DNA from: Coleophoma eucalyptorum
Taxonomy: Eukaryota; Ascomycota; Leotiomycetes; Helotiales; Dermateaceae
Reading direction: 5' to 3'
Assembly (NCBI GenBank): GCA_026120035.1
Contig: JALRME010000029.1
Coordinates: 248,001 to 312,000 of the forward strand
DNA: 64,000 bases
Made by a program: the position numbers and the translations under genes. Shown here in pieces: positions 1 to 64,000 of the stretch. A model generated the notes under the pieces. That model saw nothing but the letters and a program-made list of their open reading frames with translations. It did no database searches and was not told the DNA's origin. Numbering within the stretch: the first letter of the stretch is position 1; every line of letters begins with the position of its first letter.

Positions 1-474
1 TGCCCGTCAATCATCTACCGAGATCACGTGTAGCGCAACCAACGTCGCGCATCCTCGCATCTTCCCCGCCCGATGAATCGGCTGACTGGAAAGTCCATTA
101 TGTCGAACGGCGCGGCTCTTCGCACTTGCCGAGTCCAGATTGTGGTTGGGCAAGACCACCTGCTGGAAATGGGAAGTCTGGTGAGCTGACGAACCTGAGT
201 AAGGTAGGGTGAAAGCAGTCCCGGGGGTTTAAGTGGGAAAAGAACGGATTGCCATGGTCCATCTGTGCGTTATGCGCGCATGAAGTGTCCACGAGTTGGA
301 GTTTCATCTTTTGTGGTCTTTTGCATGGCAAAGTCTGGCCGTAGAGATCAGTCGGTCTGTCACTCCTGGGCTGGTCTATCCCTTCGCCTTCTCTTGGGTG
401 ACTTGCTGGGGCCGTGGGCTGATGTCATTCCAACACGCTCGTGGCAGCCATCCATCCTCTTGATCACTCGCAAT

Positions 475-497
475 ATGCAGATGCAGATGCAGATGCG
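475..497. repeat. ATGCAG microsatellite
   Basis: Three perfect ATGCAG copies followed by a partial one. It is a simple tandem repeat in a non-coding stretch. Confidence 0.85.
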
Positions 498-928
498 GTA
501 AAAGAGAACGTGCAGATTGGTGGTTAATTATCCGACCAAAGTCACACTCCCACGTTATCCCCGGTTGGAGAACAGAGTCATGGGGTTGCCGGGGCGGTTG
601 GCTATGAAGCGTGAGGATGGGCAGGTGGAAGGGCCAGTATTGAGGGTTGAAGGTGGAAGTGTATGCAATGTTAAATTGGTTTTCTCCCTCGACAAACGGC
701 ACTCGATCCCAAGCATGCACCGACGAACGCTTTTCAGGGGGTTTGGCCCAGGAGTCAATGCTGACAGGCCCCGAGTTGTCCAGAGTTGCGCACTTATACC
801 CGCTCCACTGCTCGATGGGGCTTAGTCCTCTAGCTTGTTTTAACCGTGGACCTGCGGATGCGGTCCTGCCCTGCTATTGTATGGCCATTGTATGACATCC
901 ACTCTGTGTGTATGTACTTTGCTTTGCT

Positions 929-970
929 TTGCACTTGCACTTGCACTTGCACTTGCACTTGCACTTGCAT
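929..970. repeat. TTGCAC hexamer microsatellite
   Basis: Six perfect TTGCAC copies followed by one imperfect copy (TTGCAT), 42 nt in all. It lies in the non-coding leader about 850 nt upstream of the glutaminase start. Length variation between strains would be expected. Confidence 0.9.
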
Positions 971-1810
971 TTGCTCTCCACTGCCTGCCCGGTCCGCTGT
1001 GGTTCAAGTGAGCATCGGCTGCGTGTGAACGAGCGAGTGAGTGAGTTGGCGAGTTAGTGAGTTCCCAACCCAGCCAGCCCAGTTCATCAGATCTCCCTGA
1101 CTCTGGTCTGGCCGGCCCTGTGAATAACAAACCTTGATATGGCGATTGGACGTATCGGGTGCCACTTCTATGATCGGCCACCCTGACAAGCATGCCATGG
1201 ACTCTCACACTCTATTCTGCCCTGCGGAATGGTACGGTAAGCAAGCTATGGCACTGGAGATCTGACCTCAGGCCCACGGGAGTCCAATCCAGGATCTCGC
1301 TGATCCTCGGGACTCCAGAACCTCCTATGTTCTATTTTCTTCAGACTCTAATTTCTGGGGCTCACGTACTTCTTGCATACGCTGCGGCTACGTTGGCCCC
1401 AGTCTTCTCGTCTTCCGTTGCGTGCTTACCCTCTAGTTCCTATTCTCTTTTCTACCTTCCCATTTCACCGTACATTCGACCTGCCGGTTACTTGAAGGCT
1501 GCAGCGTGCTACTTATTTCTTGGTCATTCATTCATTCTTGTCTTCTGATCTGTCTTTTCTCTGTCACTCCCTCCTTTTCCGTCTCCCCCGCATCTCACTC
1601 GCAGTCATTGCTACATTCTCTTACCCCATGGTTTGACCTGTGTCTCTCTCCTCCGCACTCCTATCCAAAGGCGAAGCTTGTATAAAGAAGCCACAAGATT
1701 TCCTCTCCCTCGCCGAGAGCTTCTTGGTCTCGCTCTTTACTCCCGTTCTGATCCCGGTCATTGGATCGCCCGAAAAATAATTTTTAGTTGTATACTAATA
1801 GACGTCAACA

Positions 1811-4392
1811 ATGCGGTTCTCTTTGGAGATTTTATGTTTATCCCTTCTGCTGGACTTGGCGACTGCTGTGTCAACCTTCAGTCCAGCACGACCTCCAGCG
1901 ATTCCGCTGGCGGTCCGTTCTCCATATCTCAACACATGGTTAGAAGCTGGTAGCAACGGAGGTAACGGTGGCTACCTAGCAGGAGAATGGCCAACTTTCT
2001 GGGCGTATGTGTAAACTTCCCTATTCGCAGAATACAAAACTCAGAACTGTCAAAAACTAACAATACTTTTTGACAGCGGTCAAATCACGGGTTGGGCAGG
2101 GATGATCAAAGTGGACAATGAAACTTTCACTTGGCTCGGGGCACCAGGGCCACAAGCCGTCAATCAGACAGCGTTTGAGTATACCTCAACGCGAAGTACC
2201 TTCACCATGAACGTGGGTGGCTATGTTAAGATGAATATCACTTTCCTCTCGCCTGTCACGCCAACCGATTTCAAGCGACAGTCTCTGATCTTCTCCTATT
2301 TGGATGTTACTGTCTCGACGCTTGATGGAAAGCCTCATGCTGTTCAGCTTTATGCCGATACTAGTGCTGGTAAGTTCTCTTTCCTTTTACTATTTCATTT
2401 TTGGAGGTTACGAACGGCTTTCTGGGCTTGAAGAGCTGTGAGATTGTCATTAGCAGCTTTTCCTTCGTTGTAGGAGATTGAAAGAGCATTATCGACCACT
2501 GAAAACACATTGCGTTCAGTAATTGGCCATATCACATGATCTCTATACTTTGGAGAACATTATGCTGACCTGATTTCAGAATGGTGTGCTGGCGATCATA
2601 GCTCTGTCGCCGAATGGGCCTATGGTGTAACAAGCGATGAGATCGCATACCACCAATTCTACCGCCAAACACCGCTTTTATTCTCCCAGACAAACGACCA
2701 AGCTGACTGGGGAAACTGGTACTGGTCAACTAAGAGCGTTACTGGACTCACCTACCAATCCGGAGCAGATGCCACTGTCCGAGGAGCCTTCGAGCTCAAT
2801 GGCGCATTGGCAAATACCAAGGATACCAACTTCCGTGCCATCAATAGCAACTATCCAGTTTTTGGATATGCTATCGATCTTGGGACGATTGGAAGTTCAG
2901 CTTCGGGTATTGGTGCTGTAGATTCAGTTTCGACGGTCTTTACTCTCGGCCTAACTCAAGATTTGGCTGCTCAGTTTGTAGGTCAGAGCAAGACTGAGGT
3001 CCAAGTCCCATCCTTGTGGACAAGTTATTTTGATACTGAGCTAGCAGCTGTAAGTTGACTTTACTATATTATATTATTCGAATCCATGCTGATAGCGACG
3101 AGGTGTCTTTCTTCTACAATGACTACAGTGTTGCTGCTGGTCTTGCCACAACATTCGATAATAAGGTAGCCAGCGACTCCATTTCCGCAGGAGGTCAAGA
3201 CTATGCCACAATTACCTCACTGGCAGCACGTCAAGCATTCGGAGCAGTTCAGTTGATGGGTAATAGCACGAAACAATATCTCTTCCTAAAAGAGATTAGT
3301 TCAGACGGCAACATGCAAACCGTCGACGTGATCTTCCCTTTCCATCCTATCCTGCTCTACACCAACCCAACTCTGTTAAAATTGACCTTGGACCCATTGT
3401 TTGAGAACCAAGAAGCCGGCGACTACCCCAACTCTTATTCGATGCATGACCTAGGTTCCTTATACCCGAACGCAACAGGCCATCCCGATGGTAACGATGA
3501 GCAACAACCACTCGAGGAATGCGGGAACATGCTTATCATGACGTTGGCGTATGCACAACGTGCAGATGACACAGCCTATCTTACAAAACACTACTCCATC
3601 CTCAAACAATGGACAGGCTACCTTGTGTCGGAGGCATTGATTCCCGCGAACCAAATCTCGACCGATGATTTCGCGGGCTCACTTGCCAACCAAACCAATC
3701 TCGCGCTCAAGGGCATCATTGGCATCGAAGCTATGGCGACGATTGCTAACCTGACGGGAAATACGGCCGATGCGCAGAATTATACTTCGATTGCTAATAG
3801 CTATATTACGCAGTGGCAGAATCTGGCAATTAACAAGAATGCGACGGTGCCGCATACGACATTGGCTTATGGCATGGCGAATACACATGGTGAGTTTGCT
3901 TAGCTAAAATTTTGTTCTCTTCTGTGAAGGAAGCAAACTAACTTACCAAAACTAGGCCTGTTGTATAACCTGTACAGCGATACAGAACTAGGTCTTAATC
4001 TGGTTCCCCAAAGTGTTTACGATATGCAAAGTACATTCTATCCCACGGTAGCACTTGAATACGGCGTCCCATTAGATACACGAAACAACTATACCAAAAG
4101 TAATATCCCTTCTGCTCCACACTTCTTCTCCTTCCATCTACTCTTAACTGAAATCCAACGCACTAACCTCTCTCAAATAGGCGACTGGGAAATGTTCACT
4201 GCCGCAATCGCGTCAACCTCAACCAAAGAACTCTTCATTAGTAAACTCGCCACGTGGATTGATCAGACGACAACAGCATCACCTGAGACGGATCTATTTG
4301 ACTGTAACACGGGTGGTTGGCCAATTGATTCCGTCCAGTTTACTGCCCGGCCGGTAGTCGGAGGACACTTTGCTCTACTAGCTTTGACTTAG
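1811..4392 (+). CDS. Secreted glutaminase A-like protein (GtaA family)
   Basis: Six exons: 1811-2004, 2077-2369, 2580-3049, 3103-3889, 3956-4099, 4181-4392, giving 699 aa. The family comprises large secreted fungal proteins annotated as glutaminase A, proposed to hydrolyse L-glutamine to glutamate and ammonia outside the cell. Residues 1-20 form a signal peptide (MRFSLEILCLSLLLDLATA). Family stretches seen are GQITGWAGMIKVD near residue 65, SFFYNDYSVAAGL in the middle, and FDCNTGGWPIDSVQF near the C-terminus. The length matches the family (about 690 aa). All exon joins keep frame. The fourth exon could be entered at AG 3094-3095 or 3101-3102; only the second keeps the frame and the conserved SFFYNDY. 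Many N-glycosylation sequons (for example NATG, NLTG) fit a secreted protein. It converges on the P450 gene downstream. Confidence 0.9.
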
Positions 4393-5031
4393 TAAAGGAA
4401 ATTTTGTTTTGAAAGGAGTTTTGAAGGGGTTTGGTTTAAAGGTATTTAGAAATCCACAATTGGGTGGGGGAATTTTTGTATATAATTACATTCTACATCT
4501 CTTTGGCTTGATTGGGAAGAAATCCAGGTCTTCCATTACATTTTACTTTTTTTCTTCCAAATTTTTCGCTCCGCTATGCATCTTCATCTTGTACAGCGTA
4601 ATCCAGAGGAATTCTTGATTATAAAGGTGGTTTGGGAGATGTCTTCGCTTGTTTGAGGTCAAGTCTCTGCACACTGTTTGCACTGTAGATCCAGTATATA
4701 CAGTCATCAAAGTGCGATTTTAATTGCGGCGGGAAAAGTTATTTATAGCAAAAATGCAACAGTGAAAGTTCCGTCTCATCTAATGGGATTTATTTTGATC
4801 CCTAAGGTGAAATGGAGGCAGCTGCAGCTCAACGGTGTTATTGACTAAATAAAGCGAAGTAGAATAATATCGTCGCTTATTCAGTACTACTGGCAACGAG
4901 ATCAATGTCCAGAAGCTGAGATCTACAGACACAAATACAGACTGTACAACATATCTTCAATCTATATCAAGCATCCATACAGATTGCAGCACCTCCCTCG
5001 CCTACCTCCCTTCCACACTTACTCAACTCTT
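4393..5031. other. Intergenic, between convergent 3' ends
   Basis: About 640 nt between the stop of the glutaminase-like gene and the stop of the oppositely oriented P450 gene. It is AT-rich and consistent with two 3' untranslated regions. I see no gene in it. Confidence 0.6.
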
Positions 5032-7047
5032 TCAACCGCCCAAAACCCGCACTCTAATACCCTGACTCTCCCTCTTTGCATACGGCACAAAAAGATCATA
5101 GGCCATCTCCACATCACTTTCATCTGTCTCAAACAGCTCCAGTTTCCCACCACTCACTCCCTCCTCCTCTTTACTCTCCGGCCCGCCAAACCGCCGCCAC
5201 ATGCCAGCCAAGACAAGGTAAAGCTCGGCATACGCGAGGTTCATGCCAAGACACTGCCGAGAGCCTTGTGAAAAGGACATTAGGTAGCGCTTTAGTTTTG
5301 GGCTTGCGAGGAAGCGGGTCGGATCGAATGTGAGGGGTGAGGGGAAGATGGCTGGGTTGAGGTGGATTAGAGGCGTGGTCATGCCTACGGGTGTCTGTTT
5401 AGGGGTTTAGCAAGTGAATAATGGGCTTTGGGAACCCTGTTTGTTTTTCCTTTTTCTTCCGCCCTTTCTTTTGTTCTAGGGTAAGAGAGATGGGGAGAGA
5501 CGGAGATGAGGAAATGCTTACGCCTTTAGGAATATTCCAAGTCTTGCCTCCATCCGTGAAGACTAATACCTCATCGGGACAGACGCGCTCCTGACGGTTG
5601 CTGGTCCCCATCGATAGGCGAAGCCCTTCGGTGATCACGGCAGTGAGGTATGGGAGTTGCTCGATCATCTTGATAGACAGCGGTGCGCCCGGGTCTGGGA
5701 TAGCCTCGCGAAGTTCTTCTTTGACCTTTTGGAGGATAGTTGGGTTGCGGAGAAGATGAAAGGTTATGACCTACATAAACCAAGTCAGTATTATTCTCTA
5801 CGAACTAGTATTTGCTCGAACATAATAGAGAATTTATTTTTCAACACAGGATTTATGGGATTCAAAATGGGTGTTGCTTATTAGGTAGATTGCTAGATGA
5901 GACTTACACTCAATGTCCAAGCAGTCGTCTCCGTTCCGGCAATGGCGATGTTCTGTGCATCCTCCATCAAGCGCTCAGGTCTCTTCTCGAAATCTGAGAG
6001 GTTGCTATCAAGGATCTCGTCGAAGACTGTTTTGTCGTCCATTCCTTCCTGGTGTCTAGTACAGACTCGGTTGATTTTGGCCATGAGGTCCTGTAGATTT
6101 CATTTAGTCTCAAGGACCACTCACTTATCTCTTATTCCACCTTTTCTTTTTTCCTTGGCATCGTATTTTTGGGGATGGAGAGAGCAGGATATAGGATATC
6201 TGCCTGAAAATATAAGGACTTACACTCTTGAATTGGATGAATTCCGTCATGCCTGGACTGAGCTTCTTCAACACCGAAAGAGGCAGCGAGTTGATCAGTG
6301 GCATGACCCAGTTGAACTGCACAGCCAAAGCTCCCACTTCATGAAAGCTTGTAATCTGCTCAAGCCAAGTCAGACACGGCGCAATACTTACAAAAGACAA
6401 AAAGAGATAAGAGAACGCACCATCTCAAAGAAACTCTTGTTGAACTCAGGCGCCTCCAACCAATTATAACTCAACCCAAATGCATACTCAGCGATCAGAT
6501 CATTGGTGAATGCACTAAAGAATGGAAATAGATTCAATGGCTTCCCGCTGCTCTTAAACTCCTCCATCCTCGCAAATAGTTTCTCCAAGTTCGCTTGCAT
6601 GATCGGCTCCAGCCTCCTCACACTATCCTTACTGAACATGCGGCTCATCGCCCCCCGTCGAATGCGATGCAAGTCATGTTCAACGGTTGAGATGGCGGCC
6701 TCGGTGAAGCCAAACAGCTGCATGACACGTCGATACTTATCACGGCGCCGGCCCCCGACTGGCATCAGCTCTGGGATGAAATCAGGGTCGTTGATGTGTA
6801 GCTCATCTGGCGTGATGCGTACGATGGGCCCGTATTTCTCATGCATCTCTTTGATGCGGAAGATGTACTGACCCTTGTGGTAGCCGTCCCAGTAGAACTC
6901 GTACCAGAGCGAGATGGCGGCAAGCTTTGGTCCGGGGAACTTGGCAAGTGGGTGAAGTGTTAGGCGGTAAGTGTAGAGACCTAAGACATAGAGCACGAAT
7001 GCTCCGGCCAGTGCTGGCCAGGAGAGAAGAGTCTCATGGAGGGCCAT
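5032..7047 (-). CDS. Cytochrome P450 monooxygenase
   Basis: Five exons, read from the complement: 7047-6421, 6355-6224, 6090-5908, 5770-5522, 5394-5032. All four introns are phase 0; the product is 517 aa. It is a membrane-anchored class II P450. An N-terminal hydrophobic anchor (about residues 10-28) precedes the proline-rich hinge HPLAKFPGPKL. The I-helix oxygen-activation motif AGTETT is at 304-309, the K-helix ExxR (EGLR) at 362-365, and the haem loop FSQGSRQCLG carries the ligand Cys445. The style resembles trichodiene-oxygenase-like fungal P450s, but the substrate cannot be read from the sequence. It neighbours an aromatic-ring monooxygenase and a ring-cleavage dioxygenase, so a role in xenobiotic or phenolic oxidation is an inference from context. 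Confidence 0.93.
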
Positions 7048-7406
7048 GGTGATGAGCTCTGTGAGCTTCCTGGCGACCTTTGTCTGTATCTAGCTTCTAC
7101 GTAGTGTGGATGAAGGCGCATTAAGAGGAAAAGGTTGTGAATATAAGCTGAGCGTGATTTCCAAAACCAAGGGATTGGAAATATGCAGGTAATGGTTGGA
7201 TAAAGGGCTACAGCAGCATCGATCCAGTCTAACTAAGTAAAACAACGATACAAGCAGGCCACAGAAGCTGCTTCTCAGAGCCTTATCTCATGACAAGTAA
7301 ATACAAAAGGAAAGTAGTGAGTCCAGACCAGATCAAATAAACCCCGTCCGAAGGCAGGTTTGCTTCGTTTAAGCAAGTAGCCTGTTCTGTTGTGCCAGGA
7401 AGCGTA

Positions 7407-7853
7407 CTACTTCACCATCAACCCCTCTTCATACGAGAGGTCAGCCGTATCATCGGCAACAAATCCGACCATGCAGCCAGTCCCCTGCGTAGTGCATATT
7501 GGAATCGCATATTTTCCCATGCAGACCGACAAATTAGCATTCGTGATCGGCTTCAGCTCCTCATCTCCCGTGTTGAAAGTCCTTATCAGCTCCCCAGCTC
7601 TCTTCGCTGTCCCGTTCTCAAGAGGTTGGGGGAATAGTACGTATGGCCCCGCTCCTCCCCTCCCCCCCAAAGCTTGTGTTGCACTGTCGTCACGGTTTTC
7701 TTAAATGCCCTTGTCGTTTGTCTTGAATAGCTCAGCTGCTGCCGCAAGCTAAGCGATGGGGAATTTACTTGATGGGGATGCTCAGGGAATTCTGGGGCGA
7801 GAAGGCTAGAATTGACAGCAACGAGAATCAAACAGGTGGTGACTATTCGGCAT
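7407..7853 (-). pseudogene. Possible small secreted protein gene, apparently frameshifted
   Basis: Low-confidence call. On the minus strand an ATG at 7853-7851 is followed one base out of frame by a good signal-peptide core (RIVTTCLILVAVNSSLLA). A second open stretch of about 95 codons, ending at 7407, contains NANLSVCMGKYAIPICTTQG and has coding-like composition. I could not join the two parts with consensus splice sites and correct phase. Either the annotation needs unusual splicing, the gene has a one-base lesion next to its start codon, or this is chance. No family is recognised. Confidence 0.25.
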
Positions 7854-8061
7854 TTTTTTAATGACCGATCGCTCCATGGGTCTTATCTCTGTCATTTCTG
7901 GCTGAAATGCAGGTTTCTTCGGAACTGGGCGGGTTTACCAGCGAATTTCCTCCTGGCTGAACTGCTGAAATAGTAGCTCGAAATGGCTGAAACCACAATG
8001 GCATTAAAGTTGCTTGTGGCTGATTGATCTATATTCTGAAGTCCAACTTTTCAACGCATTC

Positions 8062-10125
8062 TCAGATGGCTTTCCTACCGAGCACACTCTCTAGAACAGT
8101 GCGCAACCTCTGTATCTCGTCACCAGAACTTGTGGCACGCCAAGCGATGAATCGATCCGGACGCACCAATATACAGCCATCTTCCTCAATGTTTCTAACG
8201 TTTTCCCAATCTCCGTAGACATCTTCCCAATCTTGCCGAAACCCAATACTAACAATATTGAGTCCAATATGAATTTCACTACCAAGCACATCCGCAGCTT
8301 CTTTCCAAGCCTGACCACCAATTCCTGTGAATATTGTCCAAGCGCCTTTCCCAGCCAAATCAATTGTAGATATAGGGGCTTGGTTAGGAACTGATTTATT
8401 TAGCCATGCATGTGGCAAGCGGCTCCCTGGGAAGGTATTTGGTGTGTAGTATAACACGGGATCTTCAGCCGCACGACCTTGAAATCCGAAGGCAACTTGC
8501 TCATCACGGGAATAGACGGCGGTACTTTCATAATGTTGATTCATTTCGATGCCAATGGCGTGAAACTCGTGTGCTGAATGTTCAATACCTTTCCTCAATT
8601 CAGATCGTCTCTTCTTTCCCGCTGATCCTTCGGCTGAGAGCTCTGCAAAGGCAGCTTTGCGCTCAGAAAGTGATGGGTAAAGCATTGCAAGTGCTGACCA
8701 GATCTGTAAGTGATTGCGGAAAGAGTCATTTGCTCGACTGATTATACCTAATCCTACGGGCTGGCGCTCTAGAGTATATGTATTTAGGATACGCGGAGAT
8801 GCTTTGTCTTGCAGAACATGCGCCACTTTCCATGCAAGGTTATAAGAATCTTGAATGCAAGTATTAGAGCCAAGCCCATTCATGGGTGGATGGCGATGTA
8901 CTGCATCTCCCAAACAAAATCTGTATGAATATGAGCATTTCCATTCTGAGACGAAGAGATAAATCATACACATTGCCTTTAGAATACTCCTTGGCCACAA
9001 TCTCATTAATATTCCATCTTGAAATCATCATGATCTCCGCAGGAGAATCATCTCCAATAAATTCTTTGATGCGTGACAAGTACTGCTCATTAGTCGCTTC
9101 TGCAACTGCCGTTGTCTTAATTGAAGGGAATAGGGAAAAGATCCATTCATTCCACGGCTTAACCATTCTCGCAACACCCATCATGCCAAAATCGGGATAG
9201 TCCTTGTCGGGCTGTAGTATCCAATGCAGATTTCCAGTGCGATGATTTACAAGATGCGAGAGATCAGCCTTGACGAGGACATCGATCGCAACTCCTCCAC
9301 CAGGCTTGGCATCGAGTTTAAGTCCAAGTTGTTTCACAATCTTACTTCGTGCCCCGTCTGCAGCCATAAGATATTTCGAACGGATCTTGTATATCGTGCC
9401 GGTCATTCTATCTTCAATAGTCGAGCTAACTCCCGTCTCATCTTGCTCGAAGCTCAAAAATTTGGTGTCCATTCGGCACTTGAATCCATTTTGAGAAGCA
9501 TACTTCAACAATATCGGCTCCATGAGTGTCTGTGGTAAATCAATATGTTTGCAAGGACTTGCTGCATCGTGATCCCCCTAATCTATTCAGTCCTGGTGCT
9601 TAAGATAAACAAAGCGTGTGCTCTGACCTTTCGCTTTGGATTGTTTCCCCAACTATATATCCTTGCATACTCTTCTCCAGCAAGGCTATGGCACCAACGC
9701 GTATGTGCCATTGTATCACCCTGCGAAGCAAGTTTGTTACACTCGACATCGAGACCAATATCTCTCAGACATTCTGGACATATCTTAGGGCAGCTTCACC
9801 AGACGTAGAGTTTGACTTACTTACCTAATGATGCTGGATTTGTGATATGCGCCCGTGGTGTATCGGCACTTGACGACGTAGCTCCTATCATAACCCCCTT
9901 GACACCTGTAATACCTCAGAATCACGTGAAGCAGCGCAAAGAATACGACGTACCATATGCAGCAAGAAAGCATGCGAGAGATGCCCCTGCAGGACCAGTC
10001 CCGACAATTAGAACATCTGTAGCTGCAAGACTAGGTTGAAACCCGGATGCGGGAGACTCAGTAGTTGAAGATACCAGCTCTGGCCCAGATGTCATTTTGT
10101 CTCGGACAAGCTCGGAAGCGATCAT
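8062..10125 (-). CDS. FAD-dependent aromatic-ring monooxygenase (TfdB/phenol hydroxylase type)
   Basis: Five exons on the complement: 10125-9954, 9905-9825, 9773-9628, 9577-8970, 8920-8062, giving 621 aa. Group A flavoprotein monooxygenases insert one oxygen atom into phenolic rings using NAD(P)H. Visible motifs are the Rossmann GxGxxG (VGTGPAG, 41-47), the DG motif (AADGARSK, around 207-208) and the FAD-ribityl GD motif (FCLGDAVHRHPP, G340-D341). TRWCHSLAGEEYARIYSWGN and GSNTCIQDSYNLAWK are typical of fungal 2,4-dichlorophenol 6-monooxygenase-like proteins. A thioredoxin-like C-terminal domain follows. Met1 or Met11 could be the start. It is transcribed divergently from the extradiol dioxygenase gene, with an 837 bp shared promoter. 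Hydroxylation of a phenol to a catechol that the neighbour then cleaves is an inference. Confidence 0.92.
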
Positions 10126-10962
10126 TTGAGGTTGAGTTGAGAATATCCAAGTGCCAGTAATTCAGGAGTCAAGGTTGTTTTCTTTCTAACCAAGCTTTAA
10201 TATTCAGACTTGCATCGACAATGACGATGATTTTCAGCAGTCACAGTATCTTGCATAGCATCCTGTAAGCTCGGGAGCATGCAATCTGAATCCCGACACA
10301 AAAACAACCTCGGCTGGTCAACAAGTGGGTATGGAAGCTCAAATATGATAGGAAATACCAACAAATGAGAAACGACGCAGCGAAGCCTCGATCTGAGAGT
10401 GATTTTGATGAAAGTCTTTATCGACGAAAGTCCGCAGGTGTGGTTTGTAGTTTAAAAGGTCTAGAATCCAATAGACGAGTGCGAATTTCCAATGGGCTCC
10501 ATGTCGACTTCATGCTGGGGCTGTTATACGTCCGTAAATCCGAAAATGAGGCCTCAAACTGGTCGTATTGTGGTCGGATGTATTTGATTCGGAAGGAGAC
10601 AGGTTCTGCTTGTGGAGAGCAATCCATTTGAGACAAGCTGGCGCTCTTGGGTACTTGTCTAGAATGCCCTGTACTGAGATGCTCGAAATCATGCAAGTCT
10701 ATGAACTACAACGCCTCTTTCTTTAGCCATCGGCGATGCACACTAATATCGGGGGCGTACTTCCCGATGCGTGGTACACATTCCTCATTCAACACGTGAT
10801 TAGAATCAACCCCTCCTGGATGGTTAGGTGGCAGGACAACATTGGCGCAGAAGCTGGTAACACGTAAGTCTGACAAAGTGAGGAGAAGTTAAGAATTCTC
10901 TACTACTTTTTGAAAAAGAGAAAAGAATCTGTTAAACAAGTTCTAGGACCAAAACGAGAATC
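10126..10962. promoter_or_regulatory. Bidirectional intergenic promoter region
   Basis: This 837 bp separates the divergent starts of the FAD monooxygenase and the extradiol dioxygenase and should hold both promoters. Open frames inside (10365-10631 plus, 10418-10696 minus) show no recognisable domain and overlap each other, so I leave them out. I identified no specific operator. Confidence 0.5.
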
Positions 10963-12253
10963 ATGGCTTCAGTATCCGAGCAGAAGATCAAGTTGGTCAA
11001 GCCAGCACATGTATACTACACCCATGTCGACCTCGAATCAGCTCATGCCTTCCTCCTAGATTTCGGATTTGCAGAAGAGAAACGAATCGGTTCCAAAATC
11101 TACTATCGAGGTTACGGTCCGGATCCATTCGTGTACTGTGCTACCCAAGGAGACAAAAACGAATTTGGAGGTGTCGCCTTTGTCGTTGAATCTGAAGATG
11201 ATCTGAAGCTAGCTAGCCAGACTATTCCCGGTGCTTCGGAAATTTATGAACTGAAAGATGCACCTGGTGGGGGAAAGGGTGTAACTTTTAAAGACCCTGT
11301 GGATGGGTTTCCTTTTCATCTTGTATGGGGCCAGAAAGAGAGGGCTGGCCAGAAGGAGGTTGATGAGAAGGATGAGCTTCCAAATGGAAATCCTTTGCAT
11401 TTGACATTTAACTACGTATGGTTCTGACAATCTGGAGACTTGAGAAGACGAGCTGACGAGTGCCTAGCCAGAAGACAAACAACGACTTGCTGGAAAGTTT
11501 CAAAGATTCAAGAAAGGTGAGCTGTCTCGCAACATTCTTTCACAGTATTTAACATTATAATTCAGCTCCTGCACCTGTGTATAAACTCGGCCACTTTGGC
11601 GTTTGTGTGACAAACTTCCAGAAGACTTTCGATTTCTATACATCACGTTTCAACTTTTACCCCAGTGATGTACGCCCAGATCTCTCAAGCTCACCACAAT
11701 TAATTTAGACCTCGTGCTAACTGCTTCTTTTTAACCAGCTTCTACATAAGCCTGGCTCCGAACAAGTCTTCAACGCCTTCTGTCGCTTAGATCGTGGAAG
11801 TGAATTAGTAGACCACCACTGCTTCTTTTTCTTCGAAGGCCCTAAGTATCATGTCCATCATTCGTCCTTCGAGACTCATGATTTCGATACCCAAGTCTTG
11901 GGACATGACTGGTTGAGGCACAAGGGATATGAAAACTGTTGGGGTGTGGGCAGACATATCATGGGCAGCCAAATTTTCGATTATTGGTAAGTTGGAATTA
12001 CGTCGGCTCAAGTGGGGCCGATGCATTTCATGGACCTGCTACTTATCCATATATGCGTGATAGGTTCGACCCTTCAAAGTTCATTCTGGAACACTACGTT
12101 GATGGTGATCTGGTTGATATTTCACACCCAACGCAGAAGAATGCTGCGTCACACGATGGAATCCATGTCTGGGGTAAGTCCCAGAGGCTTTGATAAATAG
12201 AAAAGTGCTAAAAGTCAGCAGGACCCGATCTTCCAGCAGGGTTCTTGGATTAA
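10963..12253 (+). CDS. Extradiol ring-cleavage dioxygenase (VOC superfamily)
   Basis: Six exons: 10963-11415, 11468-11516, 11566-11669, 11739-11986, 12064-12173, 12222-12253, giving 331 aa. It has the two-module vicinal-oxygen-chelate fold of catechol 2,3-dioxygenase-like enzymes, which use Fe(II) to open an aromatic diol beside its hydroxyls. The N-terminal module starts at about residue 11 (VKPAHVYYTHVDLESA). The C-terminal module carries the predicted metal ligands His178 (KLGHFGV), His243 or His244 (HVHHSSFE) and Glu295 (FILEHY). All three ligands are present, so activity is likely. Frame is kept across all five introns, and the last coding exon is only 32 nt. It is divergent from the FAD monooxygenase and convergent with the NAT gene. 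Confidence 0.9.
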
Positions 12254-12383
12254 AAGAAGTTTTGGCTTCAAATTTATCGACCTGGATGCTCTTGTAATTT
12301 TCATTTCTTATTTGATTTAACTGACACGGATTTAAAAGTGTAGTACTAATTGGATTTCAATTTGTTATAATTTCTATCAAAAT

Positions 12384-13404
12384 CTAAAGCTCCGTGATCA
12401 AACCGTGAATACCCCGCTGTTCTGTCAAGCTTAGCTTCACACCCAAGAATTCGTCCAGGGCCTTGATTCTCTCTTTCTCACTATCACACATAGCAAGAAG
12501 CTCAGACTTTCCTTTAACACGCTTCTTAACCTCAGGCCCAAAAAGCGTGATGTCACCGACAATCTCACCATCCTCAAGGACCATCTTGACACATACGATT
12601 TTTGTTGTAAACCAACTCGATCGATGCGTACTCGTAAAGTGATTCATGACCATGAAATCACTCGGTGTGAATTCCATCTCGCTAAAGGCGTAAGTAGGCG
12701 TCCAAGGTTGGTCAGCAGCATTCCGATGCTGATATTGCCAGAGCTTTCGGTCTGATTTAGTAAAATCCGGGATAGTGTCATAGATTAGTTGTATCTCCTG
12801 CGAGCCTACATTTATCGAGATCTCATTCTCAATTAGAGGTAGAGGAAAGGTAGGTCCGCTTGAGCCAAATCCTACGTCGAGCACGTATTTCTTGCCGTCA
12901 ATATATACGATGTTTAACATATGGTTCCTATAACAATCAGCGGCGAGTACTACTGATTTAGAATCATTATAACACGAACCACCCATCAAATTTGGGGCCC
13001 TTCCAATGTTTATTTGCAGCCATAGGTTGAACCGCTTCATTGACCTTGGCGCCAATGTTCACAATGTCATAACCGAGACTTCTCAAGATGGTTCCAAAGA
13101 AACAACTGTTTTCCATGCAATAGCCACCTCGGCCAGCATTGCGCTCGACAATCTTGTGAAAGAGATGCTGTGGGTCAAGGGAGATGGTATGATGTGAAGA
13201 GTAGTGCAGCTCGAGATTCTCGAAGGGTACTGAGGCTAATTGATGTCGCTGGAGCACGCTGAGGAATTCCAACCCCTCCTTCGTGTTAGCGATGGAGGAT
13301 ACATCGATCTCGCGAGCTTTCGAGGGGAGGTTTATATATGTATAGTACTGTTTGATCTGCTCAGGAGTATAGGTCTGACGTTCAGCAGGATTGAAGACAC
13401 CCAT
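12384..13404 (-). CDS. Arylamine N-acetyltransferase (NAT)
   Basis: Two exons on the complement: 13404-12980 and 12927-12384, giving 322 aa. NATs transfer an acyl group from acetyl-CoA (malonyl-CoA in some Fusarium enzymes) to aromatic amines and hydrazines. The catalytic triad is visible: Cys96 in RGGYCMENS, His144 in NHMLNIV, Asp159 in VLDVGFG. The exon join restores the conserved FDGWNHM stretch, but its donor is a non-consensus GTTCGT. Met at 13404 is chosen because it fits the family start (MGVFNPAERQ); a hydrophobic in-frame extension upstream to 13488 would add 28 residues. In Fusarium, NAT homologues sit in loci that detoxify benzoxazolinone via 2-aminophenol. Its place beside phenol-oxidising enzymes suggests a comparable role here. 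Confidence 0.92.
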
Positions 13405-14216
13405 AGTGATTGTAGTTGATGACGATACTGTGATACGATACTGTAATACGATAATGCACGCAAATACAAACGTGGAATATATGATCACGTGTAAACAACA
13501 GTGGTACCCTCTCCACCCTGCTTACGAACTATTATCGGAAAGAACTTTCCGAAGATCTTCTGCTGTACAATTTCTCAATTACAATAGTAAGAAGGGTTAA
13601 AAGCGGGTTTTGAAGTGTTCAACACTTTCACCTCAAGTTGCGCTCTCTGGTGTCTATCCGATATATTGCGGCCTCAAATCTCAACTAGGGACCCTTGCTG
13701 CACGATTCACGTAGACATTCCAGCCCTGGGATTTCTTAGTGCCAGATCGAGACTTGGGTTTGATATCGTTGTTGGACAGACCCCTCCCTTTGCGACAGCT
13801 GCAATGCAACTGATAAGATACTCTATTGTGCAGCGGAGGAGAGGACAGGGCAGGTATTTCGAGACAAATAGAAGCAATGAGCAGTGCTGCATACAAGGCC
13901 TCCTTACTACCGTGGTCCTCTTCCTTACCCCATGTTATTCTTCAATGCTTGCAGCAAGCATGTGGGAGTGGGAAGGGCGGGGGGATATTGGACCAAGCTT
14001 TCTGGTTTGTTCAAGCTTCGCCTAGCTCTAATGACTTTCTTCGGTCAACAAGAACATTGTATGTTGGCTTGATCGCCTTCGCTTTGTTGTATCGAAAGCG
14101 GCTGGAAGGCCCATCTTGTGTAGAGTAAAGCTCTCAGAATTGCTACATTATCACCTTCAAATCACCACATTTGTCAGCCATTTATTCATTTCAAATTATT
14201 GAATTCAATTTCAAAT
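13405..14216. promoter_or_regulatory. Bidirectional promoter region, NAT and permease
   Basis: About 810 bp between the divergent starts of the NAT gene and the permease gene. A TGATAA (GATA-type) hexamer occurs at 13811-13816, but one such site is weak evidence for nitrogen control. Open frames in the interval show no recognisable protein. Confidence 0.45.
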
Positions 14217-16085
14217 ATGGCAAAAGACGGAGAGCTAGGGGTTGAATCGACAGCCCACGCTGGTGTTGTCGTTGATAGCGAGAAGGCAGCTCTTTCTGAT
14301 CAAGATGTCACTGATTTGGCAGGCGTAGGGAAAAGACAACAATTGGGAGTTAGCAATGCAATTTGCTTAGAAAGAACACTGGCAGTTTAACTAACTCTGA
14401 ATAGAGAAGATTCGGATTCTGGTCGATGTTAGGGTTTACAACAACGATGATGTGCACCTGGGAGGCAGTTCTCTTGTACGTAGACTGCCACTTTGCAGGC
14501 ACGCTATGAGGACATCGCTGATTTAAGAAGTGCAAATCTGACAGGTCTCGTCGATGGGGCTGGCCCAACTCTGATCTATGGCTTTATATTCTCCTGGATT
14601 GGATCTCTTGCGACAGCAGCCTCACTGGCCGAATTGGCTTCAATGTAAGTCCAAGAACATAACTTTCAAGAATAAAGATGGGCGAAGGCTTATATTGAGC
14701 GAAAGGGCACCAACATCTGGTGGTCAATACCACTGGGTTGCAATCCTTGCACCACCTAAATACTCAGCCCTTTTGAGTTGGATTACAGGATGGATAGCGA
14801 CAATCGGCTGGAATGCCAATACAGCAGCCGGAGCGTTCTTCGGTGCGACGATGATTCAAGGACTGCTGGTACTCAACTATCCTGATTATGGTTATGAGCG
14901 ATGGCATGGGACACTCTTAATGTATGCAATTATGTTGATGGTCGTGGCAGTCAATACCATCGCAGTCCGTCTACTGCCCAAAATTGAAGGAGCAATGTTG
15001 GCAGTGCACGTCGTTGGATTCTTCGCAATCCTCATTCCGCTTGTCAGGCTCGCGCCCCATGGATCGCCCTCATCAGTATTTGGCGAGTTTGCCAATCTGG
15101 GGGGATTCAAGAGCAATGGTTTAGCTTGGTTTATTGGTCTGATAAGTACAAATTTGCCATTTGTTGGTTATGATGGGCCTTGTCATATGGGTAAGTCAAC
15201 CTTCTGCGAAGCAAGATATGAAAAAATACTAAAGTAGACTCAACAGCCGAAGAAGTTCAAAATGCATCTCGCATCGTCCCTAAAGCCATGGTCGGTACGC
15301 TACTCTTAAACGGCGTGCTTGGTTTCTCCATGGCCATAGCATTCCTCTTCTGCATCGGCGATATCGATACAGCCATCTCCTCACCGACCGGTTACGATTT
15401 CATCCAAGTTTTCTACGGCGCCACAGATTCTAATGCAGGGACATCTGTCATGACGGCTATTCTGATTGTGCTTGTAACCTTTGCCACGTTCGGCTTCCTC
15501 GCTTCTTCCTCGAGACAGACCTGGGCTTTCGCGCGTGATCAGGGATTGCCATATTCGAACTTTTTGTCCAAGGTATACCCATTTCTGCATCTGTACGGCG
15601 ATGATTATTTGACTGACTGAATTATACAGGTCAATAAAAGTCTTGAACTTCCCCTAAACTCGATCCTCATCTGCACGACTTTCACGGCTCTTATCTGTCT
15701 AATTAATATTGGCAGCACTGTAGCATTCAATGCCATCGTCTCCCTCACAATCGCCGGGTTATTCATCTCCTATATGATCGCCATCTCTTTGCTAGTATCC
15801 AAAAGACTCAAAAATGCACCAGTGCATTGGGGACCTTGGAGACTGGGCAAATTTGGGTTAGCAATCAACCTGTATTCTCTTGCTTACCTACTCATCTCGG
15901 TCTTCTTCTCTTTCTTCCCGCCCGAACTACCTGTTACAACAGTCAATATGAACTGGAGTTGTGCAGTTTTTGGTGGTGCGGTTATTTTGGGATTTTGCTG
16001 GTATGCTCTTATTGGTAGGAAACAGTACGATGGTCCAATTATTGAGATCGATCTCCTAGCTGGTGGGGAGCCCGATGCGGCTTGA
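14217..16085 (+). CDS. APC-family amino-acid/GABA/choline-type permease
   Basis: Six exons: 14217-14348, 14405-14475, 14528-14644, 14706-15190, 15247-15572, 15630-16085, giving 528 aa. A multi-spanning plasma-membrane transporter of the amino acid-polyamine-organocation superfamily, with a hydrophilic N-terminus and about 12 hydrophobic segments. Family signatures include RRFGFWSMLGFTTTMMCTWE (TM1), MAPTSGGQYHWVAILAPPKY and AEEVQNASRIVPKAM. The third exon needs acceptor AG 14526-14527; an AG further upstream leads straight into a stop codon. The closest style is the fungal GABA/choline permease group, but the substrate is unknown. It lies divergent from the NAT gene. It could import the amine or amino compound handled by the neighbouring enzymes, which is an inference. 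Confidence 0.9.
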
Positions 16086-16349
16086 GATAGTTGTTCTTGT
16101 TTCCGCATTTGACTATTCTGGATCACTCGGAGGGAGACAAAGTATCTGATATTGAAAGAGATGATAATATTTGGGGTTGATGATATACTTCTTGTTTAAT
16201 CTAGCTAACTCGGACACTTAGCAGACTTTATGTTCATACCTGTAGGATATAGGGCTTATCTCATTATAAAGCCGACAATATCTTCTAAACCGAAAAGTTT
16301 CATCCTCACCACTGACGTTAATAAATTAAAAACTCTAAGCAGTATCTAT

Positions 16350-17798
16350 CTATTCAGAGTCATCAGTCCCGCTAACGCTAGGCTCACTTTCTCCACCACC
16401 ACCTTCATGTACCATCCCACCCAGCCGATCAACCTCACCACCGATCAAAGGTGCCCTCTCACCTTTCCTCCTACTGAAATGATCACCAAGACTAATCGCG
16501 ATCACACTCAGACCATGAACCATTGTACTCCCCAATACTATAAAACAAACGACCGGCCAGATGAGGAAAATCGCTATTGTCTTATCACTATACGGTGGGA
16601 CAGCTTTATTGGGCTTGCCAAGTGGTATCGATTTCCCCGTCTCGAGCTGAGCACGAGCCTCGATAGCTAAGAAGAGGGCGCCTACACCCATGGGCCCAAA
16701 ATGGCCGCAGAATAGTGCTTCGCGGTAGGTACGGATATCTGGGATGAGTGGTTTCATTGCAAGGACGATGGGAATACGGCGGAAGAGGAGGACCAGGAAT
16801 AGAAACAAGATGAGCTGCCAAACCCCGCAGTGCGGTGTGATGTCTCTCGGAAGAAACTGATTCCAGGGAATGATGGATCCGAAGAAGACAAACATACCTG
16901 AATTGAGGATTAGGTCTACGATCGCTCGGAATGGCATAGATTTGGTTTTCTTCGAGAACCACCCGTCGTGTGCGAACCCTACACCGGCACCAAAGGCGAT
17001 GAGGAAATCATCACTGCCGAGGGTTGATCCGATACCAACAGAGAGAATGGCGAGAAGTAGGTAGAACACCACAAATGATGGCTGAGAGATATAGTCGTTC
17101 GTTTCTGAGTAGCGCAGAAGTCTGTTTGCAACACGTCCAATGATATATCCAAGGATGAGGCCGAAAGCGCATTGCCAAAGAATGGTGATGAGGAACCATT
17201 CTTTGAGAGCATCGGATGCGCTTGAGGTTGTATAGATTGACAGACCAATATACAGAAAGGGGAATGAAACACCATCGTTACAAGCTGACTCTGCGGATAA
17301 AACATTCCTCAACCTCTTTGGCACTCGCTCGCTAAACCTCGACTTTGCCAACACACTTGCAGCTAGAATGGGATCGGTGGGAGAAAGACAAGCACCAATG
17401 ATCATAGCGGTAGGTAGGGTGGTTCTAAAGATGAAATAAGCAAACAAGGATGCGATAGCCCACGAGAACGTCATGATGGGCCCGAGGAAATAGAGCACAG
17501 AAGACCAATGACGGTTGAAATATAACTTGGGCAGTTCTATACCGACGGCGAAACATTGGATGCCAAGAATCACGCGGGTAAACTCCTGCATGATCTTATC
17601 GTCGAGTCCCCATTTGTGTGGAGTGAGTACGTTGAGCACGTACGGGCCGAGGATGATTCCTACAAGGACGGCTAAAGGGGGCTCGGAGAGATGCAGGTTG
17701 TTTCTGATGAATTGGGAGAAGAGAGTGTAGAGGATCAAGAAAGTCGACATTGTTAGGTAGAAGATGTGTGCCGCTGTGGGCTCGAGTTGGTCCCACAT
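16350..17798 (-). CDS. Na+/H+ (cation/proton) antiporter, CPA1 family
   Basis: Single exon, 482 aa. It exchanges protons for Na+ or K+ across the plasma membrane, giving salt tolerance and pH control, as for yeast Nha1-type proteins. About 12 membrane spans are visible. Family motifs are GIQCFAVGIELP (79-90), SPTDPILAASV with Asp142, and SAESACNDGVSFPF (168-181) with the ion-binding Asn-Asp pair at 174-175. The C-terminus is a short acidic, Gly/Ser-rich tail of about 45 residues. This is much shorter than the long regulatory tail of yeast Nha1, as in other short filamentous-fungal members. The start is an ATG 12 residues ahead of the first membrane helix. Confidence 0.93.
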   Translation of the reverse strand: MWDQLEPTAAHIFYLTMSTFLILYTLFSQFIRNNLHLSEPPLAVLVGIILGPYVLNVLTPHKWGLDDKIMQEFTRVILGIQCFAVGIELPKLYFNRHWSSVLYFLGPIMTFSWAIASLFAYFIFRTTLPTAMIIGACLSPTDPILAASVLAKSRFSERVPKRLRNVLSAESACNDGVSFPFLYIGLSIYTTSSASDALKEWFLITILWQCAFGLILGYIIGRVANRLLRYSETNDYISQPSFVVFYLLLAILSVGIGSTLGSDDFLIAFGAGVGFAHDGWFSKKTKSMPFRAIVDLILNSGMFVFFGSIIPWNQFLPRDITPHCGVWQLILFLFLVLLFRRIPIVLAMKPLIPDIRTYREALFCGHFGPMGVGALFLAIEARAQLETGKSIPLGKPNKAVPPYSDKTIAIFLIWPVVCFIVLGSTMVHGLSVIAISLGDHFSRRKGERAPLIGGEVDRLGGMVHEGGGGESEPSVSGTDDSE

Positions 17799-18201
17799 GA
17801 TGCGCTGCCGTTGAGGTTGGGAGGCTTTCTTGCTCGGCTGGAAGCGAGTTCTGATGCGTATCGATGCTTCGGGGAGGATAATATATAGTGTGTCTTGGCT
17901 GAGCTCTGCTTGAATAAGGAAGTTGATACAACATCGATGGACGTCTTTACGATACAGTTTTGCGATGTGAGGATGTCGCTGTGATTGGCATCTAGCTTGG
18001 TCATGACAACTGACACTTGATGACGTCTAATGATTCACCAGAGCCCTGGCCTGTATCACGTGTGCCGGCTTCGAAATACCTTCACAGCTATACCTCGCAA
18101 AGCCGCTCCATTTCTTCATTTAGGTCACTACCTAATACATATTCTAAAAATACGATAAATTTTAAATCATCAGGATATAAATTCGGTTGCAAGCAGTATC
18201 A
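17799..18201. other. Intergenic, antiporter promoter side
   Basis: About 400 bp between the antiporter start and the stop of the next minus-strand gene. It should contain the antiporter promoter and the neighbour's 3' end. I see nothing else in it. Confidence 0.5.
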
Positions 18202-19509
18202 TCATGGCCACATGTCATTGACGTATTCCATCCGGTCATGAACCTTCCCATAAATAACACTTAGGTCGTCCGATATCTGCTGTGGACCATTGAGATGATT
18301 CTTTGCTCGAGCCCATTGATGTCTGATAAGAGCAATGTTCAGAGCAAAACTCGAATGTCCGATCCCAACAAAATTAGAAGACTTCAACAGAATTAGAAAA
18401 TCCACGAGAGCTTGTTGATCCCATGTAAGTGCATTTAGCTCTTTCAAATCCTCACCTTTAAGCAAATCGTGCTTGGTTATGACCGTGATATTGAATTTTC
18501 GAGCATCTTCGGTAAATTTCTTGGTTTCTGTGATGTTACCTGACGCAACATATAGTACTTTCAGGTCTGTTGATACCGCTTCCTCTAGATATAATTTCGA
18601 CTGCACTTCATATGCTGAAAGTTTGAACATGGTAAACCCATCCACAGCATCTTGTTCGGTTCTCAGATGTGCGCCAAAAAATCCTTCTTCGACGTAGTCA
18701 CCGATAAATAGATTTTGCAATGAGAAGGCCTTCGACATCTCCACAAGAGCTCGAGTAGCAAGTCTCCTCGTGTCGGCGCGAAACTTGAGAATCTTCCCAA
18801 AACTGAGCGCGAAAACCTCACCATCAGTATATACCGGGTATTGAAGGTATATGCGTGCCAGCGCAACTACTGTAGTTCCAGTAGTAGCACCCGGAAAGTG
18901 CTCCTCCAGCCACGAATAGAACTGCTGTTGGAAATCCTCAGGGTGTGCCAATCCATAATGAGGAACACCTGCCATAATCCGTCCAGGATTGAGAGTGGTC
19001 CTGACTTTCTTTTGGGCAGCTTTGTAATTCGGAACATCTTTTATCGTATTGTAGAGACGCAATTGAGGACACGAGAGTCGTAGAGATTCGACAAAATGGT
19101 GTGTGTCAAACATGTAGTCCAATTGTTTTCGCTCCTTCGTTCGGATGATGGCAATATCTTTTGAATTCCGAACCACAATACTTGGGACAACCAAACTCGC
19201 ACCAGCTGCGATTGCGTACCGGACACAATGAAGCACCGAGTTTCTTATGTTGCCGATACCACCGACGGGTCCGTCACAGGTGAAAATGATGTCTGGATTC
19301 CATTCCACCGCAGCACACACCTTCTGTATAGCTTCAGACTTTAGAGGAGAGAAATCGAACGCGTCGGATGGGCCATGGAAGGAAGAAAGCAAGCCCAGCG
19401 ATGGTAAACTTTTCCCACAAAGGATCCAAAACATGAGAATGATAAGATAGATGATCGCAACAACGGGAAGGACCTGCTTTCGTTTCCGGCCAGCGTATAC
19501 TCTGAGCAT
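18202..19509 (-). CDS. Type II membrane protein, O-fucosyltransferase-like
   Basis: Single exon, 435 aa from the ATG at 19509; the frame stays open 29 codons further upstream but without an ATG. A short basic N-terminus (MLRVYAGRKRKQ) precedes one membrane anchor (about residues 13-31), followed by a lumenal domain: the layout of a Golgi glycosyltransferase. Stretches such as TCDGPVGGIGNIRNSVLHCV and VGIGHSSFALNIALIR resemble the fungal proteins grouped with GDP-fucose protein O-fucosyltransferases. The HLRTEQDA segment (around residue 290) is like the nucleotide-sugar-binding HxRxE(x)D motif. Donor and acceptor are not known. Confidence 0.75.
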   Translation of the reverse strand: MLRVYAGRKRKQVLPVVAIIYLIILMFWILCGKSLPSLGLLSSFHGPSDAFDFSPLKSEAIQKVCAAVEWNPDIIFTCDGPVGGIGNIRNSVLHCVRYAIAAGASLVVPSIVVRNSKDIAIIRTKERKQLDYMFDTHHFVESLRLSCPQLRLYNTIKDVPNYKAAQKKVRTTLNPGRIMAGVPHYGLAHPEDFQQQFYSWLEEHFPGATTGTTVVALARIYLQYPVYTDGEVFALSFGKILKFRADTRRLATRALVEMSKAFSLQNLFIGDYVEEGFFGAHLRTEQDAVDGFTMFKLSAYEVQSKLYLEEAVSTDLKVLYVASGNITETKKFTEDARKFNITVITKHDLLKGEDLKELNALTWDQQALVDFLILLKSSNFVGIGHSSFALNIALIRHQWARAKNHLNGPQQISDDLSVIYGKVHDRMEYVNDMWP

Positions 19510-20110
19510 TGTCGCGAGAAATGGTCCTTTATCAACAGAAAATTGTACTCGAAGGATGAAGAGGATACAGGAGAGAACCAGAGTGGTACCTAACACATCA
19601 CCCTTACGCGCGGCAATAATTCCTTAACAGGGAGAATGATATTTCGTGTCTATTTTGAGTTTGGCTGAATATGCGCTATTCTGTCCCTACATTCACATCG
19701 GATTATTTCTTTGGAATAATCTTCTGGTGAGAATGGCCAAAAGCGAGAAAAAAGAGAGGATAATACCGCTGAGAAAGCCTTTTGGTAATGGTAGACCGTA
19801 GCCCTAGTTTACAACCTGAGTTTCCTGAGTCACATGAATCGAGTCGAGATATGATTATAATGTGGTACTTCTTTCACACAAGCTTATTTAAAAAGATATG
19901 TGATTCATGTTAGAGATATTCAGCGGGTGCTGGGTTGCATCCTTTTCACTTGAGAACTGCTGACCAGGTGAAGTAGGTAACCAAGTAGATAGTCCTTGGG
20001 AAACTGGCAAAATACAAAACCTCTTGATGAGACAACTTTAAAATCATCCAAACCCTTCAAACAATGCACCCCTTGAAGCTCTAGCAGCAGTTGTTCTTAA
20101 CTTTGACCTC
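19510..20110. other. Intergenic
   Basis: About 600 bp upstream of the fucosyltransferase-like gene and downstream of the MOSC gene, both on the minus strand. No gene seen. Confidence 0.5.
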
Positions 20111-20680
20111 TCAAACAACCTTTAAAGCTTCATAATTGCTAGGCTCTTCCACAAGGATAGTGTACCCTTTCTTGACTTCCCCTCCGGCTTCAACAACAGA
20201 CATAACACCTGCCTTGCGATGGACAATATTTCTATTCTCATCTCGGACGACACACTTTTCTTGGAGCCCCTTTTGAAACTTGTTTATTTGATAGCAAGGG
20301 TTGCGGACTCCTGTGAGCCGAATAATAGGGTGCGGGAGTTCCATATCACGTTTTCCATGCTCCAAAAAGTGCAGCTTGCTCCCAGTGCCCAGATTTAGTA
20401 AATCGATGCCAAGTGTGGTGATGTTTTCGCCAAGATGACCTGGCTCGACCCTGTGTCCTGTATCGCCATTTGCAAACTCATCGAAAAGCTCGGCATGGAT
20501 AAGATGTACTTGTCGAAGATTGTCCGGACGCGGTTTGAGGTTGACGCGAGAACGATGCATCACAAGATGACCATAGTGACAATCGCCTTCAACACCGAGG
20601 TTGGGAACCAACACAATAGAGTCAACAGTAGGCTTGGAGAAGGTATGACTTTTGGAAACTGATACTGAGATGACAGACAT
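20111..20680 (-). CDS. MOSC-domain protein
   Basis: Single exon, 189 aa. MOSC domains occur at the C-terminus of molybdenum cofactor sulfurases, in mARC-type reductases and in stand-alone proteins that bind sulfur or Moco. The protein is almost entirely one MOSC domain: GVEGDCHYG at about 30-38, the central EPGHLGENITTLGIDLLNL, and RLTGVRNPCYQINKF near 125 with the conserved Cys. Stand-alone MOSC proteins of this size are common in fungi and bacteria, where roles in sulfur carriage or detoxification are proposed but not settled. The ATG at 20680 begins directly at the domain. Confidence 0.9.
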   Translation of the reverse strand: MSVISVSVSKSHTFSKPTVDSIVLVPNLGVEGDCHYGHLVMHRSRVNLKPRPDNLRQVHLIHAELFDEFANGDTGHRVEPGHLGENITTLGIDLLNLGTGSKLHFLEHGKRDMELPHPIIRLTGVRNPCYQINKFQKGLQEKCVVRDENRNIVHRKAGVMSVVEAGGEVKKGYTILVEEPSNYEALKVV

Positions 20681-20884
20681 GGTGTTTAAGTAAACTTCGG
20701 AAATTTAAGTGACGACGATATGTTGTCTGTGATGATTTGAATTGATGCCGGTTACTGTGCTTTGCTATTAGCTGAAATCCTGTTCGCTAGCAGGAAAGTG
20801 GGATGACCCACGCTTCCAAGGCCAGCAAGACTCTGTATTGCAGTTATTCACCGGGTAGCAAGAGTTCATAGGAAGACCCTGGTC

Positions 20885-21166
20885 TCAGATTTTATGATGC
20901 AGCGAAGATGTTGAGTGTAGATGCGGGATTCCCTCAAGTGATGGAGGAACAAGTAAACTCTGTAGGGGCGATCTAGCCGATACACGACACACCCCGAAGA
21001 GTTGATATGCAGTTATCCCAAAAGAGTAACTGCTTATCGGCAGTAGCGTTAAATCTGTTGATCCATATCGTGTATCATTCTTGGAAAACAAATTGGCCGC
21101 ACCAACGATAGGGAAATTGGAATGCATCAAGCAGTATGACAATATGAAGAGCAGGCGAAATTCCAT
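20885..21166 (-). CDS. Possible small secreted hypothetical protein
   Basis: A 93-codon open frame with ATG at 21166. The first 22 residues (MEFRLLFILSYCLMHSNFPI...) look like a signal peptide, and the mature part has no recognised domain and a single Cys. It starts only 50 nt after the stop of the PEX2-like gene on the same strand, so it may simply be 3' untranslated sequence of that gene. No family is recognised. Confidence 0.2.
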   Translation of the reverse strand: MEFRLLFILSYCLMHSNFPIVGAANLFSKNDTRYGSTDLTLLPISSYSFGITAYQLFGVCRVSARSPLQSLLVPPSLEGIPHLHSTSSLHHKI

Positions 21167-21215
21167 GTCGTATACATCCGATTACAATAGGCCAAGCCTG
21201 ATTGACTGACATTCC

Positions 21216-22613
21216 CTACTCGCTGTCAAATAATTCACCATCTTCGCCTTCTTCGTAGGCTTCTGATCTCCCATTTTCCGAAGAACTACTTTCACTTTCA
21301 TCCTTGTCAACATTTTGCGACCTGCCTTGTTTCTCGGCCATTGCCTTCATCTCCGTAAGGTCTACTGTGCTTGGGGTAAAGACTACCGTTTTCGGGTTGC
21401 TCGTACTTTTCGTCACCTCCTCCAGAACATCACCGCTCCAAGGCTTACACTCTTTAACTTCCTCTCCGCAACGTAAGCAAGTCCAGCCTCCACCTTCTTC
21501 GGCCTCTAATCTCCCCGCCAGGCACACAAAGCAATATATGCAACCGCACGGAATTGTTTCGTATGGATTTGTGATATCAGTCTGTGCAGAGCCAATTACG
21601 CCAGATGCTGCAATGGCTTCGGCTTCTGTCTGCACACTGTTCTGGTCCTGATAGCATATAGCACAAGTACGCTCGGGTAAGAAAGCGTATTCTCCGACCT
21701 TCTCAGTGCCGTTGTCACCCTCTGTATTGCGAACCATTGACTTTGTTTTCTTCCAAGCTCTTGAAAGTAATCTTTTCCACCTGCTGATCCCCACAAGCGG
21801 GAGAACAAAGAGGAGGAACTCTGTAAACGCATGCCAAACCAACTGCCGATTCAAGTATTCAAAGCTTACTTCACGGCTGACTTGGCTCGTTGGCGGGGCA
21901 AGGCGAAGGCGAAGAACCCGGTCGATCAAAGTTCGGTACCGCCCGTTGAGTAGAAATACCAAAAAGGAGGCAAATGCTGCAGTTGAGTGGATTGTTGACA
22001 CAGCATCTGAGAGCTTCGATAATCGACGCAGAGCTGGACTTGGATCGTTGTAGCCGTTATCATTATCAACCAACCAAGTCTCCCATTTGGTCCAAGCATA
22101 TTTGCCACCCACAGTGAATATTCCGTACAAGGACTTCTGCAATCTGGATGGGGCCACCAGAGTTGGACCTTTGGCTCGGGCGTCTGTGTATTTCAGGTTC
22201 TGCAATGTAGCTCCGTATGTGGCATCATGATCCCAAATGGTGACCTTGAACAAAATTGCTCGCAATGCCAGCATAATCTCTGCAGACCAGTCATCTTGAA
22301 GGTGTGTTCCAAAATATTTCAAAGCCTCTCCAACCTGTCCCTTCAGTAGATCGAGAAGCTCCTCGTCTAGAAGCTCTGCATCAACCTGCCCAACTCGAAA
22401 GGCAGGCCTCGTGCCCTCACGTCCTCTGATGCTCATCCATGCCGTGAGTCCAGCCTCTCCTACATGTCGTAAGGGCGGTGGCAGCCGATTGAGCTGCTGC
22501 GTGGCTCGCGATACTTCTTGTTGTGCTGCGATTCTTGATTGAGCTTCGGCCTCTCTTGCTTGTCGACGCTCTGCAAGCCTCTGTTGGGCCAGGGCAAAGT
22601 TAGTAGAGCTCAT
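21216..22613 (-). CDS. PEX2: Peroxisome biogenesis RING peroxin, PEX2-like
   Basis: Single exon, 465 aa from the ATG at 22613; an in-frame upstream extension has only a TTG. PEX2 is a peroxisomal-membrane RING E3 subunit that, with PEX10 and PEX12, ubiquitinates the import receptor PEX5. The N-terminal half is the Pex2/Pex12-type helical membrane region, with hydrophobic segments such as FASFLVFLLNGRYRTLIDRV and FTEFLLFVLPLVGISRW. The RING lies at about 328-405: CAIC, then CGCIYCFVC, then CLRC. The acidic Ser/Glu-rich tail is disordered. The arginine-rich coil at the extreme N-terminus (residues 10-35) is typical of the fungal members. Confidence 0.87.
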   Translation of the reverse strand: MSSTNFALAQQRLAERRQAREAEAQSRIAAQQEVSRATQQLNRLPPPLRHVGEAGLTAWMSIRGREGTRPAFRVGQVDAELLDEELLDLLKGQVGEALKYFGTHLQDDWSAEIMLALRAILFKVTIWDHDATYGATLQNLKYTDARAKGPTLVAPSRLQKSLYGIFTVGGKYAWTKWETWLVDNDNGYNDPSPALRRLSKLSDAVSTIHSTAAFASFLVFLLNGRYRTLIDRVLRLRLAPPTSQVSREVSFEYLNRQLVWHAFTEFLLFVLPLVGISRWKRLLSRAWKKTKSMVRNTEGDNGTEKVGEYAFLPERTCAICYQDQNSVQTEAEAIAASGVIGSAQTDITNPYETIPCGCIYCFVCLAGRLEAEEGGGWTCLRCGEEVKECKPWSGDVLEEVTKSTSNPKTVVFTPSTVDLTEMKAMAEKQGRSQNVDKDESESSSSENGRSEAYEEGEDGELFDSE

Positions 22614-23261
22614 CGAGGGAGCATTGGCTGCTAAGAAACAGCGTCTTGACAATTACTTTGCATGTCTGGATAAACAGGTGAGAGGCTGATCACCCGCTGC
22701 AGTTCACGACGTTAACCTCGGTCGTTCGGGGGAACCTTGCGGAGATGCGGCCGCATGAGCTTCCATCTTAACTTTACAAGAGTCAAATTCCTGACACTTT
22801 GTCGAGTCATCCTACCTGAGTACGACTGCCTGCTTATCTTTTCTTCATCCCTGGTCTATTCGTACATATTATTTTGAATACCGGTATGCCACCTTAGATT
22901 ACTGAACGGGTAGCCGAGACCGCCTCAGGACGCCTCTAAGCTCGTGTTCCGGGGTTCCCGTCAGCGATGATTTGCATTGGCTTGCAACACTAAAACTTTG
23001 ACTTGCAGTCACTCTTCTCTTAATCGTAACACTTCCAAATGACGTCCGGAAATAGAGCACGTTAAGAAACCGTGCTGACTAAAAGCACTCCAGAGACCTT
23101 CAAGAGGCCTCGAATGGCTCTTTGCCATTATAGGGCGGCTGCTGCGCTTATTAACAAACATGCATTAGTACGCCGGCATAGCTGTAGACTTATGGCATCA
23201 TAGGCTGATTACCTCAGCCATCTAACTTACAGTCATGATGCCGGTACTACAAAGTATACTT
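22614..23261. other. Intergenic, PEX2 promoter side
   Basis: About 650 bp between the PEX2-like start and the end of the relic that follows. I see no open gene. Confidence 0.4.
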
Positions 23262-23718
23262 TCAACAGCTCGTCCGCTTCAAGATCGCATAGAACTCCTG
23301 CAACTTGTCCATCCATTTATCACGAAGGTCAAATTGGAAGTGCAGTACCAAGAGTTCTGGGCTCTCCTTTCCTAGCCCAATCATAAAGCTCTGGCCCGCC
23401 CTGGATTTCTACCACAATGCCACTGTCGAAGAGAACTTTGAATCTATGCCGCCGTGAGCCTGTGGCTTGTACAATATTCACCCACCCTCCGATCATCGGT
23501 GTTAAACATGCCTAGGATTTAACGGTCTTTCCCGGGCACTGGGATGGAGCCAACATATTGAACAGGCGTTCATGTGTTTTGGCATTCCGGTTGCCATCCA
23601 GCATGACCGTGAGCTCTTCACCTTACCACTCAGTATGACGTTGAAGCTGCACCAAAATATGCACCTGATGCATGTTTTGTCATTCTTGCATGGACACAGT
23701 ACGCACACGAGCACTCAT
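23262..23718 (-). pseudogene. Decayed gene relic with stops and frameshifts
   Basis: On the minus strand a coding-like region starts at an ATG (23718) and ends at a TGA (23262-23264). Two in-frame stops appear early (TGA after MSARVRTVSMQE and TAA about 18 codons later), followed by the well-formed stretch EELTVMLDGNRNAKTHERLF. Then the coding frame changes: ILGMFNTDDRRV, GWVNIVQATGSRRHRFKVLF and SPELLVLHFQFDLRDKWMDK lie in different frames. All carry strong protein-like composition, so this looks like one gene broken by at least two frameshifts and several nonsense changes. The stop changes are of the C-to-T type expected from repeat-induced point mutation, but the number is too small to prove it. 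I do not recognise the family. Confidence 0.55.
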
Positions 23719-24271
23719 TCTCGTCCAGTTCCAATGTAGTAGAGGGCAGACTTTTATGTTGCTGACATATGCGGTGAACTGTCTTTCCACACATAAACTG
23801 TAATGAGCGGCCGCACCACCATAGGCTGACATCAAGTCATCACTGCGTTGCTGTGCTTACGTCCGCACAACTCTGGCCAAAAGGGGATAATCTTTGCATT
23901 AAGCAGGTCAAAGTTTCGTCAACTTGTTCCATACCTGCTCATGCTAGGCGCAGGCATTTATCGTGCTGACAGACAAGGATTATTTGCAACTCACTGCGTT
24001 CTACCGGCGTCTTTGATTCTAGAATACTACAATTGCTGCTGACTTTTTGACGCTGACCCTGGTTCCGTTCCCAAAAAGGAATACAGAACCCTCACCTCGC
24101 TGTCCTAGCGAACGGATCATGCTCTTCTCCAGCTTTTGTCTTCGCGCCCTTCCGTATCGGATCTAACTAATGTAAGGACTTCTAACTCCGTCGTAATAAG
24201 TCTGCGTCAGCAGAGTATTTATAAAACTGGTTTGGTTCATTTGGCAACTCAGAAATCCTTAAGTGTATGAA
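23719..24271. other. Intergenic upstream of the Zn2Cys6 regulator
   Basis: About 550 bp containing the likely promoter of the transcription-factor gene that starts at 24272. No gene recognised. Confidence 0.45.
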
Positions 24272-26532
24272 ATGAAGGCAAAAAAGTTGTCGATTAGTAG
24301 CCACGATATTAGAGCCCCATCATTTGCCACTGATATCGGATACGTTGCCATGGATTCTGAACAGGGGTCAAGTCAGGACATGCGAGATTCAAGCTCATAT
24401 CTACCGGAATCAGGTAGTAGAGGGAGTATTAGAGTCTCTCTAGCTTGTCTACCGGTATGTAATATATGAGACCATGTCAGCAGTTGACTGATAGATCTTA
24501 GTGCCGAAGTCGCCATGTGAAATGCGGTGCAGAGACTCCGTAAGTCTAACATACCTTACCTATCAGGAAAAGTGCTCTGACAAAGTTAGCTCTTGTGTAC
24601 GATGTATAGACGATGGCAAAGCTTGTGTCTACGCGAAGTCTCGCAGAGGGCTAAGGGACAAAAGTGGTTCAAGTAAACGACTAGCTGTTAAGGATGCGTC
24701 CAATGACGACCAAAATGTAGATAATGCCCCAGCAATGGACTATGAGCAAAATGTTAGTAAAATGGCTGGGAGCTCTTACAGGTCATATTCAGGACCGATA
24801 TCAGAGAGCTCTATGAGCCCTAGTAGTGTCTCTTCGAAGCAGAGCAGTCGGCCAGCTACGACAGAAAGGCTTTTGGAACTATACTACTTGTATGGCATAT
24901 TTTCTTGCATGCGAGTACTCCACTAATATCAATAGATGTTTCCACAACGCTCACCCAGTCCTGCTGCCGCAAAACTACTTTTTCACCAGGTTAGCGTCCG
25001 ACCCAATATCCCTTCAACACTTGTTACCAGTCATGTGGTATGTGGGATCGCTGCACTCTGAGCATGGACGCTCAGCAGTCCTTAGAGAGCGCATGCTGCA
25101 GCAAGTAGACTTGCAAGATCTTCCCCCAAATGGCTTCACAGTACAAGCTTTCCTGATCACTGCCCTTGTATTACAATCCGAGGATGAAATGGATCATGCA
25201 CGCAGTTTGCTGGACAGAGCCATTTATCTTGCACTTCAGATAGGGTTGCATTCAAATGCATATTCAAGCATAGAGACTGATGCAGTCTTGGCTGAGTGCT
25301 GGAGAAGAACCTATTGGGGTTGTTACGTTGCCGACTGTTCCTTTGCAACCTTCCTTCGTGCACCTACATTCATGTATGTGATTTTCTATTTCCAAGGGGC
25401 CGTCGACTAAGTGTTCTTAGGCTTTGGTCCATTCAAACTGATGTTGAGCTTCCATGTGAAGAGTTCGAATATGAACGTGTGCGTATTGACCCCCTTGAGA
25501 TCGAAATAGTAATTGACCTATGCACAGGAAATGATACCGCAATCGAGGACATTGACAGAATATGACATGAGAGATTTCGACGAAGAGACAATCATCTATT
25601 CTTCCTTTGCATATTTGATAGACTTGGTGCGCATATCTGGTTCCATACTCTACATGGATGGTATGTCTGGTACAGATCTAGAGCTCGCGGTAGAAAATGC
25701 AGATGCGATGCTGGTAAATTGGCAATTCCATATGCCGAAAGAGAAGCGAGGGATCATCGATGTCAATGAGGATGTCGATGAGGTACTCTTCAGCGCTTAC
25801 TCCTTATTCCAATTGTAAGATATGTCCCTATTGATCATAGCATAATCCTAACGTGAGTGAAGCCTCCAGATATATCTTCATCGACCACTCTCTCGTCTGT
25901 ACCTTTCTCCCTCGGAGGTAAGTGTTGATCTAAATCTGATCTTATCAACTTGGGTGATTGAAGTTTTCTAGAACCCGGTCCACAAAGCTCCTGTGGTGCC
26001 GAAACAAGAGAGCAGCACAGAAGCACGCACGCTGTGGCAACATACCCGTAAAACACTCAACGCCGTGAATGCGCTATTGAGTCTTTACAAACTTCCAGCA
26101 AACCTGTCGCATCACTCGCCCATGTTAGCAGATGCGATTCGCCTTGCTATTCTGGCTCAGCTCTCTGCTTGCGTATATCTCGAACGAGATGACGAGATAA
26201 GGACTGGGAGAGAACGTATTCGTCTTGCTCTGGGGTGTCTGAAGGGTTTAGGCGAGATGTGGACTTTAAGCGCAAGACTAGAGAGGGAGATGAAGAGCAT
26301 TTCCAGAAATGTCTTTGGCCTCAGCAGGAATTCTCGTATGGACAACTTGCTTTCCAAAACAGCTAGTCCTTCTTTCGATGTCGCCTTAATCAAACAGAAT
26401 CCTGGCCAAAGGCAAGATATGGCTCCTGTGATAGAGCAGAATTTTGGTGTATATGATGAGTACGCAGATATGGACTATTTGATTACCATGAGCGGCATGG
26501 GTCATCAATCGATGAATCAGGGCCCCCTTTGA
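24272..26532 (+). CDS. Zn2Cys6 (Gal4-type) transcription factor
   Basis: Eight exons: 24272-24454, 24502-24539, 24590-24889, 24936-25373, 25421-25478, 25528-25814, 25863-25917, 25972-26532, giving 639 aa. The binuclear zinc cluster is split over three exons and complete: Cys59, 62, 69, 76, 79 and 86 (C-x2-C-x6-C-x6-C-x2-C-x6-C). This spacing decided the acceptor at 24588-24589. A Ser-rich linker leads to the fungal-specific regulatory domain (RLLELYYL, FHNAHPVLLP, LQSEDEMDHARSLLDRAIYL, ECWRRTYWGCYVAD). The acceptor at 25861-25862 restores the conserved IYLHRPLSRLYLS stretch, whereas the next AG would shift the frame. The targets are unknown; the downstream MDR gene is convergent and is a candidate only by position. 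Confidence 0.87.
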
Positions 26533-27185
26533 AAAGTTTACTCAGTTGAGAAGTCTTCAGGATATAGTGGCAAAAGCTCTTATATGGATACCAGTCCCGA
26601 ATTTTCGCTTCCAGCTGGTATTGGGCTGGAAATTCTGTATATTATCAAGATTGTTGTAGGATCTCAGAAAGTGATCTAATGATTTATGTAACGTGCGGCT
26701 GCTTTTTACAAGATTATGTGTTTGACTTAGAAGGGCAATGAGAGATATATGTACTACGTTATCATACCCGCATGCCCGTCCTCTTTCTAAGCTCGCCGAC
26801 TAAAGTGGAACGATTCAGGCGTTACCCGAGAATGGCAAAAATTAAAAATATCACAGAAAGAAGGAACAGGTCCGTGGTTAAAGTTAGCTTTACTGGAACA
26901 GCTATACTATCGTCCTCGCCAATTGAACCCCATTTGTTGCTACATACCCAGACAATCATCAAGAATAGAGGAATACTGCTTCTGGCTTACACTTTCTTCT
27001 CTTCATAAATTTGTATCGAGATCTCCTAAAAAAATTCAAGCCTGTTCTCTTGATGGATCGCGACGATGAAATAAGTAGATATACCCGAGCTCCCCTGATC
27101 TGACCGGGAATATATGCCTCAGCCCATGAATATGGGAATGCACCCCTCTCCCAGCATATTACACCCACCAATGCCTGAAGAAGGC
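26533..27185. other. Intergenic, convergent 3' ends
   Basis: About 650 bp between the stop of the Zn2Cys6 gene and the stop of the MDR gene. Nothing gene-like recognised. Confidence 0.5.
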
Positions 27186-28382
27186 TTAGGATATTGTGAG
27201 AACGATCTTACCCCTCACCCTTTTACTTTCCATATACTCAGCCGCTTTGCGCCATCCACCCTCAAAAGTATCCTTGATGACATCCTGTATCTCGATCTTG
27301 AGCTCGCCTCGCTCTACTAGCCCAATGATCTGCTGCAAGTAGCTAGCTTTTGCATAAAACGATACACATGCATAGCGTGGGCCCCAGATGTAGCCCTTGA
27401 TATAGCGCAAGACCATTGCCGGATTCGTCAGGTATGTTATTGGCCCCCCAAGTGTTTTCACCGAAGTCTTGTCACCCACAATTGTCACATATGCGCCATT
27501 TTTGTGAAGCAGCTCGTGCTGTTTTTCATTTAGCCTCTTAACTTGAAATAAGGGCCTATACATACGTATGAGCCTAAGAGTTCTGTTCCGCCTACGCAAT
27601 CTACCAAGAGATCAAAGTCGCGTGTTTCGTTACGGTTTTGTTGTAGAGTGTCGAGAACAGAAACCGCATTGTAATCAATCACTTCATCTGCTCCGAGATT
27701 CTTGACATATTTGGCGTTTTTACCGGAGCAAATTGCTGTGACATGGCAGTCATATACTACTTTGGCAACTTCTTCAGGTTAGACTTGACTCGGTTTGAGA
27801 AGTAAGATGGCTTACGTTGTACTAGCCATGAACCTGTGCCACCAGAAGCACCGCGAATAATAACCCGCCTCTGATTAGTTGACGGTTGAGGTAACCAATC
27901 GAGACAAGTGAAGGCTGTGAGAGCAACTAGTGGAATTGATGCCGCAGCCTCGTGTGTTAAACACGAAGGTTTCTTGGCAACCGGTTCTGAATTTGGATTT
28001 AATGAAAGATACTGGCTAAAAGTTCCATCCCCAAGCTTGTTAAAAACGTGTTAGCTAGTGAAGGAATGTTTTGATGAACTTTGCTCACTGCCTGAAAGTA
28101 AAGACCGAATATATCATCACCCTCGGCCCAACCCCTCACGCTATTCCCTACTTCCACCACAGTCCCGCTGAAATCTCGCCCCATTCCTTTTCCTCCAGGA
28201 ACTTTGACTAAACCAACAACTTGGGATCTCCATAATTGTATGTCAACTGGGTTGATTGATGCTGCATGTACCTTGATGAGAACCTCGGTATCGGCTAGAG
28301 GCTGGGTTTCTTGCTCTACCACGTCCAAATCGCTGCCGGGTTCTCTATAGGTGAGCTTTTGGTAGATTGTAGGGCGAGCCAT
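27186..28382 (-). CDS. Zinc-independent MDR oxidoreductase (quinone reductase-like)
   Basis: Four exons on the complement: 28382-28089, 28035-27816, 27771-27566, 27518-27186, giving 350 aa. It belongs to the medium-chain dehydrogenase/reductase superfamily, reticulon-4-interacting-protein/quinone reductase branch: NADPH-dependent reduction of quinones or enones. Visible stretches are INPVDIQLW and GKGMGRDFSGTVVEVGNSV (catalytic domain), RGASGGTGSWLVQVAK (nucleotide-binding glycine-rich turn) and DFDLLVDCVGGTELLGSY. The structural and catalytic zinc cysteines of alcohol dehydrogenases are absent. The third intron (27565-27519) is 47 nt, and removing it restores the conserved LLHKNGAYVTIVGD. 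The start is the ATG at 28382. It is divergent from the karyopherin gene, with about 300 bp between the starts. Confidence 0.9.
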
Positions 28383-28684
28383 GGTAAAAGAGATTTGAAT
28401 ACAAGAGAGAAAGAGCGCTCGACAGATGTTCAATTGATGCTTTTAAGATAAATATTTAATTACGATGTTATGTTTCTTGAAGATGACGATGAACTCCCTC
28501 CTCTCTTGGCAACGAATACGACCTTGCACCGCCACTCAATGCTTGCTCGTCCGACGCCACTTCTGCGGCCGCTTGAGTACCCCTCGGTCAGCACAGCCAC
28601 TTATAGATTTCTCTGACAGCCTGCATCGTAGCAGCGACCATCACGAAACAAGTTCCCGCTTGACAGGCAGGCCATTTACGTGCC
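28383..28684. promoter_or_regulatory. Short bidirectional promoter region
   Basis: Only 302 bp separate the divergent starts of the MDR oxidoreductase and the karyopherin gene, so the two promoters must overlap or abut. Confidence 0.5.
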
Positions 28685-31600
28685 ATGGCCTTCGCGATTG
28701 AAGTTCCTGGTGAAGCCAACCCTCTTACTCCCCAGCAGGTTTATCTTGCTCTCCAATCTGCTGGGTCCTCTCAGCAGCTCGCAATCCAGACCGGTACCCA
28801 ACAGCTGCAAACATGGGAGACACAGAAAGGCTATTACACTTTACTGCAGGCGAGATTTTCTTCCCATAAATCATATAAAAGAGCATAGCCACTGACTGTT
28901 TGATTTCAGGCAGTATATCTTGACAAGTCCCTGCCCTCCGAAATACGATATCTCGCAGTAATACAACTGAAGAATGGCATCGATAAGTACTGGCGCAAGA
29001 CTGCACCAAACGCAGTAGACCCAGAGGAGAAAGCACAAATCCGATCTCGACTACTAGAAGGTGGTCTTGGAGAGGCAGAGACAAATCTGGCTCTACAAAA
29101 TGCCCTTGTGGTGTCAAAAGTCGTGCGAATTGACTACCCTCTGGACTGGCCAAACGTGCTCACCGATCTGATCAAGCTATTGCGAGACGCAAACAATTCG
29201 AATCAGCTACATCTACGAAGAGGTCTACTGATTATGCTTCAGGTAGTCAAAGAATTGGCTACAGCCAGACTACGAAAGTCCCAAACAAGTCTACAGTCGG
29301 TCACGCCAGAAATTGTCTTCTTACTTACCACCATATATACACAAAGGACAACACAATGGCTAGCTTTCCTGAATGGTGCAGGGGAAGATGAAGGCGGTGC
29401 AATCGATGCTATGGAGAGTAGTTTATCTGCTCTCAAGATTCTCCGTCGTCTACTTATCGTTGGGTATGAATACCCTAACCACGACAAAGATGTTCAAGGT
29501 CTCTGGGAGCTCTCCCAGCAACATTTCGGGCAGTTCTTGGGAATGGTCACTGCCGAACCACCAGTTCTTGCCGTGGACTCTCCAGCTCGAACTTCACTAG
29601 AAAAGCATCTCGTTCAGTTCACTAAACTTCATGTTCAAATGGCCAATACACACCCCGCTGCGTTTGCTCTTTTGCCAAATTCTCTCGATCTTGTTCGGGC
29701 ATATTGGGGTCTTATTTCAAAGTTTGGCGAGTTGTATGGATCTGCAACACAAGACTTCAGCGCCAAGCCAGTAAGCACCGATGAAAGCACAAAGAGCGAG
29801 CGACCTGTGATGGAAAAGCTTTGCCTGAAAGGACTGACTCTGCTACGAGCATGTATGAAAATGGCTTTCAGCCCCGCGCACTCATTTAAGTACCGCACAC
29901 CTGAGGTAAAGGAGGAACAGAAACAAGCTGTAGAGTTTCTCAAGACTCAACTACTCACAAATGAACTAGTTGCCGAGATTGCCAATGTCATTGTGACTAA
30001 GTTCTTCGTTTTCCGCCAAGTTGATCTTGAAGCTTGGGAAGAAGATGAAGACGAATGGGAGATAAGGGAGGAGGGCGGAGGTGACACTTGGGAATTTGAG
30101 GTCAGGCCCTGCTCAGAGAAGCTATTCATGGACCTTGTTATCAACTTCAAGCATTTGCTTGTCCAACCGTTACTAGGCTTTTTCAACTCTGTTGCTGGTG
30201 CTTCAGCCGGCAATGTAGTGACAAAGGACGCTGTCTATACTGCCATGGGACTTTCTGCATCGGTCGTCTTCCAAGAATTTGATTTTGACGGTTTTTTGAC
30301 GAACACTCTCGTCAATGACGTACAACAGAGCGGGCCAGGCTACAAAGTCCTGAGAAGACGGATTGCAATTCTGATTGGGCAATGGATCACAATCAAGGTT
30401 TCGCAAGTCAACAGGCCTTTGGTTTATCAAATCTTCCAGCATCTCCTGAAGTCTGAAGATGAGACCAATGATCATGTTGTACGAGTGACAGCGGCGCGAC
30501 AGTTCAAAGCCGTGGTGGATGACTTCGCCTTCAATGCTGAACAATTCTTGCCATACTCTGCGGATATACTGGGGCGCACTATGGCCTTAATACAGGAGGT
30601 TGAAAACACTGAGACAAAAATGGCTATCCTCGACACGATTAGAATGATTGCTGTAAGGCTAGAGCATCACGTATCTCCCTTCGCAGATCAGATTGTATCG
30701 ATCTTGCCAGGTCTTTGGGAAGCTTCTGGTGAAGAGCATCTTCTCAAACAGGCAATACTAACGCTCATGGCGACTTTAGTTTCATCTATGAAAGAACAGG
30801 CTCAACGATATCATCCAATGATTTTGCCCCTAATTCAGAGAGCCGTTGAACCTGGTTCGGAAATGCAGGTTTATCTTCTCGAAGAAGCTCTTGATTTGTG
30901 GACAACTGTTCTAGCGCAGTCGCCTCAACCTGCATCTGCAGATGTTATAGCCCTCGCTGAACACATCTTTCCACTTCTTGAGATTGGTTCAGATAATCTT
31001 CGCGTTGTTCTTGGTATTGTGGAGTCCTACATCATACTTGCGCCGGAATCAATGCTTGGTGATGCAGTCCGACTAAGAACCCTATCATACATGGCCAATC
31101 TCCTGGGAGTTACAAAACGGGAGTTAGCTGGTTTGGTAACAACCATTGTGGAGAATATGATCCGATTTGCGCAAGAATTAGGTGGTAGCGATGGCGTGAC
31201 CCTCATTGTGAAGGATCTACACGAATGTGGCTACACCGAAAAGATCTTTGAGGGCTTGAAGGATGCGTGGGAAGCTCATCAGACCTCTGGCCCCAATCGG
31301 AAGTATCCCAAGCTCGATGATGTCGTTGAGACAGATTACTTCACCATTCTCGCCCGCATAGCACTTGCTGATCCCACAGTTTTCACTCAAACCATCTCCT
31401 CCATTGGCAATGTGGAAGAAGTCTGGAATTGGCTCAGCATGGAATGGTTCCGCCATTTTGACAGCATGGCTAATATAGAGAGGCAAAAGCTTTCATGTTT
31501 AGCCCTGACTCGACTATTGGAATTGCCTCCCCCAATGACATCCCTTGTTCTTGCGAAGTTGCAAGACTATTTCGCTATGTGGACCAGCGTAGTTGGTGAG

Positions 31601-31876
31601 ATGATGGCAGGACGCGATGATGGCGGTGACAATCTCATCTGGCTATCGAACGAAGGCAATGAGTACGAAGCACCGGAGGATATTCGCAAGAGAATCTTCG
31701 CAGCCAATGATCCGGTCCATCTCGTTCATTCGTTTGAGTTTGTCAAGGCTCGTCTCCAACAGCTTGTTGGTGCATGTGGCGGAGAACAGGATTTTCAACA
31801 GAACTGGGCAAGCAATGTTGATGTGGATGTCATCAAGGGATTTCAGGAATTGGGTGTACCAAGAGAGATGGCTTAA
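28685..31876 (+). CDS. Importin-beta-family karyopherin, Kap120/importin-11-like
   Basis: Two exons: 28685-28849 and 28910-31876, giving 1043 aa. Nuclear transport receptors of this group bind RanGTP through an N-terminal HEAT-repeat region and carry cargo through the pore; yeast Kap120 also acts in 60S ribosome export. The importin-beta N-terminal domain reads VYLDKSLPSEIRYLAVIQLK, then NGIDKYWRKTAP. The rest is helical-repeat sequence with an acidic insert (WEEDEDEWEIREEGGGD, around residue 380), as in this subfamily. The first intron has no GT donor in a usable position; the join needs a GC-AG intron (CAG|GCGAGA), which keeps the frame and the family sequence (YYTLLQ|AVYLDKS). The length fits the family. 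Confidence 0.92.
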
Positions 31877-32501
31877 GGAATATGCAGTGTGCGTGCCGAT
31901 ATCATTACGATCAATCAAGAGATACCCAAGCCTGCAAATTCCTCGGCTGCAGTAGTGGTGAGAATGGCCATCTTGCAGTTTAGTGACTATTCTCGAATAC
32001 ATAAGTTAATGCGAACGATTTTAAACACTTGGCGCACACTTATTGGCCTTCCATACGCATATACTGAAATGTCAGATGATAGTACCACGACATCCGTCAG
32101 CGTTACAACCTGCTTAACCGGTATAGCTACCTATTGAATAGTTCTTCGCAATTTTGGCCTGGGATGCTTCGAGTCGGTCCCCGGATGCGAAGAGCGAGTG
32201 CGTTAAGCGAGCTCGGATTGTTGAGTTTCGTGGCGATAGCGATTAGATAACAAGACCCCGAGTCGTCATTATGCAGCTTGCTCCGCTATGGAAGGGCACT
32301 ACTGAGGTACTACAAATAGCCCCAAATATTGGAGGACCCATAGAAACTTTCCTTTTCACTCCTCTGATCCTCTCTGTTGTGTATCTTGGAGATCCGTAGC
32401 CCTTCCTCTTCATACGGAACTCATTTCCCTCGCCTTTCCTTGCTAGATTCCTGACCCCATCCCTCCTTGTGGTCGGTCCTTCTTGATTGACGTCAAACGC
32501 C
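31877..32501. other. Intergenic upstream of GH31
   Basis: About 625 bp holding the 3' end of the karyopherin gene and the promoter of the GH31 gene. The pyrimidine-rich stretch at about 32340-32480 resembles a fungal 5' leader. No gene seen. Confidence 0.5.
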
Positions 32502-34919
32502 ATGAAGGACTTCGTCTTCCCTAGCAAGCCCAAAGCACATCCAGATGCCATCATCAGCGGACCTCAGTATCGCTTCACGATCCTTACAGATAGACTCTTG
32601 CGGTACGAATGGGCAGAAGATGGCCAGTTCGTAGACCAAGCGTCCACCTTTGCCATCAATCGAGAATTCCCAGTCCCTGAATTCCACACCAAGGACACGG
32701 AAGATTCTCTTGAAATTGTAACGAAAGATTTCCACTTGAGCTATGATAAGAAGCGCTTTTCAACCAGTGGTCTTGTTGTAGGCTTCAATGCCAAGTTGAC
32801 TGATTGGGGCGCACCTTGGAGATATGGTAGTCAATTCTCCAATCTTGGCGCCACGGCTCGTACTTTGGACGAGGCCAATGGCCGCATTGACATGGGACAG
32901 GGCATTTTGTCTAGAGAAGGATATGCTGCAATTGATGATAGCAGTTCTATGCTATTTGATGGCAAAGGGTTTGTTGCTGGAAGGAATCCAGGCGATCGAG
33001 TTGATGGCTACCTTTTCACCTACGGACTAGATTACAAGGCTGCCATCAAAGCCCTGTATTCTTTGTCCGGCAAGCAACCAGTCCTGCCTCGATACTCCCT
33101 TGGAAATTGGTGGAGTAGGTATTATCGCTACAGTCAAGACGGTTACGTTGAGCTCATGGACAAATTCAAAGAGAGAGATATTCCCCTCTCCGTAGCTGTG
33201 GTCGATATGGATTGGCATATGGTTAAGGATAATCGTGTTCCCCATGCCGGATGGACGGGATATACATGGGATGATGACGTGTTTCCGGATCCTGAGAAGT
33301 TTGGACGAGATCTTCATGAGCGTCAGCTAAAGATCACACTAAATGACCATCCTCATGCCGGAATACATTATCACGAGGACTCATACGAAGAGATGGCTAA
33401 ATTTCTGGGACATGACACATCCAAGAAAACCCCAATCTTATTCGATCCGACTAGTCCCAAGTTCATGGAAGCCTACTTAAGTATTCTTCACCGGAATGTT
33501 GAAAAGGTCGCATGTGATTTTTGGTGGATTGACTGGCAGCAGGGTCCATATTCCAAGGTACCAGGGCTAGATCCTCTTTGGCTACTCAATCACTTCCATT
33601 TCCTTGATAATGCTCGGAACGGGCAAAAACCTCTCATATTTTCCCGTTACGCAGGCCCTGGCTCGCACCGGTATCCGGTCGGCTTCTCAGGAGACACAAT
33701 CATATCATGGGAATCATTGGAATTCCAACCTGAATTCACTGCAACAGCTTCCAATATAGGATATGGCTGGTGGAGCCATGATATTGGTGGCCACATGATG
33801 GGTAGTCGTGACGACGAGCTTGTAACTCGCTGGATTCAGTACGGCGTCTTCTCGCCACTGATGAGATTGCACTCATCGAATTCACCCTGGATGTCCAAGG
33901 AACCATGGATGTATAAGAAAGAACACGAGTTGGTTATGGAGAATTTTTTGAAGCTCAGACATCGCATGGTTCCTTATATCTACACAATGAATGTGACGGG
34001 CGCAGCGGACGACGAGCCACTTGTGCAGCCGATGTATTGGTCATTCCCGGAACAAAATATGGCTTACTCAGTACCAAATCAGTACTACTTCGGCTCAGAG
34101 CTGATTGTGGCTCCTGTGGTCAAACCAAGAGACACCCGAACAGGACTGGGTGTTGTTCAAGCATGGTTTCCACCTACTGGGCGGTATGTCGATATCTTCA
34201 CCGGAACAGTCTATGATGGCGATCGAACAATGAATCTTTACCGGCCGTTAGAGACGATACCAGTTCTTGCCCATGAAGGCTCCATCATTCCATTTGATGG
34301 CAGTGCTACTCCAGGAAATGGCTGTTTGAATCCAGAAAGCCTTGAGGTCCTCGTCGTGATTGGACACGACGGTGAGGCTCGGGTTGTAGAAGAGGCTATG
34401 GATGACACAAACGAGGGGCCAAGTGAAGAATTGAAAGATAGTCAGCGAACTTCAACTATTAAGTATGTGCAAGCTGAAGGAAAACTGACTGCTAAGGTTA
34501 CTGGTGGGAGCTGGAAGTTCCGGTTCCTTGCCTTGACGGAAATACCGAAGGACCTCAAGGTCATGGTTAACAGCAAGGATATTACCAAAGATGTGGCAGT
34601 TGTCATTGAGAATTATCCTCAGACACCTAGCATGGTTATTGACTGTGCTTCCAAGGCTGGGACTAATGACGAAATATCGATTACCCTTGGAGAAAATCCT
34701 CAACTGAGTATTCTAGACCACACCGCAAGAATGGAGAATATGCTATTGGAGTATCAGACCGTGATTGCCACCAAGGATAGGGTTTGGGGTGTCATTAATG
34801 ACAGGAAGAGTGCCATTAACGTTAAGATCGGCCAATTGATGGGGCTAGGATTGGACGAGGCATTGATAGGTCCTCTCACGGAATTGGTCCTGGCTGACGG
34901 TAGAGGGTTGACGTTATAA
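32502..34919 (+). CDS. Glycoside hydrolase family 31 (alpha-glucosidase/alpha-xylosidase type)
   Basis: Single exon, 805 aa, without a signal peptide, so probably intracellular. GH31 enzymes are retaining exo-acting alpha-glycosidases. The catalytic barrel shows the nucleophile Asp344 in WWIDWQQG and the likely acid/base Asp398 in FSGDTIISWESL. Substrate-binding stretches are RYSLGNWWSRY, VAVVDMDWHMV and WWSHDIGGHMMGSRDDEL. A beta-sandwich N-domain and two C-terminal beta-domains follow the usual plan. The WWIDWQQG form occurs in a fungal and bacterial subgroup distinct from the secreted alpha-glucosidases; whether it prefers xylosyl or glucosyl ends cannot be decided from sequence. The start is the ATG at 32502; a slightly longer open frame upstream uses no ATG. 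Confidence 0.93.
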   Translation: MKDFVFPSKPKAHPDAIISGPQYRFTILTDRLLRYEWAEDGQFVDQASTFAINREFPVPEFHTKDTEDSLEIVTKDFHLSYDKKRFSTSGLVVGFNAKLTDWGAPWRYGSQFSNLGATARTLDEANGRIDMGQGILSREGYAAIDDSSSMLFDGKGFVAGRNPGDRVDGYLFTYGLDYKAAIKALYSLSGKQPVLPRYSLGNWWSRYYRYSQDGYVELMDKFKERDIPLSVAVVDMDWHMVKDNRVPHAGWTGYTWDDDVFPDPEKFGRDLHERQLKITLNDHPHAGIHYHEDSYEEMAKFLGHDTSKKTPILFDPTSPKFMEAYLSILHRNVEKVACDFWWIDWQQGPYSKVPGLDPLWLLNHFHFLDNARNGQKPLIFSRYAGPGSHRYPVGFSGDTIISWESLEFQPEFTATASNIGYGWWSHDIGGHMMGSRDDELVTRWIQYGVFSPLMRLHSSNSPWMSKEPWMYKKEHELVMENFLKLRHRMVPYIYTMNVTGAADDEPLVQPMYWSFPEQNMAYSVPNQYYFGSELIVAPVVKPRDTRTGLGVVQAWFPPTGRYVDIFTGTVYDGDRTMNLYRPLETIPVLAHEGSIIPFDGSATPGNGCLNPESLEVLVVIGHDGEARVVEEAMDDTNEGPSEELKDSQRTSTIKYVQAEGKLTAKVTGGSWKFRFLALTEIPKDLKVMVNSKDITKDVAVVIENYPQTPSMVIDCASKAGTNDEISITLGENPQLSILDHTARMENMLLEYQTVIATKDRVWGVINDRKSAINVKIGQLMGLGLDEALIGPLTELVLADGRGLTL

Positions 34920-35710
34920 GAATGGAATGGCAACACCACGCACGGCTTAGAATTAGAGTCTAGAATTCACGTTCAGAAAGATCTTTCCGCAGGCTCCGTC
35001 CTAGATCTTGAAAGTCTAATGATGTCACACCGAGCCAGCACGAGGATACGAATCCTAACAGAGGGTGCAATTGTGCAGGGGGGCTGTAGGGCAGCTTCTT
35101 TTCAGGTGACTATTGTTCGTACTTAAGTGCTACGCCGCAATGCAGCCAATACGCTTACTCTGACGACGGCGGTATCGCTGTTCACTCATAGTATTGGCCC
35201 ATTTACTGCCACAACCCAACAACATTTCCACGCGCCCTTCAAACGAGTGGGCAGAACAGCTACCCTGGTGACCCTGAAGGCAGAACGGGGGGTGCAAGAA
35301 CGGTAAGCGAGCATGCCTGCCTCCCCTTTGGGCAAACTGCAGCGAGACGAGCCTAGACGACGACACTACCACATCAATCTTCAGCCTCTACAACCATGAA
35401 AATAGATAACAGGATTTGGGATATAAGAGCATACTGAGCAAAAATTGACTCTGGCCGCTGAGACACTTGGCCAATGGGATGAAGGTGAGATTTCCAAGAT
35501 GCTGCAGCTGCCTCTTTTGACATAAAAGGCTCGCTGGTCACATGTCGGTTTGCCCGCTTTTCTGCCTGTCTGCCTGCGCAAGTTCAACAGCCTTACATCA
35601 ACTGTTCTAATTTCTGGTCTATATAAACCGTGCTTCCTTTTCCCTTTTTTTTAGCAGATTTTTCTATTCTTTCAATTCAATCATACCCTGAAAACAACGC
35701 CAACTCGACA
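34920..35710. other. Intergenic, promoter of the AAA ATPase gene
   Basis: About 790 bp. A TATATAAA-like sequence lies near 35620 and a pyrimidine-rich leader at 35625-35680, just before the ATG at 35711. Open frames on the minus strand here have no recognisable features. Confidence 0.5.
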
Positions 35711-37312
35711 ATGGGCGATATTCGAAACCTCAACATGGACACTGCTACCATTAGCAAGACCTTCCAGGGCATCAGAGATCATTTCGGTGGCGAGCGTCAG
35801 AACACTGAACTGAGTATCTCTCATGTTCTGCGTAGCTCTCATCCGGACTTTCATGTCACCTGCACGGCCAAGTCCGATTACGATCTGCTTGGCTATGCAA
35901 ATGCCGGGCACGCAACTGCTGTCGAAGTTTTTGGTGAAGCATTTGATGCCACTCGCACTTATGTTTTGCCATCGACAAGGTCCAGCAATGAAGTTCCAAA
36001 ACTAAAAGACAGTGTTCGTTGCGGAAGTTGGAAATATACATGGGAGAGAAATGAGTTCTTGCTGTACGAGGTCCATTACAACGCTCCCTTCCAATCTCCA
36101 AAGCAAATTTGCTTCGTCTTATCACCACGCTCTCATGCTGGGACAGATCGTACGAGTCCTGCTACGGATTCTCTTCTTCTAGCAGCGGGAAGCTGGGCCT
36201 CTAGGCTCCACAATGAAATATACGTCTTTGACAACGGGGCTTGGAAAAAGAGCACGAAGCTCTGGGATAGCGTCCAAGGGTCCTCTTGGGATGATGTTAT
36301 CTTGAATCAAGACATGAAAGCAAATCTTATTAAAGATGTCCAAAGTTTCTTCGATAACGAGAAACTCTATAAGAACTTGGCCGTCCCATGGAAGCGCGGA
36401 CTTATTCTCCACGGTGTGCCTGGAAATGGGAAAACCATATCTATCAAAGCACTCATCAACGAACTGAACATACGACCTGAACCTATCTCTTCTCTTTACA
36501 TAAAATCTTTCACATGCTGCGCCGGCGAGAAGTTCGCAATTGGGGAGATCTTCAAGCGTGCAAGAAAGATGGCCCCTTGTCTGCTCATCTTCGAGGATCT
36601 CGACAGTCTTGTGCAAGACAAGACACGAAGCTATTTCCTCAACGAGGTTGATGGCTTAGAGTCGAACGATGGTATCCTCATGATCGGATCTACGAACCAT
36701 TTGGATCAACTTGATCCAGCTATTGCTAAGCGTCCAAGCCGATTCGACCGTAAATACCACTTCAAGCTCCCAAATGAGCCAGAGCGTAGCGCGTATTGTC
36801 AGTTCTGGCGTAAGAAGCTGATTGGTAGTGATATGGTCGAGTTTCCTGAAGAACTATGCGATGTTATCGCAAAGTTGACCGAAGGATTCAGCTTTGCGTA
36901 TCTCAAGGAATTATTTGTGATCTCTTTGTTGAGTGTCGCAAGAGGTGATCCTAGGGAAGAAGGTCTGGTTACATACGACGAAGAAAAGGGGGCCGAGAGA
37001 TATGAATTGAATGGTGCTGGGGAAGCTGACAAAGCCAAAGCAGAGGAGAGCGGAGCTAAGAAGTCGGAGGATGCTGCCACACCAAAGTACACAGTCCCAG
37101 AAGGTGTTATCCCAGAAACTCTCAAAGACAACTCTCTCCTTCAGATCCTTCACGTACAAACAAAGATGTTAGTCGAAGAAATGGACAATACAGCTCAAAG
37201 CAAATTGAAAGGCGGCAAGCCGGCCGAAAAGGACGGAGGTGATGCTCTTCATAACTATCACATGCAAATGGCACAGGAACGGAACTTGTTCGATGACGAC
37301 GACGACGAGTAA
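35711..37312 (+). CDS. AAA+ ATPase, BCS1-like AAA domain, function unknown
   Basis: Single exon, 533 aa. The C-terminal half is an AAA+ ATPase module: Walker A GVPGNGKT (235-242), Walker B LLIFEDLDS (291-299), sensor-1 GSTNHLDQL and an arginine-finger region KRPSRFDRKYHF. The N-terminal 200 residues are unlike classical AAA adaptor domains and belong to a fungal group often annotated only as AAA-type ATPase. The C-terminus is a charged, Lys/Glu-rich linker ending in an aspartate run (DDDDDE). The module resembles BCS1-type AAA domains, but no mitochondrial presequence or membrane helix is seen. The start at 35711 is the first ATG in the frame; upstream only GTG is available. Confidence 0.88.
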   Translation: MGDIRNLNMDTATISKTFQGIRDHFGGERQNTELSISHVLRSSHPDFHVTCTAKSDYDLLGYANAGHATAVEVFGEAFDATRTYVLPSTRSSNEVPKLKDSVRCGSWKYTWERNEFLLYEVHYNAPFQSPKQICFVLSPRSHAGTDRTSPATDSLLLAAGSWASRLHNEIYVFDNGAWKKSTKLWDSVQGSSWDDVILNQDMKANLIKDVQSFFDNEKLYKNLAVPWKRGLILHGVPGNGKTISIKALINELNIRPEPISSLYIKSFTCCAGEKFAIGEIFKRARKMAPCLLIFEDLDSLVQDKTRSYFLNEVDGLESNDGILMIGSTNHLDQLDPAIAKRPSRFDRKYHFKLPNEPERSAYCQFWRKKLIGSDMVEFPEELCDVIAKLTEGFSFAYLKELFVISLLSVARGDPREEGLVTYDEEKGAERYELNGAGEADKAKAEESGAKKSEDAATPKYTVPEGVIPETLKDNSLLQILHVQTKMLVEEMDNTAQSKLKGGKPAEKDGGDALHNYHMQMAQERNLFDDDDDE

Positions 37313-38336
37313 ATTTAGTCATATCTTCGGTCTAATTTTGCTAGAAATTTATTGGTTCTAGTAGTTTTAGAAAATATTGTAGTTTCTATAAGACACTCGT
37401 TAAGATCAAGATTAAGAATTCGTATACAGATATCCATCTTCGTTCGGGAAAACACGAAGAATGTTTGTGAAATAGTGAACACCGGCTTTAAGCTAATAAA
37501 TTCATAGTCTTAACGTTTCTAATACCAATCTCCTGCTCCGAATTCCTTAACACATAATGCTTTAGCCTCGTAAATAGGTGGCAGCCTGGACGATTTTCAC
37601 AGACCTTAATGACTAAGCAATCTGGATGAACCCGTGAAAACTCAAAGATAGCTTAGAGGTAAGTCTTAACGCTACTGTTGACATAACTCTTCTAATTAGA
37701 AACAGACCAAGTAGAGTGGTTCTTGACAAGAGCTCCCGGTCATAAAGTAACGTCATCCAGTTTCTCTGGTTATGAGTGCAGCACTCTTCTATAAGAACTG
37801 CCTTTCCAGCCTCGGAACTCCAGCGTGCTAGTTTTTGTTGACGAACTGTGTCAGATTGACATGATTGGATTGGATTGTCTTTACATCGTCGATGAATCTG
37901 GACCCTGGCCCGGGAACGGGTGTTACCCCCGTCGGAGAATAATTAAGCGAGACGTCCTGTTGCCTCCCGGTATAAGACATGGTAGCGAGCAAGGTTGTTC
38001 AGTTGTAGGATTTACAAAATTGATGTCCGTACTTGTATTACGATAAGGGATTTCCTCCTGGCAACATTGTCGCTGTCGTTCCATGTGGTGAACTGGCAAG
38101 AAGTTAAGGTTTGTGATAGCTGCATGCCGTCGTCACCCAATATCCACAAAAGCGTTGCCATGGTTACCAGCCTGCATCATACGCTGGCAGCACTAGCGGT
38201 CAACACGAGCGATGAACCGTTGGGCAACAGCCGTTAATGTCAAACTGTCATGATATAGGAAGATCCATTCCAGTTGATAATTCAACATTCTTCGCGATAA
38301 CTACAAGCTACCCTCCAGTGTTGTGTAATTCTCTCA
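37313..38336. other. Intergenic
   Basis: About 1 kb without a recognisable gene. The short open frames at 37825-38237 overlap and have no protein-like features. Confidence 0.45.
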
Positions 38337-39398
38337 ATGGGCCGGATGATGGCGGCGCTCCCGTCTTTCCTTACCCCGCCTCGTGGCAAGAAGCAGCAGA
38401 ACTTCGAGGTCCGCTACCCGTCAGACGATGAATCACCACCATCTTCCCCAATTGATCTACCTACTCCACAGAGCCGTAAGGGTCGTTACAGAGCTCCAGG
38501 GACTCTGAACAACGGCAGCGGCAATGTATCTGAGTCGACTGGAGAGCTCAGAAGAAACCGGGCCTTGGCCAGCAAACAGGGCTTTGTGATGCCACACGAG
38601 CGAAGACCTGAGTCGTTCGCTGGACCAAACGACAGGGCTGCTTCGCCTCCACCAGGATATAATCCTCCAAGTGATGCAAACCGTCGCCAGACTTGGGGAG
38701 CTCCAGGGTCACAGGGTATAGAGGATCCACACAGCTCTGGCGGAATCAACGGACGGATGAATGAAGCTACCGGCGCAGAAGCGCAGCCTGTAGTGCTGAG
38801 CCTTGATGGCTACAAGACCGCCCTCAAAGAGTGGAAGAAGCATCATAACGTCTTCATGTCCGGATTCCAGGATTACTACGTCCTCGCTCTCCAGCAGCGA
38901 TTTGCACGTGTTGAGCCCGAGTTGGAGGCGGCATTGCATGCATACTGCGGCTCCCAAGAGTTACAGATTTGCATGCGACATTGGGAGCAGGAAAGCAAAC
39001 GCCTTCCCAGTGCTGGATTGACCTTCGCCAACGCCATGAAGGGGCTGGTCCGTGACGCATGGAATGAGATCGTCGTGCTTGACGAGCAGGCTGCTAATGG
39101 GCAGGTCCTGCTGGAAAATCTGAAACGCAGTATGGATGACGCCCATCAGATGTACCTCAAGACTCTGGAAAGTTCAAAGGAGAACCTGTGGCACACGCTC
39201 GATTTCAATGTGGACGGCACCTCGAATATGCGACCCGAGATTCGTGAGAGCTACTGGGGCCAATTCGACAAGCTGCAGATTTTGAAGGAGGAGCATGCCT
39301 GTGGCATACCCATCTTAGTGATTCCTGAGCTGGCACCGTCTCCTGCTCCTTCTGAGGGCCGTCGTCCTGCGGACTCGATGCCAACACGCCATCGTTGA
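38337..39398 (+). CDS. Uncharacterised fungal protein, disordered N-terminus with helical domain
   Basis: Single exon, 353 aa, not recognised. Residues 1-140 are Pro/Ser/Arg-rich and probably disordered, with SDDESPPSSPIDLPTPQSRK as a likely phosphorylation-rich patch. Residues 150-320 are strongly helical (SLDGYKTALKEWKKHHNVFM, then ARVEPELEAALHAYC) and look like a folded or coiled-coil domain. There are no membrane spans or catalytic motifs. The length of the open frame and the change in composition support a real gene. The promoter side lies in the 1 kb gap before it; the downstream neighbour is the GST gene. Confidence 0.65.
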   Translation: MGRMMAALPSFLTPPRGKKQQNFEVRYPSDDESPPSSPIDLPTPQSRKGRYRAPGTLNNGSGNVSESTGELRRNRALASKQGFVMPHERRPESFAGPNDRAASPPPGYNPPSDANRRQTWGAPGSQGIEDPHSSGGINGRMNEATGAEAQPVVLSLDGYKTALKEWKKHHNVFMSGFQDYYVLALQQRFARVEPELEAALHAYCGSQELQICMRHWEQESKRLPSAGLTFANAMKGLVRDAWNEIVVLDEQAANGQVLLENLKRSMDDAHQMYLKTLESSKENLWHTLDFNVDGTSNMRPEIRESYWGQFDKLQILKEEHACGIPILVIPELAPSPAPSEGRRPADSMPTRHR

Positions 39399-40450
39399 CT
39401 ATCTGTACGGCGCAAAAGTACTATGGAAAGGGGAGAAGTTCAACAAGTAGAAGATAGGCCAAAAGTCAGAAGGAAGTCTTTCTTAAGGTTGTTTAGAATT
39501 TCGTCCAAGATGAAATAATGTTCGGTAATGATCACGATGTCGCTTTTTATGTACTTGCGAGGAATAAACATGGGTCTGCTTTTGCTATATCCTTCGGGCA
39601 CTGTGTCTGTGATCGCTCGTGTACCTCAATTGTCTTCATCTCAATTTTGGACTTATCAACGGGCAAATCCATCGAATGTACCTAATATAACTTATATGAA
39701 CTTTCAAGTTCGATATGATACTGAAATTTGGAGGGCTTTTCCAGCTCTCCGACAAGATTTGGGATCCCAGCACCCCGCAATTTTCACGTACCGTCTGACG
39801 CTTACTATGCCCCTGGCAAAACTTATTTCCTTTCTTTGCCAGGGGGAAATATCAGGGTTTTACAAGGGGGCACACTACGGATTTGAGCTTACCGCCTCGG
39901 CATATAGAATTCTTAAAAACGACTCCGGTTTAATGTTACCCAGTATTTTGTGGTGACTTGGAATCTAAGTGGATAGAGCTTCTAACATATGTGGGCAGGT
40001 GTACTGTATAGGTGCCAAAGAAACATAATCTTTGAATAGCTTCATATTCGTGTGGGGGTTTTTTCTTTGATGGCTGTTACCTAAGTAAGGTGAGATGTAT
40101 CACCTTAGGGAGCTCAAGGGAAAGTTTTTGGCTTTCGATTGGTTAGTATGGCCGCCATTTGCTTCCCTTGTAAAAGTGGGGTAAATAAGCGTTTATTTAA
40201 GGATACCTTAAATAAGACAGTTGTTGCCTGAACCTTAAAATCAGTATTAATATCTCTCTGACGCCAAATGTCATGTTGTGATCGTCAACCATTAACCTCC
40301 CTCCACAGTCTTAGTCCACCTTCAAACCTCAAGCCGATAGCCCACTGACTTCCGACCCTTTTCCCGATCATTTGGCTTGTTCTCAAACTCCCCTTCTCAA
40401 TTTGGGCTATCCGCTTACATCTGACTCATACTTCTTCAGAGGGAATCAAG
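39399..40450. other. Intergenic, with one doubtful open frame
   Basis: About 1.05 kb. An open frame of 142 codons (39528-39956, plus strand) begins MITMSLFMYLRGINMG, shows no domain and has mixed composition. It may be an untranslated region or a chance frame. The promoter and leader of the GST gene lie at the right-hand end. Confidence 0.4.
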
Positions 40451-41360
40451 ATGCCCACTACCAAGAACTTCGGCACGGAAAGTGCTGCAAATAAAGCAAT
40501 TGGGGGAGTTCCTACAGTTCATTACTTCGATTTTCAGTCTCGAGGACGAGGTCAAGTTGTCCGACTTTTGCTTATTGTAAGATACTCCTTGAGTTTCTAG
40601 CAGAGGAGAAAGGATGATGAAAAGAAGGACGAGTTAGAGTTAAGCGTGTCTTGGTTGAATATCCTGACAGTAAACTACAGGATGCCGGTGCCGCATACAA
40701 AGATGTTCGATACTCGTTCGGTGAATGGCCCGAACATAAGGGTACGATTACTAAGATCAACCCCGCTGGTAACATCCCGATGGTAGAGATGCCTAATGGG
40801 AAGATCCTGACTCAGAGCTATGCGATCTTGAGGCATTGGAGCAGGTTGCTTGGTGCATATGGTGGAAATACTGAGGAAGAGAAGTATTTTGCTGATGTAA
40901 TTTGTGATATTGTTGTTGATTGTGAGTTATCCGGTTTGATTCATCCTGTTTGCTTCATCCTACATACTTCTTAAACGTGGGAGTAGTGGTGACATGAGCG
41001 ACTAATGCACCGTACTGACCAATTCACTATTCAGGGCGGACATTATTTCTTGCAGCATTCTTCTCTGTGAACAAAGAGGAGGATTACCCGAAGCACAAGA
41101 GTGGAAAGCGGAAGCATTTCCTTGGTGCTATAGAGGCACATCTAAATGCCAGTGATCTCTCACGCCGTGGTCCATTTATCATTGGCAAAGAGATAACCTA
41201 TGCTGACTTGGCTCTATTCCAAATACTGCATGATGAGGAACTGACTAGAGATGGAAAGAAGGAGTTGCAGAATTATCCGAGGTTGACTCAATTAGCGATT
41301 GCGGTTGAAGATCGACCGAACGTTAAGGCGTTCTTAGCGAGTGATGATTACCTTGGCTAA
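40451..41360 (+). CDS. Glutathione S-transferase
   Basis: Three exons: 40451-40576, 40681-40921, 41035-41360, giving 230 aa. The N-terminal thioredoxin-like domain begins at VPTVHYFDFQSRGRGQVVRL. INPAGNIPMVEMPNGKILTQSYAILRH contains the cis-proline (NIPMVEM) and the gamma-glutamyl-binding QS pair. The helical C-terminal domain includes FIIGKEITYADLALFQIL, the N-capping/hydrophobic staple region. The pattern fits the sigma-like/prostaglandin-D-synthase-like group. Tyr25 in HYFDF is the candidate catalytic residue. It lies 0.8 kb from the peptide cluster. GSTs can add thiols in secondary metabolism, but nothing in the sequence proves membership. Confidence 0.9.
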
Positions 41361-42136
41361 AGGAGACTTGGGCGATGCCTGTGCCAGTTCTTTCTGAAGC
41401 ATTGATGATTAGCTAACAATCTTTACTACCTTAAAAATGCGTCAATGGGCAATCGAAGAAGTTAAAGAATCCTAATCCCAAATTTCCTCAAGTGTGGGCC
41501 ATAAAAGTGTTTGATCTCAAAGACCCAGAGAGATATCGAGTTGAAATGGCTCACTTGATCATTGACCCAGATATCAACATGCTCTGGATAAACAGGACCT
41601 CTGGCAGATATATCTCTCTCGCTGACTGGAAGATATAGTCTTGTCTATTACGTGTTTGGATGAGAACCAAGCACTTTCCAAATTCTCGCTTAATTTAATT
41701 TTCAACTAACTTACACGATCCTAAATAAACACAGTTGGCATGCATTCCTCTATTTGAAAGAAAGAAACAATTCGTCTTAATTGGAATTGTACAAAGGAGC
41801 TATATTCGAGTTTATAAGTGTGCTGCTATAAGCAACTAAGGATGGGAGACCGTGAATACCATCTCTAATATTTACAAGTTGTGCTTGAGACTCAAACCCT
41901 GATGGATTTCAAACAATTACCACCTTTATTCAAAAGCTTGGACACACAGGTAGTAGTCTCATATATTTTACTTCTTTTCATTGACTACTTCTAGTTTTCA
42001 TATCTGCTACTATGGTTTACGAAGGCTACATATATTACGCTTAAAATAGATTAACTTGACTTCATAGCCCACAATATACTCACGTTTTCCTTCCTATTTA
42101 AACTGAAATAGAAGCATATGAGCCATTGTTACCTTG
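41361..42136. other. Intergenic with an orphan coding fragment
   Basis: About 780 bp between the GST gene and the end of the first UstYa-like gene. Apart from the short coding-like stretch at 41441-41639, listed separately, I see no gene. The remainder is AT-rich. Confidence 0.45.
41441..41639 (+). pseudogene. Orphan exon or gene fragment
   Basis: About 65 codons remain open and end at a TAG (41637-41639). The amino-acid pattern is protein-like: VWAIKVFDLKDPERYRVEMA, then HLIIDPDINMLWINRTSGRY. There is no in-frame ATG at its beginning and an upstream TAA closes the frame. A branch-like CTAAC at about 41413 and AG dinucleotides near 41458 could mark an acceptor, but no matching upstream exon was found. 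It may be the truncated 3' end of a lost gene. The family is not recognised. Confidence 0.35.
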
Positions 42137-43136
42137 TTAATTCTTGTCTTCGGCTTGTCTTGCAAGCTCACTCTCCTTTGGGCGACTGTACATCTCCTCA
42201 GGAGGTGGCCCTTTTGGCCATTTGATGCTTTCCACTTCTCTTCCAAGGGCCCATTCCCTAATCTTTTCGAAGTTGCGACAAGTATGTGGCTCGGTCTCTT
42301 GTGGTAGTGGTATTCCGCGTTCTGGCTCATAGTCCCAATATACTGCTGCAATATCGCTGTGGCACATTATTGATAGCCGCAACGACTCAATACAGTGGTC
42401 TGGACCCATTCAGTTAATTGAGATACTAGCAGCAGAATGCCTAAATTTACCATAATGATGTGCTTGGCCACTTGTATAGTTCCGTTCACCATCGCTGCCA
42501 ATCCAGTCAAAGAAATGGCCTTCATAGCGCTGAGGCCAGAGTGTTTTCCTAAGTGTATTCAAGCAATGCAGTTGATGAAAGACGTCCAATTCCATGAGGT
42601 ATTTGTTCTCTTCCCCTGGAACGGAAATAGTTCTGTTTGGGATCTTCGCTGCCTCTTCGGGGGTAATCCAGTTCAAATTGCCAACTACAATGAATCAGCA
42701 CTGATATTGCATGAGGTGGAATAATCGATCTTACAGTGATAGAGCTGATTCCACATTATGTCAGTGATATCGTCGGGGATACCATCATGTTCCCGACCCA
42801 TATAAACACTTTTCTCCCACATGCTTTCTGGGAAGGTAACTGTTTCATATTCCACGAGTTCTTGTGCAGGTGCTAATTGCAATCAGCCTATAGCCACCGG
42901 TGCTCTTAAAGTTATCACTCACAGTAGAAATCACCTATGCTTGGGTCTTTGCAGACTTGTTTCCTCAGTGCCAAGTATAGAGAGACTAAAGTTTGGATAC
43001 CGATGATGGTGTAAAGCACCAGAAAATGAATTTTGGAACTATAAGCTTTAGGCTTCGGGAAATGATACGGACTCGATGCTTCGCTCGACTCTCGCTCTGG
43101 GAGGAGTCTATCATTCTGTGATTTTTCGATATCCAT
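42137..43136 (-). CDS. UstYa/DUF3328 family oxidase-like protein (first of four)
   Basis: Four exons on the complement: 43136-42923, 42872-42735, 42684-42451, 42399-42137, giving 282 aa. UstYa-type proteins are membrane-anchored fungal enzymes that install oxidative cross-links, hydroxylations or chlorinations during dikaritin and cyclochlorotine-type synthesis. One membrane helix lies at about residues 36-57 (FLVLYTIIGIQTLVSLYLA). The first metal-type motif is HQLHC in ELDVFHQLHCLNTLRKTLW, and the second HHYGDHCIESLR, joined across the last intron. A Cys-Arg-Asn-Phe stretch (HTCRNFEKIREWA) closes the domain. It is transcribed away from the cluster centre. The substrate is unknown; the nearby precursor gene is the obvious candidate. 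Confidence 0.9.
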
Positions 43137-43706
43137 GTTGTAACTGGAAAAGGAACTCCAAAAGTGAAAGCTTCAATTTCTATCCACGATGAAGGAAAAT
43201 TCACAAAGAACTAGATGAAAAAGAAGAGGTAGAAGTCTCGTGCCAGTTTCAGCACAGCCAGATTATGCCCGGTTGAATTGCTATTCGCACTGTCCGCACC
43301 CAACCGACGTGTCGCTGCTGTTGCTTACTGTGCAGATTTATCTGCCGATGATCCACAGAAACCATCTTTGTAAGCGAGTATATCTTACATTAGTTTCATA
43401 CTTTGATGGATGATCAAGTTCAGCTGAAGAGTTCGGCGCGGTCAGCCTACTTTACCTATCCATCCCAATACCCGAGCTTGTTTGATATAATTGGCTACTG
43501 AGATCTGCAATGTAACGTGATAGCAATGTAAGCTTTATGGAGCATAACCATGGATCGGACGAGCATCTCCAGGGATCCAGTCGTTATGTTCGGCTGTTGG
43601 AAGGCAGTTCATCATTTAAACAACAAATCAAGTATTCACAATCCTCAGCGATCATAACCCTCTCAGAGCTAATCAACTAAATAATTCTCGTATATGCAAC
43701 TTTGTT
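43137..43706. other. Intergenic within the peptide cluster
   Basis: About 570 bp upstream of the first UstYa-like gene and downstream of the second, both on the minus strand. No gene seen. Confidence 0.5.
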
Positions 43707-44568
43707 TCACATATGCTGATGACCATGGTCCTCAGTTGCGTTATTGTACCGATTCTCCTCCGTCCACGCTAGTAACCTATCATAGTCACGGCAGACATGA
43801 TTTCCATGCCATCCTAGGCTCGAATGAGAATTTCTATCCTCATTATAGGTAGTTGGATCGAGCGTGGGATCTGCAGAACATCTAACCGCTTGCCTCAAGT
43901 ACTCCAAACAATGAAATGCATGATCCTTCTCAAAGTCCGTAAGTTGTGGGGCATCCGTCAACGCCACTGTAAGGAACTTTTGCACAAGGTACTGTTTTCC
44001 TAATTAGGACGCTCGCCTAGAAAGCTTATCATTCAGAACTCACAAGGCAGTGGTATTGGTGAAATGCTGATACTGCATATACTTTTGATTTGTCGACTTC
44101 ATCCACTTTTACAAATCCTCGTCCTTCTATGAGAAAGTTAGAACAGGTCTTTCAGTTGCGGGAAAGGTGTCTGACTCACTTGGGAAGCCTTCTGCCCATG
44201 CTGATTGTAGTTGCTCTTTGGATCCTTTAATGAACCTCTCTTCAGGCGCAAAACGAATAATAATATTGGGAACTAACTTCATATTAGACCACTCCATTCT
44301 GGAAACAGTATAACTTACATTCTGGTGCTGTTAGAGTTGTGGGGGTACCAATAGTATGGACCAGTGCAGATTTCCGTGAATCAGCAATCAAAGTGACAAG
44401 TGCAAGTGATAATATCACACAAGCCGTACCCAAGGACCAAGCCAGTTTTCTGAGCCGGGAAATTTGATGTGCCACTGAAGAAGAAATCGAATCTTCAGTT
44501 AGTTCATCCAATGGTGCGTAGGAAACTTTCGAGATGCTGGTAAGAGTTCTCAGCATGCGTGGAAACAT
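43707..44568 (-). CDS. UstYa/DUF3328 family oxidase-like protein (second of four)
   Basis: Four exons on the complement: 44568-44319, 44272-44180, 44126-44044, 43991-43707, giving 236 aa. A membrane helix sits at about residues 43-62 (AWSLGTACVILSLALVTLIA). The linker contains APEERFIKGSKEQLQSAW and GRGFVKVDE. The paired motifs are HQYHC (before the last intron) and HAFHC in KDHAFHCLEYLRQAVRCSAD. WHGNHVCRDYDRLLAWTEEN ends the domain. This copy differs most from the other three and ends in a His-rich tail (EDHGHQHM). The second exon needs the acceptor TTAG at 44274-44273, because other AGs upset the phase. Its start lies 472 bp from that of the divergent precursor gene. Confidence 0.85.
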
Positions 44569-45040
44569 TTTCGATGAGCATAGGTATTTTACTACTACCC
44601 CTAATTTCTGTGTGAGAAGTATTATACAATAAATAAAGACCCTCAACACCTGTGCCTTGAATAGGTAGGTGGTACGACTCCGGCTTTGGCTATCGGGGGT
44701 AATTCCTGTCGACAATGCAAACCTAGAAGATGAGGAACTTGCATGTCTATGCACTATGCACATAATCAATGATTCTTTCACATATTACGCGCTATGCTTG
44801 TGGCTGACTCATTGCTAGCGTGTGTGAACCTGCGTGTGATACCTTAAGTCCGTAGTTGCTAATTTATGGCTTTGTGAGAGTTCAGCTGACATGATGTGTG
44901 GAATAAGCCTGTTATCCGTCTAGCACCTATGAAGCATGCTGTCGAACTCTTCAAGATATATTTGAGATAGTATCCGTTTACTCAGATTCTCTCACCTTAA
45001 TTGAAATCAAGTACTAGGAAGATTCAACGTACTACAAAGC
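44569..45040. promoter_or_regulatory. Central divergent promoter of the peptide cluster
   Basis: 472 bp between the starts of the second UstYa-like gene (minus) and the precursor gene (plus). It is the symmetry axis of the cluster and should carry both promoters. A leader-like stretch precedes the precursor ATG. I could not identify a shared operator by eye. Confidence 0.5.
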
Positions 45041-45381
45041 ATGAAGTTTTCTATTCTCGCAGCTGCTTTGGCAGTATTCTCAGCCCACGCCGTTCTTGCT
45101 GCTCCTACTCCCCGGCCAGATACCAATGCAGCTGCTCCTGTCGAGAAGAGACAATACAAGGACGATTCCTTCCTCTACTTTGAGGACTATGAGGAGTGTA
45201 AGTGCTTTCATTGCGCAGACAAGAAATATCCTCACAGTAAACAGCATCCAAGAAAGAGAAGAGACAATACAAAGACGACTCATTCCTTTATTTCGAGGAT
45301 TATGAAGAATGTGAGTGAAAGCACCTCCCGCTCAGTATGAAAATTGCCAACTATTGTGTAGCATCCAAGAAAGAAAAGTGA
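45041..45381 (+). CDS. RiPP precursor with Kex2-type repeats (dikaritin-like)
   Basis: Three exons: 45041-45197, 45245-45310, 45362-45381, giving 80 aa. Residues 1-20 are a signal peptide (MKFSILAAALAVFSAHAVLA), followed by a pro-region of about 17 residues ending Lys-Arg. Two identical 22-residue units follow. Each begins Gln-Tyr-Lys-Asp-Asp, is rich in aromatic (two Phe and three Tyr) and acidic residues, and ends in a Lys-Lys-Glu-Lys spacer. The first unit closes with Arg, making a Kex2 Lys-Arg site; the second ends at the stop codon just where that Arg should be. This is the layout of ustiloxin, phomopsin, asperipin and epichloecyclin precursors. The middle exon (66 nt, phase 1-1) is exactly one repeat unit. 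Four UstYa-like genes surround it. Without splicing the frame runs on for other sequence to 45340. The product is not known and its toxicity cannot be inferred. Confidence 0.85.
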
Positions 45382-45405
45382 TCGTACAAGAATGATACTT
45401 GAGGT
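45379..45405 (+). repeat. Decayed third copy of the precursor repeat
   Basis: Immediately after the spacer in the last exon, the Arg codon of the Kex2 site is replaced by TGA. The following bases still line up with the start of the repeat unit (Tyr and Lys codons in register) before a second stop. This is read as a former third unit that has lost its function. Confidence 0.5.
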
Positions 45406-46120
45406 TTACGAGCCCAGAGAGTCTTTTGTCTAGATTTAACGATTGTACTTATTGAAAGGACCTTCCAGCCTCTGGAAAGAAGTGATTCTTCAGAAATGCA
45501 ATATTGTGGAAAAGACGGTTTCTGGCGTTCTCGTTCTTAGTTAGATCAGAAATGCAATTTTGGCACCTTATAAATCAAATGAATTTAAGAAATACTTAGA
45601 ATATTGTGAATTTGTAGAAAACCTGCTTAACTCGTCTTGCCACAGAGTAGACTTGAAACTCCTCGGTACAAAGTTCACATAGTATTCCTTTTCTTAAGTT
45701 ATTGGCTAGTAAGGGTTTAGAATCATTCGACTAAACCCGGAAGTTGCTGTCGGTTATTAAATTTTACATAGTAACTAGTTTATATCGTCAAAATAGAGTT
45801 ATCGAACTGACTGGACAGGTTTACTTGCGGCTGACCATGCCCGATGAAAGGCTAATGCCGGATATTCCAAGGTTGTCAAATACCATGTCAGGAATGCACA
45901 GCAACTAAAGCTTATTTAGGCGGTGAAAATATTGCTCAGCCCATTCGCAAAACTTATTAAGCTTCTGGTCATGGTAACTGCAGACTAGTAATGACAGCGC
46001 ATACACGAGTGTCGATCTATATAACCATCCTAGGCTGATTGCAGTTCCAGAGACACAGTTTTATCTGATATCCAAACGGTCCCTCATTTCGAATCGGTAT
46101 TTTTATTCTCAAACCCTAAA
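45382..46120. other. Intergenic within the peptide cluster
   Basis: About 740 bp of AT-rich sequence between the precursor gene and the third UstYa-like gene. No further core repeats were found by eye, and no gene is recognised. Confidence 0.5.
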
Positions 46121-47093
46121 ATGTCGAATAAACATGAGGAAGAGCCTTTCCTCCCTAACGATGATATTGCGACAGAAACTCACCGTAGTCGATATGTTGG
46201 CTTTCCATGGATTCTTCACATTGCTCTTTTCTTTACTTACACTTCAGCGTTCATTTATTTCAGCAAAGAGCTCATTTCAACGAGAACATGTACTAATGAA
46301 ATGAGCGCGTGGTGTACGTGCTCTTGTATGTCTCCATTTTCAGCGCCCTGACTGAGTTCAAGCTCCGCTACTGCATATTATAAAGTACAAAACAACAAAA
46401 TTCAATGGTTCTTTTGAATCAAAATCCGAATGGAAGAGTACACCTTCACCTGAAGTAGATGTCGCTTGGAAAGAGATAACTGGAGGTCTGCATATTGACT
46501 TTTGTAGCCCAGTAGACCCCATGCGTTAACGATAAATAGTTGAGACCGTGAGCGCCAACATTCACGAACCGGAAATACTGAAGCTTCAGAAGTCTGCAGA
46601 CGCAGCAAAAACCCCAGATGGAGATTATCTCGTAGGAGTTGAGGTGGTCCATCAATTGCATTGTCTTGTGAGCAACCTTAACCTTCATTTGCGCTGTCAT
46701 TCGGTCCTCACAGTTACCAGGATATGTTGCGAAGATGGACATATCCCGAATACTATGGCAATACAGGAATGTTCCAACATAAAGATCTTCTCCGAAAACA
46801 TACAGGTTCTTCTATTTGCCTTATAATTGAAGATGGTATCACAGTACTAACGGGGACTAGATCACTGTATAGATATGCTTCGTCAAAATCTGATTTGTAA
46901 TAGTGACGTTTCGCTCGTCACTCACAATTGGGTGAGAGGATTTGATATGCCCCAGCCAGATTTCAACGTTGTACATAAATGTAGGAATTTCGATGAGATT
47001 TTGAGATATGTGAAAGAGCACTCTAGGAATTGGACCCGGAGCGATTTTGCGACGAAACCTGATGGAATTGTAGAATTGGATCATTTGCCATAA
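46121..47093 (+). CDS. UstYa/DUF3328 family oxidase-like protein (third of four)
   Basis: Five exons: 46121-46313, 46363-46485, 46540-46667, 46721-46805, 46861-47093, giving 253 aa. One membrane helix at residues 27-47 (PWILHIALFFTYTSAFIYF) follows a short acidic cytosolic end. The join to exon 2 restores the family stretch SPLLHIIKYKTTKF. HQLHC lies in VGVEVVHQLHCL, just before an intron, and DHCIDMLRQNLICNSD follows the last intron. A closing KCRNFDEILRY completes the domain. Two donors (GTCTGC at 46486, GTTCTT at 46806) are weak but are supported by frame and family sequence. It is transcribed away from the cluster centre, on the same strand as the precursor gene. Confidence 0.87.
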
Positions 47094-47483
47094 CAGAAGT
47101 TATTGGCTGATAAGAGGCAGATAACTCCTTGAAGAATCTTACACGAGCAAGCATTGAGATCTATGTATAATAGTTAAATTCAAGAGTGGCTGAGTGTGAG
47201 TCTGGGGGTATGAACGAATACGCTCTCAGAAACTCGGTAGCCAAAATGATGTCAAACTTCAAAGCACGCGTTAAAATTCCTGTAAGACAGCGAATTACAG
47301 CTAGAAATGGGTAATTTTCCTGCACATGGATTATGTGATCTTGATCTCTCGCACGAAGAGCTATTTAACCCTTGACCACCCCCACTCGCTCTCAAGTCTT
47401 GCTTAAAATCAACAAAAAAGGAGGGGCGAGAACACTCTTTGATCGTCAGCAAAACAAGCGAGACTTATCGCCACCATCTGACC
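47094..47483. other. Intergenic, promoter of the fourth UstYa-like gene
   Basis: 390 bp. A short pyrimidine-rich stretch sits at 47370-47400, just before the gene. Nothing else seen. Confidence 0.5.
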
Positions 47484-48555
47484 ATGTTTGAATTCTGGAA
47501 GACTAGAAATTTCGAGTATGGTGAAATCAGAGGACAAAATGACGATGAGGAATCTACAAAGAACTTTTCTAGTCAAAATCTGAATACTTGCCAGGGTGTA
47601 CATTCGGATGAAGGGCTCCGTACTCGCGAACTGGTCTGGATTGTAGCGACTTGCATTCTTGCTGCTGTTTCAGTAACGCTGAGCTATCAGCTATGGTCAC
47701 GGTCGAAACAACCAAATTACGAGAACGGGTTTACTACAGATCTCCGTAGGTCTGCATCATAAAGAATATTGATTTCCGAACTGACTTCCCCGGCACAGAA
47801 GCAGCAAAATCCTCAATCAAATTGATCGATCTTCAGTTTTCGGGGGGCCTGATGATTCACCAAAATGGCTCTTGGTTTCGAGAAATCGACGAATCAAAGC
47901 AACAATATGTTGGTGAGCCGCGGAAAGAACTGGACGATGCTTGGAATGAATTGCTTGCAGGTATGAACATCGATCTACCTGCGAATGAAGCAGGAAAAGT
48001 GAGAGATGAGACATGGAAATGGCCAGGGACGGATTTGTACTTCACTGGGTATATCACTCACAAATGTCTATTCGAAGATAAATACTGACCCAAAAGTGTA
48101 AATGTTTTTCATAGCTTGCATTGTCTAGTAAGAATTCCTTGGCTATAAATTTCACTGGAAGCTGACTTGGACATAAGAATATGGTCCGCAAAGCCCTCTC
48201 GCCAGAATATTACGTCTGGCCGAGCCAGAGTCCCGGCGCCGAAGCATTTGCTAAGATGCATATCGGTAACCATACAAACCTAGCTAATGGCTCAGTCTAA
48301 ACACTAACTTCACATTTAAAAGAGCACTGCATTGATTTTATTCGACAGTCAATTCAATGTTCGGCAGATATGAGCCCCATGCTTTGGTTTTGGTCGCCAG
48401 ATCATAATAATCCTATCCTTAAACCAGATACTATTCATACGTGTCGTGATTGGGATGCTCTCCATGAATGGGCAAAAGAAAGGGAGATCGATCCTGAAGT
48501 GAAAAAGAAGTTCGTTGGAAAGGCATCAAAGAATCAAGATGCTGTCAAGGGATAG
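47484..48555 (+). CDS. UstYa/DUF3328 family oxidase-like protein (fourth of four)
   Basis: Five exons: 47484-47745, 47799-48048, 48097-48127, 48178-48265, 48323-48555, giving 287 aa. The N-terminal cytosolic part (about 48 residues) is acidic; a membrane helix follows (about 49-70, ELVWIVATCILAAVSVTLSY). The HSLHC motif lies in the 31-nt third exon (VNVFHSLHCL). The fourth exon reads NMVRKALSPEYYVWP, and EHCIDFIRQSIQCSADMSPM spans the last junction. HTCRDWDALHEWAKE ends the domain. Note HSLHC instead of HQLHC. The gene is followed, 178 bp on, by the end of the housekeeping end-joining factor gene, which marks the right border of the cluster. Confidence 0.88.
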
Positions 48556-48733
48556 TTAAGCCTGGTTTGATAGAATAAAGCCAGTCTGCAAATAATATCT
48601 AAAAAAAACTTGAAAAACTTTGCAAGTTTACCTTCAGCATTCTTAAGTATCAGGCATATTCTGACTTTCAAGTACTCCATAGTTGAACTCCATGCACAAT
48701 GTTAGAGGGAGAAACAGGATGTCCATTTGCTAT

Positions 48734-50641
48734 TCAAAACCTTCTCTTCTTTTTCGCTGGAGCCTTCATAGCTTTCTCTTCAAGTTCTCGTTTTAATTCA
48801 ATCCTTTTTCTATCTGCTCTCTCCTCCGAAGTCTCTCTGGGCGGTGGGGTGACATCCTTCACCTTACTCCTCCCTCTATCTGCAATATCTTGCTCTCCAT
48901 CGGAAACAGGACTAAGGGACTTCTTTCTCAAGCCGCCTAATTTTCGTAATGGCTCATCACTCTTGGTGGCATTGTCGAGTGGTGCTGATTTGCGTTGAAG
49001 ACTGCCAAGGTTCGGCTTTGGATCTTCTACTCCATCCTCTACTACAGATGAGATATGTTTTCGGAGACCACCAAGCTTTTTAGTTGCAGCTCTTGCTGGT
49101 AACCTAGTTTCATTCACAGCATCGGCTTCATCTGAGGATTTAGCCTCCTTCTTAAGACCGCCAAGCTTACCTTTAACTTTCTTTGCAGGAGGTTCCTTTG
49201 GTGGCGGTGAAGATTCATCTTCTGACTCTGTCTCAGATTGTGGCACTCTAGGAGCACCGGTCTTTGGTGGTTGTGGTGGTGGCGCAGACTTTTTTGAGGA
49301 ATTTGTAGATATGTTGGGAGGCTCGTCGTCAGACTCTGTGCTTTGATCCTTGTCTTCTGGCTCCGTCAATTCAGCCTCAGCCTCATTGGGGGTTTTCTGT
49401 ACCAACGAAATATCGCCGTAGCGATCCATACTTTGCTGTTTAATAGCTGGATATTTTTCAGATGCAGATGGCTTTGAGCGGTGTTCCGATTCCCCTTCAG
49501 TTTCTGTATCTTCATCTTCAAAAGGATTTGCACCCCGGCGTCGAGGTGGAGGCCGTTTACGGAGACCAACTTTGACTTGCTTTGGCTTGGAAGCTGGTGA
49601 AGGAGGATTTGGAAAACTGTCAGGAACTGTTTGTGATGGAACGTCCAAGTCGTCGTCATCGCTAGATTCCAGTATTTGAGCTATAGCGCTAGCCCTAGAG
49701 AACTTCCCCGGAGGTGTAGCCTGAACTTGAAAGTCGTCAATGTCATCATTTGCCTTCTGCTCAGCAGATCTTGAAGTAGTGACTGCAGATTTCGAAGCTG
49801 GGCTATTCAGAGCGGCTTCCTTCACGCTCACCTGGAACGAAGTAGAGTCTCCAGACCACCAATTCTTCACCAAAGTGAGACTCGCCTCCTTAACTGTTGA
49901 CGATTTGGGCGGAGAATAGTCTTCGAACACATCAACTACTAGCGAGTTCATATCCGTTATAGTGCCAAGGGAAGCTCCCTTCTTCCAGCTGCCGGCATCA
50001 AAAGGTGCCAAGCCCTTGACTCTATCCTCTGCCCATGCTCTCGTGTTCTTTCTGCCACTCTTTCCAGCAGCTCCAGGAAACACCTGACCCAGATCAGCCC
50101 CCTGGGCCTCCAACTTGTCCACCAATTTCTGTATTACATGGTCTTTCTCCCTCAAGATCTCTAGAAGGCTAGCTTTCTCATTTTTTAGTTTTTGTTGTGC
50201 CTCGATAATAGGTAAAAGTAGTTGGCTAGTGAGACTGTGTTGCGGCATGCATGATAGCATGATTGGCCATTCCAGGGTTCCCAAGCCCTCCATTTCTGCA
50301 GTAATACGCAAAGAAAGTGCAGGTGCACCATGTTGAATACCGCCGTCGGCAACCGTGAGGGTTAGCGTGGTTCCATCTTTCCCATCAATCGCCCCTTTAA
50401 CTCTCTGCAGGAACGGCTGCAGGTTCTCATCTTCACCTTCATCTTCTAGCTCAATAATAGTCCCTTCGTCTCGAGTGCGACAGGCAATGGCACGTCGAGA
50501 GAGTGACTCGCCCCAAATGTAAGTCAAATCGGTCAGTAGGACATTGTACGATGTAGACAAGAACTCAGTCGATATGAGAAGTGCGGGCAAGGTACTCTTG
50601 TCGAAACGTGGGGGAAATAATGGTCGCCACGTCAAAGTCAT
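48734..50641 (-). CDS. XLF/Nej1-type non-homologous end-joining factor
   Basis: Single exon, 635 aa from the ATG at 50641; the frame is open further upstream but has only a TTG. The N-terminal XLF domain (WRPLFPPRFDKSTLPALLIS..., IWGESLSRRAIACRTRDEG) and the helical stalk that follows pair with XRCC4/Lif1 in DNA end joining in the nucleus. The long C-terminal part is disordered, acidic-basic mixed and Pro-rich. It carries four copies of an L-G-[GS]-L-[RKQ] motif (around residues 490, 521, 543, 567) and an earlier KVGLRKRPPPRRR. The extreme C-terminus KKKRRF resembles the Ku-binding motif of vertebrate XLF (basic run then a terminal aromatic). The repeats could be further protein-binding sites. 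It is unrelated to the peptide cluster. Confidence 0.85.
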   Translation of the reverse strand: MTLTWRPLFPPRFDKSTLPALLISTEFLSTSYNVLLTDLTYIWGESLSRRAIACRTRDEGTIIELEDEGEDENLQPFLQRVKGAIDGKDGTTLTLTVADGGIQHGAPALSLRITAEMEGLGTLEWPIMLSCMPQHSLTSQLLLPIIEAQQKLKNEKASLLEILREKDHVIQKLVDKLEAQGADLGQVFPGAAGKSGRKNTRAWAEDRVKGLAPFDAGSWKKGASLGTITDMNSLVVDVFEDYSPPKSSTVKEASLTLVKNWWSGDSTSFQVSVKEAALNSPASKSAVTTSRSAEQKANDDIDDFQVQATPPGKFSRASAIAQILESSDDDDLDVPSQTVPDSFPNPPSPASKPKQVKVGLRKRPPPRRRGANPFEDEDTETEGESEHRSKPSASEKYPAIKQQSMDRYGDISLVQKTPNEAEAELTEPEDKDQSTESDDEPPNISTNSSKKSAPPPQPPKTGAPRVPQSETESEDESSPPPKEPPAKKVKGKLGGLKKEAKSSDEADAVNETRLPARAATKKLGGLRKHISSVVEDGVEDPKPNLGSLQRKSAPLDNATKSDEPLRKLGGLRKKSLSPVSDGEQDIADRGRSKVKDVTPPPRETSEERADRKRIELKRELEEKAMKAPAKKKRRF

Positions 50642-51364
50642 CGTGAGCTGGTTTCCGTGGGGGTGATTCTCAGGAAGGCAGAGAAATTGTACACTTTTTA
50701 AGTGACACTGCAGCTTCGCCAGAGACGGGGAATGCGGAAGTAAATAGCCAAAGGCTTTGGTGGGAAGTAATGTTGGTCTCAAGTCGCAATTCTTGCCTCA
50801 GAATACGAGGAAGGCTGTCATCCTTTTACAACATTAAGTCGTGCAACAGAAGCAGGGGGGCTGAAGTAAAGTAGCTAGTATGAAACGGTCCACGGCGTAA
50901 GTAGTCTATAACAACGCACATGGTAGTTTCTGCTTAGTCGAGTGCCACCGATCATGTACCTTCATGATGTACATGAGGTATGAAGAGAGGAAGATTACCA
51001 GGCTACCATCCGTGCTAAGAGAACAAGGATTACGACCTTACTGTCATAATATCACGTGATTTAACGAATAGTTAACTACAAGGCTAGTACTGCTCGTAGC
51101 GACATGCTTGTTCCACTCAAGATTATGACACACACTAAGAATGAAGTAGTAGTTAGACTGATCAGCTCGGCATGTTAAAATGCCATCTCGACATGGACTT
51201 GACAGCTAGCATCGAGTAAAGTATCCGAACATGAATCTAAATTACCAGCCCGGACATGGTACCATACATGCCATACATATATCGCTTGTAAATGCTCCAA
51301 AGTCCTTACCGTTTCGCCGGGATATATATATCGCCTGCCCGAGGGCACCCAAGCAACGCCGTGA
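50642..51364. other. Intergenic
   Basis: About 720 bp between the end-joining gene start and the F-box gene end, both on the minus strand. It includes the XLF promoter. No gene seen; minor open frames are antisense to the next gene. Confidence 0.5.
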
Positions 51365-54238
51365 TCATCGTAGAGTCATTTCGCCATCGCCCTTCATAAT
51401 CTCGAACCGGACCTTTCTTCCATTGCTCCCAGTGCCATCCCACTTTTTCCGACCTCCGCTCTCAAGCCATCCACGCAGGTTTTTACATTGGCTAACGTCC
51501 ATCAACTCCAATTTTCCGCAGCCTTCTGTAACAGCCTCGACTCCGGTACCCGTCACTCGGACACATCCCCGAACAGACAATTCGCGGAGCTCAAGCAAAT
51601 GTAGGCCGATAGACCGCAAGGAAGAGTCTGAAACAGCCGAACCACAAAATGATAGGCGAAGGTGGGTGAGAAGAGGTAGGCCAAGAGCGAGCACCTCCGT
51701 TGCTGTATCTGACAAAGCACAGCAAAATGACTGCAGCGAGTCCAGTTAGTACGAGTAAGAATATAGAAGGGGGAGACTTACTAGGTCAAGCTCTTTGAGT
51801 GACTTTGCAGCATTAGTCAAATACACAATAGCGTTGTCCGTCAGATATGTACAGTCGGCTAGAATTAATCTTTTCAGGTTTGAGAACTTGTAAATACTCC
51901 AATGCTGGAAGCCGCTATCGGTAATTGTTGTGCAACGTGTAAGATCTATTGATTCAAGGCGCTGGTGGGCGTGGACAGCAAGATGGGCCATACTTCGATC
52001 GGTGACGTGTTTACAATATGAAAGCGTCAAACGTTTCAACTTTGGGCAGCCAACCACAGTGCCAGGAGGAGGTCCCGAGGTAACCGCAGGCTGAGGATTA
52101 GTTTGAGTAAATGCAGACTTGTATCCCGCACGCCCTGCGGAACCGTGGTTCGGGACTGAGGGGTCTGTGACTACCCATCCTACAATCCGGGCGAGAAGGT
52201 TGTCGCTAACTTTCCTACAATTTGACAGGTCGATTTCTTCCAGCTCTTTAGCATTATTTGCCATTTCCAATACTGCACCAGCGGTAATGTCCCAGACGGA
52301 CTTCATTTTCCAGTTCCGCACCGACTGTCCACATTGCGTAAATAGTGCTTGAAAGCCTTCATCAGTGATATGAAAACAGTTGCTTATGTCGATAGTAAGT
52401 GCACGCCTGCCAATGAAAGGGCAAATAGAGCTAATAAGAGCTTGATTGGTCACCCTGCGGTTGTACAGAGATAAGTTGACGTAGTGACAGACGTCAGGTG
52501 AGGTACTAAGTAGCTTAGACCAGTGAAGTGAAACGGTTCGCAAGCGCATCAGTTGATATATGTCGAGGTGCGAGAAAATGTTCGTAAGCACAGCATCGGG
52601 CAGGCGTCCTTTGTTGTACTGGCTCGGCCGACGCTGAACCGTTTTCGCTCGCTTTGGGCGGAAGGTAGAGTCCGGAGGAGTGATTGCATGGACCGGCTTC
52701 GAAGAAGGAGTCGGTGTCTGCGACCTTGATCTTGTGCGGGGACCCGATGGTGCTTCCTCGGGAGGAGATTCAGGTAACGGGGGTGCATAAGATCCTCTTC
52801 GTGCTTTGGCCCTCATATTGTCCATATCGACACTTAAAAAGGGATCGGGATCAAGAGGTTCTATTACCTCGTTGTCCTCTGCTCGACTCGGCTTGTGAGG
52901 ACTCGCAGGCTTAGAAGGTGTGAATGTAACCTGAGGCAAGGAACCTCTGCGCAATGGTACGGGATCGTCAATCTCCAGGTTTGTGATCGAAGGTGCTGCT
53001 ACATCAACCATGTCGACATCGTCGTCTCCTGGTTGTGAGATTCGAGTTTTGGCCGTAATTTCCACCTGTCGACGAATATCTGGGGAACAGCGTCTCCAAA
53101 GTTCCTCCAAGACTTCCCCACTAATCATAAGGCACTCAACTGTTGTGATTGAACGCACAGTCGCCGTCCTTCGAGGTGCAAGTAATAAACTCGCGACTTC
53201 GCCGAAGAATTGTCCTTGTTTGAGCCGTGGACGAATATATGATCCCCTATTGGTTTGTCCTAATACCTGACCTTCCGAGCTTTCGTGGATGATTTCCACC
53301 TCTCCTCTAACAATAAAGTAGATATCGCTACCAGGCGAGCCTTGCAAAATTATATCTGTGAATGGTGGGTATGTCTTTGGCAAAGCGCTCAATCCCAAGA
53401 AATGAAGAATCTCAGGCGGAAGTGTAGAAAATAAGGGTAAGTCCTTCAATGTTTTGCGCACATTGACAAATCCACTTCCCAGCGCACTTCCAGCATTTGG
53501 ATCTTCTATAATCCCTGGACTAGGAGATTTTCGTTTTCTCGTGTTTATCACAGCCCCCTTCTGAATTATTCCAACATCACCCGTAGCAACTTCACCAGGC
53601 TTGGCATCGCGTGCAACCTTCCCTCCTCTTGCCGGTAGAGAAGTTGATGTGAGCTTTGGGCCATAACCACCTTCTTTTCGCTTTTTGTTGAGAATTGTCA
53701 ATCTCTCTTGCGCTTCCTCCATAATTGCCTGCTCCATCTCTGGAAAATCAGGAAGTTCCGCCCGCAGATCCTCTTTTTTTAATACCACAAGTAGACACCT
53801 TGTTCTTGCCAGAATTGTAGCTGTACGAGGTACATCCATTAGAATTCCAATTTCACCAAAGAAAGCTCCCGGTCGCAATTCTGCATATGTAGCTTCGCCA
53901 TCGCGAGATGTCACCGCTACAGCTCCTCGCACCAGCCAGTACATGGCTTTAGCATCATCGCCCTCAGTTAAGATCACATCATGAGGCGCGTGTACCTGCG
54001 GTCGCAGATGCCTTCCGATAGCTGCCAAAAAAGTGTCCGGGGCAGATAGAAACAATGGGAACGATCGTATGCGATCTAAAAGGTCTAGTGGCATGTCCGG
54101 TATGGTTGATGCGGTGAGGGGCGAAGGTCTCACAGGTCTCGTAGGGTTGGTCTCGAGATTGAAGGATCGAATCAAGGACAACGAGTCTGGAATTGGAGCT
54201 CCATTGCCTCTGAACGGCGAACCTCTGTTCCGTCGCAT
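51365..54238 (-). CDS. F-box/LRR protein with two cyclic-nucleotide-binding domains
   Basis: Two exons on the complement: 54238-51782 and 51730-51365, giving 940 aa from the ATG at 54238 (a TTG lies 8 codons upstream). Order of domains: cNMP-binding domain 1 at about 55-165 (phosphate-binding cassette FGEIGILMDVPRTAT), cNMP-binding domain 2 at about 265-390 (FGEVASLLLAPRRTAT), a Pro/Arg-rich linker, an F-box at about 545-590 (LPDAVLTNIFSHLDIYQLMR), then leucine-rich repeats to the end. F-box proteins link substrates to SCF ubiquitin ligases. Both cassettes keep the Glu and Arg that bind cyclic nucleotides, so cAMP-dependent control is plausible. The role in fungi is little known. Confidence 0.9.
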
Positions 54239-56194
54239 TATGCTTGTTGGTGAATCACGCAATTCCTCCTCGTCCTACCACGCGCATGTATATCCCACGG
54301 CCGTTTGGCCGTTGTGCCTTTCGGCCTCCCGACTGAAGGCCACGTCTGCAGCTGTATGGTGAGATCCTTCGCAAGAAAGGACGTTTTTAGAGCTTCGAAA
54401 GCGTTGTGGAGGCAGGTTCCAAGGTAACTAATTGGCCGTAGCAAAGATGAGCGACCTCTCTCGCGTGCCGTATAATGTGTGCGACAAATTCGCGGTTCCT
54501 TGAGCTTGAGTATTGGAGGTCGATGCTGGAGTGTGTGATCTGTCCACCGAGGCTTTGTCAGTCATCAACTCGCTGTAGTACATTCCACTGTCGGCGACGA
54601 TGGGGCTTGGGAGGTTACATTGCGAGATACCCTATCTTGTCGCGAGGGGTAAGTCTCGTTGTGGACCGAAAGGAATGTCCAAGAATAGAGATGTTGCTCT
54701 GCAAAAGGATAATTGTGCGTTTTGAGAGCTGGGCGAGGTTGACACAAGGGACAGTGAATGGGCAAAGATGCAGATGCTGTATCTCGAGCACGGAGCACTG
54801 GTGGATATTCTAAGCCCACTATGGTTCTGGGAGTCGCAGTGATGAGCGCAATCCGAGACGGTCCGCTCGCTACTTTAGACACTTTCCAGCGAAACGAGCT
54901 GTGGTGCAGGAGGGCGCTATGACGACAATAAGAGGACGAACACCTTCTTGCTGCCAATGCATTTCATTAACCAACACGCGCCTGATTCGAGAGTATGAGT
55001 GATTGAGGTTAGAAAAAGATATAAGATAAGTAACGATATCCGCCCGCAACGTCCAATTGTGGCCGGGGCCAGGACCAGAGCATGGTCATGCAGCGGAGAG
55101 TAGCAGCGCAGAGAACAGAGAAGCGGTCATATCAGCGCCTGGGTTGGGTGGTGGGGTGTAAGGTGCCTCCAGTCAAGGATCAGAGAGTCGGCAATTTCTA
55201 GAAGGGCGGAAAGAAGCTGTCGCTTGCGTCTTTCAGCCCTGTTCCTGTCATATCATACGGGTAGGTAGATAGAACTCCCCTGCTCAAGATGCTAATAACC
55301 CGTGGGCCGAAACGAAGCTTCCGATATTAAGATGCAGACTCCGAATGAGGCATATCTTTGAAGAGATCCCACGTTGGAGGACACGTGGTTGCAAGAACAC
55401 ACGGGAAAAGTGTATCCCGGAGCCCTGGCTCTGTCCGAGAAGGCCAAATGAAGTGGTGCAGCGAATCTTACTACTCCAATTGTGACTTTTACTGGCTGCC
55501 GGGACATGGCATGTGAAAGATATGCCATAGCCAACATATTGGAGAACTTGTTCGCGAGAGCCTCGTGTCTACGGGCCACAAGCTACCTGTTCTTTCAATA
55601 AAACCCAAGTAAAAAATACAAGTATGCCCAAGTAGCAAGAACGTAACACATTAAAGAGTAGGTCTAAGTCAGGCTGCTCTGTTTGACACGTGACATTGTA
55701 TTATCTTTCCGGGTCTCCTATACACTAAGGTTGATCTTAAGATAAGATATGGCTGTTCTTAATCAAGCCGGGGTTTTGTGTCTTGCCAAGAAGTGTGGCT
55801 TTGTTATTCATTAGCAATTTCGTTGTGAGTAACTTACAAGAACCGCGCTTTGTGTCGTGCAAGGAACCTGTGAGTATAATAATATCATTAGCTGGAACAA
55901 ATTTCCTTTCTAATATTCAATTTGTTGAATTATTTAGGAATCCATTGCCCAATTCTCTTTAACCAGTTCTATACTGAAGTATTCGCACAGGAAAGAGTAT
56001 ATTGCGGCCTTCCCTGAGCAAGCAGAGTCTATTAGAAGGAATAGATTAATGCCTTATGAAATAGGCTTCTCTGAATCATGTGCTAGATCCACACCAAAAT
56101 CGGCTAACACCAATTCCCTTCGATAATAAGAAGCAGAACCTCACAACCACAGCTGTCGTAGCTCTACCTTTCTCCAACAACGCCCTACCACAAC
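54239..56194. promoter_or_regulatory. Long bidirectional intergenic region
   Basis: Almost 2 kb between the divergent starts of the F-box/cNMP gene and cactin. It should carry both promoters and long leaders. Open frames at 54475-54957 and 55292-55579 are short, overlap on both strands and lack protein-like features, so they are not called. No operator identified. Confidence 0.45.
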
Positions 56195-58091
56195 ATGGAT
56201 CCTGGCAGGAGAGCAATGCTGTCTGGTCGCGCAGACTCCCCATCCAAAGGTATCACAGGTCCTCGCCGTGACGATAACACCCGAATCACCAAGTCCTCTC
56301 GTCCTACCACCGATCGCAACTCAGATTTCCGGGCACGCAGCAACAATACCAACAGCTTAGATGATGAGCAGACAAGGCAGTGGGTCGCACAAGAGGACAG
56401 CTTTGTATTGAAGCAAGCAAAGAAGAAAGCAGACATTCGAGTCCGTGAAGGACGAGCGAAACCGATAGACTGGTTGGCGGTCATACTACGAGTTATCGAC
56501 CCCGACAGAGATCTCTTAGATGACGATGAGGAGGAGGCACCGACTGATGTTGTAGACCCTGAGGGCGTCTTTGAAGGGCTTAACGATGCACAACTTGGCG
56601 AATTGGACTCCGACATCACTTCATATCTCACACTCGAAACCAACAAGAATAATCAGGAATACTGGAAGACGATGCAAATTATCTGCAATGATCGGCGCCA
56701 AAAGCTCAAACCCGTAGGCCGCGAGGAACGAGCAGTCAGCTCTGTTGCAGCTGACGTCGACCAGCTCTTAAGACCGAAGACTTACGAGCAATTAGAAGCC
56801 TTGGAAAGACAAGTCAGGGCAAAGCTTCGTGGCAATGATGATATTGACGTGGATTATTGGGAGCAGCTGTTGCGAAGTCTCTTGATATGGAAAGCTAAAG
56901 CCAAGCTCAAGAAGGTTTATCAGTCGCTTCTTGATAGTAGGCTAGAGGCCTTGCAAAATCAGCAACAAGAAGCTGCCCGAGATATAAAAACAAGGCTACA
57001 AACCATGCTTGCAGGTCCTAAAACGGTAGTAGAGGAAGATGAGGATTTGATGGATACTGGTGAAGCTGTTCAAAAGCCACGCAAACAACCACAACTGCAA
57101 TATGCACCAATATACGACCCGGAGCCGTTACTTAAATTACATAGCGAGGACAAGTCTACCGATGTTGTTGATGAGTCTGTCTTCCTTGAGAGGACTGTAG
57201 CGGAGCGAAAACGAATTTTGAAGTTGGGATACGTTGCTTCTCGCCAGCCCATCGTCGAAAAGGCATTGTCCTCTGCGTCTAAATCAGTTGTCTCAGCACC
57301 ATCTGCGCCACCAGGAACTCAGCGCTTCTCAACCATCGCCAACGAGGACTTTTCTCAAGCTACCAAGGCGCTATATGAGCGAGAAGTGGCTCGAGGGGTC
57401 AATGAAAACGAAGAGATTTTTACTGCTGAAGAATCCGTCGCCAATGGAATCGCACCTCAGTGGGCAGACAAATATCGACCCAGGAAACCTCGCTATTTCA
57501 ACCGTGTACAAATGGGCTATGAATGGAATAAGTACAATCAAACTCATTACGATCACGACAATCCACCACCAAAAGTTGTCCAAGGATACAAGTTCAATAT
57601 CTTCTACCCCGATCTAATTGATAAGGCCAAAGCTCCCACTTTCCGCATCATTCGTGAGAATGGTCGCAAAAGAGGGGAGTCATTTGCTCCAGCTGGCGAA
57701 GAAGATACCTGTTTGATACGGTTCATCGCAGGGCCACCCTACGAGGATATCGCCTTTCGAATTGTAGACAAGGAATGGGACTATAGTGCAAAGAGAGATC
57801 GTGGATTCCGCAGCAGTTTTGACAAGGTTCGTATGTCGTTGCCTTGTGCTATAGATTTTATTTTCATCTTTCCGCATATGAGGATCATTATTTTGAGCTT
57901 TTCTGTTTTGTATTCCCTTCTCCATTCTTCTCTCTCAAGCATCCCCACATCTAGCCTTCCTGCGGTAGAGTCGCTAACTTTAACAGGGAATTCTTCAATT
58001 GCATTTCCAATATAAAAAGGTAAGTGGTCGAGGCACCCTTCTCGCTGGTTTCATGATTGCTAACAAGATGTAGATTTACTATCGCAAGTAA
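56195..58091 (+). CDS. Cactin, spliceosome-associated protein
   Basis: Three exons: 56195-57826, 57987-58019, 58074-58091, giving 560 aa. Cactin is a conserved nuclear protein that joins the spliceosome and helps splicing fidelity (Cay1/Cactin in yeast and animals). The mid-region has the cactin domain (WVAQEDSFVLKQAKKKADIR, then EGRAKPIDWLAVILRVIDPD) and a charged helical segment. The C-terminal cactin domain reads KPRYFNRVQMGYEWNKYNQT, YKFNIFYPDLIDK and GFRSSFDKGILQLHF. The last exons are only 33 and 18 nt; splicing them in restores the invariant end (FQYKK-IYYRK). If the first intron is kept, the frame goes on to 58015, giving a different C-terminus. Confidence 0.92.
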
Positions 58092-59178
58092 CCAAAAGAC
58101 ACAGCAGGTTGACGGGGCTTTGTCGCAAACGGCTAGGAGTAAGGAATCCAATAGGAATAAAAATAATTCAAGTTTGCTTACTCGCTCATAATCTTCAGAC
58201 ACATTACACTTACCGTTTGTACGAAAAGATTACTTAGGTCTATCCCATGATTTCATGGCAGAAGATCCTGTTGCTTTTTCCCGACCCATAGAGTTTTTAT
58301 ATGAGCAGCCTGTCGCCATTATGCATGAAGCAAACCCATTTGCTTTGCAATCTACTAACGTGATAAGAATGCCATTGTTCTGGAGGCTAAGCTGACCGAA
58401 AGATGCGATTCCGTAGCCATAGTGAAGATTTTGGACATCAGATGCCAGCTCTTGATTTAAACCGCGTTAGCATTTGATATTCAGATTCTAACGCTTGTTT
58501 TCACTGTTTCGCCCAATGGCCCAGTGGCCAGATGCGTATACTTTGCTTACGATTGTAGCATGAGTACAACCTCAAAGTTTTATGGTCTTCCAGAACATTT
58601 TAAGGCCTACCCATTGATTTATCCAGTCATTTTCAAAGAAATGCACGGATCAGCTTGGGCAAGGCCATTTGGCCACGAGTGTATTACAACGTACATGTAA
58701 GAATCCTAGGTCCTCTTAGTGCTCGGCTACGGACAGGTGCGCTGCGCCGGAATATGATATTCCCATCCCATACTTAACAGGTGTATGTGTGGAACCTATT
58801 ATCCCTGCAATTTGTTTCCCTCTACATAGCAAGCTGGGTATTTAGTCAGATGCTGGCTGTCGCGGGCTGCGGGCATAGCACACATTTTTGTCGCTTCTCC
58901 TGCATGGAGAATGTTGCAGCCCGTGTTCCCCTGTTTGGTATAGCCATGTGTTGGCAATGTACTTGCACCTAAGCGGTAGCATTTCAATAGAAGTATTTCC
59001 ATAGCGCTAAGTTCCATGAGGACGTCGTTGTTAAATATCTATCTGGGCTGTCGCTCACCTTGCTCTGTATTCCAAATCAAACGTCACAGCCGTCCATGTC
59101 ATACCACATAATACACACTGAAGTTTTCAATCTCTCGCTGCCACGTCCATTAGCTGCAATTACTACCAGTCTCCTAGA
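58092..59178. other. Intergenic, promoter of the forkhead gene
   Basis: About 1.1 kb. It contains the cactin 3' end and the promoter of the forkhead gene. No gene seen. Confidence 0.5.
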
Positions 59179-60397
59179 ATGGCTTATCCTGTGATTTCAG
59201 ACTACCACGAGCAAGCTGTGCAAAGGTTCTATTCGGAAGACCCAAAATCCGAAGCACACGAAGGCTCCTCTCAAGCTATTGACGGTCTTCCCTCCATTCC
59301 TGACTATCCACCAGCCATGAACAGTCTTCATGATCCTTTCAATATGTATATGGAAAGTTACAATAGTTCACTTGGCACGATAAACTCTCTGGGTCATTCT
59401 TGGATGGCGCCAAGTGGTCTACAGGATATTCAGCAGCACTTTGATTCTACTAGCTTTGCAACGAGCCCTCTGCAAGATATCCAAAATATGGACTGTGAAG
59501 ACTTTGCCCTCAGCGACAATTACACGCATAGTCCGGCATCTGATGTCGATGGAGCGAGTTCCTTTCCGACTCCGGATTCATCGTCAGAAGGTGATGACTA
59601 TAGCACACCGGCTATTGCAACTCCCGGTGAGAGTGTTTCGGAGCGAGGCGGGAATGGAGGGGAACCATACTCTAAGCTGATATACCGGGCATTGATGAGC
59701 AAGCCAGATCATTCTATGGTTTTGCGAGACATATATGCTTGGTTTCGTGAAAATACAAGCAAGGCTGATTCAGGCTCCAAGGGATGGATGAACAGCATAC
59801 GTCACAATCTTTCTATGAACGCTGTAGGTCAATTTGTCTTTGTTAGTTCTTTTTTTTAAGATCTCAGAATCTGACTCCAAATCAATTTGGTGAAGCGGCT
59901 AACATTTACAGGCTTTCAGGAAGACACAGCGGAAGCTCGCTGGAGGCGAGGTTAAGAAGTCAGCAGAATGGGTCCTAGAACCTTTTGCAGTCGAATTTGG
60001 CATTCAATCAACAACTCGTTACCGTTTGAAACCGGCTGGGAAGAAGTCTTCTAGGTCTCTGGAATCGCCTTATCCCAGACAGAGCTCATGCCGAAATAGT
60101 GCTACCAGTTCAAGCAAATCCAACATACATCAAGTCTACAAATATGCCGAGGTTGAATGGCAGCGCAATGTCCAACAATGTCTAACACCTCGCTCTCCTA
60201 TACTTGATCAGATGGCATCTCCAACGTATTCCATCCATCCCTTGAACACCTTTGATGGAAAACCATACGAAAATATGATTGATCTTGGTTTTGAAAATGT
60301 GCAAGACGCGCAGTACCTTGATGGTTCAATCTTCCACCATGACCAGGAGTTCTTCTGTGACGGAGATTATACCTTTTTTCAGAATGCACAACATTAG
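59179..60397 (+). CDS. Forkhead transcription factor
   Basis: Two exons: 59179-59823 and 59912-60397, giving 376 aa. The forkhead (winged-helix) domain spans about residues 160-245. PYSKLIYRALMSKPDHSMVL and RDIYAWFRENTSKADSGSKG form its first half; recognition helix GWMNSIRHNLSMN ends exon 1 and AFRKTQRKLA continues in exon 2. The N-terminal 150 residues are Ser/Asp-rich and disordered. The intron splits the domain just after the DNA-recognition helix, as in many forkhead genes. Fungal members control cell-cycle or developmental genes; which subgroup this belongs to cannot be told from sequence. The C-terminal tail has an acidic, aromatic-rich end that could activate transcription. Confidence 0.88.
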
Positions 60398-63300
60398 TCC
60401 ACATCATTGAAGACTCTGATTATCGTTTTCTCCCTAGCAGAGTCAGGCAGTATGGTGCTACGGGGGTGATGCGCTCAAGCATAATGGTCAAATTCAATCA
60501 ACGTTTCAACTTAGTCTTGCTTTCTAGTATTAGGACGGATTAAGAATACTGGTCTTTCTTTACTTTGCTTCTTGATTTCAAGGTATTCTTGGCATTTTTG
60601 CGGCACAGTATGTACAAAGTAAATAACCATGGTTCAAATTTCTGCGATAATTTTTGTTGTTTCTTTTATTTTCCTTGAGAGGCTGGGGCTGTTCGTATTT
60701 TCGAATCCTTGGCAGGGTCTGCAGGATGATGACGGCATATAGGGTATGAATGGTTGAGGCGTTATCACAGAGACACAACTGCAAATGTTAATTTACATTG
60801 ATTAGCTTAGCGTAGATGAGCAGATACGGATATACAAGTTTGTCTACATCCCCCAATTACATTTTTTGGCCCATGTGATCCCGAAGTCTCGGTCACTTAC
60901 CCTGTCTTGAAGGATAGGGACTTAAGCTGTCATATCTATCACATCTGATATATATTTTAACCACTCTTTTTACTGGTTCCTGCCTTTATATTACGGCTTC
61001 CATACCTTGGAACCCTTGCTAGTGTCCCGTGTAAATGGCACACCTCAAAATGGCACTCACTTTAAGCTCCTCAATTGTCTTTTGAACGGTTATGCTCCGC
61101 CACTTTTTAACAGTCATTAAAGTAGCTAGACTTCAATAACAGTCCGTTGGGTACCTCCAGATCCCCCCCCCCCCCCGCCATTGTACGTGTCAGGTAGTGA
61201 AAAGGCAGGTCATAAGGGCTTGCACTGACGTTGAATTAGAATTTAGCCTTCTTTTGGCACATTTCTTAGTTGGCGTCTTTCAGCCCAGATAACCCCGCTC
61301 CCGCAGACAGGCATTTTCTCACGGGGTTGTTTTTGGCTCTTTCCTAGTTCCCGGCGAGCGGTTAGCGGTTGATATTCCTGTTATGCAAACTTGAGATAAC
61401 AGATCCTGCACTTTCAGTGGCGTAGAATCCCTGTGTTCGTCCGGCAGAATTGATATGGCCCATTGCACGTCCAAACATGGCCCAGAGTGAAATGATATAT
61501 TACAGTTGTTGAGGTTCCGTACATGAGAAATCGGCATTAAAAGGAACGGCAGGGTTGTGCTATAGGGCATGAAATTAGTTCTTTGGCTAAGGATTCTTAG
61601 AATATCTCGTTCTTTGTTTTTATAACTACAAATTATTTCGACTGCAGAAGATCGATTCAAGATGTCACTCCAAGACCGCAAAAGGGAGCAAGGTAGTTCC
61701 AGGGCTGCTTGTGGAGGCGATCTCCTTTGCTGGTAAATTATTACCGTTTCTTTTGGACATTTGATCACATCGGCGCTTGCGGCTTATTAGCCAATACAAG
61801 GTCTCTTTTCTCTCTATCTTCATTCGCCCGGTCGCAAATTCCGTATCTAGATTCTACTGTCATGCATGATCTCCAGGATTAAATGCGGGTGAGTTGTCAG
61901 ATGAATGTTGCATCTGCATCAGTTTAGAGATGATGTGCTCCGAGATCTTGACACCCAATAATTCAATTGATCGACATGCTTCCCGCTAGATTGCACATCT
62001 TCCAGGATGGATTCATCATCGATAAGTGCTTGGTATGTTATCCTTGTCCAGATTAGTGATATTCCAGAGTGGTTTCCTCATCACTCGTCGGCGTTGAGTA
62101 ATCTTTCCCAACATGAGCCTCATCCGTGCATCAAACTCTTTGCATCATTAGACCTTTAGTAACGTAAAATTACCCACTCAATACAGCATAGTTCTGAAAG
62201 AAAGTATGTAGGGATATACAGGAGCGCTTCAATAGCGGGGTTTTGTGCTGGGTAAAGTCAACTCACAGCTCATTCAGGTCTGTTTAACGACTAGTAACAA
62301 TGAACTGCAGTAGTTAAAACAATCTTTCTTCTTACTACAATACTTCATGAAAAGAATATCTTTGAGCTCAAAGTTTCTTTAACAATAAATCCAGCTTCTG
62401 TACGCTCTTAATTCTTCTTAGTATCGGTTAAACTGCACAGTACCTTAGTGACAATACTTGCATACTAAGTTGTATTTTGCCTATTCTAAAAAAAACTCCA
62501 TTTCTAGCCTAGTCTAAAACTTATCTTTTGTTGAGTTTATGAAATTGGCTCCCATGATGATAGATGGCTCTTAAGCCATAATTCTTTCATGCAGGTGTGA
62601 TGCAGGGACCGGTTTAGCTCGGAGAGATAATGCTTAGGAAATGAATTTTAGATTTCTTCATTGAATCCCATAGTCTATTTACCAACTTCCTGTGGGGAGA
62701 AAGATGTCACTTGTCAAAACCAAAGATTGCGAACCCGATGCTCGGTCGGCTGTGAAGACTTCGGAAAGAGGCGGTGTGTCTTGTACGACAGTGCCAAGAA
62801 GATTTCTGTGAAGATTATATTGTGGCTCTCTGCCAAACCGGGCGTATGGTATATATGATTCCTCTTACCGTCGTGAGCCGATTCGTTTCGACTGAACTCT
62901 CTTTCACGATGGTGTGTAGCCCTGCTCAATACCACATGGGCGTTTTTCTATCACAACTCTAAGGTTTTATGCTTCTAAATATATTCAATGCCCCTTGCTA
63001 TTATAGAGTTTCTACCTTACTGTATAGAAAGTAATATCAGAGCTTCTTTATACATGTAGATCAATGTGGTCGTTACACAAAAAGTTACCGCCACTTTCTC
63101 AGATAATGCACTCGTAGATGACTCAAGTGCACTTAGATCTGATGTGAACATGGCTCAGGTGACCAGTAAAGATAAGAGTTTCAATCTGCTTGATATATAC
63201 GCCATAACCGAATGAAAGTTTACTTTGATGCTCAGGTCCTCTATGGATAGCGCATGGACAGGGTTATGAACAGCGCTTTTTCTACTTCTTAATATCGCGT

Positions 63301-63917
63301 AGGTGTCGATGACGCAGGCAAACAATGATAGCTGGCGGATATGCCCCTCTAAGAAATTAGAGTGACACGACCTACCCTAATGGGCAGATTGACACGCACG
63401 CTCTCCCCTATCGCTGCTGTTCAATCCTTAAAAGGGACCTGCATGCGGCTCGTCTAACATTGCATGTTAACCCAGTAAAGACTAAACTAGGCCTAACAAG
63501 AGCGGCATGGTCTACTGGATGTACTTTTATGCACTCTAATATAAACAAACAAATTCTCACGCAAGATGATGCTCGAGCTTGAAGCAGCTACATGCATGTT
63601 CTCAGGCTTCTTGAGGAAAACAAAGCACCTCGGAATCGAGGTCTGGAAATATATGTTCACTCGCTGCATAGGAGCACTTTCCAGACTTGGAGAACTTGTG
63701 TGTTTTAATCAAGACGCAGGATATCAACCCCCTGCATCTTCTATCTCTCTTCCTTTCATCTGTGGTCTACGTGCTTTTGGACATGTCCTGTGCAATTTTG
63801 CTTTTTGCGGGTTCTTTATGGGGCCATTTAGGCTGCTCGCTTAACCCGTCAGCCGTCGTTTACCGACGAACAAGCTTACAATTCAGCTCGATCAAACAAG
63901 ATAGAGTAGAAGTTACA
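60398..63917. other. Gene-poor right-hand region
   Basis: About 3.5 kb without a convincing gene. Open frames (61319-61768 minus, 62661-62858 plus, 62714-62935 minus, 63566-63844 plus) lack domains, sensible starts or exon partners. A 14-base cytosine run lies at 61163-61176. It may be a long regulatory region, or the decayed remnant of genes or transposons. Confidence 0.4.
61163..61176. repeat. Poly-C homopolymer
   Basis: Fourteen consecutive C bases. The length is likely variable, and sequencing error is also possible in such a tract. Confidence 0.8.
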
Positions 63918-63965
63918 ATGTCGGAGCACTCAAATATAGTTCAAGATATCATTGAAACACTTACA
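63918..63965 (+). CDS. Possible first exon of a gene leaving the window
   Basis: An ATG at 63918 opens 16 codons (MSEHSNIVQDIIETLT) directly followed by GTAAGC, a good donor. The following sequence runs to the window edge, so the rest is not visible. The residue pattern is plausible for a real N-terminus, but nothing else supports it. Confidence 0.25.
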
Positions 63966-64000
63966 GTAAGCCATTGCTCACGGCGAAAACCCGGCAGGTG

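Follow-up and report, generated by a model that had tools for sequence, protein, structure and literature searches.

The window analyzed here is a 64,000-nucleotide stretch of the genome of the fungus Coleophoma eucalyptorum (contig C23, positions 248001 to 312000; 45.26 Mb and 101 contigs in total), and within it lies a cluster of five genes, namely, one putative peptide precursor gene and four UstYa genes, here called A, B, C, and D, which together occupy 6.4 kb. An earlier note, made from the sequence alone, placed the precursor between four UstYa-type genes, two per side and all pointing outward. Gene models and Pfam matches to UstYa agree with this layout, and the span proposed in that note, 42137 to 48555, corresponds exactly to the outer ends of genes A and D.

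The UstYa genes and the borders of the cluster

On the left, gene A (42137 to 43136, minus strand; exons 42923-43136, 42735-42872, 42451-42684, and 42137-42399) encodes 282 amino acids with the motifs HQLHC and HYDHC and scores 142.6 bits against the Pfam UstYa profile (PF11807; cutoff, 25 bits). Gene B (43707 to 44568, minus strand; exons 44319-44568, 44180-44272, 44044-44126, and 43707-43991) encodes 236 amino acids with HQYHC and HAFHC and scores 66.3 bits, matching the C-terminal half of the profile only (profile positions 122 to 220). On the right, genes C (46121 to 47093, plus strand; 253 amino acids, HQLHC and HTDHC, 187 bits) and D (47484 to 48555, plus strand; 287 amino acids, HSLHC and HIEHC, 154.8 bits) have five exons each. 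The paired HxxHC-type motifs claimed for all four genes are thus present, two in each, and every gene scores above the Pfam cutoff. For gene D, the acceptor at 48096 yields HSLHC; an alternative acceptor was rejected because it loses the first His of the motif. The same note had assigned one membrane helix to each protein, and this stands for A, B, and D, in which the 19-residue hydropathy maximum exceeds 1.6, but not as clearly for C, which reaches only 1.38; judged by hydropathy, a helix in the gene C protein is likely but weaker than the others.

Aligned, the four proteins share 16 invariant columns, among them those of the two HxxHC motifs and of an H-x-C-R further on, and identity to A is 17% for B, 24% for C, and 26% for D. 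A low-resolution tree built from 23 C-terminal fragments (at most 64 residues each) places A, B, C, and D on separate branches. Given this low identity and the separate branches, the four look like different enzymes rather than recent copies. A search of PDB sequences with gene C found no match, and of the two pattern matches from an IMG/VR contig scan with the same gene, neither was confirmed as a relative.

The genome contains 47 PF11807 matches, which merge into about 37 gene pieces at 27 loci, and among these loci the one in the window has the most UstYa genes within 6.4 kb. Against a background of the approximately 37 merged matches, these four included, the Poisson probability of finding four within that distance is about 3e-11. 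No 8-mer common to all four upstream regions was found, and one 7-mer, TAGCCAA, is common to all of them (shuffle mean, 0.21); we therefore see no clear signal of coregulation.

The neighbors are of other kinds. To the left lie glutathione S-transferase (GST) pieces (40621 to 41357, plus strand; GST_N and GST_C_3), which are likely outside the cluster, and to the right lies an XLF-type end-joining protein (48737 to 50797, minus strand; a 687-amino-acid open frame scoring 66.7 bits for PF09302 and 61.6 bits for PF21928); Pfam bears out both domains, which had been named as flanking genes. Also by Pfam, importin-11-like, GH31, and AAA genes follow further left of the GST, and a cNMP-binding/F-box protein, then cactin, and further on a forkhead gene follow to the right of the XLF gene. 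Together with the UstYa genes and the short introns, these neighbors are what one would expect of a filamentous ascomycete. Pieces of a P450, an FAD-monooxygenase, an N-acetyltransferase, and a permease occur at 5 to 16 kb of the window, but they lie at least 26 kb off, behind unrelated genes, and were therefore left out of the cluster. The Pfam scan covered the five gene models and 35 of 60 long open frames, so that short-exon genes could escape it; within that scope, no methyltransferase, peptidase, or transporter was seen between 40.6 and 50.8 kb. No tyrosinase was found on the contig among the matches listed, of which there are at least 28 in the genome. The kexin P-domain occurs at a single place in the genome, on the same contig but approximately 137 kb from the cluster (C23:152624-152935; 2 matches).

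The precursor gene and its repeat units

The precursor gene (45041 to 45381, plus strand) is modeled with exons at 45041-45197, 45245-45310, and 45362-45381, which would be spliced to encode 80 amino acids, the exon products being, in order, MKFSILAAALAVFSAHAVLAAPTPRPDTNAAAPVEKR-QYKDDSFLYFEDYEESSKKEKR-QYKDDSFLYFEDYEESSKKEK. Its N terminus is signal-like by hydropathy, with a maximum of 2.08 at residue 3. The predicted protein carries two identical units of the form KR-QYKDDSFLYFEDYEESSKKE(K), with KR at residues 36-37 and 58-59. The earlier note had described two identical Kex2-bounded units, and KR does precede both, but the second ends at the stop rather than at KR; its count of two Phe and three Tyr per unit is confirmed by the translated units. 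In a scan for KR- or RR-led units matching at 8/10 positions or better, this is the one pair in the locus; the rest of the window yields no pair, nor do 20 mononucleotide shuffles. At a looser setting of 6/10, one other pair appears in the window, near its start (at about 42/107). The calculated linear masses are 2549.1122 Da for QYKDDSFLYFEDYEESSKKE, 1989.8156 Da for QYKDDSFLYFEDYEE, and 995.4276 Da for FLYFEDY.

The less expected feature of this gene is that each repeat unit seems, from the splice model, to have a phase-1 exon of its own. Intron 1 (45198 to 45244, plus strand; 47 nucleotides, GTAAGT..AAACAG) lies inside unit 1, between EDYEE and SSKKEKR, and intron 2 (45311 to 45361, plus strand; 51 nucleotides, GTGAGT..GTGTAG) lies at the matching place in unit 2; both are in phase 1 and cut a Ser codon after its first base, just behind EDYEE. 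Because the introns fall at equivalent positions in the two units, exon 2 is a symmetric (phase 1-1) exon of 66 nucleotides. Before splicing, the units are 113 nucleotides apart and in different frames, and they would thus be joined only by splicing. When the splice sites themselves are left out, intron 1 resembles intron 2 no more than shuffled sequences do, its score being matched in 120 of 200 shuffles. The proposal that the introns were copied along with the unit is based on their shared place and phase and not on their sequence.

The units differ at 9 positions over 18 codons, and all nine differences are silent. The chance of an all-silent outcome under random substitution is 2.3e-8, 3.2e-7, or 2.4e-6 for transition weights of 1, 2, and 4, respectively. 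Since the silent sites do differ, although gene conversion would equalize them, the pattern points to selection on the peptide, and the simplest reading is that selection acts on the unit peptide itself. Behind the stop, at 45382 to 45402 (plus strand), lies a stretch resembling unit 1 at 13 of 21 nucleotides and unit 2 at 11 of 21; beyond 45402, the likeness falls to 4 to 5 of 18 nucleotides. There is modest evidence, with a probability of about 0.001 for the better of the two matches, that this remnant is a decayed, partial third unit. Neither this remnant nor the exon-per-unit layout was described in the earlier note.

Other precursors in the genome

We surveyed 26 of the 27 UstYa loci (all except C8:346253), many of them with only about 1.5 kb per side, and Kex2-repeat precursors were seen at 4 of the 26, namely, the window and loci on C43, C7, and C101. 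The C43 precursor (L034 8403-9432), which has a signal-like start and lies approximately 3.3 kb from a UstYa match, is predicted to place each unit in its own phase-1 exon of 60 to 63 nucleotides, separated by introns of 48 to 53 nucleotides; seven units are visible around an N gap, with the cores IYIGAG, IYVVAG, and, five times, IYVLPG. Its acceptor sites represent a choice between alternatives that was settled by the last unit, which ends in IYVLPGVEGDSSESK: the other choice, giving shorter units, was rejected because its acceptor is absent there. By contrast, the C7 precursor (L011 and L045) has contiguous units, DPEFSNYGEYSVTAKSKR, 54 nucleotides apart, of which four are visible around an N gap, and the C101 precursor (L050 5371-5777), approximately 1.5 kb from a UstYa match, has contiguous 84-nucleotide units with two Cys. 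Thus, by the splice models, two of the four precursors are exon modular. The intron falls at different places within the unit, SFDG^IYVLPG in C43 versus EDYEE^SSKKEKR in the window gene, so these two genes need not share an origin.

Three repeats from the looser scan were set aside by eye: one was in the XLF frame (L017), one was a long 99-nucleotide array (L037), and one was a 78-nucleotide repeat with a stop in frame (L040). A search for signal-peptide open reading frames beside the tyrosinase-UstYa locus on C11 gave one match, which was without repeats.

Class assignment, alternatives, and meaning

In total, the observations outlined above are, in our judgment, very probably explained by a minimal dikaritin-like RiPP cluster, as the earlier note had proposed, in which kexin-released units with a Tyr/Phe-rich core would be cross-linked by UstYa enzymes. 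The anatomy of the precursor, the four adjoining UstYa genes, and the silent-only divergence between units support this reading, and we also count in its favor the unalike introns, the highest density of UstYa genes among the loci of the genome, the kexin P-domain encoded in the genome, and the other three Kex2-repeat precursors with UstYa genes nearby. Against it stand the number of units (two, with a third decayed), the contig without a tyrosinase among the matches listed, the neighborhood without a recognized methyltransferase, peptidase, or transporter, and the upstream regions without a clear coregulation signal.

We propose the following mechanism. The precursor would enter the secretory pathway, and a general kexin, encoded outside the cluster, would cut behind KR and release QYKDDSFLYFEDYEESSKKE-type units; C-terminal trimming and formation of pyroglutamate at the leading Gln may come next. 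The UstYa oxidases, four membrane-anchored proteins from different lineages, would then cross-link, and perhaps also desaturate or hydroxylate, the aromatic middle FLYFEDY, which lies between acidic flanks, and the finished peptide would be secreted. The core borders are putative, as would be any role assigned to the product. The makeup of FLYFEDY, on which the oxidases would act, recalls the asperipin core FYYTGY, by way of analogy only. In related pathways, several of these steps have precedent: Kex2-type cutting is established for ustiloxin, asperipin-2a, and phomopsin (PMC7329392; PMC6514808), UstYa-type proteins are needed for cyclization in the same three (PMC7329392), UstYa homologues carry out desaturation in phomopsin (PMC10512285), and Tyr is enriched in Kex2 repeats near UstYa-type proteins (PMC7329392).

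Could the precursor instead yield an unmodified secreted peptide, released by Kex2 for signaling, as a pheromone-like factor, or at the surface, with the UstYa genes serving some other substrate? Most Kex2-repeat proteins (6,120 of 7,878) are without a UstYa-type neighbor (PMC7329392), but here the precursor has UstYa genes as its direct neighbors left and right, with all four lying within 6.4 kb; moreover, each unit has three Tyr, and the cluster showed no gene for another substrate. We therefore consider this possibility unlikely. The partial unit behind the stop, together with the mere two units left, might also suggest a decaying cluster whose product is no longer made; the fact that every difference between the two units is silent, and that splicing leaves each of the four UstYa genes with an open frame and intact motifs, makes decay very unlikely. 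That the precursor is instead a short repeat protein with a structural or surface role, uncut at KR, agrees with there being just two units, but given KR at the matching place before both of them, a length of only 80 amino acids, and the UstYa context, this idea is scarcely credible.

How the dikaritin-like cluster is classified depends on the definition. In the broad sense, the UstYa/DUF3328 protein is the class-defining enzyme (PMC12048977), and the locus has four of four genes for such proteins with two HxxHC motifs, a precursor with two KR-led units and, by hydropathy only, a signal peptide, and UstYa-type genes directly adjoining this precursor on both sides; 3.09 genes is the average given for the precursor-to-UstYa-type neighborhood (PMC7329392). 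Ding et al. (cited in PMC12048977) defined the class by five genes, including a tyrosinase, a methyltransferase, and a transporter or peptidase. Since no tyrosinase match lies on this contig among the at least 28 in the genome, and the gene models and long open frames scanned between 40.6 and 50.8 kb gave none of the others, we file the locus under the broad definition only.

Among known systems, the asperipin-2a cluster (aprA, aprY, aprT, and aprR) is similar in being small and without a tyrosinase and in pairing a Kex2-repeat precursor with a UstYa homologue and a Tyr/Phe-rich core (PMC6514808). It differs in having one UstYa homologue rather than four, a transporter and a reductase, neither of which was seen here, and a core of FYYTGY in place of FLYFEDY-containing units. 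The ustiloxin and phomopsin clusters differ in their tyrosinase and many more tailoring genes. Their cores are of the Y-[VAI]-I type. They do share with the present locus a secreted multicore precursor bearing KR sites and the presence of more than one UstYa-type protein, two for ustiloxin and five for phomopsin (PMC7329392), although UstA gives rise to 16 released peptides (PMC6514808) and the average precursor has about five units (PMC10512285), versus two here. Epichloecyclin (gigA) resembles our locus in its few long units (27 amino acids versus 22) and its four-gene cluster with a UstYa-like cyclase (PMC7317419; PMC8982410), but its core is different and its kexin gene lies inside the cluster, whereas the sole P-domain place here is far outside it. 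Kex2-processed repeat proteins (KEPs) in general have a signal peptide, tandem units, and dibasic sites as well, but most are without a UstYa-type neighbor.

Clusters of this kind are not new. A UstYa-type neighbor accompanies 1,758 of 7,878 Kex2-repeat proteins across 1,461 strains (PMC7329392), and nine dikaritin clusters are described for Venturia inaequalis (PMC9632046); UstYa-linked Kex2-repeat clusters are thus common in fungi, and the window locus belongs to an already known kind. Its core differs from the published cores considered here, those named in the papers cited among them. The words intron and exon are absent from the main text of two surveys of Kex2-repeat proteins (PMC7329392; PMC6339444), and among the papers listed in the literature searched, leaving aside the first accounts of gigA and phomopsin and the Aspergillus survey, there is no report of a one-unit-per-exon precursor. 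We tentatively suggest, as a possibility rather than a probability, that some UstYa-linked precursors of C. eucalyptorum are exon modular, a unit being a symmetric phase-1 exon followed by an intron of 47 to 53 nucleotides. If so, exon duplication could allow units to be added, dropped, or diversified, and a unit could be left out of the transcript without loss of frame; such genes would escape single-open-frame repeat searches and be poorly predicted by gene callers; hidden precursors may then account for some seemingly precursor-less UstYa clusters. Were one unit per exon widespread, changes would be needed in the mining tools that depend on uninterrupted repeats or on protein annotation. 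By 2022, products had been reported for only five dikaritins (PMC10512285), and one short precursor with four unlike UstYa oxidases would offer a simple system for assigning the task of each UstYa enzyme.

Repeat precursors near UstYa genes elsewhere in the genome

The genome holds a second gene with a predicted exon for each repeat unit, the first being the window precursor: a Kex2-repeat precursor on contig C43 (positions 8403-9432 of stretch L034) in the vicinity of a UstYa match, with the cores IYIGAG, IYVVAG and IYVLPG in an array interrupted by an N gap. Nearby (L034 6046-6780), inspection by eye picked out a gene with HDEHC and HSKHC motifs and a single hydrophobic stretch; a genome search with the Pfam UstYa profile PF11807 gave no match to it. 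Perhaps its product is a divergent UstYa-like protein encoded next to the C43 precursor.

On contig C7, two UstYa genes flank a minus-strand Kex2-repeat precursor (about 3610-4120 of stretch L045, also in L011) whose contiguous DPEFSNYGEYSVTAKSKR units form an array that is likewise interrupted by an N gap. A Kex2-repeat array on C101 (L050 5371-5777), with a UstYa match about 1.5 kb away, has 28-aa units with two Cys each (DNFGRCIKEREASPEPAELYGCASNTKR).

A tyrosinase-UstYa locus

Two UstYa matches and an adjoining tyrosinase match lie at C11:328085-331181 (L033), an arrangement like that of ustiloxin-type clusters, in which UstYa stands next to tyrosinase. A repeat precursor was sought across 9.9 kb at this locus and none was found. 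In a low-resolution tree of 23 UstYa C-terminal fragments (64 residues or fewer), window UstYa gene B clusters with one of the C11 matches.

Other stretches of the window

Neighbouring pieces of a P450, an FAD-dependent ring hydroxylase, an arylamine N-acetyltransferase and an amino acid permease (window 5402-16082) may belong to a cluster of their own, either catabolic or for a metabolite. A 67-aa open stretch (41435-41638) lies in an AT-rich dip on the side of UstYa gene A that faces the GST gene, in the space between the two.
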